A DNA stretch of 64,000 bases from Gerris lacustris (Eukaryota; Arthropoda; Insecta; Hemiptera; Gerridae). Below, piece by piece: positions 1-64,000 of the stretch. Within the stretch, counting starts at the first letter, position 1. Each line of letters starts with the position of its first letter. Position numbers and translations under genes: made by a program. The stretch covers positions 15,622,562 through 15,686,561 of the forward strand of contig OX578277.1 in assembly GCA_951217055.1 (NCBI GenBank). Reading direction: 5' to 3'. Below the pieces are notes generated by a model. That model made no database searches, had not been told where the DNA came from, and saw nothing but the letters and a program-made list of their open reading frames with translations.

Positions 1-417
1 AGTGGAGAGCGGCTAAGTCCCGCCCTTTTTGGTGGACAATGTGATTTTCATGATCCTGAGTATGAAATTAGTTAGTAGACAAAAAATCAAGTTGATGATA
101 GTTCGTCACTTAATAGGTTAGTGAGTCAAATATTACTCCAAATCAAAGACTATTAAGTGATGGACTACCATCAACTTGATTTTTGGTCTACTGACTAAGT
201 TAGTACTCAGGATCATGAAAATCACATTGTCCACCAAAAAGGGCGGGACATGGACACTCTCCACCGGCTTGTTTTTTTCAAATGCCTATTGCCAAGCTAT
301 GTCCAGCAGACGAACTTAGCCAACCACATATTCTTAAAAGGTACCAAAACATTTACTTATACACAAAATTCTAGCTGGGTGTTAGTCAGACATTTTTTTG
401 CATGCTATCTCATGGAC
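1..417. mobile_element. Palindromic MITE, copy A (cut by window edge)
   Basis: Right part of a near-palindromic element found five times here (others at 15273, 46532, 48646 and 60642). Positions 1-120 and 125-250 are inverted copies of each other around a short centre. The outer arm ends in GCTATCTCATGGAC followed by TA. No coding capacity. A SINE has inserted into its right end. Confidence 0.85.
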
Positions 418-419
418 TA

Positions 420-888
420 GTAGTAGTAGTCTAGTACTTCCTACTAGAACGGGTAGGACGAACCACTTGTTCGAACCTTGCAATTAGGCCATCCCTTAGG
501 CCCTTTTTACCCCCCGTGGTGGAGAGTTCCAGCTACTTCACACATCATACATTTGTACATTGTACGGCCGAAGCGAGTATGGTGTGGTCATTAGTAAGCT
601 ATATAAGCGTGCGTCAAAGCGTGGGAGAAGAGTCCCCATAAAGGGTGTCCCTCGCCCTGCTCCGTCCTCGAACCATAGATACAAATTACATCATCATGAC
701 ACGGATCGGACCCACATCAAAGAGTGGGGGAAGAGTCCCCATAAAGAGTGTCCCTCACCCTGCACCGTCCGCGATTCATTGATGAAAATCAGAGTATCAT
801 GGCACGGGATCGAACCCACGACCTCGAGTTGCCTCGACTTATTGATAGCTGAGCAAGCGCCTTAACACGCTCGGCTACCCTGGCTCCC
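420..888 (-). mobile_element. tRNA-derived SINE, copy 1
   Basis: Read on the minus strand, the head starts GGGAGCCAGGGTAGCCGAGC (box A-like) and carries the box B motif GGTTCGATCCC, so it derives from a tRNA with pol III promoter boxes. The tail is a short CTA/TAC-type triplet run at 420-432. A 13 bp direct repeat flanks it (407-419 ATCTCATGGACTA; 889-901 ATCTCCTGGACTA), a target-primed insertion into the end of MITE copy A. The body near 620-780 contains an internal partial duplication (GGGAAGAGTCCCCATAAAG twice). Open frames here are incidental. Confidence 0.85.
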
Positions 889-901
889 ATCTCCTGGACT
901 A

Positions 902-1259
902 AGAATAATAAATAAAACAAAAAAACATGAATATGAAGTGAGAATAGTTCCCCGGTGTTTAGAACATTGCGTAATATTATGATAGTCAATTTTTTCCAAT
1001 TATCACCATTCAAGATTTATACTGTGAGCCCAATATTGTCTCCGTTTCGTATGATTATGTGCCTTGAATTTTTGAGAAGCAATAAAATACCTACTAGAGG
1101 TATAAACAACATATGTTGATGATCGGTCATTTGGAATTGGCGTGTAGTGTGCTAAGGTCAGTCTCACCTAGCTAGGACTCGCCCACAGTGTGAATCACAT
1201 TACTAGCTAAGGTTGGTCTCATCTTGCTCGGATTAGCCGCACGTAGTGGTTAAACATTA
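902..1259. other. Unassigned spacer
   Basis: No gene seen. Two related segments near 1155 and 1207 share the pattern CTAGCTA..GG plus GGTCTCA/GTCTCAC, probably repeat debris. Confidence 0.5.
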
Positions 1260-1267
1260 ATAGTAAC

Positions 1268-2518
1268 TAGGGATGGGCGGAACGGAACGTAACTATAAAA
1301 ATAACTAGTTCCAGTGTTGGAACGGTTCCAATCGTTCCAAAATTTCATGGAACTACGTTATTTTTGGAATGACTTTGAAATTTTTATTTTACTGTTGAGT
1401 TTCATTTAGTTAATAATTTTTTATTGTTTGAATTCAATACAAATTTGTTACCACCATTTAAAAAAAAAAAAAAAAAATATCTTTTAAGAATTATCGAGCA
1501 AAATAATACGAAACGTAACTGATTAAAGAGGAAACGGAAACGAGAAAACAAAACCACTAACTTAAACTAACGAGGGAACGTTAAAAACTCGTTTCTCTTG
1601 AAACGAAACTGATGATTTTCGTTTTAAGTGCCAATACGTAACATGTAACGTAACTGATTAAAGAGGAAACAGGAACGAGAAAACATAACAAAACTGTAAC
1701 TCGGAGGGAACGTAAAAGATTCGTTTCGCGAGGTACGAAAACTATAGCTTTCGTTCCAAGTTCCAGTTCCAGCCAAGCTGGAACGTAATGTTTATGTCTT
1801 ATGTCTTGTATAGTAGAGTAGAGTAATGGAGTGGGGATGAGAGCTCGAGTCTCGGAATCACTCCAATTATAGTGAAGCATTATCTTTTTCTTTTTCAGAG
1901 ACATAGATGCCTCTTTGCCGCTTTTTTTCTTTTAGGTCCATAGTCAACTTCCTCTTGTCGCTTTCGCCCTTCGCCACTCGTTTCGTTTTTTTAGTTTTGT
2001 TTACCACTTTAGTAAATAGTTAGTAAAAATACGAAATAAGCAGGTGAAATTTAATTTGTTTTTTGTTTAGTTTTAGGATCTCGTTATGAAAAGAACATAT
2101 TCTAGAATTTAAAAATATTATTTATAATGGTATAAAATATACTTTTTAAGTAGTTACCATAATGTTGTATCATAAACATTTTTATTATACTGTTTACTTG
2201 GTTGAAATTAAAATATCAATATAAAAAAATATAAGATAAAAAGATAAATAAAGACATCTTAATATTGTTATAAATGTTTGTATTTAATTTCAACTTTTCA
2301 TCGTCAGCGTCAGTGAAGAGTGGAACTATTTAATAAAGAAACGGAACTTATTGTAGAACGAACCTGGACTAGACTCAGGAACACGTGAAGTATAAGAGAA
2401 ACTGTTTCTTTGGAACATAAACTGATATGTTCCAAAAAAAACTAGTTCCTGGAACTAGTTATTGGTTTGTAATGAAACGTAACTCGTTACACTCATGGAA
2501 CGGTTCCTCCCATCCCTA
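1268..2518. mobile_element. hAT-type DNA transposon, non-autonomous
   Basis: Terminal inverted repeats begin TAGGGATGGGCGGAACGG and end CCGTTCCTCCCATCCCTA-like on the other side (GGAACGGTTCCTCCCATCC). An exact 8 bp duplication ATAGTAAC flanks it (1260-1267 and 2519-2526), the hAT signature. The interior holds many subterminal GAAACGTAAC-like motifs and a poly-A run near 1460, but no recognisable transposase. It lies 3' of the last WRAP53 exon seen. Confidence 0.9.
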
Positions 2519-2598
2519 ATAGTAACCTTACAAAGTAAAACTGAAGATGAACAATAATATAACAAATTTTTATAGTTATTTTATTTTAAAAAACTCAC

Positions 2599-2753
2599 GT
2601 TTAGTATTAATGGTAACACAGTTCCTGCCTGGTTTTGATACATCAAATATTTTAACATTATTCTTATAACCCGCAAATAAGGAGGTTCCCGTTGAGCTAA
2701 ATCCGACACAATAAGCATGGGTTACTTCATCATATCTATAAAAAAAAAAAAAA

Positions 2754-2797
<44 letters not shown>

Positions 2798-5700
2798 GAG
2801 TAATAAAGCTTTAGTTTGCATGCTATAGATCTACATAACTACTAAAATGTGCGGAAAAACATGTGGAGGAACTTCTCCTCACTTCGGAGGCCACTAATGT
2901 GGAAGCAGCATTGGGCGTGGTCAGTACTTGGATGGGTGACCGTTTTGAACTAACTGATTTTTTATTATTTTTCAAAAAAAAGTATACATTTTATTTAATT
3001 ATGTATTTGAATTTTGGCGCAATTTTGACAAATGTAAACAAACAAAAGTATCAAATAAATTTGGTGGATTTGTTTGTCATACAGAGAGGTACATTCGTGC
3101 CAAATTTCAACTCGATTGGACCCCTTTTTGATTTTTTAAAAATTTTGCTAACTCAGCAAACTGGGTTCATGATGGCGGAAAATGATTTTCCAGGTGGCAC
3201 AACTAGTAAGGACTTATTATTCTGACAAGTTTCAACTCTCTAGGTTAAATACCCTGATGATACACATAGAGAAGTCATGCTGAAAACCACTCAGGAGATC
3301 TTAAAAACTCCCAAAACAGATAATTCAGTTGAAATCTCGAGAAAAAAAATGTTGGGTGAAAACAATACTGGTACTTTTTTACTTTGTTACACACCCTAAG
3401 GTGGGTAACAATGTAAATTAGGTGGATGTGGCAAGATTTTACTTGGTTACCTACCGTTTGTTTACATTACTGTTTTTTGACATTTTTTTTTCAAATTAAT
3501 TGACAATCTTAACAGGGGAATGTTCAAATATTCCATTGGGACAAAGGAATATCACACTTCTGTAAATAAAAATGACAATATCCGTTAGTCTAACTATCTA
3601 GTAAAGTAAAATAACCTTTAATCCAATATATTTTGAACAAAATAATAGATCATTTGGATTTAATAATAAATAGAAATAAATAAATAAATTTGGGTGGGTA
3701 ACAAAGTAAAAGATTGCCACAATACTTTTCTTACCATAGGTGAGGAAAAGAAAAAATAAAATAGAGAATACTTCATTTATAAAAAATATGGTTTAATATT
3801 TACTGATCATATCCCCTATAAGAAGCTCTTATTTGACCAGTAAAAGCATCATAAAGATGAATAGGACAGTCTGTACATGTGCTGACAAAACTGAAAATAA
3901 AAACATTATCAATAAGAGGTTAATTTTTAGTAAAGAGAAGTAAAAATGTTCTATTACAAATATATACTTAAAAAATATTCTCTATCATTTATAACTAGGG
4001 CTCGGATCGAAATGCTCGATAAAATCTCCAGATATGCTCGAAAACCATATGTTTTATGCTCGATAGATATGCTCGAAAAACCCATTATATGCTGTTAAAT
4101 ATACAGAATATGTTCGAAAAACACCGTTTAAATCTATAGGGAGGACAGTGAAGCGAACAAATCTACAATGTATCTTTATGTACGAGCATTATTTTTATGG
4201 ATGTATGGATACACTGCTACATCCACAAGTTTTAAGTATTTTTATGAGAAGTTTTTTTTACAAGTTACAGTTTAAAAGTTTATTTACAAAATGTTCAGTA
4301 TTAGGCGAGTCAATGAAGTAGATTGGTATTTGTCTGTACATCAAGATTTTTTCTATATTTTCACTTTTAAGTGATTTTCTTAATTCGGCCAATAAAATCT
4401 TTTGACATCAATTGAAACGAGAGGTAAATACTTAACTGTTGCTGCATCTTGTGCAGAGTAGTTTGGAAAATCGTCTGACATTCGAACTCGCCACGCAGCA
4501 TCCTCCAATCCACTTCAACTGGGATTTTTAGCCAGATCGAACTCCAATTTTTTTTCACGGGTTTTCCAGTCTCTCCAGGCCATGAGTTGCCTTTTTCAAT
4601 GAATCCGTTTAATGTAGCGACCACTTCAAACAACTCGATCCCTCGACATTCCAACTATAGGATGAACTAAGATATGACGCTCATGTAGGCTTTTATGAAA
4701 GTCAAGCATGGCATCAAGTCCTTCATTTCAAAAGCAGCCTGAGCTTTCGTGGTGGTCAGGGCCCGAATGGGGGAGGGGGAATCGAATAAAAACAAACTAT
4801 TTAGACGAAAAACCACAAGAATATGCATTTATATGCTTTTATATGCTTTTCTAAAAACAGCAGTTTTATGCATTTATATGCTCGATAAATTTAAATTCTG
4901 TTGGTCCCAAAGAGGTGAAAATACCACTAAAAGGCTCTTTCAATGTGTACTATTTAGGAAAAAAAATATGCAAATATGCTCAAATCCGAGCCCTATTTAT
5001 AACATTAGGACATATTAGAGATTAGGACATATTTTTTTTTCATACCAAGAGGTAGCTTGGTCCCAAGAGTTCATAAAAGGGTACCAGTCAAAGTCATATA
5101 CGACACCAGTGCCAGCAACCATCAAGGAAGGGGACATTTCAGCAAGGTTTCCTTCATTCCAAGTTGATTTGTTGTACAGTTCTCGAGGCAGGTCCAACAG
5201 TCGAAGAGCTTTATCCTCACAATTAGTTAGCACACAAGAACCATCGGGAGCCCTACAAATAAACACATTTTCAATGTAAAGTAATGAACAATCACTGGTA
5301 TAAGGAACCACCTTGGTTTGGTGACTACCACGCTCAGTGGTGTTAACTGTTAACCCTGATATTTTGGTTCCAATGCTAAGATGATATTTTTTCAATTAAG
5401 ATTATAGTAACACAATTTATATAGATAAACTTCACCAAAGAGCTTGCTAAATTGAATAAAAAAATAAAACCACTATATTTGTTTAAAAATAAAATGATAT
5501 ATGGGCTGTACCTAATAATACCGTATTGCTTCGAATATAAGATGCCCCTGAATATAAGACCTACCCCAATTTTCGAACCAAAAATCTGGAAAAAAATAAT
5601 GCATCAAATGTAAGCACCCGGTTTAAAAGGAAACAACTTCCCATCTCTCTTTTACCAACTTGTTTAGACGTCAAATTTATAGTCCCATGGCTATTGTTGG

Positions 5701-8340
5701 AATATTAAATTTAGAATATCTTATCTATTATCCTTATTTAGCTGTAAGGCAGACTCCATGCTGGCAGAGAAGTATCAAGGTTAGATTTTGAAAAGTGATC
5801 AGAGAAGTTTAATTGTTATAGACTTGTAAATAGTCTAATACCCAATATCATTTTAAGTAATAACTTGTATGAGGAAGGCTTTCCTTGATTTGAGGGATTC
5901 ACTAATACTAAACTCTTTTCCCGCGGCTCGATTACCATAGCGTTCCACAAATTGAATCACTTTTCTTATATCCACCAGTGGCATAACGAACTCTTTTTCC
6001 TTTTCCTGACATCGCGAAGTGCAAATAAACCTAGAAGACAACAGACGAGGAATAGAAAGAGAATTCAACTAACAAGAAATACCTATAGGTACAACGGAAC
6101 CCTTTCCACCAAACATCTCATCGGAAAATGAACTCTTGAAATTCCTGAAAAGTATATTATTGTAAAAGGAGGCCGACAATAATATCCCGGCAAAATTCAG
6201 ATAATTGGAAATAAAAAGTAAAAACATGATCTTAACTATTTTTGAACGAGAAGTTCGTAGAATGAAGGTTGTTAGATCACGCAACATTGCTTACAGATGG
6301 AAATGCTACTTCAATCTGCGAGCTAATGGATAAGGATTATTGCTGCATTTGAGCAAATAAAGCAAAAATATGAAGAGATAAGTAGAGCTTTACAGAATAC
6401 AGATAGATACAGAGCTTTCAAAGAAGGTGTAGACATTGTTTAATTGAAAATGGTGGTCATATTAAAATAAATAATAGTGAATACATCGATTATAAGACGC
6501 ACCTCAAATATAAGATGCACCCCGATTTTCGCGATGCAAAAACGGGAAAAAAAAGAGCGTCTTATATTCGAAGCAATACGGTACTTTATGAAACATTGTA
6601 CACAAGTATTGACACTTGGTAAGACTATAATATATATGTTGAATTACAGTCCTGGCCATAATAGTTTTAATACACATATTTAGTTAATGATATTGAATAT
6701 TAAGTAAAGATAAACTGCAGTAAAACTATGTTGGGCACCAATCGTCAAATCTGTTTCAAAACAGGATTTAGGGATATTCGAGGTTTTTTATTTCACTTTC
6801 CACCTTTACTAATTATATGTTGAACGCCCCAGTCTGATATTCGACTAGTAATATGAATCTACAGGATGGGTAATGTCTTACGGCTCTTTACCTCCAAAAT
6901 CCTTACTTTTTTTTACAAAAAGTAAGTTCCACTTAAACGACAATGGAAAGCCTTTCAGTTTCATATACCTGCCAATCAAAACCAAAGGCACTTTAGTGTC
7001 AATTTTTAAGTGAAACTTGCTTTTTGCCCTCCTAAAAAGTAAGATTTTACAGATTCGTGAGTTCAGCCTACACCTGATAATAAATATAGAGCTTGATAAA
7101 TAATTTCTGGCTAAGTAAGCCGTATCCTTCTAGAGTTTAGGGTAAATATAGTTTTTAAGAAACAAAACTAGTAAATAAATAAAACAACTTACCACTTACA
7201 ACCCCTCAAGCAATGATCCATTTTGAAAACGTATTTTTGGCTCTTCGTAATAAATGAAAATTTGGAAAAATTATATAGAGGTACTGTAGGTACAACAATT
7301 CCATTTTCATAAGTTGGAGGCACTTGAATTCTCATTGTAGGGTCGTATGGCTGTACATTGGGGATAGGAAATACTTTAGTAAAATCTCTAACAATAACAG
7401 GTTCAATTACACTTGTTTGATGTAAAAACGCATTGGCATTCTCCAATGCTTCAAAAGTTTGTAACGCAGCCATTTCCATAGTAGACTCCTTCCTCTGATC
7501 TAATTCATGCAACAATGTATAGCGTGATAATGATCTATTGTCAATAATCTAAATGAACAACCAAGCAACAAATAAAGATACTAAGTTTACTTGATAGGAA
7601 AAACAAAATTCGAAATATTAGGTAAATTCGAATTTTGCCAAACGTAAACCTGACAACATAACCTGCTAAAAAGCAACCTCTACCTCTAATTCATAATATA
7701 AACAAAACTAATTATAGATTTGCAATTCTAATCAAAAAAATTGTTAAATGTAGCTCTGCAGCTTTAACAATTTAATTAAATATCTTTTTTCCTATGAAAA
7801 TACTTTCTCTCAAATTAAAAAAATGAATAATTTTCATTATGGGAATAAGCGATAAGCCCACAGCACTCTGTTTTTTTAACCAGTAACCAGATTTTACTTC
7901 GAAATTTAGATTTAGAGAAAAGTTTGCTTATTGCATATGCTTCTTCGTCTTTAAAGTTTATTATTAAACAAAGGAATATTAAAAATAAAATATTACATAC
8001 GAGTGGATATTTCTCTTTGTCACAATAGTAATAAGGATAGTATAAAATAGTGCTTTGGTACTGAGTACTGTATAGCTGCACCCATTTAAATGTCACACAT
8101 GTACTATTCTGTCTTGTTTATTCCACAATAACTGTATTATTTTTACATTTTTTTATTTTCTATTTAATATATATATATATATATATTAAAATGGAAATAT
8201 ATCTGATTAGTATAGGTAAAAGGGACACATCTCTAAGTGGATAATCAAAAAGAGACTTATGAATTATTTTAAACCCCCGTCAGATGCAATACTCACTTTA
8301 CAAATTCTGGTACCCAAGGTTTGTTCACAGCACTTTGACT
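2599..8340 (-). CDS. WRAP53: WRAP53/TCAB1-like WD40 protein, partial (5 exons)
   Basis: WRAP53/TCAB1 is a WD40 scaffold that binds the CAB box of scaRNAs and telomerase RNA and brings them to Cajal bodies. Exons in transcript order: 8297-8340 (tentative), 7193-7534, 5046-5252, 3804-3890, 2599-2735. All have GT-AG borders and the phases join without a stop (for example LRGCK-W across 7193/5252, TSC-FVSTC across 5046/3890, GYDQ-YDEV across 3804/2735). Family hallmarks are LRGCKWAPDGSCVLTN, PIHLYDAFTGQIRASYRGY and the AGYKNNVKIFDVSKPGR blade. The model ends in phase 1 at donor GTGAGT; the remaining C-terminal blades must lie left of the window. The N-terminal part (FTKVFPIPNVQPYDPTMRIQ region) is not recognised. 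No start codon is assigned. Introns hold hAT, pogo-like and 5S-derived inserts. Confidence 0.85.
2741..2793. repeat. Poly-A plus (AAT)n microsatellite
   Basis: An A run at 2741-2754 is followed by about twelve TAA/AAT triplets to about 2793. It sits immediately upstream (transcript sense) of the 2735 splice acceptor of WRAP53, so on the coding strand it supplies the T-rich tract. Confidence 0.9.
2885..2942 (+). repeat. 5S rRNA-derived fragment
   Basis: Positions 2902-2942 match the internal promoter half of eukaryotic 5S rRNA: GGAAGCAGCATTGGGCGTGG then TCAGTACTTGGATGGGTGAC and CG (A box, intermediate element, box C). The 5' third and the 3' end of 5S rRNA are missing, so this is a pseudogene or the head of a 5S-derived (SINE3-like) retroposon, not a working gene. 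Confidence 0.75.
2943..3780. other. WRAP53 intron, repeat debris
   Basis: No gene. The stretch near 3380-3730 (GGGACAAAGGAATATCACAC and GGGTAACAAAGTAAA-type text) resembles segments at about 25970-26165 and 56030-56230, so it is a dispersed, eroded repeat. Confidence 0.5.
3996..4995. mobile_element. hAT-type DNA transposon remnant
   Basis: Exactly 1000 bp. Ends are TAGGGCTCGGATC and AATCCGAGCCCTA, flanked by the perfect 8 bp duplication TTTATAAC (3988-3995, 4996-5003). Subterminal ATGCTCGAAAA / TTTATATGCT motifs repeat at both sides. A 95-codon minus frame at 4367-4654 is not recognisable and is probably decayed transposase. It sits in the WRAP53 intron between 3890 and 5046. Confidence 0.92.
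5521..6581 (-). mobile_element. pogo-like DNA transposon remnant
   Basis: Terminal inverted repeats start CCGTATTGCTTCGAATATAA and are mirrored at 6560-6581; TA flanks both sides (5519-5520, 6582-6583), as in Tc1/mariner/pogo insertions. A minus-strand frame near 5870-5990 encodes IQFVERYGNRAAGKEFSISE, the Brinker/CENP-B-type helix-turn-helix common at the N-terminus of insect pogo-like transposases. No DDE core is present. It lies in a WRAP53 intron. Confidence 0.82.
6582..7192. other. WRAP53 intron, no feature
   Basis: AT-rich intron sequence. No repeat boundary or exon could be supported. Confidence 0.5.
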
Positions 8341-8938
8341 CTGAAAATAAACAAGATTGATTCAAGCCTCAAGCAACTGGTTGCAAGCAACATTCTAACA
8401 AAATAGAATAAAAGTAACTCAGTATTCCAGTTGAACCTCGCACGTTGTTTCAATTAGTTTATAAATTGTCACAACATTTAATAACCAATATAAGAAATTA
8501 TAGGTTAAATAAGTATAATTTTAAATATGATGACCTAAGAATCCATACTTTTATTGAAAATGTTATTTATAAGTTGAGGCATAGTGGCGGAAAAAGATTC
8601 AATATTTAGCTGCATAAAAACTATCAAGCTATAAAGAAAGTTACCATTTACAAAGTGTCCTCTACAAGATAGGATACTTTTTATTCGGTTTGGTCTTCAT
8701 GTAAAAAAGTACTTGCGATAACAGGGTACACTATCAAAAACACCTTTGTAGGCACTAGAGGGTGCTGGAGAAGTAGGATCTAAAAAAAATTATCTGCGTA
8801 ACTTCAAGTCCTACAAGATAGGCTATAGTTAGTTTTTTTCAAGAGTTACATTAAATTAGAAATATTGCTTAAAAATAATTTCAAAAACTTGTATTTAACC
8901 AACTTTTGTCATTGCAAAACCAAATTATATATAATCAG
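7535..8938. other. WRAP53 intron and upstream sequence
   Basis: Apart from the tentative 44 bp exon at 8297-8340 and an (AT)n tract at about 8165-8186, nothing is recognised. The minus frame at 7815-8096 has no family features and lies inside an intron. I could not find the WRAP53 start exon here. Confidence 0.45.
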
Positions 8939-9977
8939 TAGAGTTCGGATTTTGCATATCTTTTTTTTATTGCCCCAAGTGATTTCTCTTTAAGAATTAT
9001 GATGTTTGGAAGGCACTAGGCCACAATAAATTCAAATTTAAAAATGCATATTTCCGGCATAAGTGCATATTATCGCAAAAATATTCTACTTTTTGTGAGA
9101 GGAATTTGCACTCTCAAGGTGCATATTTCATATGATTTTTCTATTCAAACATATATTATCTAGGTACCAAAACCTTTTAAGGATTAGAAGTCATTCACTG
9201 TCTAACGGTGCACGTAAACCCCCTGTCCTAAGCTTCTGCTAGGACAGGGGTTTACCAGTCCCTACTGGTTGTTACCCTAAGTAGAATCGTTCTCTTGTTT
9301 TACGGCTTAATCCCAGACAAAGCTACCACTGACGATTCATAGACAGCTGCCCTTATTGGATTAAAATGGCTTCGTTACCCAAATGAATGCACAACACGTG
9401 CATTAGAGTATTACATTAAGGTCATAGAGGGCTTCAAAGATTCGACTAATTTGGCCATCCCAAAAGCAAAGAGTGCAAGGGCGGTGTAGTGTAGAGACGA
9501 AATAGAAAATCTGACCCCAGCTGACATCACTGCCCAAAAATATGTTCCAGTAGAGTCGTGCGAAGTTGAGAGAACGTTTCCAGATTTAAAAATGGTTCTT
9601 TCCGACCGCAGACGAAATTCTAAGATTACAAATTTAGAGAGTCTTAGTGGTTTAGACAAATTTTTGTTCTGTTTCGTAAATTTAAATAATTTATTAAAAA
9701 TGAATTGTAAATTTTAATTGTTTTTAAAATATAGTCAATAACTCTATTTTTGGTGGTTATTCTTGTGTATTCCCTTGCCTAATCTTCAAATGCCAGATTT
9801 TTTTGGTATTTTTAAACCCTTGAAATGCACTTTACATAGCACTATTAAATATATATATAGCTGCCTATTGGACTTAATATATTAGGAATAAGTGCATATA
9901 TTTGGGATAAGTTGCATATATCACAATTTTCAAATGCATATATTGAGGTTTTTAGGAGCATATTGATCCGAACTCTA
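8939..9977 (+). mobile_element. hAT DNA transposon with transposase tail
   Basis: Ends are TAGAGTTCGGATTTTGCATA and ATTGATCCGAACTCTA, flanked by the exact 8 bp duplication ATAATCAG (8931-8938, 9978-9985). The plus strand at 9535-9660 encodes YVPVESCEVERTF followed by LSDRRRNS, the C-terminal hAT dimerisation block; stops and frameshifts break the rest. A hairpin with arms TAAACCCCCTGTCCTA / TAGGACAGGGGTTTA lies at 9214-9254. Confidence 0.9.
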
Positions 9978-9985
9978 ATAATCAG

Positions 9986-11478
9986 TTTAAATTGTTAGTA
10001 TTCAATAGATTAAAATTTATAAATAGTTTATAACTACTTGTAACAATATTGTCCACAACAACTTACAAGGGACCACGTCCTACAAGGGTGACAGTAGCTC
10101 TTAAACTTTCACCGCAGTGATAGGGGACATGGGATCACCACATATAGTCTTACATATGCTGTTCTAACTTGCTTACAAAGCTGACTTCTACCCATAATGC
10201 CAAAATAATGCTTAAAACTATATACTCAACTTAAACTCATTAACTTTGCTTTGGATAATTAAGATGAAATTTAATATAAATAAAGTCTGAAGCAACAAAA
10301 CATTTAATAATTTCAAGATAAAAAGAACTTTTTATATACTACGTTTATAATTTTTCTATTGAATCATATGTAATGTTGATAATATAATTGTTATTGTTAT
10401 ATAATATATAATGTTAGGTAAAAAAAAAATAGTTCCGAATTTATTTACTTCACATAAATGACAACCATCTAGAGAGCTGATCTTAAACCTATAAAAGGAC
10501 AAATCTTTGTACAACGGATCTCCCCAACATCAAATCTAAAGCGTGCCATCAATATATTTGAAATAATATAAATAATATAATCGATAAATAATATAATCGA
10601 TATTTCCTGTTTTGCTGTCATTTAATGTTTATCTATCACAAATTTGAGACCCAAAATGAAGATTGCATAAATATTGGACATGGCAAAACAAATAAAATAA
10701 CTTGCGGATTTTTTCCAAACTAACTTTCCGTACAGCAAAATTTGCTGAAAACCAATTAAATACTGCTGAAAGATGGCTAAAAGTATTAAAATAATGCATT
10801 GTCATCGTGTTCTGAGCTATCCTAAAAGTTTCAAATGTCTAGCTATTCGGGAAGTTAGTTAGAAATCGATTGCCAGATTTGTACCGGACAAACAAACAAA
10901 CAAACAAGAAAGCAAGCTAATAAAAACGTAGAAAAAAAAATTATTACAAAGATAAAATTCATGGGGAGAAAAAAAGTTTCACTACTAATTCAATTTCTTT
11001 CCTCAAAATGTTGACAAATTTATTTATGAATGTGAATTTTTAATTTTTACAAATAAAATAAAATTTAAAATCTCAAATCCTTTTTAAAAAAAGGTAAATA
11101 TAAAAAAAAGTTTAAATCCTAGACACTATATTAAAGACCATACATTTTATTTCTTTATCAGAGAGAAGAAAAACAGTTGAAATTAATTTAATAGTTTTTG
11201 AGACATTGAACCTATAGATTTACCTAGTTATACTCAGCTATATTGAAATTGATTTATCAATCTAAAACAACAAATAAAACAATAAATAGGACTTAGAGAA
11301 TAAATTGCTTGAGTCAACAATTTTATAGATTCACAGCCTCAACAATCCTACAAGTTAAAATTAAAAAAAAAATAATAAAAATACTAATTAAAAGTATATA
11401 AAAAAAATAAACGATCCAACAGTAACATAAAATTTTCATAAAGACAAACAAATAAATTAAAACACTTATCAGTAACCT
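9986..11478. other. Unassigned AT-rich spacer
   Basis: No gene seen. It contains a tandem ATAATATAATCGATA motif near 10565-10600 and a CAAA-type run near 10890. It lies downstream of the ankyrin gene and may include its 3' UTR. Confidence 0.5.
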
Positions 11479-13686
11479 TCAATTACTACTATTAAGAATT
11501 TTGTTTATGCTTCTAAAATCACTTATTCTAAGATGTTTTAAAACAAATTCAACACATATCAATGGAAGCCTCGGATAATTAAGGTAATCAGAGAGACAAG
11601 CAAAGAAATGCTGTCCTCTAGCCATATCATCCTTTCTTTTAACTGCTTTGCAGAATTTCGACTGAATAATCGGACCGTAGGTTGGAAATGTGTTGATATA
11701 TGTAGTGTTTTTAAGGATCTCTTCAAATTCCCTGTTCCGCAGACGTTTAGAAAATTTTGATATGTTTAGACTGAGGAGATCATAATACGGAGTATCAGGA
11801 AGTACATAGCTATTTTTTAAAGATTCGACCTCCACTAAGCAATTGCGGTAAAAGTCTTCCTTCAAAAGATCTAACATAAGCGTAGTAGTTTCTACCGATG
11901 ACGACTTTTCAAGCACGAGAGGAAATGCAGCGACCATCTTGACTCCGTGTAGGCAAACATTGAATAGCATTTGTTGGAAAGACTCGCTGTGGAAATCAGT
12001 CAAGAGTCCACTAAAATATCTGCTAGCGGCAATGCTGAAAGGAGTTCTTCCAGAAGAGGATTTGGCAAAAACATCGGCACCGTTCATCAATAAGATATCA
12101 ATAATCTGAGGACTCATAGTGGGAGAATATTGGCCGTCAAATGCATTACGTAATACTAGGAACAGAGGTGTCAAATCAACTACATTCTTAGCATTGACAT
12201 CGGCATCGAACTCTAACAGTAATGATATTAGTTTAACTGTTTTCTCACTGCTTTCCTCAGCTCTAATAGCAGCCAAGTGAAGAGGTGTCAAGTACTCTTC
12301 TCCTTTAGCATCGGGGTCGGCTCCACGATCCAAAAGTAAAGTGATCATTTCCAAACACTGGTGTTCAACAGACAAATGCAGAGGAGTCAGTCCATCGTCA
12401 TCTCGTTCATCCACAATTGCTCCGTGGTCGAGTAACAACTTGGCTACACAAAGCAAGTTGCATTTAGCTGCAATGTGTAGTGGTGTCTCACCCCTATTAT
12501 TACTCTCGTTAACTTTGGCACCTTTCTTAATCAGATAACTAATAGCTGTGCAGTAGTCACAAGTGTGAGAACCGTCTTTATCTGTCGAACTAGAAGGCTG
12601 AACAGGATTTACAAACCAGTAAGGTCGTCGGGAGTACTGAATAGGAGGCAAATATTCTTCGACATTATGTCCGGAACAAGCGGCAATAAGAGGAGAAGAA
12701 CAATCAAAATTATACAGGTTAACACTTGCTCCAAAGCTGATTAAGGCTCCCATAATATCTTTATTCAAACTGGCAGCGGCATAATGAAGACAACTCTCTC
12801 CTTCTGAACTAGTCTCGTTAATAATGCCACCCAATAACTTATTTTTTCTAAAGTAATTAAGAAGGTACCAAGTCATATCAAAATTATTTTTTCTAACAGC
12901 AACGTGAAGAAGAGTAAGACCGACTTCATCGGTGCATTCCGAAGAAGCTCCTGCATCAAGTAGCATGTCAGCAAGTTCTTTATTACCCGCGTAAACCGCA
13001 CACCATAAAGGAGTCCTCCCATGGCTGCCTTTAAGATTCACACTAGCATTATGTTCCAAAAGAATAGAGACTACATTAGTGTTTCCGGCCAAAACCGCAT
13101 GGTGGAGAGGTGAGAGACGGGAATGGTCCAAACAATTGATGAAATTGGCTCCATTTTCAATAAGCAGAAGTGTAAGTTGAGAACTGACATATCTGTAGTA
13201 GTGAGTCGAGTGTAATCTACCGTACTTTGACAACTCGTGTTTGATAGTGTTGCTTTGCACAGCGTAATGAATAGGAAAACAGCCGATCGTATCTCTTCGG
13301 TTAACATCGGCTCCGGCTAGAATTAAATAGCGAGCTAGACACGGGTCACCCATTTTGCAAGCGAGATGAAGAGGACTGGGGGCATCGGTGGCCTTGTTTA
13401 CAACACCACCTAAAGCGATCAGAAGTTTAAGCATGCACACCCTTTTATATTTGACTGCTTCTTCAACCAGTCTATAACTGTCGACATATGTTTTAAAACA
13501 TTCGTCTCCAGCTTCTGCGATAATTTTTCTGACATCATCTAGATTACCTCGTCGTACTGCAGCTAAAAGATTCTTGTTCACAGATGTAGAATTTTCACTC
13601 CAAGGAGAAGGCTCCTGAGGCACGATAAAATAGGAAAAAGAAGAAGCATCTGTAATAATGTCCAAAGCACTGTAGGATCCTGCCAT
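11479..13686 (-). CDS. Ankyrin-repeat protein with F-box/PRANC-like tail
   Basis: Intact 735-residue reading frame with no introns. Ankyrin repeats fill roughly residues 35-560, with clear TPLHLA/SPLHHA cores and GADVN, GANF, GASVN, GAKVN and GADPD loops, so at least ten repeats act as a protein-binding solenoid. After about residue 560 a repeat-free helical region leads to a C-terminal YPRLPLICVEFVLKHLRISD segment, whose LPxxxxxxVLxxLxxxD spacing resembles F-box or PRANC motifs that recruit SCF ubiquitin ligases. No signal peptide or membrane segment is seen. Start chosen at MAGSY, the most upstream ATG before in-frame stops. A substrate-receptor role is inference; a plain ankyrin scaffold is the alternative. 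Intronless structure suits a retrogene or a lineage-specific expansion. Confidence 0.88.
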   Translation of the reverse strand: MAGSYSALDIITDASSFSYFIVPQEPSPWSENSTSVNKNLLAAVRRGNLDDVRKIIAEAGDECFKTYVDSYRLVEEAVKYKRVCMLKLLIALGGVVNKATDAPSPLHLACKMGDPCLARYLILAGADVNRRDTIGCFPIHYAVQSNTIKHELSKYGRLHSTHYYRYVSSQLTLLLIENGANFINCLDHSRLSPLHHAVLAGNTNVVSILLEHNASVNLKGSHGRTPLWCAVYAGNKELADMLLDAGASSECTDEVGLTLLHVAVRKNNFDMTWYLLNYFRKNKLLGGIINETSSEGESCLHYAAASLNKDIMGALISFGASVNLYNFDCSSPLIAACSGHNVEEYLPPIQYSRRPYWFVNPVQPSSSTDKDGSHTCDYCTAISYLIKKGAKVNESNNRGETPLHIAAKCNLLCVAKLLLDHGAIVDERDDDGLTPLHLSVEHQCLEMITLLLDRGADPDAKGEEYLTPLHLAAIRAEESSEKTVKLISLLLEFDADVNAKNVVDLTPLFLVLRNAFDGQYSPTMSPQIIDILLMNGADVFAKSSSGRTPFSIAASRYFSGLLTDFHSESFQQMLFNVCLHGVKMVAAFPLVLEKSSSVETTTLMLDLLKEDFYRNCLVEVESLKNSYVLPDTPYYDLLSLNISKFSKRLRNREFEEILKNTTYINTFPTYGPIIQSKFCKAVKRKDDMARGQHFFACLSDYLNYPRLPLICVEFVLKHLRISDFRSINKILNSSN

Positions 13687-14086
13687 TTAAAATAGTTTAA
13701 AAAAACTAATTTAAAAAAGCTATTCAAAGATAGAAACTTTTAGGTAGCTTAACTATAAAAAGCTATAGCTTATCAACTTGGTTTACATTGTCGCAGAAAT
13801 TTAAAATGAGACAACTGTATTAATTTTGCTAAGTTTATCTGGCTTAGTAGAATCTTTCATGAAAACTTAAATTTCTTCAAATTGAGTAAAACCTGAAACA
13901 AAAATAAATATGTATAGTATAGACAGTGGCTTAAAAATATTGCATTTAACAGTCTGCAAATAAAGAGCACTTAAGAGTCCAATAGAGTTATCAGACTAAC
14001 TATGGTGAAGGTTAATAGAACATATAAATAAACTGAAGTATAACAATAACAAGTGGTTTGATAACAATGATTAGATACATCTTAGA
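13687..14086. promoter_or_regulatory. Upstream region of the ankyrin gene
   Basis: AT-rich sequence between the ankyrin ATG and the LINE remnant, presumably 5' UTR and promoter. No defined element can be supported. Confidence 0.3.
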
Positions 14087-15272
14087 TTAAAAATAAATAA
14101 TATTTGATTTAGACACGGAGCTCCAGACTGGACAGGCGTACATAAGGGCGGGTCTTATTAATTGTTTGTAGATTATTAATTTATTGTTTTGGTTTAGTTG
14201 TGACCGTTTGCTAAATAAAGGGTAGAGACTAAATAATGTGTGTTGAATTTTATTGAGGTTTGTTTTAATGTGTCTGGAAAAATTTAGTTTTTTATCGAGA
14301 GTCAAACCTAGGTATTTGATTTGATCTTTCCATTCTATAACGGCTCCTTCAAAGTTAAGGGGTTCAGGTAGGTGGGGGCGACGTCTGGTAAATATTATCG
14401 CTTCTGTTTTAGTCTGGTTCACTTTAATTCTCCATTTTTTAAAGTAACTTGTAATTTTATTAAAAGCTTTATTTAGTCTATTGACAATCGTATCTAGACG
14501 CCACAAGCTACAGTATATTGCAGTGTCATCAGCAAAAATAGAAAGATCAACATTTTCAGTATTTGGGATACCCAACATGATTATATTGTAGAGGTTCGGT
14601 GCCAATATTGAACCCTGGGGCAAGCCGGAGGACATACTATAATCTTTCGAGCAAGTATTATTGTTATGTATAAAAAATTTGCGGTTTTCAAGATAACTTC
14701 TCAGTACTATAACTAAATACCTTGGTAATTGCAGTTCTGTTATTAGTTTATATAGAAGGCCCTCATGCCACACACAATCAAAAGCTTTCTCTACGTCCAA
14801 CGACAACATGCCTGTAAATTTATTTAAGTTGTAGTTGTGAGTAGTGATGTGGGCCGGGTTAATACCCAGCGGGTAGGGTAAATAAAAATGGGTATTTACC
14901 TGGGTATTTACCCGAGGCCAGGGTAAATACCCAAAATGAGGGTATTTATGACAAATAATGATTTAAATAGTGTTTTAAGAGGTTCTGAGCATTTAACATA
15001 CTCTAATGGCTTTAATAAATGTCATGTAAGGAGTATAGGATTGTTTTAAGCTTACTTAATTCCTAAAAAAATAGCCTACAAAAATACCCAGCGTACGGGT
15101 ATTTATTATTTCTAAGTACATATATTAATATTAGTAATACAGATTCAATTATTTCAAACAGAATGCTTATTTTGAAGGTCTGTGCAGTGAAAACTCAACC
15201 ATTTTGAAGGAAAAGGACAGGATTATTATTTTGAAAATTAGATAATGCATTCATATTTTATGCAGGCATTTG

Positions 15273-16386
15273 GTCCAGGAAGGTAGCGTGCAAAAAAGTG
15301 TCTGACTAACATCAAGCTAGAATTTTGTGTATAAGTAAATGTTTTGGTGCCTTTTAAGAATATGTCGTCGGCTAAGTTCGTCTGCGGGACATAGCTTGGC
15401 AATAGGCATTTGTAAGAACAAACCGATGGAGAGCGGCCATGTCACGCCCTTTTTGGATGACAATGCGATTTTCATGATCCTGAGTAGGTACTAACTTTGT
15501 TAGTAGACCAAAAATCAAGTTGATGGTAGTCTGTCACTTAATAGGTGACCACTTTGATTTGGAGTAATATTTAACTAACCAGCCTATACGAGAGGAACTA
15601 GCATCAACTTGATTTTAGTCTACTAACTAATTTTGTACTCCAGGATCATGAAAATCACATTGTCAACTATAAAGGGTGGGACATAGCCGCAGTGGCGTAA
15701 CCAAGGATCTTATATAAAGGGGATAGAGGGTTGAGGCAAAAAAGTGACCCCATGAAGATATGTAAAATATTAGCTCCAATGGGACAAATTACCTTCCTCT
15801 TGGTTATAGGTTTCCAAGAATTTGTTTATAAGTGTCAGGTTATAACCTGTTAAAAAAGGTAATTTGTCCCAGTTCAAAGGTCGTGGAGCATGCGCAGTAT
15901 GATTTTTTCTCCAATTTCTCTTACCTTCATGGGGTCACTTTTTTGCCTTAAACCCCTTCTTAACATTACATCCGCTTTTTATAAGATCCTTGGGCGTAAC
16001 TAGCGCATTCCATTGCCCCCCCCCCCCCCCCCCAAGAACTTTTAGGGGGCCCCTTGCCAAAGAAAATTGATGAATGGATTTGCGTTCAAACTGAATTGGC
16101 CCCCTGGCAATAGTATAGAAGTATGATTCCAAGGTATTTTATTATGAGGGGGCCCCCATCGACAGTCCCTATGGCACCGGGGGCCCGCCCGCAATGCAGC
16201 CCATAGTTACGCCACTGCATGGCCCCTCTCGACCGGTTTGTTTTTTTCAAATGCCTATTGCCAAGCAAAATCCTGCCGACAAACTTAGTCAACTGCATAT
16301 TCTTGAAAGGCACCAAAACATTTACTTATACATAAAATTCTAGCTTGATGTTAGTCAGACACTCTTTTGCATGCTATTTCCTGGAC
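15273..16386. mobile_element. Palindromic MITE, copy B (interrupted)
   Basis: Starts GTCCAGGAAGGTAGCGTGCA and ends with CTATTTCCTGGAC then TA, matching the other copies. The left arm and centre occupy 15273-15689; the right arm resumes at 16226 after an inserted hAT-like element. It lies wholly inside the hAT at 14842-16634. Confidence 0.87.
15690..16217. mobile_element. hAT-like MITE nested in palindromic MITE
   Basis: Ends are CAGTGGCGTAACCAAGG and TAGTTACGCCACTG. Flanks CATAGCCG (15682-15689) and CATGGCCC (16218-16225) are a diverged 8 bp duplication of the host MITE sequence CATGGCCG. A C18 homopolymer is at 16016-16033. An inner pair GGATCTTATA / TATAAGATCC suggests a further rearrangement. 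Confidence 0.8.
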
Positions 16387-16685
16387 TATTTTTCTTATTA
16401 ACTTATTAATATCCATTCAATAATATTATTAACACCTAATATCACTTAATAACTACTTGAACTTTCATAATATATTTTATTTACAATAAATGAGTTTGAA
16501 ATTAAACTCGTAGCAGTCGTAACTTTAAAAATCATCATAAATACCTGGGTATTTACCCAAAATGGGTATTTACCCGGGTAAATACCCAGGGTATTTACCC
16601 GCAGTTTTAAATACCCGGGTATTTTACATCACTAGTTGTGAGTTATCTGATCGGTTAAGCGCGCGAGTTGGGGGGGGGGGGGGGG

Positions 16686-17437
16686 AGTTGGGTTATCAGA
16701 CTATTCAGTAAACTTAACAACAGAAAATATTAACAAACAATAAATCGTTTCTTATAGTACAGATATAAATTATTTATATTTACGTTTTAACAAAAGAATT
16801 AATCAAACTTGAGGGCAAAGGCGGCACATAAGACCCATCAAGAGGAACAATACTGAAAGGCAAAAATGAGCCAATTTTTGTTAAGAGTGCAATTTATTGA
16901 TGAAAACAACAATAACAGTAGATAACGCCAATTCTTTTTACAGAAATGAGTGTTAATATAAAACTACAGAATATCAACAGTTTTAAACGCTGTATTATAA
17001 TATTATAGTTATATCCTACTCGATTATAAATCTTCGTACAAAAAGAATCATTTGATAAACTAACTTACGAAAGTGGTGAAGGCGATAAATAAAAGTTCAA
17101 TAAAATAAAAATAAACAACTGTTGATTTACTTAAATACTAACCTTGAAACAATACGAAATATGATAGCGAATATACTTTAAAACAAAATTCCAAGGCTTT
17201 TGATTCCAATTATCAAATACTTTGACAGTGAGTACAACTTTACTAACTTTAGAGCTGTAACATAACTTCAACTTCAACTTAACTTCGACTCCAAAACAAA
17301 ACAAAAGCCGAACCGAAAGTTCGAGAAGGTTATCTGTATCTGACAACACTGATCGAACAAATTAAGATTTATTAATAGGGGGGAGGGGGGCACCAAATGT
17401 AAAAAGCTTACATTATCTCTGTACTTGTACTATATAT
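16686..17437. other. Unassigned spacer
   Basis: No gene supported. The sequence is AT-rich with a G-rich tract at 17377-17390. Confidence 0.5.
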
Positions 17438-17850
17438 ATACTAGGCATCGCGTGGCTCTATCATTGAAGCGAGCGTATTGCAATGAAATACTGAATATTG
17501 AAATTTATTAATCATGATGAATGTCATAGTTGAAGATAAGTGGAAGAGGGTAGTGTGGGGAAGAGTGGGGGTACTCGGTACAAAGCTTTACTTCCTAAAC
17601 AAACCCATTCACTATACCAGTGGTTCTTAACCGGGGGGCCGCGACCCCCCAGGGGGCCTCGAAAGGTAATTAGGTACTAGGTATACTAGGCATCGCGTGG
17701 CTCTATCATTAAAGCGAGCGTATTGCAATGAAATTCTGAGTATTGAAATTTAATAATCATGATGAATGTCATAGTTGAAGATAAGTGTAAGAGGGTAGTG
17801 TAGGGAAGAGTGGGGGTACTCGGTACAAAGCTTTACTTTCTAAACAAACC
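17438..17850. repeat. Two direct copies of a 168 bp repeat
   Basis: Units 17438-17606 and 17683-17850 both run from ATACTAGGCATCGCGTGGCT to a CTTTCTAAACAAACC-type end and differ by a few substitutions. They are separated by a GC-rich spacer (GGGGGGCCGCGACCCCCCAG). Confidence 0.9.
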
Positions 17851-17929
17851 TATACGACTATAACAATCTTCACCACCCGCGGTAGCTTTTAAACAATTAT
17901 TATAAATGTATCTCGTCGCTACGCAAAGA

Positions 17930-18650
17930 ATTTTGCTTGTATCAAGTTGAAATTTTGCATACCTGTTTCAATTGTGCATTAGATGGTGTATATGAAGTTT
18001 TATTAAAATCGATAAGTTAGAACGTAAGATATCGGTAAAAAGGTTGTTTTCTCTTTTATAAACGTTTAGGTCCGCTTTAATAGTTTTAGCGATCTTTATT
18101 AAGTCATAGCGGTGTCGCTGTTGGTTTTAGTAAAAAATGTTATTTGTAAAAAATGTTCGTCTCATCGAATAGATGATGATAGAATCTTTTCCCGTCCTGA
18201 AATTCCAATTTAATTTTTGTACCTCTCGTTTACGCGAGCGTTGCGCACGAACTCTTGGACGGATCACGCTGTCCAACGAACTTAGCCTGAGTATTAGTAA
18301 GAGGATCATGTATACCAAATTTCAACTAAATCGGTCAACTTTTATTCAAGTTATCGTCACACGCGTGAACGTTACTGACAGACACGGAGCATATTTCGTT
18401 GAATGTAGGAAGCTCGCTACGCTCGCTTCAATAAAATTAAAGTGTTGTCTGCACATTGGCCAGAATTGAAAATTGTTTGAGTACTTTTTCATTTCATACA
18501 TTCCGAAAACCGAATCCGGCCTAACTTTTTTCGTGTATGTATGTGTGTTTGTTGCCACCAGTCCGATATTATAGGCGCAAAAGTGGCTAAACGAAATTAT
18601 GTAATCTTTTTTCAGAGGTGAGGGCAAACATGTTGCGCATGTTGTAGGCT
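17930..18650. repeat. Dispersed repeat, inverted relative of 62580-63300
   Basis: Blocks such as ACGTAAGATATCGGTAAAAA and ATACCAAATTTCAACTAA recur in reverse complement near 63180-63215 and 62730-62750. Frames of about 95 codons here are GC-richer repeat sequence, not genes. Confidence 0.7.
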
Positions 18651-20283
18651 TGGTTACATCGAAAAAATATTGAGCAGAACAAACGTTATAAACAATTTTA
18701 TTAATAAATATGTAACCTAAATAAATTAGGTTGACTCAAGTATATAATATACTATAGTGACAAAACCTACAGAATGTAATCAAAATGTTTAGGTACTTCT
18801 AGACTACATTGAGACTCACGGTTTTCTACGTTTGGTCAGAAATTGGCCCAAACGGACCGGAAAAATCCGAAAAGTAAAAAAAAAAGTTACCCCCCCCCCC
18901 CCCAAAAAAAAATTAAAGATGATGGAGGCTGATTGCGGCTAAACCGTTAAGTCATATTGAAAAGCAGATTGCACCAGCGGTAACTGATTTTAAAAGATCT
19001 ACAACTTTGGTCCTATGACTCTTCGTCCTACCTCCATCGGTTCTACCTTAAATAGAGCTAAATTTGATTTTTATTAAAAAAAAAAATTGACTTAGTGCTT
19101 TTATGGCGTCCACAATTGGTGACTGATTTAATTTCTGATTGGGGCGCTTAAACCTCACATTAATTCTCTTTGGATTGAGTATTTATTATTTTATTAATTC
19201 ATCCTAGAACTAGAGTTATTAAATATTTACTGGTACAACTGCCTGATTGAGAGAAGAAACTGGAAATCAGTGCTCATAGAATCCTTAAACGGAAAGATTT
19301 CCAACTCCCCTCTTTATCTACCTGTGTTAGACTACTACCGCTGGTTGAGTTATTTGCCGGTAAGAATTGTAACTAAATCAAGATAAAGATAAAGATTTTG
19401 AGCCTTAATTCACAGAAATAAATTAAATTGTCAGTTTGCTAGATTCGAACCCAAGATCTCTTGCACTCGAAGCAACATCTCTTACAGCCACTTTTCTTTA
19501 ATTACAAAATAGTACAAATGTCTGACAACTAGTATTTGTTTATATCTTAGAATTTGAGGAATGTCAAAAGATCATAAGTAGTTTACAATTTTAACCGCCG
19601 AACAGCTCGACCAGCGCTAGTGGTCTTACACCTCTAGAATACTGGAGTTCGATACCCCTGCTGGAAATAAAAATTAATGCACCAAATGGTTGATGACTGT
19701 TCAATGACTTCCCAGTCTATTTGTTTTTGACTACGCTTATTTTCTCATTTATTATATACTTTTCTTTGTTCCTAGGATTATCCGACCTTTTATGTGTTCC
19801 AACCATACTCCGGTTCCGTTCCCGTGGGTGACGGATATGAAGGGTTCTACTGTAAGCGAATTCTTTGATTTTAATTTTTTTAATCATCTGATTCTCGTCA
19901 ATTCCCCCTAAAATATCAAATAAATATAACTATTAATTGGTGGTGATCACATGTTATGTAGGATATTGCTAAAAAAGACAGCGTTTTATTTTCCTTAAGA
20001 CCCAACAGCGATTAAAATAATATTATATGGTAAGAAGAACAGCAGATTGTCATAAATACCAGACAGTTTTTAAGCATAAGTGTATAGGGATGTCGTAATT
20101 TCTTATTTATTAAATTAATACTATAACGAATTTATCCCACAATTAATTCATATTTGCTTTAATTCATAAGCACAATGTAATGCCCCTTGACTCCACAAAT
20201 GGTGGCCCCGACACTATTTCCAAATTCCCTTCCGACAGGGAGGGTGCCAAGCTCCAATAACAGTAAGAAGTGAAATTCAAATT
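18651..20283. other. Unassigned spacer with two tRNA-like box B motifs
   Basis: No gene. On the minus strand 19441-19495 contains TTGGGTTCGAATCTAGC; on the plus strand 19595-19665 contains GGAGTTCGATACCCC. Both look like tails of decayed tRNA-derived SINEs. A C-run lies at about 18892-18903. Confidence 0.45.
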
Positions 20284-20720
20284 TTTTTCAAAGTTTTAGG
20301 TAGTATTTAAGTATACTACAGAAAGATTAAATTTTACTTTAAATCAAATTATAATTATCATTAACTACGGGAGACATACAGAGAAAAAAGACCCCAGCAC
20401 TGGGACTTGAACCACGGCCTCCTATATATCCGTTACAGGTGCTTTTACCAACTGAGCTATACTGGAGAATGATTTTTCTCTGTCGTTACCGATAGAAAGT
20501 CCCGAATCCAAGCTTTCAATCTATTCTACAAGTATAGCAAGCCAAATATTCACGGCAATAGAACTAGACTGAGAATTAACGCTTATTAGGGTAAGAGCGC
20601 CTGTAACGGATATATAGGAGGCCCGTGGTTCAAGTCCCGGTGCTGGGGTCTATTTTTCTCTGTATGTCTCCTGTAGTTAATGATAATTATCATTTGATTT
20701 AAAGTAAGAAGTGAAGCTGC
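20284..20720. repeat. Long inverted repeat carrying tRNA-like arms
   Basis: The outer arms TTTACTTTAAATCAAATTAT and their mirror ATTTGATTTAAAGTAA enclose two inverted tRNA-like segments: 20393-20466 (minus) and about 20595-20652 (plus). The minus one has a 7 bp acceptor stem (TCCAGTA / TGCTGGG with GU pairs), box A TAGCTCAGTTGGTA and box B GGTTCAAGTCC, but an oversized anticodon loop. A related palindrome is at 63393-63560. Confidence 0.8.
20393..20466 (-). tRNA. tRNA-like sequence (probable pseudogene)
   Basis: The 74 bp cloverleaf-like sequence has an acceptor stem, D-arm box A and T-arm GTGGTTCAAGTCCC. The anticodon stem CCTGT/ATAGG leaves a 9-base loop, so no anticodon is assigned. Its position inside an inverted repeat argues for a mobile tRNA-derived copy rather than a working gene. 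Confidence 0.4.
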
Positions 20721-21126
20721 TGGGTAGAGGCCAGTTTCTCAAGTAGTCAGCCCAAATGAAAGTACATCTAACAAATAAAAATAAATACACTTAAAAAATA
20801 TTTTTATTTAAAGGTAAAATACGAAACAAATATTGTAGGTAATAATAATAATTATATTACACCATAAATTAATAGTATGATAATAATAACATAAAAAGGA
20901 ATTTTTTGTTAGAACGAAGTCAATATCATCACTGGCAGAGTATTAAAGGAGATTAAAAAAAAAATAAGTAAAAGAATTGAGAAATACAACTATTAATCTT
21001 ACATTGTAATATTCACACTTAAAATTCTTTAAAAAGTAATACAATTGCTAAGATACATTGTAATTTAAATTTTGAAATGGAAATAAAAAATCTTTAATTA
21101 ATTTAAAGATGATCAAAATACAATTA
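20721..21126. other. 3' flank of MCM5
   Basis: AT-rich sequence downstream of the MCM5 stop, likely holding its 3' UTR. A minus-strand AATAAA lies near 20808-20815. Nothing else is seen. Confidence 0.4.
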
Positions 21127-23316
21127 TTAGCAAACTCTAAGAAGAAGTTTCCTCTGCATCCTGTATACTAATTCTCCCCTGGTGACCAAAATATTGATAA
21201 CTTTTCTAATAGCAACCTCAGGGTACTTCTGTTTTAGAAAATCAGAGACAATAGTGTGCTCTGACACCTGAACACCAACAGCCAAGCGACGTTTTAACTG
21301 TTTCTCTATTCTAGCATAATCCTCATAACTTCCCAAAGAAGTGAATTCATCAGCTCCAGTAAGAGTGCCACTTGTTGCTGCATCCAGAGTGGACACTTTA
21401 AAAAGTCTTAATGCTTCTTCCACTTGACTTTCTGTTGCAAATGGTTGAAGTTGCATTTTAGCTAATGATTCTGATATACGAACTACGGCTTCCAGCTGCC
21501 GCACAGTAATAGGAATAGGGGATGGTTTGTCACGGTTCATTTCATGGTTATGAGTACTTTCTCTCATGCTCACATATCGAGTTTTTAATTTCTCACAAGC
21601 TTCTGGTGATAGTCGAGGGCCACAGTTTAAGCGACAGTAATGAATGAATTTCTTGAGGAAATCCAGAGAGAGTTCACCTTCATCTGTTTCCAAAGCTGTT
21701 TCTCCTGCTTTGATATGGACGTTGAGTACGTGTTTGGCAACGGTGATATCTCGCTGTTCATTATGAATATCCCTGATAATAAAAATCATGTCAAACCTGG
21801 ACAAAATAGTGGGCATAAAATGAATGTTCTCTTCTCCTTTAGTATCGTCCCACCTTCCATAAACGGAATTTGCAGCAGCCATGACAGAACAACGAGAATT
21901 CAGTGTGGTCGTAATACCGGCTTTAGCGATAGATATAGTCTGCTGTTCCATAGCTTCGTGAATAGCCACCCTGTCGTCTTCTCTCATTTTATCAAACTCA
22001 TCAATACAAACAACGCCACCATCAGCAAGAACCATAGCACCACCTTCTACGACAAATCCTCTACTGAAGGGATCTCTAGCAACTGATGCAGTTAAACCAG
22101 CAGCAGAAGAACCTTTACCACTTGTATAGACTCCTATAGGGCTTGCCTTGTGAACGAACTTTAATAGTTGTGATTTAGCAGTACCAGGGTCTCCGAGCAG
22201 TAGTATATTAATATCTCCACGCCTGGTCAATCCATCAGGAAGCCTCTTCCTGGCACCTCCAATCAGCAAACAAGTCACTGCTTTCTTGACATTCTGAAAT
22301 CCGTAAATACTGGGAGCTACTGAATTACACAGTTTTTCATATATATTAGGAGATGAGGCGAGTCTTCGAATCATATCTTCTTCATCTGAAGAGATAGGCA
22401 TAGATGCTGCAATGCCCCCAGTACCTTCAGATTGAACACCGACCACTCTAAGGTAAGGAGCTTTAACACCAGGAAGTTGTTTCGCTTTCTTAGACTTAGA
22501 AAAACTGGCCCTTTTAATGGAATAAATGCCCAAAATATTTACTCTGTTCCCTGGTACAATTCGTTCGCACAAATTTCTCTCTATATATAGCATAAGGTGT
22601 CGAGGCATTTCACCATGAGGTACAGACTCAGTGGCTTCTTGCAATTTCACAATTTGGAAATCTATACACTCATTTTGATCTGCTCTTATCTGATAAGGAT
22701 CAAGAGGACACTTGTTTTGGCCACTTTGATCACTGTTACACTTGCGAGGCAAGGCATAGCCTTCTAAGCCAGGTTTAATAGATACTTTCGGTATTACATT
22801 TCCACAACCTTTGCACTGAAGAGTTATCTTGGAAGCTTTAGTTTTAATACCTGTAGCTGAAATTACGATTCCAGATATTTTAACTAATTTAGAAACAGAG
22901 CTGGATTTTAAAGATCGGAGAGGGGAAGGAATAGCCTCAGAAGAAAGGGTTATTTGAATGTTGGGTATAGGATCACTTTCTTTGCGTATAGCGGAAGTAA
23001 GTTCCTCAGCATATTCCTTAGCAGCCTCTTCAAAAAGAGGAAGATGTTGCGCAGGTTCTTTACACAACTTTTGTTCTAGGGATTCATCAAAACTGGCCAA
23101 GTCTTCAATCAATATATCCAAATAATACTGTCTCAAAGTACAATTCCTTTTCAGTTCGTCACGGTATTTGTAATCGAAATTGGTAAGTTGGAAATTCTTT
23201 AAAAATCTCTTGAACACAAATTTCACACCAAGCAAATCGGTCATATTATAATTCTGCTCCTCGGTACGACTGAAGTCGCTCGAGAAGAAAACGGGGTTAT
23301 CATCAAATCCGTCCAT
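21127..23316 (-). CDS. Mcm5: DNA replication licensing factor MCM5
   Basis: Complete 729-residue, single-exon MCM5, a subunit of the MCM2-7 replicative helicase loaded at origins in G1. Visible features: N-terminal MCM domain with a C-x2-C ... C-x8-10-C zinc site (about residues 167-205), Walker [12 protein letters not shown] (about 373), Walker [10 protein letters not shown] (about 435), arginine finger LSRFDM (about 503), and a C-terminal winged-helix region (about 650-729). [15 protein letters not shown] is the typical MCM5 start; the ATG has the strong context GCCATGG. No frameshift or missing catalytic residue. It is divergent from FANCA, with 733 bp between start codons. Confidence 0.99.
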
Positions 23317-24049
23317 GGCTCTAGCGAAGTAGATCCGTTAATAAAACTAGGTAAAATGAATTCTGACTGCTGGAATCAGGTCTCACAAAAAATACTTCAA
23401 AGTAAATCAAAGCGTAAACCAAGATTCATATGAAAAACTACTTCTAACCAAAGAAAAAGGTACTCAGTACTCACTACTAGACGAGGTAACTTGTCACTTG
23501 AAACATGTATTCCGAAAACTATAAAGAGGAAAGTCAATAGTAATAAATATTACACATAATAACACAAAATAACATTCTAAAATCGAATCCAAAAATTAAA
23601 ACAAGGATAAATAAAATAAACGAATAGCAATCCAGTTGACACCGTCCGGCAAGCAACAAGCAACAAGTAACAAAAATGCGGGAAATCAAGACGAAGACGA
23701 GATCGCCAACATGGCGGTGGCGGGAAAAATATTCTTATCGGTATTAAAATATTTTTCTCTCCGCAGACACTGAAATTAACGTTTAAAAAAAAATAAGTGT
23801 GTATATAAATTAAATGTTATTATACATTATAAAAATTATGTATATATTTCTATAAAAATAAAATAATTAAGAGAACGGAATGAAGTTGCAGTTCTGGCAA
23901 CACTGGACACAAATATTTTATTATCATTATCGCCAATTTTTAAACTTCGAAAAAGTACATAAACATGTACATAAATATAATATTGTTTTTGTAATTATTA
24001 AGGTTCGTTATCAGATTGTTACATTCTCGGATTTTAAATCTCATATGAA
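23317..24049. promoter_or_regulatory. Shared MCM5/FANCA bidirectional promoter region
   Basis: The only sequence between two divergent start codons. On the plus strand it contains TGCGGGAAAT (23677-23686) and GGCGGGAAAA (23719-23728), both close to the E2F consensus, and CCAACATGGCGG (23706-23717), close to the YY1/Pho motif. E2F control of MCM genes is established in animals; its use here is inferred from the motifs. No TATA box is evident. A short out-of-frame ATG frame ends at 24062, overlapping the FANCA start. Confidence 0.7.
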
Positions 24050-27000
24050 ATGGAAGAAATGACAGTTCTGGAGTTGTTTCGGGAAAAATTGTTTCGTTCT
24101 GATGTCTCGGAGACGAACTCTTGCTCTGAGTTGAACGATGAAATTAAGTTGAGACGATTGGAAGATATTAGTTCTCAAATTCGTAAAGATGAGCCCTACT
24201 TACTCAACAATCGTGGCAGAAAAATGCTAAGCTTAATTGGAGGTGCTGTCAATATTGATGTTATTAATGCTTGGCTTCATAATGATGTAGGTAAAGTTAT
24301 AACTTGATAGTAGAATAGATTGTAATACCTTAGCTAGTAACTTTAGTTTCTAGTGTAGAGTGTAAGTAAAAAGACATTGGTTTAGAGGAGCTCATTCTCT
24401 AATAAACTGTCACTTTGCAAATCTGAAAGGAAACGGAAAATTCATGTTGATTTCAACTAGCATTCGCCCCTATATATAAGTGTTATACCAGTACCCTAGA
24501 GTGCACGCATTAACATATTGTTTGTGATTTTGACAATTTTCCTATTTAATCCGAATTTTAAAAAAAATTCAAATTCGCATTTTGGTTTCAGTGAGTTACA
24601 GGCTAACGAATGGTTTTCTTGATTTTTCACAAGTTATTTTGTGTCCATGCCATGTCATGTGTAGGACTAGTTGTACGTTGTTGGCTAGTCAATGTACTTT
24701 TGTCTGCTTTTCTGTAGGTAAACTTAAGTTCGTCAATATTCTTACAAACTGTTAAAATGTCTTACGAGTTACAGTCTAAAGCTGCGTACACACTGGACGC
24801 GCATCGTGTTTGCAAACAGGTATGCGCGTCCGGTGTGGACGGCACCACACGCACGAACAAATGCTTGTTTGTGTTCACAGGTGCTCCGGGTAGAGTCGGT
24901 ACATCAATGGATGTTTGCTGTAAGTGCGAGTTTGGTGTGGAAGCTTTTTGAGCAAACTCCTTGAGCATTCACAAACAGCCTGTAGTTTGACTTGGAAACC
25001 CGGGAAAGGTATATTTTTTCATTCGTATTATTTATGACTATAGCATCAAACAACTATATTATAACTAATAATATATACTAATTAATAAATAGTGATTGAA
25101 ACTAGAGATGAGTTTATGTAAATCCAATTGATAAATAAATGAATGACATGAAAGTCCAAAATGCGTCATACTATTTTGTTAAATAATTATATTGCTTCCT
25201 AGCTTATTACTTAAGGCACAGGCTTATGGGCGTGAGCCTCCTATGGGCCTCATAAGACGAAATATTACATTGATATTTATCTTTTTTCACCAAAAGAACA
25301 GATTTCTATTTGTATAAAATTTTTATATGTTTTGGCATTGTATTTTTGTAGAAATAATAATCTAAAATCAGGGATGATCGAGGAGAATTTTTTTTTGACA
25401 TCCAGACTCTTTGTCTTCTTTTACTATTGCCATTCTCACCAATGATATATACCGCGTTTTGATAGAACCATATTACAAAGTTTATGGGAGTGCAATATAG
25501 TTTTACTTAGTACTAGTACTTGATGATGTAGTATATAAGAGAATAATGAAAAATAACTGGGAACAAGGACAAATGTTTGCAAACACCTGTTTGTCTAGAA
25601 TGCGCGTCCGGTGTGGACGTCGTGTTTGCTAATGTGCATTTGGTGTGTACGAGGCTTTACAGTAACTTACACTATTAAGTATCATCAGCACTGTTACAAC
25701 ATCATATTGTTATTACTATTAATTATCACTCAAGTTAAACTTCAAGCATTAACTCGTGTGACTATAACTCTTGACATCTTAACAGTTTGTATGAATATTG
25801 ACCAACATATGTGTACTTACAGAAAAGCAGACAAAATTACTTTGACTAGCCATGCAAAAGCTACATGATACTGATTCGAAAAGGTTATTTTATTTTTTTA
25901 ACGAGTTATATTTCATGTAACTCATGTGACCTGTGATTAAAATACTCGGTACTTTTTTACTTTAGCACCCCCCTATATCCCTTTGTGTTAATAGTTATTT
26001 AGACAAAGGAACATTATACAGAGTAGCTTATATTCCTTAGTCTAAATTACTATTAAGACGAAGGGATATTTATTCCAATGGACCTTGGGACAAAGGAATA
26101 TCACACTTGTGTATATAATTGTGATCATATCCCTTAGTCTAATCAACTATTAAGAACTTAACTTAAAACTGCCCCAGGAGTCTCAATGTCTTGAGGAGAC
26201 AAACACACAAACAAGACTTTTGTAGGACAGACTATTGTTTAAAATCAAGGGGTGTGCTAAAGTATAAAAGTGCCAAATAATCTACATGGAGACCAGGAAT
26301 AACCGGCCTGAATGAGAAGAATTCTTTAGTTTCGGGCTCTCAGAGGTCACTGAAGGCTTTTTCTTATGCTTATGAGGAGTGTCCCCTTTCTCACCACCCC
26401 GATAACAACAAAAGCCCTTTCCTCTCATCACCTTCTGTCCAAATCGTTACACGGGTGACTGACGTTCTGAAGAGTTCAGGACACAAACTTTATCTCCTTT
26501 AGCGAAATAACTATGTATCTCAGAAATAATTTGGTCTGTTTACTATGATTGATATGCAAGTATGTAATACTGAACTTTTAATTTCAGGAAATGCATTTGC
26601 CTCCTTTAGAACTACTATGCTTCCTGCATAGAACTGGTGTTATGCAAATCACTACTTTTCTTTACTAGTAAGTATATTTATCAATATTTTTTTTTTTTTT
26701 TTTTCTAATAAGGCGACTTGCAATGTGCCCAAGTCCGAGAGAGACTGACTCTAGTCTAGTGAGTGTTTATTCTCACTAGGGGCGAGTCTGAGCGAGGCAA
26801 GATCGAATCACAAGATCAGTATCACTGATAGCAGGAATCGGCCTCTCACCTTCCTATTTGTTATATTTTAAAACTTTTTACAAATGTTCAAATTGTTTAA
26901 ACTTCTTGTTATTGCTAGATGTCAGTAGATTTTACTTTATAACTTAAATATGCTGTGATACAATGGAATGTGACGTGGAGAACAACTAGTTCTCCCAAGG

Positions 27001-30000
27001 AAACCTTTTTTAATTAACCACTCTCTAACTCACAGTTTTTTCAACTGGATGTTAAATTTTATATAGGTGTCAAGAAAGGAGGACAAGTTGAAGTTAAAGT
27101 TGTTTGTTTTTATTGAATTTACCTTATTGTCAATTTATTGAAATATGTACAGTTGTCTTGAAATCATTAAAGGGATTTGACATTGTGGCGACCGTGACAT
27201 TTTCGTAAAGAAAAATTTTAAAGAAATTTTTCAAGAATTAATTCGTGTCAATATTGGACGGCGAATATTAAGAGAAGTTAAAGATGGAACTTCAGAAGAA
27301 ATCAAGGAAGGCAAATCGGGCCGTTCTAACTAGAACGATTACAAAGATGGAGCAATTAACGGCCATCGTTCCTCCAGATGTCACAACAATAAGGACCTTG
27401 TTAACTGCATTGGATGAAAGGTACTTAGCGATTAAGGCATTAGATGTAGCTATATTTGAGGGAATGTTGACGGAGGATACTTCCGAAAATGACTTGGAAA
27501 CAGAATTAAGTTCTGCGGAGGAGTACCTACTCAAGTATCAAAAGGTTAAAACCGATTTAGAAAGCTTCATTCCACCAGCTCAGAATCCACAGTCAGAGGG
27601 ACCGTCGAGATTAGAAACTGCTCGTTCGGGGGGATTTCCTGGGGGGCAAAGTAAGAGGTTTAAACTTCCCAAAATCGAATTCATCCGGTTTAATGGGGAA
27701 GTTAAGGAATGGCTAATATTTTGGGGCCAATTTAAAAAAATTGATGATGATTCTGATATGAGTAATGATGATAAATTTCAGTATTTATTGTTAGCTACTG
27801 TCCCCAACTCTAGAGCTAGGGAGGTAGTTGAAAGTTTCCCACCTGGGGGAGAACATTATAAAAGTGCTATTTCTAGTCTTAAGGATAGATTTGGGAGAGA
27901 GGATTTATTGATAGAATACTACATTAGAGACTTGCTAAAGTTAGTTTTGCAAAATTCAACAGGACAGCAAACATTGTCCTTAGGGTCTTTGTACGATAAA
28001 TTAAGGTCCCACCTTAGAGCCTTGGAAACGATGTGGGGAGACGCGAGTAAGTGTGGGCCTATGTTGTATCCTATGATTGAGTCATGTTTGCCGGAAGAAA
28101 TGTTAAGGGCATGGCAAAGAGCGCCTAAATTAAGTCAAACTACACCTAAGGGGCGACTTGATGAACTTATGAAATTTCTGCTTTCTGAGGTGGAAGCAGA
28201 AGATAAAATAACGTTGGCAATGTCTGGGTTTGGCCTTAGTGACAATAATTATTCTAATAAAGGGGGAAAAGTGCCGGAAATTTTCCCAACAGCTGCTAGT
28301 TTAGTAAGTGCTAGTAAAATAGAGAAAAAGTATGAAAGTAATTCCACAAATATAAAATGTATTTTTTGTTCTAAGGGGCACAAAAGTGCTGAATGTTTTG
28401 GAGCACAAAAAATGTCGTTGGACGAGAAGAAAAAAATATTAAGGTATAAGAAACGTTGTTTTTCATGTTTAGGTGGATCGCATAGTGCAAATAAATGCCC
28501 GGCAGTATTATGTTGTCTAGTATGTGGAAAGAGACATATTCCTTTAATGTGTCCGGATTTACCGGCAAATAAGACTGACAGAGGAGTGGAAAAGAAGGAA
28601 AAGGCGAGTGAGGCAAACTTTCCAGGGACATCGACTGCATGTGCGAGTGTCTCAGGTGTACCAGAAGTGTTTTTACAAACAATGTTAGTAAGAGTTAACG
28701 GTAAGAACAAAAGTAAAATCGTGAGGGCACTTTTGGATACAGGATCTCAGAGATCTTATTTATTGGCTGATATTATATCTGAGTTAGGGTATGTGTCATG
28801 TAGGAAGGAAGAAATTGTTCATGCGTTATTTGGAGGTACCAAAACAGACAAAGTTTGTTTATCAGGGTATAAAATAAATATTTCTAGTTTAGATCAGTCT
28901 TTTCAGTGTGATATTGAGACACTAGAGCAAAAAGTTATCTGTAAAAGTATAACTCCAGTCATCCCAGGGCCTTGGAACTTAGAGTTAGAGAAATATAATA
29001 TAAAACTTACGGATTTAGGTCAGAAACCGACACCGATCGGCTTATTGTTAGGGGCCGATGTGGCCGGTAAGTTATTGAAAGGAAATAGAAAAGTCTTAGA
29101 ATGTGGACTAATAGCGATGGAAACTTTGTTAGGTTGGACTCTTATGGGAAAAGTAGAGGCTGAGAAGGGAACATTTAGTTACAGTGGCGTAGCTGCTGTA
29201 CTCCATTCGAGTACTGAAGCAAATATTACAGACTTATGGAATTTAGATTTGTTAGGAATTAAGGATCCAGGGGAACAGAAGTCTAAAAAGGAAGTGGAAA
29301 TTGCCACTAAAGAAGAATTTTTGAGGACAATCGTGCGAATAGAGGATGGTAGTTTTGAAATTAGTTTTCCTTTGAGCCTTGATAGTCCACCATTACCATC
29401 TAATAGGTTGTTAGCTGGAAGACGGCTAAGAGGGGCTACAGCTAAGTTGTTAAAGGAAAATACAGACAAAACATCGGTCTTAAGAGTTGGATGGCACAAA
29501 GAATTAGATAAATTAAGTGTTTATTTATATTGGGTTAAGAAAACAAGTTTAAATTTAGTCGTTATTACAAAAAAGGTTATTTTGTCTTTTGGATATAAAT
29601 TGTTTGACCCAATATGTGTACTGTCTCCGTTTGTTATAAAAGCAAAAGGATTAAAGGGTGTACCAGCTGCACTGCCACTAGATAGGGTACAAGGGAGTGT
29701 TTGAGGTAGCGTGGCTAGCGTTATTCAGATGTGCTAAGTTTGGGGCAGCTCATTTAGAACTAGTACCATTAGCACTTTTAACTAAAGTATTTTTATTAGA
29801 GTTACAAAGGTTTATCGCAAGGCGAGGGAGACCTAGAACTATGTATGACCATGTATATAATGGGACAAATTCTATCGGGGCTAACAATACCTTTAAAGCG
29901 ATAGAGTGGGGGACAGTAGCTAATGAAAGTAACGATAGGAGGATTCAGTGGGTTTTCAATCCTCCCACCGATTCGTGGTGGGGAGGTTGGTTGGAAACTT

Positions 30001-33000
30001 TGGTTGGGTTAGTGAAAAATCTCTTGCGGCGCTCACCAAGAAAAGCGTCCATAACAGCAGGGGAAATGTCGACGGTCCTCTGTGAATGCGAAGCAGTATT
30101 AAACAACCAACTACTTACATATATACCATCTAATCATAATGATCCACCTCGAAGAGCCTATCACCAAATTCAATTCGAAATATTCGGGGTAGTGAAGTTG
30201 AAGACTAAAAATGGGGAATACCTGCGCCCCATACAACGTCTTTACCCCCTTGAGATTCCTGAACAGGAAGAGGACGTCGCAAGTGGTGCTCCTACTTTTC
30301 TGGGCCGGGAGTGTCAAGAAACCAGGACAAGTTGAAGTTAAAGTTGTTTGTTTTTATTGAATTTACCTTATTGTCAATTTATTGAAATATGTACAGTTGT
30401 CTTGAAATCATTAAAGGGATTTGACAATAGGATAGAGGCTCGAAAATGGCTCGTGGAGCCGAAACGTTGCCACACTACTTGAATTAGTCTTCTTTCTTCT
30501 TATCCTTAAGGATCCACATTATCATTAAGAACTTCCCAGGAATATTCCCAGGGAATATTCCTTCAATTTTAAATCCATGGAATTTTACAACACTAATCTA
30601 GCGAGTGTTTATTCTCACTAGGGGCGAGTCTGAGCGAGGCAAGACCGAAGCCGAACGGCCAATCAGCTACCAGTCTGCTAACAATGAGGTCGCTATGTTT
30701 ATACTACCACCAGCTATTTTATTGCTTCTCGAAAATGCATGGTTTAAAATGGGCTCACAATATTAACGATCTTGAATGATGAAAATTTAAAAAAATATTT
30801 TGTAATGTTCTCAGCGGCGCAAAACAATTCTCACTACATATTCATGGTTTTCTATGATTTTATAATTCTGTTGCATTAGCAAACATATCGAATCAGTAAA
30901 AGATATTTTCAAATGGTCTGTGTTTTTTGTCTTATCAACCATAGTTTTAAAGTTTTCAAGTAATTTAACTTTTAATTTTCTTTGGCCGCCCCCTCTGTTC
31001 TTAGAGTATTGTTGTAGAAAAATCGCTCCAAACACACATATTTGTTTCAAATAACTCGGCGTTTAATGTGAATAGCCATGATGATTCATGTATTTGTTTC
31101 TGAAGCTGAAATTGACATGGTCGGACTCGCATAAGTTTGACGCACGTCAAACTTATTTTCAAACTTTATTTTTTAAGGTTGTATCAATTAAAGAAGGTAA
31201 TAAAGGAAAACCCTGTGGATTCTCCTTCATAGGCCTGTAGCGGCCAAACTGAAGGGACAGCAGTTGCCGTCCTATCAGAATATGTTCTAAAAAAATAAAA
31301 AAATCCTTGGTTGCTAAACAATTTTGATACAGTACACTCTTAAAGCTGAAAATCCTTTTTATTTTGACTGTCAGAGGAGGTGACTGATTCAAAAGTTCTT
31401 ACCAAGCAGTTATTACAAAGAAGGCATGCTAAACTAATCTTAGTATATTAGTGCAGAGGTGCACAATCTAAGGGGCACCAGAAATTATGCAAGAGGAGCA
31501 ATTAAAGTAATAATTATTTAAAATTATATTTTAATGAATCTTTTGCTAAAGCTTAATCAACAATTTTTTTTATTTTTTATATGATTATTGACATAAACAC
31601 TCTATACCATCTTGCCTACCAGGGGAGTGGCTATTCTGTATCTTAAAAGAGGGTAGCTATATGTGAAAAGTTTGCGCATTTTTTTTTCTAGTGAATCACA
31701 CTTCCCCTATTACCATAAACCTGTAATTTGAGATGTGTTAAAATAGAAAATATGAAGAGCACAAAAAATCAAAATAATATTAAATATAATTTATTATAAG
31801 CAATTAGTACAAAATAAATAAAAAATTACATAAATTTAATTTGAAGTTTAATCAAAATACTTAAGGGTAGGAATCCAAACGAACTTTTAGTAAAATTTAA
31901 ACTTAATATGTTACTTGTGGTTCATCGTCTTCAATTTCGCATTAAAGCACCTCATTTCCCCCCCCCCTCCCCCCCCCTACTATCTGGAGGTTGAAAGCTC
32001 TGCTTGCTGAAAGCCCCGTTTATTATAGTGCTCGGCAAATTCAAATGCTGGGCAAATTGATGAGTATATTTATAACATCCTTGGCATTGACTATTTGAAC
32101 AAAAATGTTATGTATTTAGCCCCACATCACATCATCGCCAAATTTGTTAACATAACAGTGAAAGGGTTCACAAAACCTTCTTCGTTTTGATAATTACCAC
32201 ACTTAAGGCCCGTTTACACGGTGATAGTTGGCGCGATAGTTGCAATCACGACAGTAACTATCGCATCGACTATCACCGTGTAGACTACGTGATAGATTTT
32301 GTCGCGATAGAACTATCTGCCATCACACTATCTCGTCTGACGAGATAGTTGAGTGTTCTATCACAGCAGTCAGAGTACTCACGCGGATGATATAAGAACT
32401 ACCACGCTAGATACTAGACGCTGATTGGCTTATACTTTTTTATCAACTGATAACAGATTTAAAGGCACCAAATATGATAGATTGCTTCACATAAGATATC
32501 AGATTTTGTTTTTTTCGACAATATGAATATATTCTTTTGGCTGTGTGTGTATTATAATTTAACATTATAATATATTTAATGCTTTATTTCCGTATTCTAG
32601 TCAAAAATGTATTATATAGATGTAACATTGAGTGCACGACAACAAGTTTTGACGTATTTTAACTCTCACCGTGTAAACTGCACACCTCGGCGATAGTTGT
32701 ATGACGTAGACTGACATGATAGTTCTATCGTGGAAGAACTATCACCGTGTAAACGGGCCTTTATATTCAGTATTTTCTTCCAATCCATATCTTCTTGTTT
32801 TTTTCAATGGATATGTTGCTCAATGTAGTGACAAGTGGAACAACATTGTTCTTCAAAACATAAACATAAGTTTGTAAAGCTTTTAATCTCCTCAAATATA
32901 GCATTATATATTTGGTGTACATGAAATTATTGACCATAAAAATTAATTCCAAAATAAATGTTAATTTGTTAAATACTAAGTTCTGATTACAGTCTGTCCC

Positions 33001-36000
33001 AAACGAGAGTTAGTGCGGGAAAACACAGATTGGCCATATTCTCTGAGGGAAAAAATAAAGCCACTATGTCTGTGGTTAGGATGGCCTCTCCCCTCCACTA
33101 GAGACATTTATCTTTGCCTAGTTGGCCCGCCTTTTTGTCCGGGAAAATCTCGAGCTCTTATTGGCTCCCCACCCCATTTGCTAGTTACTCCCGCGCTGTC
33201 AACGCACTAACTCTCGTTTGGGACAGACTGTAGGTCTACATTAAGTGGATGATAATAGAAAATATAACTTTAAAAACAAGTCTTTCAAACTATATTGATC
33301 TAGGTATTCCTGTAAATATCATGTCCCTAAGGAACGTGTTTTACTTTTAGCATAAAGCTGTTCTCAAAGCAAAGAAAAAATAAATAATAAATAACTGTTT
33401 CATGTTTCTGTAAAATTTATACAGCAGTCTTTCATCTAAAACTATGTTAATTACTGAAATTAATTTATTGGACTTCCCAAACAAAGATTCTCAATTAATT
33501 TTACAGAAAAAAAAACAAAAAACAAAAACAATTATAATAGCTATAGCTAGGTGTACTTAGATATGTTTTAAACGTTTAACTTCAATAGTATTATAAATGG
33601 TAACAGCCAGATAAATTATATTAGTAATCTTTGCTTCTATTTTATTTTTATTTTTTTTTTTTTTTTACTTTATGATCAATAACTAGTTCATTTTGGGAAA
33701 GATTGGTCTGCTACTGCTGCATTATGAATCTACACTAAGGGCTAATTCGTATTGTACGTGCCATCGAAACGTCTTCGAGTTAGACCTCTACCTGGTTTAT
33801 ATACAGGAGGGTTGTTTTTCTTCAGGAAATGAGCGGAGCACTGCGAAGCTTTGCAGAGCGGCTATTGAAAATTCAAGAGTACACAAAATTAATGTTTTTA
33901 ATTGAATATGCGAGATTTTATCACCTAATCTCAAAGTGGTGGCACGTACAATCCGAATTTACCCTACACTTATAGTTCTGGTTTAAAAAATAATTGGAAA
34001 AAAACTAATTTAACTTTTAACATAAAGCTGGTGGTTGTCTGTACTCTAATGTTAGTTAAATAAAATAATACAACTTGATAGTTATGTAGTACATATTGGA
34101 AAGTAGAACAATGACTGTTTCTTAATAATAAATTTTGTGAGACATTCTCATGATTTCTTCCTCTTGGCATCGATGTTTTTGTGGTAATCGTAAGAGTCAA
34201 CAGAAATAATACGTGTGCTTTAGTTTTAATCGGGAAAGAACAAGCGTGATGAAATATCGCTCATCAGCCAATCGATTCCACCGACTAAATTTTCACCTGT
34301 ATACGCTGAACATTTTGTAATCTGCCAATGATGTGATTGTATCTTCTCTAATTCTAATATTTCTTTAATCTCATCCAGTCCAATTCTTCCTGGCAAGTCC
34401 TGTTTGTTAGCTAGTATGAGTACGGACGCGCCTAACAATCTCTCTTCTGATAACAATTTGTGAAGTTCTCTACTGCAATCTGCCATTCTCATTTTATCAG
34501 TGCAATCTACAACCCATATAAGGCCGTCTGTACATTCGAAATAATTCCTCCAGTAAGATCTCAACGATGTCTGACCGCCGACATCCCATAGGTTCAAAAC
34601 GTAATCATTGTAAAGAACAGTTTTAATATTAAATCCTAATGTGGGTGAAGTTTCGCCCACGTCTTCGCCGTTAAGTCTTTTTAATATACTTGTTTTACCT
34701 GCGTTATCCAGTCCTAAGATAAGGATTCTCATCTCCTTCTCTTTGGCCTTGATCTTCTTTAATATTGATAAAAAACCCATGACTTTTCTTAATTTTAAAC
34801 ACACTTTAAACTAGAAAAACAAGATTTCTAAATAAATACGTATCTTTTCTCTTTCTTTCTTTATTTATAACCTGCTTCGGTAGTAGGTTATAAAACGAGG
34901 ATAACAACTTTCTAATTAAAGATCTGGTCTTTCATACACCCGCTCCCCCCCCCCCCCCCCCCCCCATTTTTTACAATTAAAATAAAGTTTTATAACTATA
35001 TAAACATATCTTCTGAATTACTTTTAATTTTTACTTAAATTTGCCATACCCATTTGTAATTTTCCGTTTTATTGTGTACTTTTTTACACGTTAAAAATAT
35101 TTCCTGTTTTTAATAGTTCTTTTTTTTTTTTTAAATACATAAAAAATATCACACTTAGTGAAAACATTGGAACATCTGGATTGGAAGGCCTGAACCAAAA
35201 CTTTACTAACTAATATTGGAGCATTATGCTTAGTTTAGGATCTCAATACAGTAAGGTGTACAATAAGGTACATTGGTAGGTGTACATGTAACTTCAATAT
35301 GATATAGTAGAAACTTTTGGTGTAGCGACCTTGAGATTAACTAGATTAAATAGAGTGCCTTTACATGGAAAGATACGGTACTCAGATCGTTTTCAATACA
35401 CCATGTAAACATAACTAGTAATAATATATGTTTTTGTTTTCAATTATTTAAAAAAAATATAGATTGAAACTTTCTTTTGGATCTCCTGTAAAATTTCAAT
35501 TGTTACACATAAGAGATACTTTCTATGAAAGACGTTTTCTTTCATAATGTCATCAATGTAGCTCTTCTTAAAGAAGAGCTACATTGATGACATTATGAAT
35601 AGCACTACAGCTCTCTTTTTAAGAAGAGCTGCAGTTATTGATGAGGCGGCTTGTCAACAGGGACTATCAAGCCCATAATTTTAGGGCCTCAATTCTTCTA
35701 CCACTATCTGGTATGATCAATATTATAATTATAATTATTGAAAAATATATGTAATACATTGCAAAATTTATTGATCTACCCCTTTTTTTTTTTAAAATTC
35801 TTGAAAAAATGTTAGATGAAGGTTAATTATGTTTTATTTCTTATTTTCTAGTAAACCAGAATTCTGTGCAGAAATTAGTTCCCAATTGGTGGAGATGGTG
35901 ACCAAAGAGTTTCCTGCTAATGAAGATCAAGATGTTGTTAATGATATTGTTAAAATAGTTTTATCTTCAATGATTAATGTCGGCAATCATTCACTGAGAG

Positions 36001-39000
36001 AATTATTCTCTTTGTCATCTTCGGTGATGGAGTCATTTACTTCTATTGTAAGTTTATACAGTATTTTATTTTACTAAAATGCAACTTTAATTAATTTAAT
36101 ATCACGTTTAGTTTGTAGAATAGATCTATAAATAATATTCCTTACCTTCTTTTGAGGTTACTCCTAATAGTTTTTTTATTTTGCTAATGCAAAATTTTGA
36201 ACAAATCGAAAGGTACAAATATCTATACAAACAATTAATTAAGTAAATACAAGGTGTAGCAAATAAAAACAGCTTTATATTCCTTCACAGTACTCTCCCC
36301 CAAGAGCAACAGACTTGTGCCAGCGTTTCTCCTGTAATTTTAGAACCATTTGGCGTAGTCCTTTGAAGTCTCGAAACATTTGGCGTAGTCCTTTGAAGTG
36401 GAGCCCTTTAAAACGTTAGTAGTAGCCATTTGAATGGCCTGTTCTGCCTAAAAATGATGGCCTTTAAGATTATTTTTCTTATGTGGTAATAGAAAAAAGT
36501 CACAAGGAACGAGATCAGGGATGGGGTACAGGGATTTGTTTTCGAGCCAAAAACTGACACACAGCAAGTGAAGAATGACAAATTTTTCAATTTTCAAAAT
36601 CAAATTTTTTGGAACCTTTTTGCACACTGTTTACGCATGTGCAAATGTTCATGAAGCATTTTTCTTATGCTTTCTTTGTTAATTTCTAGTTCAAATGACA
36701 TCATTCTAAGCATTAACCGCTGATCTGAAAAAAGTTTATGATCTCAAACGTTAGACATTCGAATTTGTGGTCGTGACGATGGGGGCACCTTGTCGAGGGC
36801 CGTCCTATATCGATTTCTCCCTTCTTTAAACCGTCGAGCCCACTCAAACACACACGCTTGCAATAAAGAGTCACTCCCATACACTGCACAAATTTTTCTG
36901 CCACTTTTCACCTGCTTTAACTAAAAACTTCACCACAGTTGTCTGTTCGATATTTCTATTTCACTCATTTTTCAAAACTGAAATCTCAAACAATTACCGA
37001 AATGCAGTTGATAATAATATGGATTTTGGTACAGTAACCTGGTATATTGTATTTGTTCAATAACAAACCTCAATTAGTGCGTAAGTGTTGCCACAGAAAC
37101 CTCATAAAAATTCTCGTTATTTATTTGCCACACCTGCTACTTGATAAAAGTGTTGTTTTGGTTAAATGACTTGTATAATATAGTACACTTGAGGGAGCTA
37201 GCGTAGCCGTGTGAGTTAAACCACGTCTGCTCGGCCATCACTGAATCTCGAGTGGAACGAGACGGGGTTCGATTCCTCGCCGTGACACTCTGATTTATAT
37301 GGCTCACTATTGATCACATCATACTCGCTTTGGCGGTACTATGTACAGAGGTATGATGTGTGAAGTGGCTGGAACTCTCTACCGCGGGGCGTAAAAAGGG
37401 CCTAAGTGATGGCCTAATTGCAAGGTTCGAACAAGTGGTTCGTCCTACCCGTCCTAGTAGAAAGTACTAGACTACTACTACTACTACTACTAGTACACTT
37501 GAAAACCACTCATAGGGGCACTTTTTGATAACAGAAGTTAGAAGTATTGATTTTGCTGCTCGATGGTTATTTTAAAATTTTATTATGATTTTTTTTTTTT
37601 TTGCTCCAGTTAATCGATGCGTTATTCACATTAAAAGAAGATTTGAAGTTAGAATTTTTGAACCTTGTTATTAAAGAGAGGAGTGTATTTCAAGAAGGAA
37701 TGAAATCTTTTGCCGCATTTCTATTGAATTCTCTTCTACTGCATGATACTAAGTCTATGACTTTCCAGACTGCAATCGGAGTCCATCATAAACAGTGGAC
37801 TTCCCAAAATATACCTGTAAAATTCAAATCTCTTTACAATCAGGTGACTTTGCTTGTTATTTTACTGAAAATTTATTTTACTTTATTATTATTTTAAAGG
37901 TTGGAAAAATATAAAAAGTTAAATAATAGATTTTGAAATGAGCTATATGATCTAATAATTAAATATTATTAGCCGAAAAATAAATTGGGTAGAAATTAAT
38001 AAAAACTCTTCTTTACTATGATTAAATTAACTTTTATCTGGTTCCAGAACAATTATGAAAGCTCATAGTATATTGGCAATGAGCAAGATAAGATTTATTT
38101 CTAGAAAAAGTCTTGTCAAAATAGATATTAAAGGTGAATCATTTAATTCTTAAGGTGGGGACACACTAGAGCATTCGCCCCGAATGAGCATGCATTCGCC
38201 CCTGAATGAGCATGAGTTCCGAGCACGCGTTCGCTCAGAAATGGATAGGGCGAGCCGAACGGAAACGCATGCTCATTCGGGGCGAATGCTCAAGTGTATC
38301 CCCACCTTTATTGGAAAATTAATGAAAACAGTCAACTTCTATCTTTAAGGAAATCGATAAATTGTTGTAATAATTTTATTAACGGTGCTTTGTCTTTGCT
38401 TAGTTGGAAACACTTCTCACCAAGGAGGGAGTAATGAGGGAAGTGGAGTTGGTTTTAGACGACACTAAAGTAAATTTAACTCATCTTCTCTACGTCATTG
38501 CTTTAATGTCTCAACATTCTGATCAATCTGACCACTTAGACATTGTTAAAGGTATAAAGTAAATCTAACTCATCTTCTCTATGTCATTGCTTTAATGTCT
38601 CAACATTCTGATCAATCTGACCACTTGGACATTGTTAAAGGTATAAAGTAAATCTAACTCATCTTCTCTATGTCATTGCTTTAATGTCTCAACATTCTGA
38701 TCAATCTGACCACTTGGACATTGTTAAAGGTATAAAGTAAATCTAACTTATCTTCTCTATGTCATTGCTTTAATGTCTCAACATTCTGATCAATCTGACC
38801 ACTTGGACATTGTTAAAGGTATAAAGTAAATCTAACTCATCTTCTCTATGTCATTGCTTTAATGTCTCAACATTCTGATCAATCTGACCACTTAGACATT
38901 GTTAAAGGTATAAAGTAAATCTAACTCATCTTCTCTATGTCATTGCTTTAATGTCTCAACATTCTGATCAATCTGACCACTTGGACATTGTTAAAGGTAT

Positions 39001-42000
39001 AAAGTAAATCTAACTCATCTTCTCTATGTCATTGCTTTAATGTCTCAACATTCTGATCAATCTGACCACTTGGACATTGTTAAAGGTATAAAGTAAATCT
39101 AACTCATCTTCTCTATGTCATTGCTTTAATGTCTCAACATTCTGATCAATCTGACCACTTGGACATTGTTAAAGGTATAAAGTAAATCTAACTCATCTTC
39201 TCTATGTCATTGCTTTAATGTCTCAACATTCTGATCAATCTGACCACTTGGACATTGTTAAAGGTATAAAGTAAATCTAACTCATCTTCTCTATGTCATT
39301 GCTTTAATGTCTCAACATTCTGATCAATCTGACCACTTGGACATTGTTAAAGGTATAAAGTAAATCTCATCTTCTCTATGTCATTGCTTTAATGTCTCAA
39401 CATTCTGATCAATCTGACCACTTGGACATTGTTAAAGGTATAAAGTAAATCTAACTCATCTTCTCTATGTCATTGCTTTAATGTCTCAACATTCTGATCA
39501 ATCTGACCACTTGGACATTGTTAAAGGTATAAAGTAAATCTCATCTTCTCTATGTCATTGCTTTAATGTCTCAACATTCTGATCAATCTGACCACTTGGA
39601 CATTGTTAAAGGTATAAAGTAAATCTAACTCATCTTCTCTATGTCATTGCTTTAATGTCTCAACATTCTGATCAATCTGACCACTTGGACATTGTTAAAG
39701 GTATAAAGTAAATCTAACTCATCTTCTCTATGTCATTGCTTTAATGTCTCAACATTCTGATCAATCTGACCACTTGGACATTGTTAAAGGTATAAAGTAA
39801 ATCTAACTCATCTTCTCTATGTCATTGCTTTAATGTCTCAACATTCTGATCAATCTGACCACTTGGACATTGTTAAAGGTATAAAGTAAATCTAACTTAT
39901 CTTCTCTATGTCATTGCTTTAATGTCTCAACATTCTGATCAATCTGACCACTTGGACATTGTTAAAGGTATAAAGTAAATCTAACTCATCTTCTCTATGT
40001 CATTGCTTTAATGTCTCAACATTCTGATCAATCTGACCACTTGGACATTGTTAAAGGTATAAAGTAAATCTAACTCATCTTCTCTATGTCATTGCTTTAA
40101 TGTCTCAACATTCTGATCAATCTGACCACTTGGACATTGTTAAAGGTATAAAGTAAATCTAACTCATCTTCTCTATGTCATTGCTTTAATGTCTCAACAT
40201 TCTGATCAATCTGACCACTTGGACATTGTTAAAGGTATAAAGTAAATCTAACTCATCTTCTCTATGTCATTGCTTTAATGTCTCAACATTCTGATCAATC
40301 TGACCACTTGGACATTGTTAAAGGTATAAAGTAAATCTCATCTTCTCTATGTCATTGCTTTAATGTCTCAACATTCTGATCAATCTGACCACTTGGACAT
40401 TGTTAAAGGTATAAAGTAAATCTAACTCATCTTCTCTATGTCATTGCTTTAATGTCTCAACATTCTGATCAATCTGACCACTTGGACATTGTTAAAGGTA
40501 TAAAGTAAATCTAACTCATCTTCTCTATGTCATTGCTTTAATGTCTCAACATTCTGATCAATCTGACCACTTGGACATTGTTAAAGGTATAAAGTAAATC
40601 TAACTCATCTTCTCTATGTCATTGCTTTAATGTCTCAACATTCTGATCAATCTGACCACTTGGACATTGTTAAAGGTATAAAGTAAATCTAACTCTTCTT
40701 CTCTACATCATTGCTTTAATGTCTCAACATTCTGATCAATCTGACCACTTGGACATTGTTAAAGGTATAAAGTAAATCTAACTCATCTTCTCTATGTCAT
40801 TGCTTTAATGTCTCAACATTCTGATCAATCTGACCACTTGGACATTGTTAAAGGTATAAAGTAAATCTAACTCATCTTCTCTATGTCATTGCTTTAATGT
40901 CTCAACATTCTGATCAATCTGACCACTTGGACATTGTTAAAGGTATAAAGTAAATCTCATCTTCTCTATGTCATTGCTTTAATGTCTCAACATTCTGATC
41001 AATCTGACCACTTGGACATTGTTAAAGGTATAAAGTAAATCTAACTCATCTTCTCTATGTCATTGCTTTAATGTCTCAACATTCTGATCAATCTGACCAC
41101 TTGGACATTGTTAAAGGTATAAAGTAAATCTAACTCATCTTCTCTATGTCATTGCTTTAATGTCTCAACATTCTGATCAATCTGACCACTTGGACATTGT
41201 TAAAGGTATAAAGTAAATCTAACTCATCTTCTCTATGTCATTGCTTTAATGTCTCAACATTCTGATCAATCTGACCACTTGGACATTGTTAAAGGTATAA
41301 AGTAAATCTAACTCTTCTTCTCTACATCATTGCTTTAATGTCTCAACATTCTGATCAATCTGACCACTTGGACATTGTTAAAGGTATAAAGTAAATCTAA
41401 CTCTTCTTCTCTACATCATTGCTTTAATGTCTTAACATTCTGATCAATCTGACCACTTGGACATTGTTAAAGGTATAAAGTAAATCTAACTCTTCTTCTC
41501 TACATCATTGCTTTAATGTCTCAACATTCTGATCAATCTGACCACTTGGACATTGTTAAAGGTATAAAGTAAATCTCATCTTCTCTATGTCATTGCTTTA
41601 ATGTCTCAACATTCTGATCAATCTGACCACTTGGACATTGTTAAAGGTATAAAGTAAATCTAACTCATCTTCTCTATGTCATTGCTTTAACCCTTTGAGT
41701 ACTGAGTGATTTATTCTAGGGTTGTAGCGCAGGCCTGAGCAAGCAATTGAGGAATGTTCCACCCTGGCCTGAGTCATTTTCTACCCTACACATTACATGT
41801 AACACACTTTTTTAATGCCATTGCCTTTTTCCCCTGCCAATAATTAAGCTAATTTGTAATATATTTTTACACATTCACAATATATAAACCTTATTTTACA
41901 GTAATATTTTTTAAAATAATATTTTTTTTTTAAAATAATTGTTGCAAAGTGAGTATATACATAATAATTTCCGGCAAGGATTGGTGAATGAGGTAATTGA

Positions 42001-45000
42001 TTATACGGTTATTATTTTTTAATCTACAGTAATGTAGAAAGAATGTCTACATCGTTTTAAGAATTTATATTTTATCGTGTACCCGCAAAGCGCTTACATA
42101 CATACACAAAGCCATAAACTGAGCCTATAATGTACAGATCTTCCGCTCTAGACTCTCTCTCTCTCTTTTGATGAATTTATAATATAATATTATAATTTTT
42201 GTGAAAGCAAAAGCCCCATCCTCCTCTTTGATCCCCATCCTCCTCTTTGATCCGGGCACAGAAATTGGAGCTGAACTAGGCCCCGCAATGTCTTGCTGCC
42301 TTTTGACATAAGAAAATTCATCGTCTGAACTCTCGTCGAAATCTTCCTCACGATCACTTCTTGTGAGAATATCTAACAACTCCTTATCTGTCCATAAACG
42401 TCTCCTATTCCTATCTACAGGCATTATTCCGCTAATAAATAAAATAAACCGAATAATTTATAATAATAACTAAAACCGAAAGAAGTCCAAAAAAGTAAGC
42501 CAGGTCAGATCGATAACGTCAATATAAACACAAAAATTAAGATGAGAATTCCGAGAGTAAGCCAAGTAATTTAGGTAACATCAATAAATGCGAGAGTTTT
42601 GAAGAGGTGTATAAGGTTTGGTGTTCGAACAAGAACTGAGGTTGTAAAAGATTTTTGGCATTTAGCTCCCAACCTAACGGTACAATATTTACTAGAAAAT
42701 AGGAAAAAAGGACGGGGAAAGCCGGTTAGACCCTACATAATATAATAGAGTAGGTAGAAAAGGATCCGTATTTGCTGAGAGATTGGAAAAAAGTGAAAAA
42801 GGATTAAGGCCTAGAGCTCGGTGCATGAGGTAGATGCGTGACGGGATCTACAACCCCTAGATGACGACATCTCGTCTATCCTTTCTTTTCTATCAGCAAC
42901 CCTCGCTCCATCTAAACGACCCTTTATAGAACCTATTAATACCACCGACAACAACTAGAAAGCGCTAGATGTACAATCTCGGGCCTCTAAACAAGAAAGA
43001 ACTGTCCCCGTAAATTTACGTCAGTAGGCCTGAGGACATCAAAATGGTTGACGTAAATTTACGTCAGTAGGCCTGATGGCAGTAGGTCTGTTGACGTAAA
43101 TTTACGTCAGTAGTACTCAAAGGGTTAATGTCTCAACATTCTGATCAATCTGACCACTTGGACATTGTTAAAGGTATAAAGTAAATCTAACTCATCTTCT
43201 CTATGTCATTGCTTTAATGTCTCAACATTCTGATCAATCTGACCACTTGGACATTGTTAAAGGTATAAAGTAAATCTAACTCATCTTCTCTATGTCATTG
43301 CTTTAATGTCTCAACATTCTGATCAATCTGACCACTTGGACATTGTTAAAGGTATAAAGTAAATCTAACTCATCTTCTCTATGTCATTGCTTTAATGTCT
43401 CAACATTCTGATCAATCTGACCACTTGGACATTGTTAAAGGTATAAAGTAAATCTCATCTTCTCTATGTCATTGCTTTAATGTCTCAACATTCTGATCAA
43501 TCTGACCACTTGGACATTGTTAAAGGTATAAAGTAAATCTAACTCATCTTCTCTATGTCATTGCTTTAATGTCTCAACATTCTGATCAATCTGACCACTT
43601 GGACATTGTTAAAGGTATAAAGTAAATCTAACTCATCTTCTCTATGTCATTGCTTTAATGTCTCAACATTCTGATCAATCTGACCACTTGGACATTGTTA
43701 AAGGTATAAAGTAAATCTAACTCATCTTCTCTATGTCATTGCTTTAATGTCTCAACATTCTGATCAATCTGACCACTTGGACATTGTTAAAGGTATAAAG
43801 TAAATCTAACTCTTCTTCTCTACATCATTGCTTTAATGTCTCAACATTCTGATCAATCTGACCACTTGGACATTGTTAAAGGTATAAAGTAAATCTAACT
43901 CTTCTTCTCTACATCATTGCTTTAATGTCTTAACATTCTGATCAATCTGACCACTTGGACATTGTTAAAGGTATAAAGTAAATCTAACTCTTCTCTATGT
44001 CATTGCTTTAATGTCTCAACATTCTGATCAATCTGACCACTTGGACATTGTTAAAGGTATAAAGTAAATCATTTATACTTTTTGGTTTATTCAATACCTA
44101 GTTTATATTTATTTATTTATTTTTTCGATGTACAACTCTGCAAACAATAAATTATTTTACTATTTTATTACTTCGAGTTGTGGTATGTTATCAATTGATA
44201 AAGAGTCATTATTTGGAGCTCAAAAATGTCTAAATAAACTTAACTATATAAAATACTGAGGTAGAAGGACTAAATAATTAATAATTCCTTTTTATCGGAA
44301 GTGAGGCAACATCCTAGTGACTGATTAGTATTTCTTATAAATTGGGTCAAAGTCGAAAAGGGGGTCAAAATACATTCAGTGTGGCCCAAAAGTGGGTAGT
44401 ATATTTAAAAAGGATAATTGTATTAAATAATATTAATATGTAACTGACACAACTTCAAATAATGTTTTAAAATTAGTTTTATGTTTTATTTCATTGAATT
44501 TTCATTGTTAATAAATCTAGATCTTTCGGAGGAGACCATATCTGAGTGAATCCTAAAATTTTGAATCCATAACAGGATGTTGCTCGTAATGAGCAAATGA
44601 GCAACTCCCTTCGGAACAATCCCTTGAATGGATTTGGAACACAAAATTGTAATTGTGATTTTGTAATCGTTAGGATTACAAAATCTTCTGAGGCGATCTC
44701 CTTCTGATGATCTACACTAATTAGACTCCGTTTGAAATCAGTGTTGCAGGGCCGTAACTACCACCGGGGCAACCGGGGCATTGCCCTGGGGCCCCCAATC
44801 TGACGGCCCTATTTGAATTTTAATGGGCAAAACGAAATAATGTGAATTTTAAAAGCCTTTTATCAAAAAAATTAGTTTCAGGAGAGAATAATTATGGACT
44901 ATACTATAATTAAACGGTTCTTTTGAAACTAGGGGGCCCCTAGAAATTTACAGAAAAAGATTCAATATTGGCAACGTATGACAAACGTAGTTCACCAGTA

Positions 45001-48000
45001 AGTTTTTTGAGGACTATGACACGGTGAACTGACAAAAAACTCTGACGCTTACTCAATATATTGTTCACCTTTATCAAGTTTTTCCCTTAAACTGTTACGA
45101 AGAGATCGTATTATAAGTTATACATGTATTTATGTAGTAGCCTAACTAAATTAATCAGAAGGTAGGTGAGGGGTAAGGATTTAGCTATAGAGGCTAAATT
45201 AGACATTTTCGATTTTGGGTCATGCGCAAAATAAAATACTATAGATGTGGGTAATTTGACCTCTAGAATGCATTTAAAACACGTTTTGGGTGGTTATTTT
45301 TCAAAACATTTCCGGGGGAGGACCCCCGTACCCCCCTTTTTCTGGGGGGAAGTATACCCTCGACACCACGAAGGGCCCCCAGAATAATCTTGCCCCAGGG
45401 CCCCCAAGATTGTAGTTACGGCCCTGCAGTGTTGTTTAATCTCTCAAATGCTCAAAATATCCTCCATCAAGGTTACAATAATCTTTAGACCAATCCTTGT
45501 CTCACAATATGACACAAATTGTGGTCTGAATCAATGTCGATGAAGATTTAGCTCTTAAGTTATGCATTTAGAAATAAAAGATTATTTAGACTTAAGTTTA
45601 TTATTATTTTTCCTCTTATCTTCAAAAAAAATTTATTGTTAAAGTAAGAATTTAGCAAATGTGTTGTGGGAGCTAAAAACAAAGCATTTAGCATCAAGGA
45701 TAGACTGTGAATGAGTATTAAGTATATATTTTGTCAGCCTGTCTGTATTAGAAATAATATGTTTATCTACGATTGAAACGAAATATAAACATTATATCTT
45801 TGTTTAGATGCGTAGAAAGTGATTATTTACGTACTTGTATTCATTGCGCATGCGCGTCTCATAGATCTGAATGATTCCTCTTCTTTACCACACTAGTGCG
45901 GTAAAGAAGAGGAATTCTTCAGCTTTACGCACGATTAGAGAGTTTGTTTACATTTAACAAAACTAATTTGCTATTCTTTTATTAAAATAACTGTTTATAT
46001 CGAGTTTTTAGTGAAAAACAATGAATGAATCAAGTGGCTTTGACGAAAATGTAGAGAATAATACTCCTCCAGAAATAATTAATTCGGCAACAAATACAAC
46101 TCAAGATTAATTCCATCTTTATCAAGAGAAGAGATACGAACTTACATGCAGCAAGTTTAATTTTTATCTGTATTTATTATTTAAATCTAACAATCGTAGA
46201 TAAAGTACGGTACGCAACTCGTGCGAAAACGGCATTTGCATTGCTCGTGTGGTTTTACAACCCTCGCTGTCGCTCGGGTGCAAACTCCACACTCGCATGC
46301 AAAATGCTACTTTCCGCACTCGACGCGTAATGTACTATTATAGTATCTGAGGGGTCTATATTTTGAATTTTATTTTTAGTGCCCCATAAAATGAAATGTT
46401 CAGTTAAAACGGGGGATGCACTTTACTTTTAAAACTTTAAAATACATTACTTGTCAAAACCTTAAAAGATTAAATGGTTGTCAAATATATATAGAATATC
46501 ACTTTTAAGTAGAAGTGATAATAAGTTAATAGTTCAGGAGATAGCATTAAAAAAAGTTTCTGACTAATATCAAGCTAGAATTTTGGTGAATAAGTTAATG
46601 TTTTGGTACCTTTTAAGAATATGTGGTTGTCTAAGTTCGTCTGCAGGACATAGCTTGGCAATAGGCGTTTGAAAAACACAAACCAGAGGAGAGCGGTCAT
46701 ACCCCACTCAGTTTAGTGGACAATGAGATTTTCATAATCCTGAATAAAAAATTATTTAGTAGACCAAAATTCAAGTTGATGTTAGTTTGTGATTTGGTAG
46801 GTGATTTGGAGTAATATTTGAATGACTAACCTATCGAGTGATAAACTAATATCAACTTGATCTTGGTCTAATAACTAAAGTTTTACTCAGGATTAACGAA
46901 ATCACATTGTCCACCAAAATGGGCTGGGCATGGCTGTTCTCCCCCGGTTTGTTTAATTCAAATGCCTATTGCATTAAACTATGCCCCGCAGACGAACTTA
47001 GACAACCACTTATTCTTAAAAGGCACCAAAAGATGAATTTAGTTTGTCAGACACTTTTTTTCACACTATGTTCTGGACTATAAGTTGTACAGTGTTACTG
47101 CTGATTAATAAGTTTTATTTTAAATGTAATATTTTTGTTGCAGCAACTGCAGATAAATGGTTTAAAGAAGCCCTGATTGAGAGGAACGAGTTACATCTTG
47201 GTTTGGCATTACTTGTAACTAGACATCATTTTGCCGAGGTCTCAAAATACTTTGTCAGTTATGCTAATTGGTTTGGATCTGTTCAAGCTAAAAATGTACT
47301 GACCTTAAATTTCTTTTTTGAATTTCTCTCAAAGCTTGTACCATTTGAACCGGCTGTCTTTCTGAAAATTCAAGTCACAAAGGTACTTATTAAGTTAAAG
47401 AGTTTATTTAATGTTTGCAGTAATCTCATGAAAAGGTAAAAATAATAAAACAGAAATTAATATTAAATGTTTGTCTGTTAAAGGTTCCATCAGGGCCATC
47501 ATCCTGCCAAGATGTAATCAGCGATTATATTGCTCTTGCTAAGACTCGTTTGTCAGATATGAATCAAACTTATGACTACATAAGTCTGTTTAATGATTTC
47601 CATGAAACTATTGAGGTAAAGTAGACAACTTGTTGAATCTCTCGTCAGACTAAGGCTGTTTTTAATTTCAGTCAATACTTAACTTTTGTGATAGTATGGT
47701 TCTAAAATAAAAAAATATTAGTCCACTTCATGGGAAAACATTCAATCATGAATATATTTTTCTGTTCACTCCAAGAGGAAAAATATAGTACTAAAAAACA
47801 AAATAGTATTTTGTCAGAAGTATTTGAAACTGACTCTATATGACACAAAAACAACAAAACTATCACTGTCATAACTTCTTTGTCAACCTTTAGTGGCGAT
47901 ATATAGAACTAAAAGTAAAAACTGAGCGACCTCCTGTTAGATTCAAAATATCTGGTGTCTACTCTATTTAAAATATTTAATTTAGCGTACATATTGGAAA

Positions 48001-48599
48001 ACTATAGTACTAAAAATTAAAACTGCCCAACCTCCTGTTAGATTCTAACTTCCTGGTAGCTAGCATCACTTTTTTGATGTCCTTTTTTATGTGATAGAAA
48101 TTTCCAGACCTAAAAATATCCATGTTAAAAATTAATATTGAAATCTTGAATGTTTGCACCTAATCTGTTGTAGCTATTGTATACTGTTGTTTGCTATTGT
48201 GTTTTTCTCTTTTTGGGGGGTTTTTGCTCTTTGAGTTTCATTTACTGTTTTAATTTTATTCCTTTAGCTTGAAGAAAACACAATTTTGTTCACTGCTGCA
48301 TAAGGAGATATAAGAGCATCCCTCTTTATAGTTTAATATATGTTCTCAGACATCCTCTAATCTTATCTGTTTATTTTCAGGAGCAGCAAGAGTCAGATGT
48401 AAAGAGAGTACTGGCGCATTTCTCTGATAATAATGAAGTTAGCAAAGCTGTACTAGAAGCATCAGTATTCCGCAAGCAGTACTATGAGAAAATATTCTTA
48501 CCGTGTCTCTTATCAGCACCTAGGGGTTCCGATAAAACAAGAGATCAGCTCATTATTAAACTTAATACTATTGGAAAGTTACCATCCTCTCTCTATAGA
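24050..48599 (+). CDS. FANCA: Fanconi anaemia group A protein (FANCA), N-terminal and central part
   Basis: FANCA is a scaffold subunit of the FA core complex, which ubiquitinates FANCD2/FANCI in crosslink repair. Eight exons join in phase (1485 nt, 495 codons): 24050-24286, 26588-26667, 35852-36047, 37610-37843, 38404-38551, 47144-47382, 47484-47615, 48381-48599. Best matches to vertebrate FANCA are in exons 6-8: [37 protein letters not shown] and FLPCLL, LPSSLYR. Exons 1-5 are weaker but in the right order. The vertebrate protein is about 1450 residues; the C-terminal half is not found. Exon 8 may splice at GTATGG (48600) or read on six codons to a TAA (48619-48621). Exon 1 uses donor GTAGGT. 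Introns hold ARL2, a BEL/Pao element and the exon-derived minisatellite. Confidence 0.9.
24287..24654. other. FANCA intron 1, no feature
   Basis: AT-rich intron start; nothing recognised. Confidence 0.5.
24655..25872. repeat. Foldback element with long terminal inverted repeats
   Basis: Left arm text GGCTAGTCAATGTACTTTTG at 24683 is mirrored near 25851. Both arms continue through a GTCTGCTTTTCTGTA block and a (T)CAATATTC..ACAAACTGTTAA block into a CpG-rich inner repeat (GCGCGTCCGGTGTGGACG at about 24824 and 25603). The centre (about 24965-25570) is AT-rich and non-coding. It lies in FANCA intron 1; exact ends and target duplication are not resolved. Confidence 0.75.
25873..26587. other. FANCA intron 1, dispersed repeat
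   Basis: No gene. The segment 25970-26165 (GGGACAAAGGAATATCACAC, CCTTAGTCTAA) is related to text at 3530-3600 and 56040-56130. Confidence 0.5.
26668..27062. other. FANCA intron 2, start
   Basis: Poly-T at about 26682-26704, then a segment (26755-26808, GTGAGTGTTTATTCTCACTA onward) that recurs at about 30600-30650 on the other side of the BEL/Pao element. Confidence 0.6.
27284..29704 (+). CDS. BEL/Pao gag-protease polyprotein (internally deleted)
   Basis: Frame of 806 codons with intact gag and protease parts. In order: helical gag N-terminus, gag core with [16 protein letters not shown] (DUF1759 type, about residues 127-330), CCHC-like knuckles [16 protein letters not shown] and [12 protein letters not shown] (about 362-405), and the aspartic protease motif [12 protein letters not shown] (about 486). 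Near residue 707 the frame jumps from [19 protein letters not shown] to a stretch resembling the post-RT connection ([16 protein letters not shown]), so the reverse transcriptase was deleted. ATG at 27284 follows the leader about 100 bp after the LTR. Confidence 0.88.
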   Translation: MELQKKSRKANRAVLTRTITKMEQLTAIVPPDVTTIRTLLTALDERYLAIKALDVAIFEGMLTEDTSENDLETELSSAEEYLLKYQKVKTDLESFIPPAQNPQSEGPSRLETARSGGFPGGQSKRFKLPKIEFIRFNGEVKEWLIFWGQFKKIDDDSDMSNDDKFQYLLLATVPNSRAREVVESFPPGGEHYKSAISSLKDRFGREDLLIEYYIRDLLKLVLQNSTGQQTLSLGSLYDKLRSHLRALETMWGDASKCGPMLYPMIESCLPEEMLRAWQRAPKLSQTTPKGRLDELMKFLLSEVEAEDKITLAMSGFGLSDNNYSNKGGKVPEIFPTAASLVSASKIEKKYESNSTNIKCIFCSKGHKSAECFGAQKMSLDEKKKILRYKKRCFSCLGGSHSANKCPAVLCCLVCGKRHIPLMCPDLPANKTDRGVEKKEKASEANFPGTSTACASVSGVPEVFLQTMLVRVNGKNKSKIVRALLDTGSQRSYLLADIISELGYVSCRKEEIVHALFGGTKTDKVCLSGYKINISSLDQSFQCDIETLEQKVICKSITPVIPGPWNLELEKYNIKLTDLGQKPTPIGLLLGADVAGKLLKGNRKVLECGLIAMETLLGWTLMGKVEAEKGTFSYSGVAAVLHSSTEANITDLWNLDLLGIKDPGEQKSKKEVEIATKEEFLRTIVRIEDGSFEISFPLSLDSPPLPSNRLLAGRRLRGATAKLLKENTDKTSVLRVGWHKELDKLSVYLYWVKKTSLNLVVITKKVILSFGYKLFDPICVLSPFVIKAKGLKGVPAALPLDRVQGSV
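29697..30335 (+). pseudogene. BEL/Pao integrase fragment
   Basis: Continues the polyprotein in a shifted frame: [42 protein letters not shown] and [14 protein letters not shown] match the BEL integrase core. One catalytic neighbourhood is altered (YDHVYNGTN in place of the usual SDNGTN), so the enzyme is probably inactive. The C-terminal part runs into the 3' LTR. Confidence 0.85.
30432..32205. other. FANCA intron 2, unassigned
   Basis: No gene. It holds the second copy of the 26755-26808 segment at about 30600-30650 and C-rich tracts at about 31958-31978. Short minus frames at 30811 and 31159 have no family features. Confidence 0.5.
32206..32760. mobile_element. Harbinger-type MITE
   Basis: Terminal inverted repeats AGGCCCGTTTACACGGTGAT, mirrored at the right end, with TTA on both sides (32203-32205, 32761-32763), typical of PIF/Harbinger. 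Inner GATAGTT / AACTATC motifs are repeated. Non-coding. Confidence 0.88.
32990..33230. mobile_element. Tc1/mariner-type MITE
   Basis: Inverted ends CAGTCTGTCCCAAACGAGAG (mirrored at 33211-33230) flanked by TA; 241 bp. The arms extend through GTTAGTGCG. No coding capacity. Confidence 0.9.
33733..33966. mobile_element. Small inverted-repeat element
   Basis: Ends AGGGCTAATTCGTATTGTAC / GTACAATCCGAATTTACCCT are inverted repeats. The interior (CTACCTGGTTTATATACAGG through AATGAGCGGAGCACTGCGAA) is shared with 57065-57135 inside another element. The 70-codon frame here is incidental. Target duplication is not clear. Confidence 0.75.
34226..34780 (-). CDS. Arl2: ADP-ribosylation factor-like protein 2 (ARL2)
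   Basis: Complete 184-residue small GTPase. ARL2 works with tubulin cofactor D in tubulin folding and in release of prenylated cargo. Visible motifs: P-loop [14 protein letters not shown] (about 23-36), switch I TLGFNIKT, switch [20 protein letters not shown] (about 65-82), NKQDLPG (about 125) and CSAYTGEN. The [18 protein letters not shown] start is diagnostic of ARL2 against other ARFs, so the ATG at 34780 is chosen rather than the in-frame ATG eight codons upstream. Intronless and antisense within FANCA intron 2; either retroposed or an old nested gene. Confidence 0.98.
34805..35540. other. FANCA intron 2, ARL2 upstream side
   Basis: Contains a CTTT microsatellite at about 34844-34866 and a C21 run at 34945-34965. 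It probably includes the ARL2 promoter; no motif is distinctive. Confidence 0.5.
35541..35599. repeat. Perfect 59-nt palindrome (29 bp arms)
   Basis: Arms read TTCATAATGTCATCAATGTA onward and pair perfectly around one central A. A second, imperfect hairpin (CAGCTCT..AAGAGCTGCAG) follows at about 35606-35637. It lies 250 bp upstream of FANCA exon 3. Confidence 0.95.
36250..37137 (-). mobile_element. mariner-like transposon remnant
   Basis: Inverted ends CAAGGTGTAGCAAATAAA and its mirror TTATTTGCCACACCTGC, flanked by TA. On the minus strand near 36750-36920 the decayed N-terminal helix-turn-helix of a mariner transposase is readable ([25 protein letters not shown], then GRPSTR in another frame). 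Frameshifts and stops throughout. FANCA intron 3. Confidence 0.8.
37193..37490 (+). mobile_element. tRNA-derived SINE, copy 2
   Basis: Best copy of the family, 298 bp. Head GGGAGCTAGCGTAGCCGTGT with box A, box B GGGGTTCGATTCCTCG, a body with TCACATCATACTCGCTTTGG, and a (CTA)n tail at about 37466-37490. Perfect 12 bp duplication TAGTACACTTGA (37181-37192, 37491-37502). FANCA intron 3. Confidence 0.93.
38153..38307. mobile_element. Harbinger-like MITE (155 bp)
   Basis: Ends AGGTGGGGACACACT and AGTGTATCCCCACCT with TTA on both sides; inner arms GAATGAGCATGC / GCATGCTCATTC make it almost a full hairpin. It lies in FANCA intron 4, about 100 bp before the exon 5 acceptor. Confidence 0.88.
41691..43124 (-). 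mobile_element. piggyBac-type element, internally deleted
   Basis: Inverted ends CCCTTTGAGTACT / AGTACTCAAAGGG with TTAA on both sides (41687-41690, 43125-43128), the piggyBac signature. The right subterminal region has three copies of TTGACGTAAATTTACGTCAG. Removing the insert plus one TTAA leaves exactly one 89 bp unit. Confidence 0.95.
42125..42424 (-). pseudogene. piggyBac transposase N-terminus
   Basis: A 99-codon frame beginning [14 protein letters not shown] followed by acidic [16 protein letters not shown]; the acidic N-terminal segment is typical of piggyBac transposases. The DDD catalytic domain and cysteine-rich tail are absent, so it is a remnant inside the non-autonomous element. 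A short direct duplication (CCCATCCTCCTCTTTGAT twice) is near 42216-42252. Confidence 0.7.
44070..44738. other. FANCA intron 5, unassigned
   Basis: AT-rich; nothing recognised. Confidence 0.5.
44747..45426. mobile_element. hAT-type MITE
   Basis: Ends CAGGGCCGTAACTACC and TGTAGTTACGGCCCTG, flanked by the exact 8 bp duplication CAGTGTTG (44739-44746, 45427-45434). Subterminal GGGGCCCCC tracts pair with each other. 680 bp, non-coding. FANCA intron 5. Confidence 0.93.
45805..46345. repeat. Dispersed repeat, copy 1
   Basis: Shares GATGCGTAGAAAGTGATT, GTTTACATTTAACAAAACTA and a CpG-rich block (GTACGGTACGCAACTCGTGC to AATGTACTATT) with 49975-50312. A hairpin with 16 bp arms ATTCCTCTTCTTTACC is at 45874-45915. 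Confidence 0.8.
46532..47078. mobile_element. Palindromic MITE, copy C
   Basis: Starts GTTCAGGAGATAGC, ends ACTATGTTCTGGAC, TA on both sides. 547 bp and near-palindromic about a centre near 46805. It ends 65 bp before FANCA exon 6. Confidence 0.92.
47616..48380. other. FANCA intron 7
   Basis: Intron sequence with two related segments (CTAAAAGTAAAAACTGAGCG near 47910, CTAAAAATTAAAACTGCCCA near 48011, each followed by CCTCCTGTTAGATTC). No exon seen. Confidence 0.55.
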
Positions 48600-48645
48600 G
48601 TATGGTCAAAGTCAAGATAACATTTTTAATGTGTGATTTTTAATA

Positions 48646-49220
48646 GTCCAAGAGATAGCGTGCAAAAAAGTGTCTGACTAACATCAAGCTAGAATTTTGT
48701 ATACAAGTCAATCTTGTAGCGCCTTTTAAGAATATGTGGTCGGCTAAGTTCGTCTGTGGGACATAGTTTGGCAATAGGCGTTTGAAAAAAACAAACAGGT
48801 GGAGAGCGGCCAAGTTCCGCCCTTTTTGGTGGACAATGTGATTTTCATGACCCTGAGTACAGAATTAATTAGTGGACCGAAAATCAAGTTGATGTTAGTT
48901 TCTCCGTTGACAGGTGACCACGTTGATGTTTAGTAATATTTGAATAACTAACCTATCAAGTGTGAAAATAACATCGACTTGATTTTTGGTCTACTAACTA
49001 ATTCTGTACTCAGGATCATGAAAATCACATTGTCCACCATAATTGGTGAGACATGGCCGCTTTCCACCGGTTTGTTTTTTTCAAACGCCTATTGCCAAGC
49101 TATGTCCCGCAGACGAACTTAGCCGACCACATATTCTTAAAAGGCGCTAAAAGATTGACTTGTATACAAAATTCTAGCTTGATGTTAGTCAGACACTTTT
49201 TTGCACGCTATCTCCTGGAC
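48646..49220. mobile_element. Palindromic MITE, copy D
   Basis: Least decayed copy: 575 bp from GTCCAAGAGATAGCGTGC to GCACGCTATCTCCTGGAC with TA on both sides. The arms match along nearly their whole length around a centre near 48930. It begins 25 bp after the possible FANCA stop at 48619-48621. Confidence 0.95.
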
Positions 49221-49311
49221 TATAATAATTATGTTATAAAAAAAAAAAAAATTATTGAGCTGGATAAATGGATTAAATAGGCTTGAATTATGTTTAGAGA
49301 CCGGAGTAAAA

Positions 49312-49724
49312 AGTATTTTATAAATTTTGTTAACTATGTTTCAATTAATTTTATATAAAATAATCTATAAAATTTGGTTCCTGACCTTTCTATAATACTA
49401 TGTGAAAATAAGAAATTATAAAAGGAAAAGATGAAAATAATAAAATGAATAGGTTTTTATTTTATTTAATGAAGTTTTTATTATTTTCAGTCATAAAACT
49501 TCTTCAATCATTCAGATTATCAAGTGCTGAATAAATAATAATATAGATGAACAAATAAATAAAAAATAATTCAATGCAGATAAAATAATAATAGTAAATA
49601 AATCTGTTTCAAATTTATAAAAAGAAGCTTTGAAGGAGTTGGTATTTTTTTTTTATAAGTTTGAACTTCCAGAAAGCCAATATTGGCATTTCATACCCTT
49701 AAACGATAGTCATTTAAAGTTGGC
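49312..49724. other. Gap between FANCA exon 8 and SmydA 3' end
   Basis: AT-rich, probably the SmydA 3' UTR on the minus strand and any FANCA 3' sequence on the plus strand (AATAAAA near 49438). No further FANCA exon seen. Confidence 0.4.
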
Positions 49725-52700
49725 TTATGTCAGATTCTGTATAATATCCTTTGGAACACTAATATCACCTTCTAAAATCCTCCTTGAATTCTCCAAAAGG
49801 TCTTTAATATCCTAAAAACAAAATTGAATTATTGATTATTAAATATTATATTTAATTATTGTAACAATGATGTTGATGATAAGATGACACAGTAAGACCT
49901 CACATCTTCAAATTGGGCTTTTTCAGTAAAATCTTTGTTTTCTGAACACATTCTGATTATTGATTAACTGTTTGTATGCGTAGAAAGTGATTCTTTTCGT
50001 AGTTGTATTCATTAAAATACAAATAATTAAAAAATCATAGTGCGGAAATAAAGCAGAATTTCACCTTATCGCACGTTTAATGTGTTTGTTTACATTTAAC
50101 AAAACTAATTTGCTGTTTGTTTAATTAAAGTAACTGTTTTTCTCTGTATTTATTATTAAAATCCAACAATTGTAGATAAAGTACGGTACGCAACTCGTGC
50201 AAAACTGCATTTTGCTTTGTGGTTTTACTACCCTCGCTGTCGCTTGGGTGCAAACCCCATACTCGCATGCAAAATGCTACTTTCGGCACTAGACGCGTAA
50301 TGTACTATTTTTTACAACTTACTAGAAAAATAAGAAGAAAATTAAAACATATAAAAATAAAATTGACTAAACAAGTATATTTGTTTTAAAGCAATATATA
50401 GGATATTACTAAGAATTTGTGGATAGTAAACAATTTATTATTTATTTTTTTACTGACTCCTTATTATTTTATTGTTATTAAATATAATATTTTTATAGAG
50501 TAGTTTGTTTAGCATGTGAGTGTTAGGATGCTATACTAGGTACTACCTGCGGAATAATCCTTAACCCATTGAATGCGTAATCTAATTCATGAACCTACCT
50601 TAGTGACTGAATAGAAACTTTAACAGTTAATTAAAAAAAAAAAAAAAAAAAAAAAAAATTGTTGGATCCCCTGTGGATACAAACGTCAGCGGGCCTGACG
50701 GAGCCTTGCAAGATGGTTCTACTCGAGGCACGGAGAATAGAGCTACAGAGGGCTGAAAGGGAGGGCTTGGATCCACTGTGGATTCACCCGCCAGGCACGT
50801 TAGCACGGCATGGATCCACAGTGGATCCACCCGCATTGAATGGGTTAACCAGAACTTGTGTAATAACCTTTTTCTTTGAAAATCAAAATTCTGTCTAGAT
50901 ATTATTTTCAGCAATCGTATAGTCTTTAAGTTTTATTCAAAAAAGTATTTTATTTATAATTTTATATACATTTCTTATCAATTCCTCTAAAATGTAAGTG
51001 GAATAAATAAGTACACTTGTATTTCTTCACAGTAGCTTTATTAAGTACTTATAGGTGTTGTATCAACTAAATTCAGTCACAATTTATCCTGACTCATTGG
51101 ATAGGAAATTAATGACCGAGAAGGTAAACTAAATTCATGCTATGGAAATGAAACAGGATTGGTCACATCCTTAGACCAAGTCAGAACACAGGTTTCACAC
51201 ATGTCAGTTTGACATTCCATGCCAAATTTTATTAAAAAATCCACCCAGAAGAATTTTAAAGAATTACAGACAAACAGAATTCAAAATGCTTTTAACAGGG
51301 GTAATCTTTGTTTTTATAGTATGGTTATTTTATGTTCATTATAACATACAATAATAACATGTAACATTATATTATCAACAAGGCTCACGATATTAATATC
51401 CATGCTATTCAGGGCTATGCTTTGAAAATTGTTTATCAAAGTATATTTTATCCCATGCAACTAACTCTTAAATAGTTTACCTCAGTGATTTACAGCTGAT
51501 ATTATTCAGGTTTTATCACAGTTCTTCTTTCATGTGTGTATTTCATTTTTCAATGAGGATTACTGATGTAATTGAAAAGAAAAGAAAAGAAAAGTTTTAA
51601 GTTGAAACACCAGAATAAATATTATAATTACTAAAAAAAAAAAAAGAAAAAAAAAAAAAGAAATACATGCCTGAATATTCAAATCTTAATTCTTACTGGA
51701 GTATAATACGCGGGCTGAAATTTCGCTGTTATACATTTACAGTAGGACCTCGATAAGAAGTGTCTCAAGGGGATTAGGGAAAGTCTTGTTATCGAGGTGC
51801 TCTTTTTGTTGAGGGTCGTGTTATCAAGGTTATTTTGGCTATCAGTCATGTTATCGAGGTTCGAGGGTGGGGTTTTAAAGTCTTGACTTGTTCAAGGTCA
51901 ACCCATTCCTGTATAGAGTCGCATTCACAAGTCTCGAAACGACTTGTTATAGAGGTTCTGAGTTACGTTGTGAATTAGAAAAAATCTGTGTTATAGAGGT
52001 TGATTTGATATTTAACATTATGTGTTATGGCAATCTCAAGGGGATTTGAAAATTGCACTTGTAATTGAGGTTGTTGTGTTATTGAGGGTTGTGTAAGCGA
52101 GGTTCTACTATATTATTTTTGCTGAAAATTCGATTATTATACTCTTACATGATAATTTCATGCTTGTGAGAATACTTACAAGATTTAAGTTTATTTTTTT
52201 ATTGTTATGCAGGTATTTTTAAAAGAAAAAACACAATTTTATTTAGATTTAGTAGGTATTTATTATCAAACCCTCCTGGATTCATAGGACAGTTTAAAAT
52301 GAATTCTATCTAGAGGGGAATATAGTAATGCATTTGATTACAGTAATTGGTATAAGGGGGGCGCGGGCAGTTTTGAAGACAACATTAAAATAAAAAATAG
52401 TTCTTAGTAATCAGGGCGCGATAATTTGAAATGTTAAATTAAAAGTTTTTAGTGAATTTCCGGAAAAAAAAATTGTTTTCTGTTTAATTTACTTTTAAAT
52501 GAGTTGAACTCTAAAATTAAAAAGAGTTTATAATTCAACTTAAATAAGATTGTTAAAATAAACATTAAACAGGTGTGAAGTCATTTTTTGTTAAAAGAAA
52601 CATTTACGTTCATATTTCCTTATATGTAGACATGCAGTGTAGCAAGTAGTCGTATTATGGTTATTTTTCAATTACCTACTTACAATGGCAAAAAGTCAAG

Positions 52701-55700
52701 TTGGAAAAATCAATTGTTTTCACCCCCTTATAATATGCTCCCCTATTTTGATAAAATTTTGCAATTTATACATGAGATTTTACGGCAATAAAGAGGAAGC
52801 TGAAAAGGCTGTTAAAAAATAAAAGCTTGTAAAATAGATACCACCACTGAGAATTGAACCAAGGATCTGTGAGTTAGTGTTAATCTCACATCAATCAAAC
52901 CATTAAAAGAATTACTCTGTCCTAGAGTGATGTAGCATAACACAATGAACAGTAATAGATTCCTTCAGCCTGGAAGTTTTATCTCCTTTTCTTTTTTAAA
53001 CATAATATTTTAATTACTCTTTCAAAAACAAAATAATAATTGAACAAATACCTTATAGCTGTGTTCTAGGTTTCTAATTTCTTTTTCTTTAAGAGTTGTG
53101 TACATTTCATTAAAAAGAAGACCTAAAAACAAAAGATCAAACGTGTATAAATAAACTTATGATATTATCGTGATTTTTAAGGGCTTTTTTTTACAAATTC
53201 ATACATAAATGATTTTTAGGTGTAAAAAATTAAATAAGTTAATTAGGTATCATGAGATGTTTGGACCCTATTATTAAAAATGGTCAACCTCAGTCACTTT
53301 AATGTCCCAATCTCAAGGAGATAGAATTTTACAAAACGTGTAGCATAATATTACAATTACTAAAAAATAAACAATACATGCCAGAATATTCAAATCATAA
53401 TTCTAATAAATAAAGAAGAGGCTGATCCAGTTTTATTAGTATATTTGTCAGAACTCATTTATAGAAAAATAAATATACTACTATACCCTTGGTTCTACAT
53501 TCTCCGAGCTGAAGTTGGTCAATAAGTTCCAGTATGTGTTTAATTTTATTCTCTCTCTCAGTCAATTCAGCTGCATTCATATCTGCAATTATAAACTCAT
53601 CATATACTTAACATAAAGATGATTAAATAAATAAATGTTGAATTCCAATGATGAAATTAAAGCAATATTAATTTGAGTGGATTTTTATTCACATATAAAA
53701 CAATATAATAGATTTATTTCATCTTAAAGGTTTTATTACTTATCCTATTTTATATTTTATATAATTTATGAAATATTACAAGGTAAACTTATTGCCAAAG
53801 AAATCTTTAAAAGCTAAAAAAAAAGGCCAATGAATATAAAAAATTGAAATTAATTGATGAAAGATTACAGTGAATTGTCCAGTGTCCAGTCAATACAGAT
53901 TTTCTTTTTCTAAGAGTGGCACTTTTTCTAAAGAAGAACATTGAGCTAAGATTTCTTCAAGCTAAGTTTTAGATTTAAACTCTTTACTAATGCTGATGGT
54001 GACACAATGAGAACTGGCATCAAAGAAAACAATTTTATATTAAAGTCAAAAAGTTAATAAAACAATTTTTTTACTATAATATCAACGTCGATGTATTCTT
54101 AGCCATAATACTGAACTAAAAGGAAATTGAGTGGAGTTCAAGGTGGTACCAGATAGGGTTGCCATCTCTCCCGGATTTCCGGGATTCTCCCGGAAGTAGG
54201 CTCTTAAAATAGTAATCTCCCGTCTCCAGGAAGTATTTAGTAATAATTCATATTCTCCCGGAATTTGAAGTTGGACAGTCGGTGTCCCTTGTGAGAGTCT
54301 GAGTCTAGTTTCCTGGATGACGGGGACGGGACGGGTACGATTATGACAATTCAGAATTCAGTAAAATGAGCATGCTTTCCATGAAAAATCCAATCTCTTG
54401 GGATAACTTGAGAGATTTGGCCAATGATCTAAAGATAAACATAGAAGAGGATAAACTTTATGACGATTTTTGTGTTTTGAGAGAGGTTCAAGATACTATT
54501 GCAAAATCATTTGAAAGAGTGGACCTGAGGTGGGCAAAATTTTTTTCAACTGTTGAAGTCGGAGTTGGCGCTATGTTAAAAAAACTGGTTTCTTGTGTTT
54601 TGTCTGTACCTGTGTCGAACGCCCAATGTGAGCGAATTTTTAGTATAGTCTTTGATATATGGACTAAAGAAAGAAATCGTTTGAATGAACAGCATGTAAA
54701 GGCAGAGATGAGATACAGACATTTGTAAACTTTCAAATGGAATGTAAAGAATTTTTTAAATTTGTGAGTTCAAGGCCTGAAATTCTTAAATCTGTTCATT
54801 CTAATGAAAAATATAAGTTTAAAATCAAATAATAATATGCATGTGTAATAATTTTCTCTCCATTACTCTTCTACTATTTACTCTGTTCAATGAAAAATTT
54901 AATTTTGAAATAAAAAAAAAAAAAATATGTCTCAAATTATTTGTTGTATTTTGAGTGTTCTCTTTATTTTGGTGGTCGCTGGTGCAGTGGTAATGGTAAC
55001 TATTATAATTATTATTATCTCCCGGAATCAAAAGACCAGGAGGTGGCAACCCTAGTACCAGACCAATTTTTTCATATAAAGCTGTTTATTTTTAAAATAA
55101 ATAAGACTGACCCTGTAAGTTGCTTCTTTGAGAGAAGATTGCCCTGAGTGTACTATCCAACACCATATGATTATTCATTGGTAGAGAGAGATTAATCTTT
55201 GATTTTCCAGGATTAGATGCTAGGATGCTGCTGGCTATCAGTGCTTGTCCATTACTCAGAGATCTAGCGCAGCAACTGCATTTCCACTCACTCCTGAAAT
55301 AAATAAACAAAATTATTATCAGATATTGCCAATAACAAATGAAAACAAGTAAGGCGCCCTTCACGTAAGTACGTGAGGCGATAATCGTCGGTTTCTGTAC
55401 AATTAAATTAAAATTATAAGGGTAAAATTTCAATAGTTGCATATTCTATACTTCAAGACCTTTAAATTGATGTATAACATGTCATGGTAACTAAAAACTT
55501 ATTTTAGTCGCCCGCCATATTGGCTGCCATCTTGAAAATATTAAGTGTAAAATTTTAATAGATGCATATTGTTTTTCCACACTTCAAGACCTTTAAATTG
55601 ATGTATAACATGTCATGGTGACTGAAAACTTTTTTTAGTCGCCCGCCATATTGAAAATATTAAGTGTAAAATTTTAATAGTTGCATATTATTTTTCTTCA

Positions 55701-58700
55701 CTTCAAGACCTTTAAATTGATGTATAACATATCATAGTGACTAAAAACTTTTTTTTAGTCGCCCGCCATATTGGCCGCCATCTTGAAAATATTAAGTGTG
55801 AAAACTCCAAAAAGTGTACAGTTGTCTCAAATGCCGAGATGCACCTGTGCGCCAAATTTTATGTTCCTAGCTATAGTAGTTTATGAATTGAAACAAGCCA
55901 ACGGACAGACAGACAGACAGACAGCCGTTATATAAGGTTTCTTTTTTTACTTCGTACAGAAACCTAAAACTAGATTTTATATTATTTCAAACATAGTTTC
56001 TAAGGTACTTCTTTAGATTGCTACTCCCCTATGTTGTTTTATAATAAAGATTACTGACTAAATAACTATTAAGAAAAAGGGATGTTTAGTCCAATGTACT
56101 TTGGGACAAAGAATTATCCCACTTCTATTTTGATAAGGAGAGGTACAGTCTATAGAAGAACATTCCGTACACCTTCTTTATATTGTAACTCCCCTCTGTT
56201 TTTTTTTATAAGAGGAGTAACAATGTAAAGAAGTGCCATTTCTACTACAAAAAAAAAAAAAATGTAGAGGAATAAAATACTTATGGCATAAAGATATTCT
56301 TGCTAAGTAAAATAATTTTAAAGCTTCTTGTCAGTAGTGGTTTATAAACCCACCAAATTAATAAATCCATTAAAAATAACAAACTCCCTAGCGAATCATG
56401 GAATTTACGAAATGAGAGGGTTGAGCAATATTTAAATATCTTGGTGCAACAATCAACTAAGATGGAAAAATAGAAGAAGAGATCAATGCAGAAATTGGAG
56501 CTGCCAGTAGATTATTCTACTAAATCTTAAAACAAGAGGTTTTAAAAGAAACACGAATATGTTCCAACAATAACTTATTGTAGCGAGCCAGGCAATCAAA
56601 AGTGGTCTAGTAGTCTCCAAGCTACTGAAATGAGATATATTAAGAAAGTAGCTAGAAAAAACCAAGTAAAACTTAGTTAGGAACACAACCTTGAGGCTGG
56701 GAATTGGGGTAAGACCTCGAGAAGAAATATTTTAAGATGACCATTTCAGAGGGTACAGTCATGTGCAAAGAATAGACAACTGAAGAATCCCAAACAGAGT
56801 CTATAAGACAAGATATGAAGGCAAACGACCCTCAAAGGAGGCGTCTCACATGGATTGAAAAAGTAAGCGCGTGCTAAGCAAATGCCTAATAGCCACCCTA
56901 CACGGTCAATCTGATTGAATCAATCAGATTGAAGTAGATTGACAATCCTGCCTTCAATCACAATGGACCCTACACGATCAATCAGATTGACAATCATTTT
57001 ATAATATTTTTTGGCTAAAGTGAATTGTACGATGCCATTGCCATTGAATTTTGTACTCCGATTTGGACATCTACCTGGTCTATATGCAGCAGGGTTGTTT
57101 TTCTTCAGTAAAATGAGCGGAGCACCGCGAAGCTGCCATTTAAAATTCTAGGGCAAAAAAAAATAATTTTGTACTTTAATTCTGTAAACAGCACCATACA
57201 ATTCACTTTTACCTATTTTTTTTAATGTTTTAATATTCAATTGCTTATAAATATGTACCTGAAAGAATTTATTACATTTTTTTATACCTGCTTTGTGATT
57301 AATTTTGTTTTTATACACTGATAATGTATAATTTGCTTTTCATCAGATCAGTCAGATTGATTAACAGAATCTCCTGCCCCCCACAGAATTCCTCACCACC
57401 CTACATGATTGAAGCTCAGATTTCAGAATATCTGGAAATCCGTCAATCACATTCATCAATCCATCAATCTTGCCCCAACACGTTCAATCAGATTGTCAAT
57501 CCTCCGTCAGATTGACAATCCGATTGATCGTGTAGGGTGGCCTTAAGGACCAAGTTACGCAAGCGTCTCTAGCAAGATAGACTTCTCTTGAAGTGTCTCT
57601 GTCATACCTTCACCCCGGTATGAAGGAGAGGGCTCGACTTAGTAAGTATATAATGTTTTCAAGGAAGAACTTGCTCAAATTAAGGTTACACATACTTTGG
57701 TTCCAGAGGTTCAACTGGAAGTATCATACCTCCACAGCTACATGTGAGTCCTGCCAAGTAAGTTCCCAACTCCTATTTAACATAATAGAAATATAAAATA
57801 AGTACAAATAAGAAAAGCAAGCACGTATTTTATTTATTATATCAGCTAATATTTACTAAATACTATGTATACCGAACTAAATTAAGATTATTCAATAATG
57901 TATGAAAATGTTACATTAATAACCCACAGTTGGGTCACGACACCTCTGACAGGAGCAGATAAAGTGTTTTGTTTTAAGTAGGAAAGTAATTCTTATGGGT
58001 GTAGCCCAGAGTAGAGGACAGTAGCTGATAGTAATCTCTTCTCCTTTAGCTATTGGTTTCACAGCAACCAGTTTCAGTCGACGATTACTTCCAAAAACTT
58101 GTTTTGAGTTGGGCATGCAACTGTGATTTAACATACCTGCAATAAATAAGTATTACTGTAATTCCCATTGTAATTTATAAAAAGTATCTTGCAATCCTAC
58201 TTTTATCTAAAACAAATCCTCATCTTATGTATTTTAACTATTGAATAAATAAATATATTGAACTTTTAATAGATACCTGACACCTTCATTGAAATATCTT
58301 TAATTAATCAGGTAACCAAGATCAGACAAGTCTCTTATGGGTAGAGGTGGGTTGAAAATAACAGAACAGTTCACAATAACATGTTATTTGAGAATAACAG
58401 TTCGTCCGATAACATGTTATTGAAAAAGTCTCCTGTTATTGAATTGTTATTCGATCTGTTATCCGATTGAATTGTTATTCAAATCTGTTCTGTTACTGAG
58501 CTGTTATAATGTGAACTGTGGTTCACATTATAACAGCTCAGATAACAACAGATTTGATAACAATAACAGATTTTTCAGTTATTGTTATTTTATAACACAA
58601 CGGAATCAATAAAATTTCAAGAACAAGATGCAATGAGCTGTTATTGTTTTAGGATAGCACTTCGTTGCTGTTATTGTTATGGTTTCGTTAATGTTATCCT

Positions 58701-61700
58701 GATTCTTTCTGTTCTCTGCCCTGTTTTTGTTATCAAAGTTTAAATAATTTTATTATAAACGGCAAAGATTTTGCTGTTGTAGGGTAGAGCTCGGTTCTAA
58801 CTTAACTTGCTTGGGACCCTTGTTCTGCTCCGAGTCCCAATGTCCCTTACCTAATGGCTTAGGGCTATTTATTACCTATATCTTATTTTTTATGTTGAGT
58901 TATATTTCGCCCTTCACCTTTGGCCTTCAACAAATTACTAAAAACAATAATTCGTAATTCATAATAATTTTTAGATTTATTTTAAATACCTACCAACCTC
59001 CTTTGTTACTCAAATAACATGTTATTGCCTGATAACAGAACAGTAATAACATGTTACCGCCAAATAACTGTTATTACCCACCTCTACTTATGGGGGATCA
59101 ATAAAAATTGATAATCATCTTCACACATAAGTGAAGAGTTTGGTCGTATAACTCGGGGTTCTATGTGGTCTATACCTTCAGGCGTTATGTTTGGATTTCT
59201 TATTACTACATCTTCCTTTAATGCTTTAATGAATATTTTATGAAATTTATTATCATTAAGTAACGTACCAGCCAGAGGGTAAATTCCTCTCATTAGTGAC
59301 TGTTTAGAATCAATATTATCAGTAAATGACTGGAATGAACTTGCATCCAGTACTCTACAACAGTGATCCATCCATCTTTGATCCTCGGCAGATAATTCAC
59401 CCTTTAAACTTCGTTTTAACAGTTTAATCTAAACAAAATCATATTATAAGTGTTAATATTTTACAAATAATATTTAATATTAACCATGTTTATTAGTATG
59501 GCTGAAGCATAACTGCCTTAGAACTGACATTTATGTTTAATACCAAGAGAGGTCAGGCATCTCCACAAATGAGAGTATTCACATTTGCCTATAGTAAAAT
59601 AGTTGCTGCTTATTATGATATAAAGAGATCGGTAACATTTAAAAAACAGTTAAAAAGCAATCATAAATATTATATTTTAACATTCCTTTTCCCTCGTAGA
59701 GATAATAATTCTAAATATTTAATTATTCCAAAATTTCAACATTTAGTAGTAAGGTCCTAGTACTAGACGGGTAGGACGAACCACTTGTTCGAACCTAGTA
59801 ATTGGGCCATCTTTTAGGCCTATTTACTAGCCCCGTGGTGGAGAGTTCCAGCCACTTCACACATCATACCTCTGTACATAGTACCGCCGAAGCGAGTATG
59901 ATGTGATCATTAGTGAACCATATAAATCAGAGCATCACGGTGAGGGATCGAACCCAAGATCTCGTACCGCTCATGATTCAGTGATGGCCGAGCAGACAGA
60001 CGTGGTAAGTAATTTAATCCACACGTCCACGCTGGCTCTCGCATTTAATTCCACAAATAATTTATTTAGGATATAAATCATATTCATGGTTTACAAATAT
60101 AATACATAAATAAAGAGATTAGAAGCTTTAAGCTAATATTTAATAGTTTGTCTTCTAACATTTGGGGGAGAGGGGAAAGGTGCTAAATGATCTAGGGTTG
60201 AAAAAAGCTGTTTGAAAAATACTTATAATTCATCATTAAAACTTTTCTAAAAAAAAACACTGAAATGCTGATTGTAATAAATATTTAAAAAAATCTTATT
60301 CTTACTTCAGTAGCAAGTCCACTAGGAGGATGAGCTTGAAGCATCTTGATAATTTCCTTGTCTCTTCTAGGTAAACTAATACAACGGAAAGGTGTCAAAG
60401 CCCTATACAACTCTGGACTCCAAGAGTCTCCTTCTTGAACACCTAGTCTTAGTAAGAGACTACACTCTGGAGAGTTAGAATGACTGTCTTGACATGGTGC
60501 ACTGCATATTGGTAGTCGACATCCTTTAGAACATGGTTTTAGATGGACACCACATTGGAAGCATGAAACACAGATAGCTTCACCTTCCATACCACCACGA
60601 GGTCCTGTAACCAAAGATAATACCTAAAGAAACTCTAACAATTGGAGATAGCGAGGAAAAAAGTGTCTGACTAACATCAAGCTAGAATTTTGTGTATAAG
60701 TAAATCTTTTGGTACCTTTTAAGAATATGTGGTCAGCAAAGTTCGTCTGCGGGACATAGCTCAGCAATAGGCATTTGAAGAAAAACAAACCGGTGGAGAG
60801 CGGCCATATCCCGCCCTTTTTGGTGGACAATGTGATTTTCATGATCCTAAATACGAACTTAGTTAGTAGACCAAAAATCGAGTTGATGGTAGTTTGTCAC
60901 GTATTAGGTTAGTTAGTCAAATATTACTCCAAATCAAAGGGGTCACCTATTAAGTGACAAATTACCATCAACTTGATATTTGGTCAACTAACTAATTTCA
61001 TACTCAGGATCATGAAAATCACATTGTCCACCAAAAAGGGCGAGACATGGCCGCTTTCCACCGGTTTTTTTTTTTAAGTGCCTATTGCCAAGCTATGTCC
61101 CGCAGACGAACTTTGCCAACCACATATTCTTAAAAGGCACCAAAAAGATTTACTTATACACAAAATTCTAGCTTGATGTTAGTCAGACATTTTTTTGCAC
61201 GCAACCTCCGGGGACTACAAGAATTCAAATGATCAATTTTGATTTTCAAGAACAATGTTATTAATGTCTACTTTAAGTGGAATTGAGAAATATTTTGAAA
61301 TGATATACAGATTACAACACTATGTCACCTGGTGAGTTGATAATACGTCTAGTAAACTAAATAGACATATTATTAAAATAATCTCTTTTTTTTCTTTTTT
61401 TTTAAAGTAAACAACTTTTGTAAAACTGCTCTAGAGAATTTCTGTTTGGTGAAATAAACATGTGTTGAATTTAACATCAATTAAGTCTAAACCAAAATAA
61501 TCAAAAATTGGCTTACCTTCAACAACAGGGGAGTTAGTAAAGATGACATCTCCGGAATTTATATCAGAATTAGCAATTATACCCCTTCCTCCTAAAGGTG
61601 ACCAACCTAGTTTCCAGACTTGACGACTATTGCTGCCCTCTCGATCTCTTAAAAGTTTTTCTAATTCCTCTATTTCATCCTGTCCATTTAAGCTTATACC

Positions 61701-62248
61701 TAAAACCAAAATATTCTAATAGTAAACTAACAAATTTTTCAAGTTCAATATTTATTTTAAAACAACTACAAATTCAAAATATAGTCGGACCTCCTTATAA
61801 CAAACTTCTGTACAACAAAAATCTCTACATAATGAATTTTTTTGATGTCGCCACAAAGTCTCGATATGATAGTGTTTCTATAGAACGAAAATAATTTCTC
61901 TACAATAAACAAAATGCATTGAAATAATGATAAAGATCTGACCGACAAACTTTCTCTGAATTAATGTTGGAGGTGTTTTTTTGTTCCTTTATTTTCTTAG
62001 AACCATTTTTAGGAGTTTCTCGTTCTAGCACTCGAATCATTTTGTGTATTCTACCTTTATTAGTTTAAGATAGTTATAATAGTATAGAAGAATTTTGTAA
62101 TAATAATTGTGCACTTTGTTACGACATACATATTAATTTTTTTATAAATGCTAATATGTATGCGGTTGTTATTCTTACAATTCTTATGAATAAATATGTA
62201 TGTACACCATTACACAACTTTCTTACCTCTCCTGCTTCCAAGAGGCAT
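49725..62248 (-). CDS. SmydA: SmydA-type SET and MYND domain protein
   Basis: Arthropod SMYD family (SmydA), putative lysine methyltransferase or chromatin/cytoplasmic regulator. Ten exons: 62227-62248, 61517-61699, 60306-60604, 59269-59428, 57928-58136, 57696-57772, 55112-55293, 53487-53582, 53052-53122, 49725-49811. All borders are GT-AG, all phases match, and the total of 1386 nt gives 461 residues plus TAA. N-SET WSPLGGRGIIANSDI (about 38-52), MYND C80 to C117 (CFQCGVHLKPC ... CSAPC), SET core RGIYPLAGMLNHSCMPNS (about 214-231), GEEITISYC (about 253), post-SET cysteines CSCQRCRDPTELGTYL and CSCGG, then a helical C-terminus. Exon 1 (MPLGSRR) is the least certain. Other insect SMYD members are possible orthologues. 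Confidence 0.93.
49975..50312. repeat. Dispersed repeat, copy 2
   Basis: Second, shorter copy of the 45805-46345 repeat, in the same orientation, ending in the CpG-rich AACTCGTGC ... GACGCGTAATGTACTATT block. It lies in the last SmydA intron. Confidence 0.8.
50565..50844. mobile_element. piggyBac-type MITE
   Basis: Inverted ends CCCATTGAATGCG / CGCATTGAATGGG with TTAA on both sides (50561-50564, 50845-50848). Contains an A run at 50633-50658 and GGATCCACTGTGGATTC / GGATCCACAGTGGATCC palindromes. Non-coding; both overlapping frames are artefacts. Confidence 0.9.
50849..51739. other. SmydA intron, unassigned
   Basis: No gene or bounded repeat seen. AAAAG-rich tract near 51572-51662. Confidence 0.5.
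51740..52110. mobile_element. pogo/Tigger-like MITE
   Basis: Ends CAGTAGGACCTCGATAAG and GTAAGCGAGGTTCTACTA, next to TA. Variants of GTTATCGAGGTT recur about eight times inside, so the element is built of terminal-repeat-like units. Confidence 0.8.
52113..53051. other. SmydA intron with a tRNA-like stretch
   Basis: Nothing coding. Minus strand 52846-52925 ends in CTTGGTTCAATTCTCAG (box B-like), probably a decayed tRNA-derived SINE. Confidence 0.4.
54154..55054 (+). mobile_element. hAT DNA transposon with transposase tail
   Basis: Ends TAGGGTTGCCATCTCTCCCG and AGGTGGCAACCCTA, flanked by the exact 8 bp duplication GTACCAGA (54146-54153, 55055-55062). The frame 54366-54728 encodes the C-terminal hAT dimerisation region: LSVPVSNAQCERIFS and KERNRLNEQHVKAEM. 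The zinc-finger and catalytic parts are deleted. SmydA intron. Confidence 0.95.
55424..55800. repeat. Three tandem copies of a ~125 bp repeat
   Basis: Units begin near 55424, 55545 and 55664, each containing ACTTCAAGACCTTTAAATTG and TTTTAGTCGCCCGCCATATT. They are followed by a (GACA)n tract at 55905-55924 next to ATAAGGTTTC, a tail type common in insect repeats. SmydA intron. Confidence 0.88.
55950..56390. other. SmydA intron, dispersed repeat
   Basis: Contains a relative of the GGGACAAAG..AT.CCACTTCT repeat seen near 3530 and 26090, and a poly-A run near 56250. No gene. Confidence 0.5.
56395..56870 (+). pseudogene. LINE reverse transcriptase 3' remnant
   Basis: Decayed plus-strand coding text reads EQYKYLGATIN, KIEEEINAEIGAASRLFY, ATEMRYIKKVARK and further PFQRVQSCAKN-type words, which match the thumb and C-terminal part of insect LINE RT polyproteins. 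Multiple stops. SmydA intron, antisense to the gene. Confidence 0.7.
56892..57541. mobile_element. Harbinger-like MITE
   Basis: Ends GCCACCCTACACGGTCAATC and GATTGATCGTGTAGGGTGGC with dense CAATCTGATTGA motifs at both sides. The centre (57065-57135) shares sequence with the element at 33733. A TAA-type duplication is possible but imperfect. Confidence 0.82.
58342..59086. mobile_element. hAT-type MITE
   Basis: Ends TAGAGGTGGGTTGAAAATAA and TTATTACCCACCTCTA, flanked by the exact 8 bp duplication CTTATGGG (58334-58341, 59087-59094). The body is full of ATAACAGTT / AACATGTTAT words in both orientations. SmydA intron 4. Confidence 0.94.
59429..59747. other. SmydA intron, no feature
   Basis: AT-rich; the 75-codon plus frame from 59533 has no family features. 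Confidence 0.45.
59748..60040 (-). mobile_element. tRNA-derived SINE, copy 3
   Basis: Minus-strand copy: head GAGAGCCAGCGTGGACG, box B GGGTTCGATCCCTCACC, body with ATCATACTCGCTTCGGCGG as in copy 2, and TACTAGGAC-type tail. Flanks ATTTAG / ATTTAA suggest a short eroded duplication. SmydA intron 3. Confidence 0.85.
60642..61213. mobile_element. Palindromic MITE, copy E
   Basis: Both arms present, ends decayed (TTGGAGATAGCGAGG; CGCAACCTCCGGGGAC). Centre near 60930. In the SmydA intron before the MYND exon, only about 37 bp from its splice acceptor (exon starts at 60604). Confidence 0.9.
61214..61516. other. SmydA intron, no feature
   Basis: AT-rich intron sequence next to the exon at 61517-61699; nothing recognised. 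Confidence 0.45.
61780..61920. repeat. pogo-like terminal sequence
   Basis: TATAGTCGGACCTCCTTATA followed by ACAA-/ATAGAACGAA-type words resembles one end of a pogo/Tigger element; no matching second end found. SmydA intron 1. Confidence 0.4.
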
Positions 62249-62579
62249 ATTCGGGCTGTTTAAAAAAAATAGGCAAATTTCGGGCTGCTACTTTCAAGGA
62301 TTGGCGTTTATCTGTTTTACTAAGGAATTTTTAGGTTTTTATAGCTACTAATGAATTATAACTTAAGTAAAAGTCTTTAGTATAATTAACATTGATGAAT
62401 TTTAGAATATTATAGCTCTTTTGGCTCTCACATTTAGCGGCTTTAGAACTGTTAAGTAACTTTTAACTTCATATTTGTAACGTATTTGATATTTTTAAAC
62501 TAATTATTAATTAACTTAGGTACGTAATTCCAATACAACTGATTAGGTTTGCTATACATTTGCAGGAAAAGCGCTGCAT
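62249..62579. promoter_or_regulatory. Presumed SmydA 5' flank
   Basis: Upstream (minus-strand sense) of the tentative first ATG. No TATA or initiator element can be defended. Confidence 0.25.
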
Positions 62580-63890
62580 ATAATGTAAAAAAAGGCTTTT
62601 GGAACGAAGTTCTTTATGGCACGTTCTGGAGCCCAAGAGTGAATCCGAAAAAAATTACCAAAATCATAGTCACAAAATCACCGTCACGAAACCAACCGAT
62701 GACGATAACTAGAGTAAAAGATCACTGAGTTAGTTGAAATTTGGTACACATGTTCATTTTACCAATGCCCAGTCTGAGTTCGTTGGAAAACGTTACAAGT
62801 GTTCACACGCAACGCTCACGTAAACGTAAGCTTCAAAAAGACGGGGAAAAATGTTATTAAGGAAGCCTGTTCCTTGACTTTTGTTTATTTTTGTTATAAT
62901 ACGTCAAAATGTCACTTGGTTTTGTAAATATAGAAAATATAATCACGGTCTTGTTAAAAGTAAAATTGATCTGTGCTGACGCTTATGTCAATATATTATT
63001 ATAATATTGTGTACTTAATCCAAGAAAAAATTCTAACTTCATCTATTTAATGAGACAAACAACTTTTTAAAATATTTTTTTTTAGTAAAACGAACACCGA
63101 CATTGTTATGAAGTGATAAAGATCGCTAAATTTATTAAAGTGAACCCAAACGTTTAAAATAAAGAAAACAACGTTTTTACCGATATCTTCCGTTCTAACG
63201 TATTACGATTTTAATAAAACTTCTTACACATTGTCTAAAGTACAACTGACACATGCATGTAAAATTTCAACCGGATGCAAGCAGAAGCTTTAGAGTAGGG
63301 AAGAGATATATTTTATAATATTTTAAATTAATAGGACGGGTAGGTAGAAAACAGTCCTATTTCAATCCAACATCGTTTAACAAACATACTCTTTTACTTT
63401 AAATCAAATTACAATTATCAATAACTACGGGAGACATACAGAGAAAAATAGACCCCCGCACCGGGACTTGTAACAGATTAATAGGAGGCCTGTGAGGGGG
63501 TCTATTTTTCTCTGTATGTCTCCCATAGTTATTGATAATTGTAATTTGATTTAAAGTAAAATTTAATCTTTCCGTAGTATGAAAACTACCAAAAACTTAA
63601 AAATTTGCAAACATACTCTTTAACTATAAAGTCATCATGATCAACTTTTTTCTTATATTCAATATATATTTATAGTAAGACGCTTGCTTTAATGATACAA
63701 ATAATGATTTTCTTTTAATTTTGCCTTACTCTGCTAGGTACAAATAGTTCGTTACTTTTAATTTTGTCTCTTTTCTAACTCCGCCATGTATAAGTAGTTA
63801 GCAATGTATACGTACTTAGCAGTGTGATTTTATAATTTATATTTAATGAAAAATGTAAGGAACTTCGTTCCTACCGGGTGTCCTGCGACA
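62580..63890. repeat. Dispersed repeat, inverted relative of 17930-18650
   Basis: Shares blocks in reverse complement with 17930-18650 (for example ACCGATATCTTCCGTTCTAA and AGTTGAAATTTGGTACACAT). GGAACGAAGTTC near 62600 and GGAACTTCGTTCC near 63859 may be its ends. It contains the palindrome at 63393-63560. Confidence 0.65.
63393..63560. repeat. Palindromic element related to 20284-20720
   Basis: Arms TTTACTTTAAATCAAATTAC and mirror GTAATTTGATTTAAAGTAAA; GGGAGACATACAGAGAAAAA-type inner arms and the residual tRNA-like words CACCGGGACTTG and TAATAGGAGGCC in the centre. The flank GAAAGATTAAATTTTACTTT is shared with the 20 kb copy in inverse orientation. Confidence 0.85.
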
Positions 63891-64000
63891 CCACACGTAT
63901 TCTTTTAAATAGGTTACGTATTGGATGCTCAAAATACTGATTAATGAGCAAAAAAAAAAATTATTAAAATTCAGAAAGGTATGGAAGTAGCATAAAACTG

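What the first reader, a model, noticed from the sequence alone, without database searches (positions are those of the whole stretch)
38404..44069. Coding exon end plus splice donor amplified into a 46-copy minisatellite inside FANCA
The 89 bp unit is the 3' part of FANCA exon 5 and the first bases of the intron, including the intact donor AAAG|GTATAAAG. Junction spacing gives 46 extra copies. The original exon already contains TAAAGTAAAT and the intron begins GTATAAAGTAAAT, so slippage or unequal exchange between these two matches explains the birth of the unit. Every unit therefore offers a decoy 5' splice site identical to the true one, but no acceptor. Reading through gives an immediate TAA (AAA GGT ATA AAG TAA), so use of any decoy would truncate FANCA. 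The array could modulate splicing of a DNA repair gene and is expected to be length-polymorphic.
Basis: partly seen in the sequence, partly recalled or inferred. Interest (0 to 1): 0.9.

Follow-up and report, generated by a model that had tools for sequence, protein, structure and literature searches.

The report
Splice donor copied into 46-unit array
In what looks like a water strider genome, the end of one exon of the FANCA DNA-repair gene, together with its splice signal, has been copied 46 extra times in a row just downstream, so the cell meets 47 identical "cut here" marks of which only the first is predicted to give a working protein; this is likely a harmless but very informative natural test of how cells choose where to splice.

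Summary
An exon (38404-38551) of a well-supported FANCA gene is followed by 46 tandem copies of an 89-bp unit: 86 bp of exon end plus 3 intron bases. All 47 donors are identical over 20 bases; the genome search found the array nowhere else. Its ends share TAAAGTAAAT, consistent with birth by exchange between exon and intron. Two things were missed. A 1,434-bp piggyBac-like insertion (TTAA duplication) splits one unit. And "no acceptor" is too strong: each unit runs GT...AG, with CTGAC about 20 bases before its end, so each boundary is AG|GT, the form of dual-specific or recursive splice sites; the acceptor is weak but scores close to one this gene is predicted to use. The protein alignment supports the first donor; any other gives K-G-I-K-stop. 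Most likely this is a young intronic minisatellite, tolerated because the first donor, 148 nt from the acceptor, wins; mis-spliced inserts would be degraded or re-spliced. Splicing use and length variation are untested. Host, by COX1: a Gerris-like water strider. Closest known case: tandem dual-specific sites of polyubiquitin UBC.

The parts
26588..26667 (+). FANCA coding exon (80 nt), EMHLPPLELLCFLHRTGVMQITTFLY; called 'exon 2' here
   Evidence: tblastn of P0001, E 5e-4; ag|GAA...CTA|gtaagt and phase fit to exon A read
35852..36047 (+). FANCA exon A
   Evidence: spliced model, Pfam, alignment A1
37610..37843 (+). FANCA exon B
38404..38551 (+).
   Evidence: alignment has no gap at the C|D junction
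38552..38559 (+). True donor AAAG|GTATAAAG (first intron bases)
   Evidence: phase and protein alignment
38552..44056 (+). Array of 46 tandem units (39 x 89, 6 x 85, 1 x 86 bp), each GT...TTAAAG; last donor GT at 44057
38466..38475 (+). TAAAGTAAAT, exonic member of the birth homology
44060..44069 (+). TAAAGTAAAT, intronic member of the birth homology, followed by CATTTATAC
38538..38538 (+). Diagnostic base: A in the exon (TTA), G in 45 of 46 units (TTG)
41691..43124 (.). 1434-bp piggyBac-like insertion in unit 36 (TTAA 41687-41690 and 43125-43128; 13-bp inverted ends CCCTTTGAGTACT)
   Evidence: 32 other full-length copies listed in the genome at 91-98%
47144..47382 (+). FANCA exon D, acceptor TTGTTGCAG|CA in phase with exon C
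47484..47615 (+). FANCA exon E; its own predicted acceptor is TGTTAAAG|GT, like the unit boundary
48381..48620 (+). FANCA last coding exon F with stop
   Evidence: 4 of 5 homologs end within a few residues of the same point; P0002 runs on for about 200 residues

Best explanation
This is a minisatellite, likely young, made of 46 tandem copies of the end of a FANCA exon plus its splice donor; it lies wholly in the following intron and is predicted to be spliced out with it, because the first of the 47 identical donors is likely the one used. Shown: the anatomy, the shared TAAAGTAAAT at the two ends, identical donors, unit types shared between blocks, and a transposon sitting inside one unit. Inferred: the first unit arose by slippage or unequal exchange between the exonic and intronic TAAAGTAAAT; the array then grew and was homogenised by multi-unit exchange. 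Inferred: the first donor wins because it alone lies 148 nt from the acceptor and is made first, whereas decoys would define exons of 237 nt or more. Inferred: occasional decoy use adds whole GT...AG units that carry a stop, and is removed by mRNA decay or by a second splice from the true donor to the AG that ends the inserted unit.
For: Spliced model with the first donor: Fanconi_A_N 6.4e-26 and FANCA_helical 4.1e-13, FANCA chains of the PDB 4.5e-27, 5 homologs with E 1.9e-69 to 3.9e-49, no gap at the C|D junction and a Lys invariant in 6 of 6 rows just before it (a 2-residue gap lies a few residues upstream). All 46 decoys give a stop 52 codons after the exon start. The word BBEBBBFG of unit types occurs twice, 12 units apart (p 0.0048 in 5000 shuffles). 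At two variable sites all four combinations exist (exon, B, D and F types), which needs exchange or repeat mutation. The base after the homology is C in all 46 units and in the flanking intron but T in the exon, as an exchange there would leave. The TTAA duplication places the insertion after the array.
Against: No RNA data, so donor choice is inferred. The true donor is not stronger than the decoys (same sequence, dG -5.7), and two GTs inside the exon (38431, 38443) score nearly as well (-5.3), so pairing energy does not single it out. Each unit's AG is not negligible (82nd percentile of 878 intron AGs). 'Young' rests on the lack of any required change in the exon copy; exchange with the exon could hide age. 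The block-repeat test was chosen after seeing the pattern.
Confidence: 0.66

Rival explanations
1. The array is a working ladder of dual-specific or recursive sites: each AG|GT acts as acceptor and then as donor, so the intron is removed in 89-nt steps, all ending in the same mRNA.
For: Every boundary is TTAAAG|GTATAA and the consensus unit has CTGAC about 20 nt before its end. The next identical donor lies 85-89 nt downstream for 44 of 45 decoys; a downstream donor closing a cryptic exon is what recursive sites need (passages of PMC8605326). Exon E's own predicted acceptor has the same TGTTAAAG|GT form. The gene has a 101-nt predicted intron. In UBC a site with a 3' score of -0.21 is used (PMC10809524 Discussion; a different scoring scale).
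Against: Acceptor score is weak: -0.47 against 0.03 to 8.17 for seven predicted FANCA acceptors; 67th percentile among 46 intronic AG|GT (recalled weights). Unit AT content 0.674 is below the 101-nt intron's 0.792, though within the 0.632-0.701 of three longer introns. AG|GT comes free with any consensus-like donor.
Confidence: 0.2
2. The array tunes FANCA output: more units mean more decoy use and more transcripts with an early stop, so array length sets the level of functional FANCA.
For: All 46 decoys are identical to the true donor over 20 bases and all give a stop.
Against: By general knowledge only the nearest few decoys define exons of ordinary size; there are no data here on polymorphism or expression; nothing shows selection on unit number.
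Confidence: 0.12
3. FANCA is decaying in this lineage, and the array is tolerated because splicing no longer matters.
For: Exon(s) for the first ~58 residues were not found in the window (whose output was cut).
Against: Seven exons are open with fitting phases and splice sites and A-F align along their length with the homologs. The missing first exon is poorly conserved among the homologs and may lie upstream.
Confidence: 0.05
4. Assembly artefact.
For: Long near-identical arrays are error-prone in length (general knowledge).
Against: Ordered variants, a single transposon with a clean TTAA duplication inside one unit, and different flanks on the two sides.
Confidence: 0.03

Closest known systems
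Tandem dual-specific splice sites of UBC and VCX3A (PMC10809524: abstract, found passages and Discussion read)
   Same: An AGGT in every repeat unit; unit-multiple segments run GT...AG; expansion can be hidden by splicing; UBC unit number varies from 3 to as many as 46 between species, so a high copy number is not new by itself
   Different: UBC units are coding and in frame; here the unit is exon end plus intron start, 89 nt (not a multiple of 3), gives a stop, and lies outside the predicted coding part; use is not shown
Intron gain by tandem duplication (Rogers model; potato RdRp PMC4974935, fission yeast PMC3629103: passages read)
   Same: Tandem copies carrying splice or proto-splice sites; the potato copy crosses an intron-exon boundary; the fission-yeast introns lie in several 24-nt units
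   Different: Here the intron already existed and no new intron is gained; the copy number is far higher than in those cases
Internal tandem repeats at human exon-intron boundaries (PMC2812944: Results read)
   Same: Minisatellites that lengthen exons or introns at a boundary; 27 intron changes reported; one family (morpheus) reaches 39 coding copies
   Different: Those average 30-bp units repeated 4 times, in segmentally duplicated genes; this is 89 bp x 46, carries the donor in each unit, in a locus with no other match in the DNA search
Recursive splicing ratchet points of Drosophila (PMC8605326: passages read)
   Same: Juxtaposed AG|GT with a donor a short way downstream
   Different: Weak pyrimidine tract; 46 identical sites in one 8.6-kb intron; no evidence of use

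Membership tests
FANCA gene | Fanconi_A_N and FANCA_helical domains over Pfam cut-off | tested here: met
   92 bits (cut-off 27) and 50 bits (cut-off 28)
FANCA gene | FANCA C-terminal domain (PF03511) as in vertebrates | tested here: inconclusive
   Best match in the genome 17.4 bits, under the cut-off of 22 and elsewhere, but that search works exon by exon; 5 of 5 retrieved homologs carry only the N-terminal and helical domains
Minisatellite at an exon-intron boundary | Tandem units of about 10-100 bp that span the boundary | tested here: met
   46 units of 85-89 bp, starting from exon 38466 and running into the intron
Minisatellite (VNTR) | Copy number varies between individuals | not testable with these tools
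   One assembly only
Dual-specific splice site array (UBC type) | AGGT in each repeat unit | tested here: met
   47 of 47 boundaries read AAAGGT
Dual-specific splice site array (UBC type) | Usable 3' splice signal upstream of each AG | tested here: inconclusive
   CTGAC about 20 nt before the end; weak pyrimidine tract, score -0.47 with recalled weights
Dual-specific splice site array (UBC type) | The same sites used as donor and acceptor in RNA | not testable with these tools
   No RNA reads
Recursive splicing ratchet point | AG|GT plus downstream donor closing a short RS-exon | tested here: met
   Next donor 85-89 nt downstream for 44 of the 45 decoys that have a next donor, 1527 nt for the other
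Recursive splicing ratchet point | Strong pyrimidine tract before the AG (recalled) | tested here: not met
   10 of 17 pyrimidines at -20..-4; the predicted acceptors of exons D and E have 10 of 17 too, so this does not exclude weak use
piggyBac-type transposon (the insertion) | TTAA target duplication and terminal inverted repeats | tested here: met
   TTAA on both sides, 13-bp matching ends CCCTTTGAGTACT
piggyBac-type transposon (the insertion) | piggyBac transposase | tested here: inconclusive
   The 110-aa minus-strand ORF has no Pfam match at E 0.01; a shortened, non-autonomous copy would have none

The most novel reading that the evidence does not exclude
The array is a self-erasing splicing ladder: 47 identical AG|GT boundaries each able to act as acceptor and donor, so that any splice into or out of the array leaves a GT...AG remainder that can be spliced again, and nearly all paths end in the same FANCA mRNA. 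Expansion of a splice donor into a satellite would then be buffered by its own design.
Probability: 0.2. Interest if true: 0.78.

Novelty: new variant of a known kind. Interest (0 to 1): 0.55.

Why it matters
How a cell picks one 5' splice site among equals is, to my knowledge, usually studied with a few copies in a minigene. Here is a natural gene with 47 copies identical for 20 bases around the cut, in a series at 89-nt steps, with one base at position -14 that separates the true exon (A) from 45 of 46 decoys (G). RNA reads from the species would show directly how donor choice falls with distance. It also bears on whether AG|GT at donors makes boundary repeats tolerable, since every extra unit is itself a GT...AG segment.

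Tried and rejected
Purifying selection from synonymous changes: the exon differs from the unit consensus at 3 sites, all synonymous (Leu, Tyr, Leu). I first read this as old divergence under selection and dropped it: the C at the first site is also the flanking intron's base, and the exon's bases at the other two survive in F/G units and in unit 4, so no change in the exon is needed.

The exon-2 position used and in the notebook (26589-26669) is off by 1-2 bases; 26588-26667 is right (sequence; used; acceptor). The 'exon2' rows are to be ignored. The notebook's '>=40 copies' of the insertion family is also loose: one search lists 78 matches, many of them pieces, of which 33 are full-length, this one included.

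A first exon was sought with an N-terminal profile from 4 of the 5 homologs against + strand ORFs of window 1-26700 and by tblastn (output cut in the middle): only exon 2 stood out. The numbering 'exon 5' is thus plausible, not proven.

In the window itself this is the only TRF array of 10 or more copies with a unit over 3 bp.

Literature: 10 search calls were made; 9 ran and one search failed. In the listings (titles and starts of abstracts) of those aimed at donor-bearing repeats I saw no case of an exon end plus donor amplified to tens of copies; the library lacks most subscription papers, so this is no proof of absence. One search (FANCA in insects) gave nothing that I used.
Full report
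What is there. The window lies at G000:C2:15622562-15686561 (+) of a 937-Mb assembly in 69 contigs.

The gene. Six exons on the + strand (A-F, 35852-48620) join with fitting phases, and a seventh, 26588-26667, precedes them. The A-F protein (395 aa) matches Fanconi_A_N (6.4e-26) and FANCA_helical (4.1e-13), FANCA chains in the PDB (4.5e-27) and 5 proteins in the database search, among them ones named from Apolygus, Lygus and Macrosteles. The alignment has no gap at the exon C|D junction (a 2-residue gap lies a few residues upstream), and the last full codon of exon C is a Lys invariant in 6 of 6 rows; 4 of the 5 homologs end within a few residues of our stop, while P0002 runs on for about 200 residues. 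This supports use of the first donor, GT at 38552, without any RNA. The C-terminal domain PF03511 has no match over the cut-off in the genome (exon by exon) and is not listed for any of the 5 homologs. The first coding exon was not found.

The array. 47 copies of GTTAAAGGTATAAAGTAAAT lie in the + strand. Cut at each GT, they bound 46 units: 39 of 89 bp, 6 of 85 and 1 of 86. Thirty are identical; seven unit types exist. In order, with A for the exon copy: ABBCDBBBBBEBEBBBCBBBBEBBBFBBEBBBFGFEBBBBEBBBFGH. BBEBBBFG occurs twice, 12 units apart; 0.0048 of 5000 shuffles of the order reach that score (the score was chosen after seeing the string). No other place in the genome matched the first 297 bases (22 matches, all local; the search scores only its best candidates).

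Birth. The exon reads TAAAGTAAAT|TTAACTC, the flanking intron TAAAGTAAAT|CATTTAT, and every unit TAAAGTAAATC followed by TAACTC, or by TC in the 6 E units, which lack four bases. The units thus join intron to exon at the shared 10-mer, the C being the intron's base. This is what slippage or unequal exchange between the two 10-mers would give. The exon's states at two other sites survive in some units, in all four combinations over exon, B, D and F types, which points to exchange among units or repeat mutation. No change in the exon since birth is required, so the array is probably young.

The insertion. Bases 41691-43124 (1434 bp) split unit 36. They are flanked by TTAA and bear 13-bp inverted ends CCCTTTGAGTACT. 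The genome search listed 78 matches, many of them pieces; 32 other places match over the full length at 91-98% (40 of 417 candidates scored, so copies are undercounted). An ORF of 110 aa on the minus strand has no Pfam match; its resemblance to a piggyBac transposase start is recalled. Since the insertion sits inside a unit, it came after the array.

Splicing logic. The 47 donors have the same sequence and so the same U1 pairing energy (-5.7; four other FANCA donors -5.4 to -8.2, U1 end recalled, exon-2 row excluded). The measure is crude: two GTs inside exon C (38431, 38443) score -5.3. Joining any decoy to exon D gives the same stop, 52 codons from the exon C start. What sets the first donor apart is place: 148 nt from the acceptor, against 237 nt and more. 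Each unit ends TTAAAG|GT with CTGAC about 20 nt before its end. With recalled weights this AG scores -0.47 (82nd percentile of 878 intron AGs; 67th of 46 AG|GT), close to exon E's predicted acceptor, TGTTAAAG|GT, at 0.03, but below the other six (1.3-8.17). The gene has a 101-nt predicted intron, so an 89-nt intron is not clearly too short. It follows that a decoy splice would insert whole GT...AG units, which a second splice could remove. Whether this happens is unknown.

Known relatives. Human UBC has a tandem array of dual-specific AGGT sites; introns in tandem repeats whose length is a multiple of the unit are 8.4-fold in excess; UBC unit number ranges from 3 to as many as 46 between species (PMC10809524). 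Tandem duplication of splice-site-bearing segments is a route of intron gain (PMC4974935, PMC3629103). Minisatellites at exon-intron boundaries alter 27 introns in human segmental duplications, and one coding family there reaches 39 copies (PMC2812944). Ratchet points need a nearby downstream donor (PMC8605326). So neither a high copy number nor AGGT-bearing repeats are new by themselves. The present case differs in unit make-up (exon end plus intron start, out of frame, with a stop) and in lying wholly in a pre-existing intron of a gene with no second copy in the DNA search. I rate it a new variant of a known kind.

Limits. No RNA, no second individual, no close relative's DNA. Unit count rests on one assembly. 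Acceptor weights and the U1 end were recalled, not fitted to this species.

Noticed in passing
window 34226-34810 (-): An uninterrupted ORF for an Arf-family GTPase (Arf 7.8e-70; ARL2-like by recall) lies on the opposite strand inside a FANCA intron: a nested, intronless gene or retrocopy.
   Followed up: partly
window 35852-48620; P0001-P0005: FANCA in this bug ends after the helical domain, and the 5 homologs found list only the N-terminal and helical domains; PF03511 of vertebrate FANCA has no match over the cut-off in the genome.
   Followed up: partly
G000:C1:5210962-5212302: A stretch of the large contig C1 scores the same as the mitochondrial COX1 of C69 (E 5.2e-124, 12 TGA): a very recent mitochondrial insertion or a misassembly. 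Several partial copies lie elsewhere.
   Followed up: no
window 41691-43124: TTAA-flanked family with palindromic subterminal repeats (GACGTAAATTTACGTC) and 32 other full-length copies listed at 91-98%; perhaps recently active.
   Followed up: partly
window 57916-61715 (-): Minus-strand ORFs, one with a SET domain (two others tested there had no match), look like a SMYD-type gene downstream of FANCA (SMYD by recall).
   Followed up: no
window 54321-54728 (+): hAT transposase C-terminal dimerisation region (PF05699, 1.8e-6).
   Followed up: no
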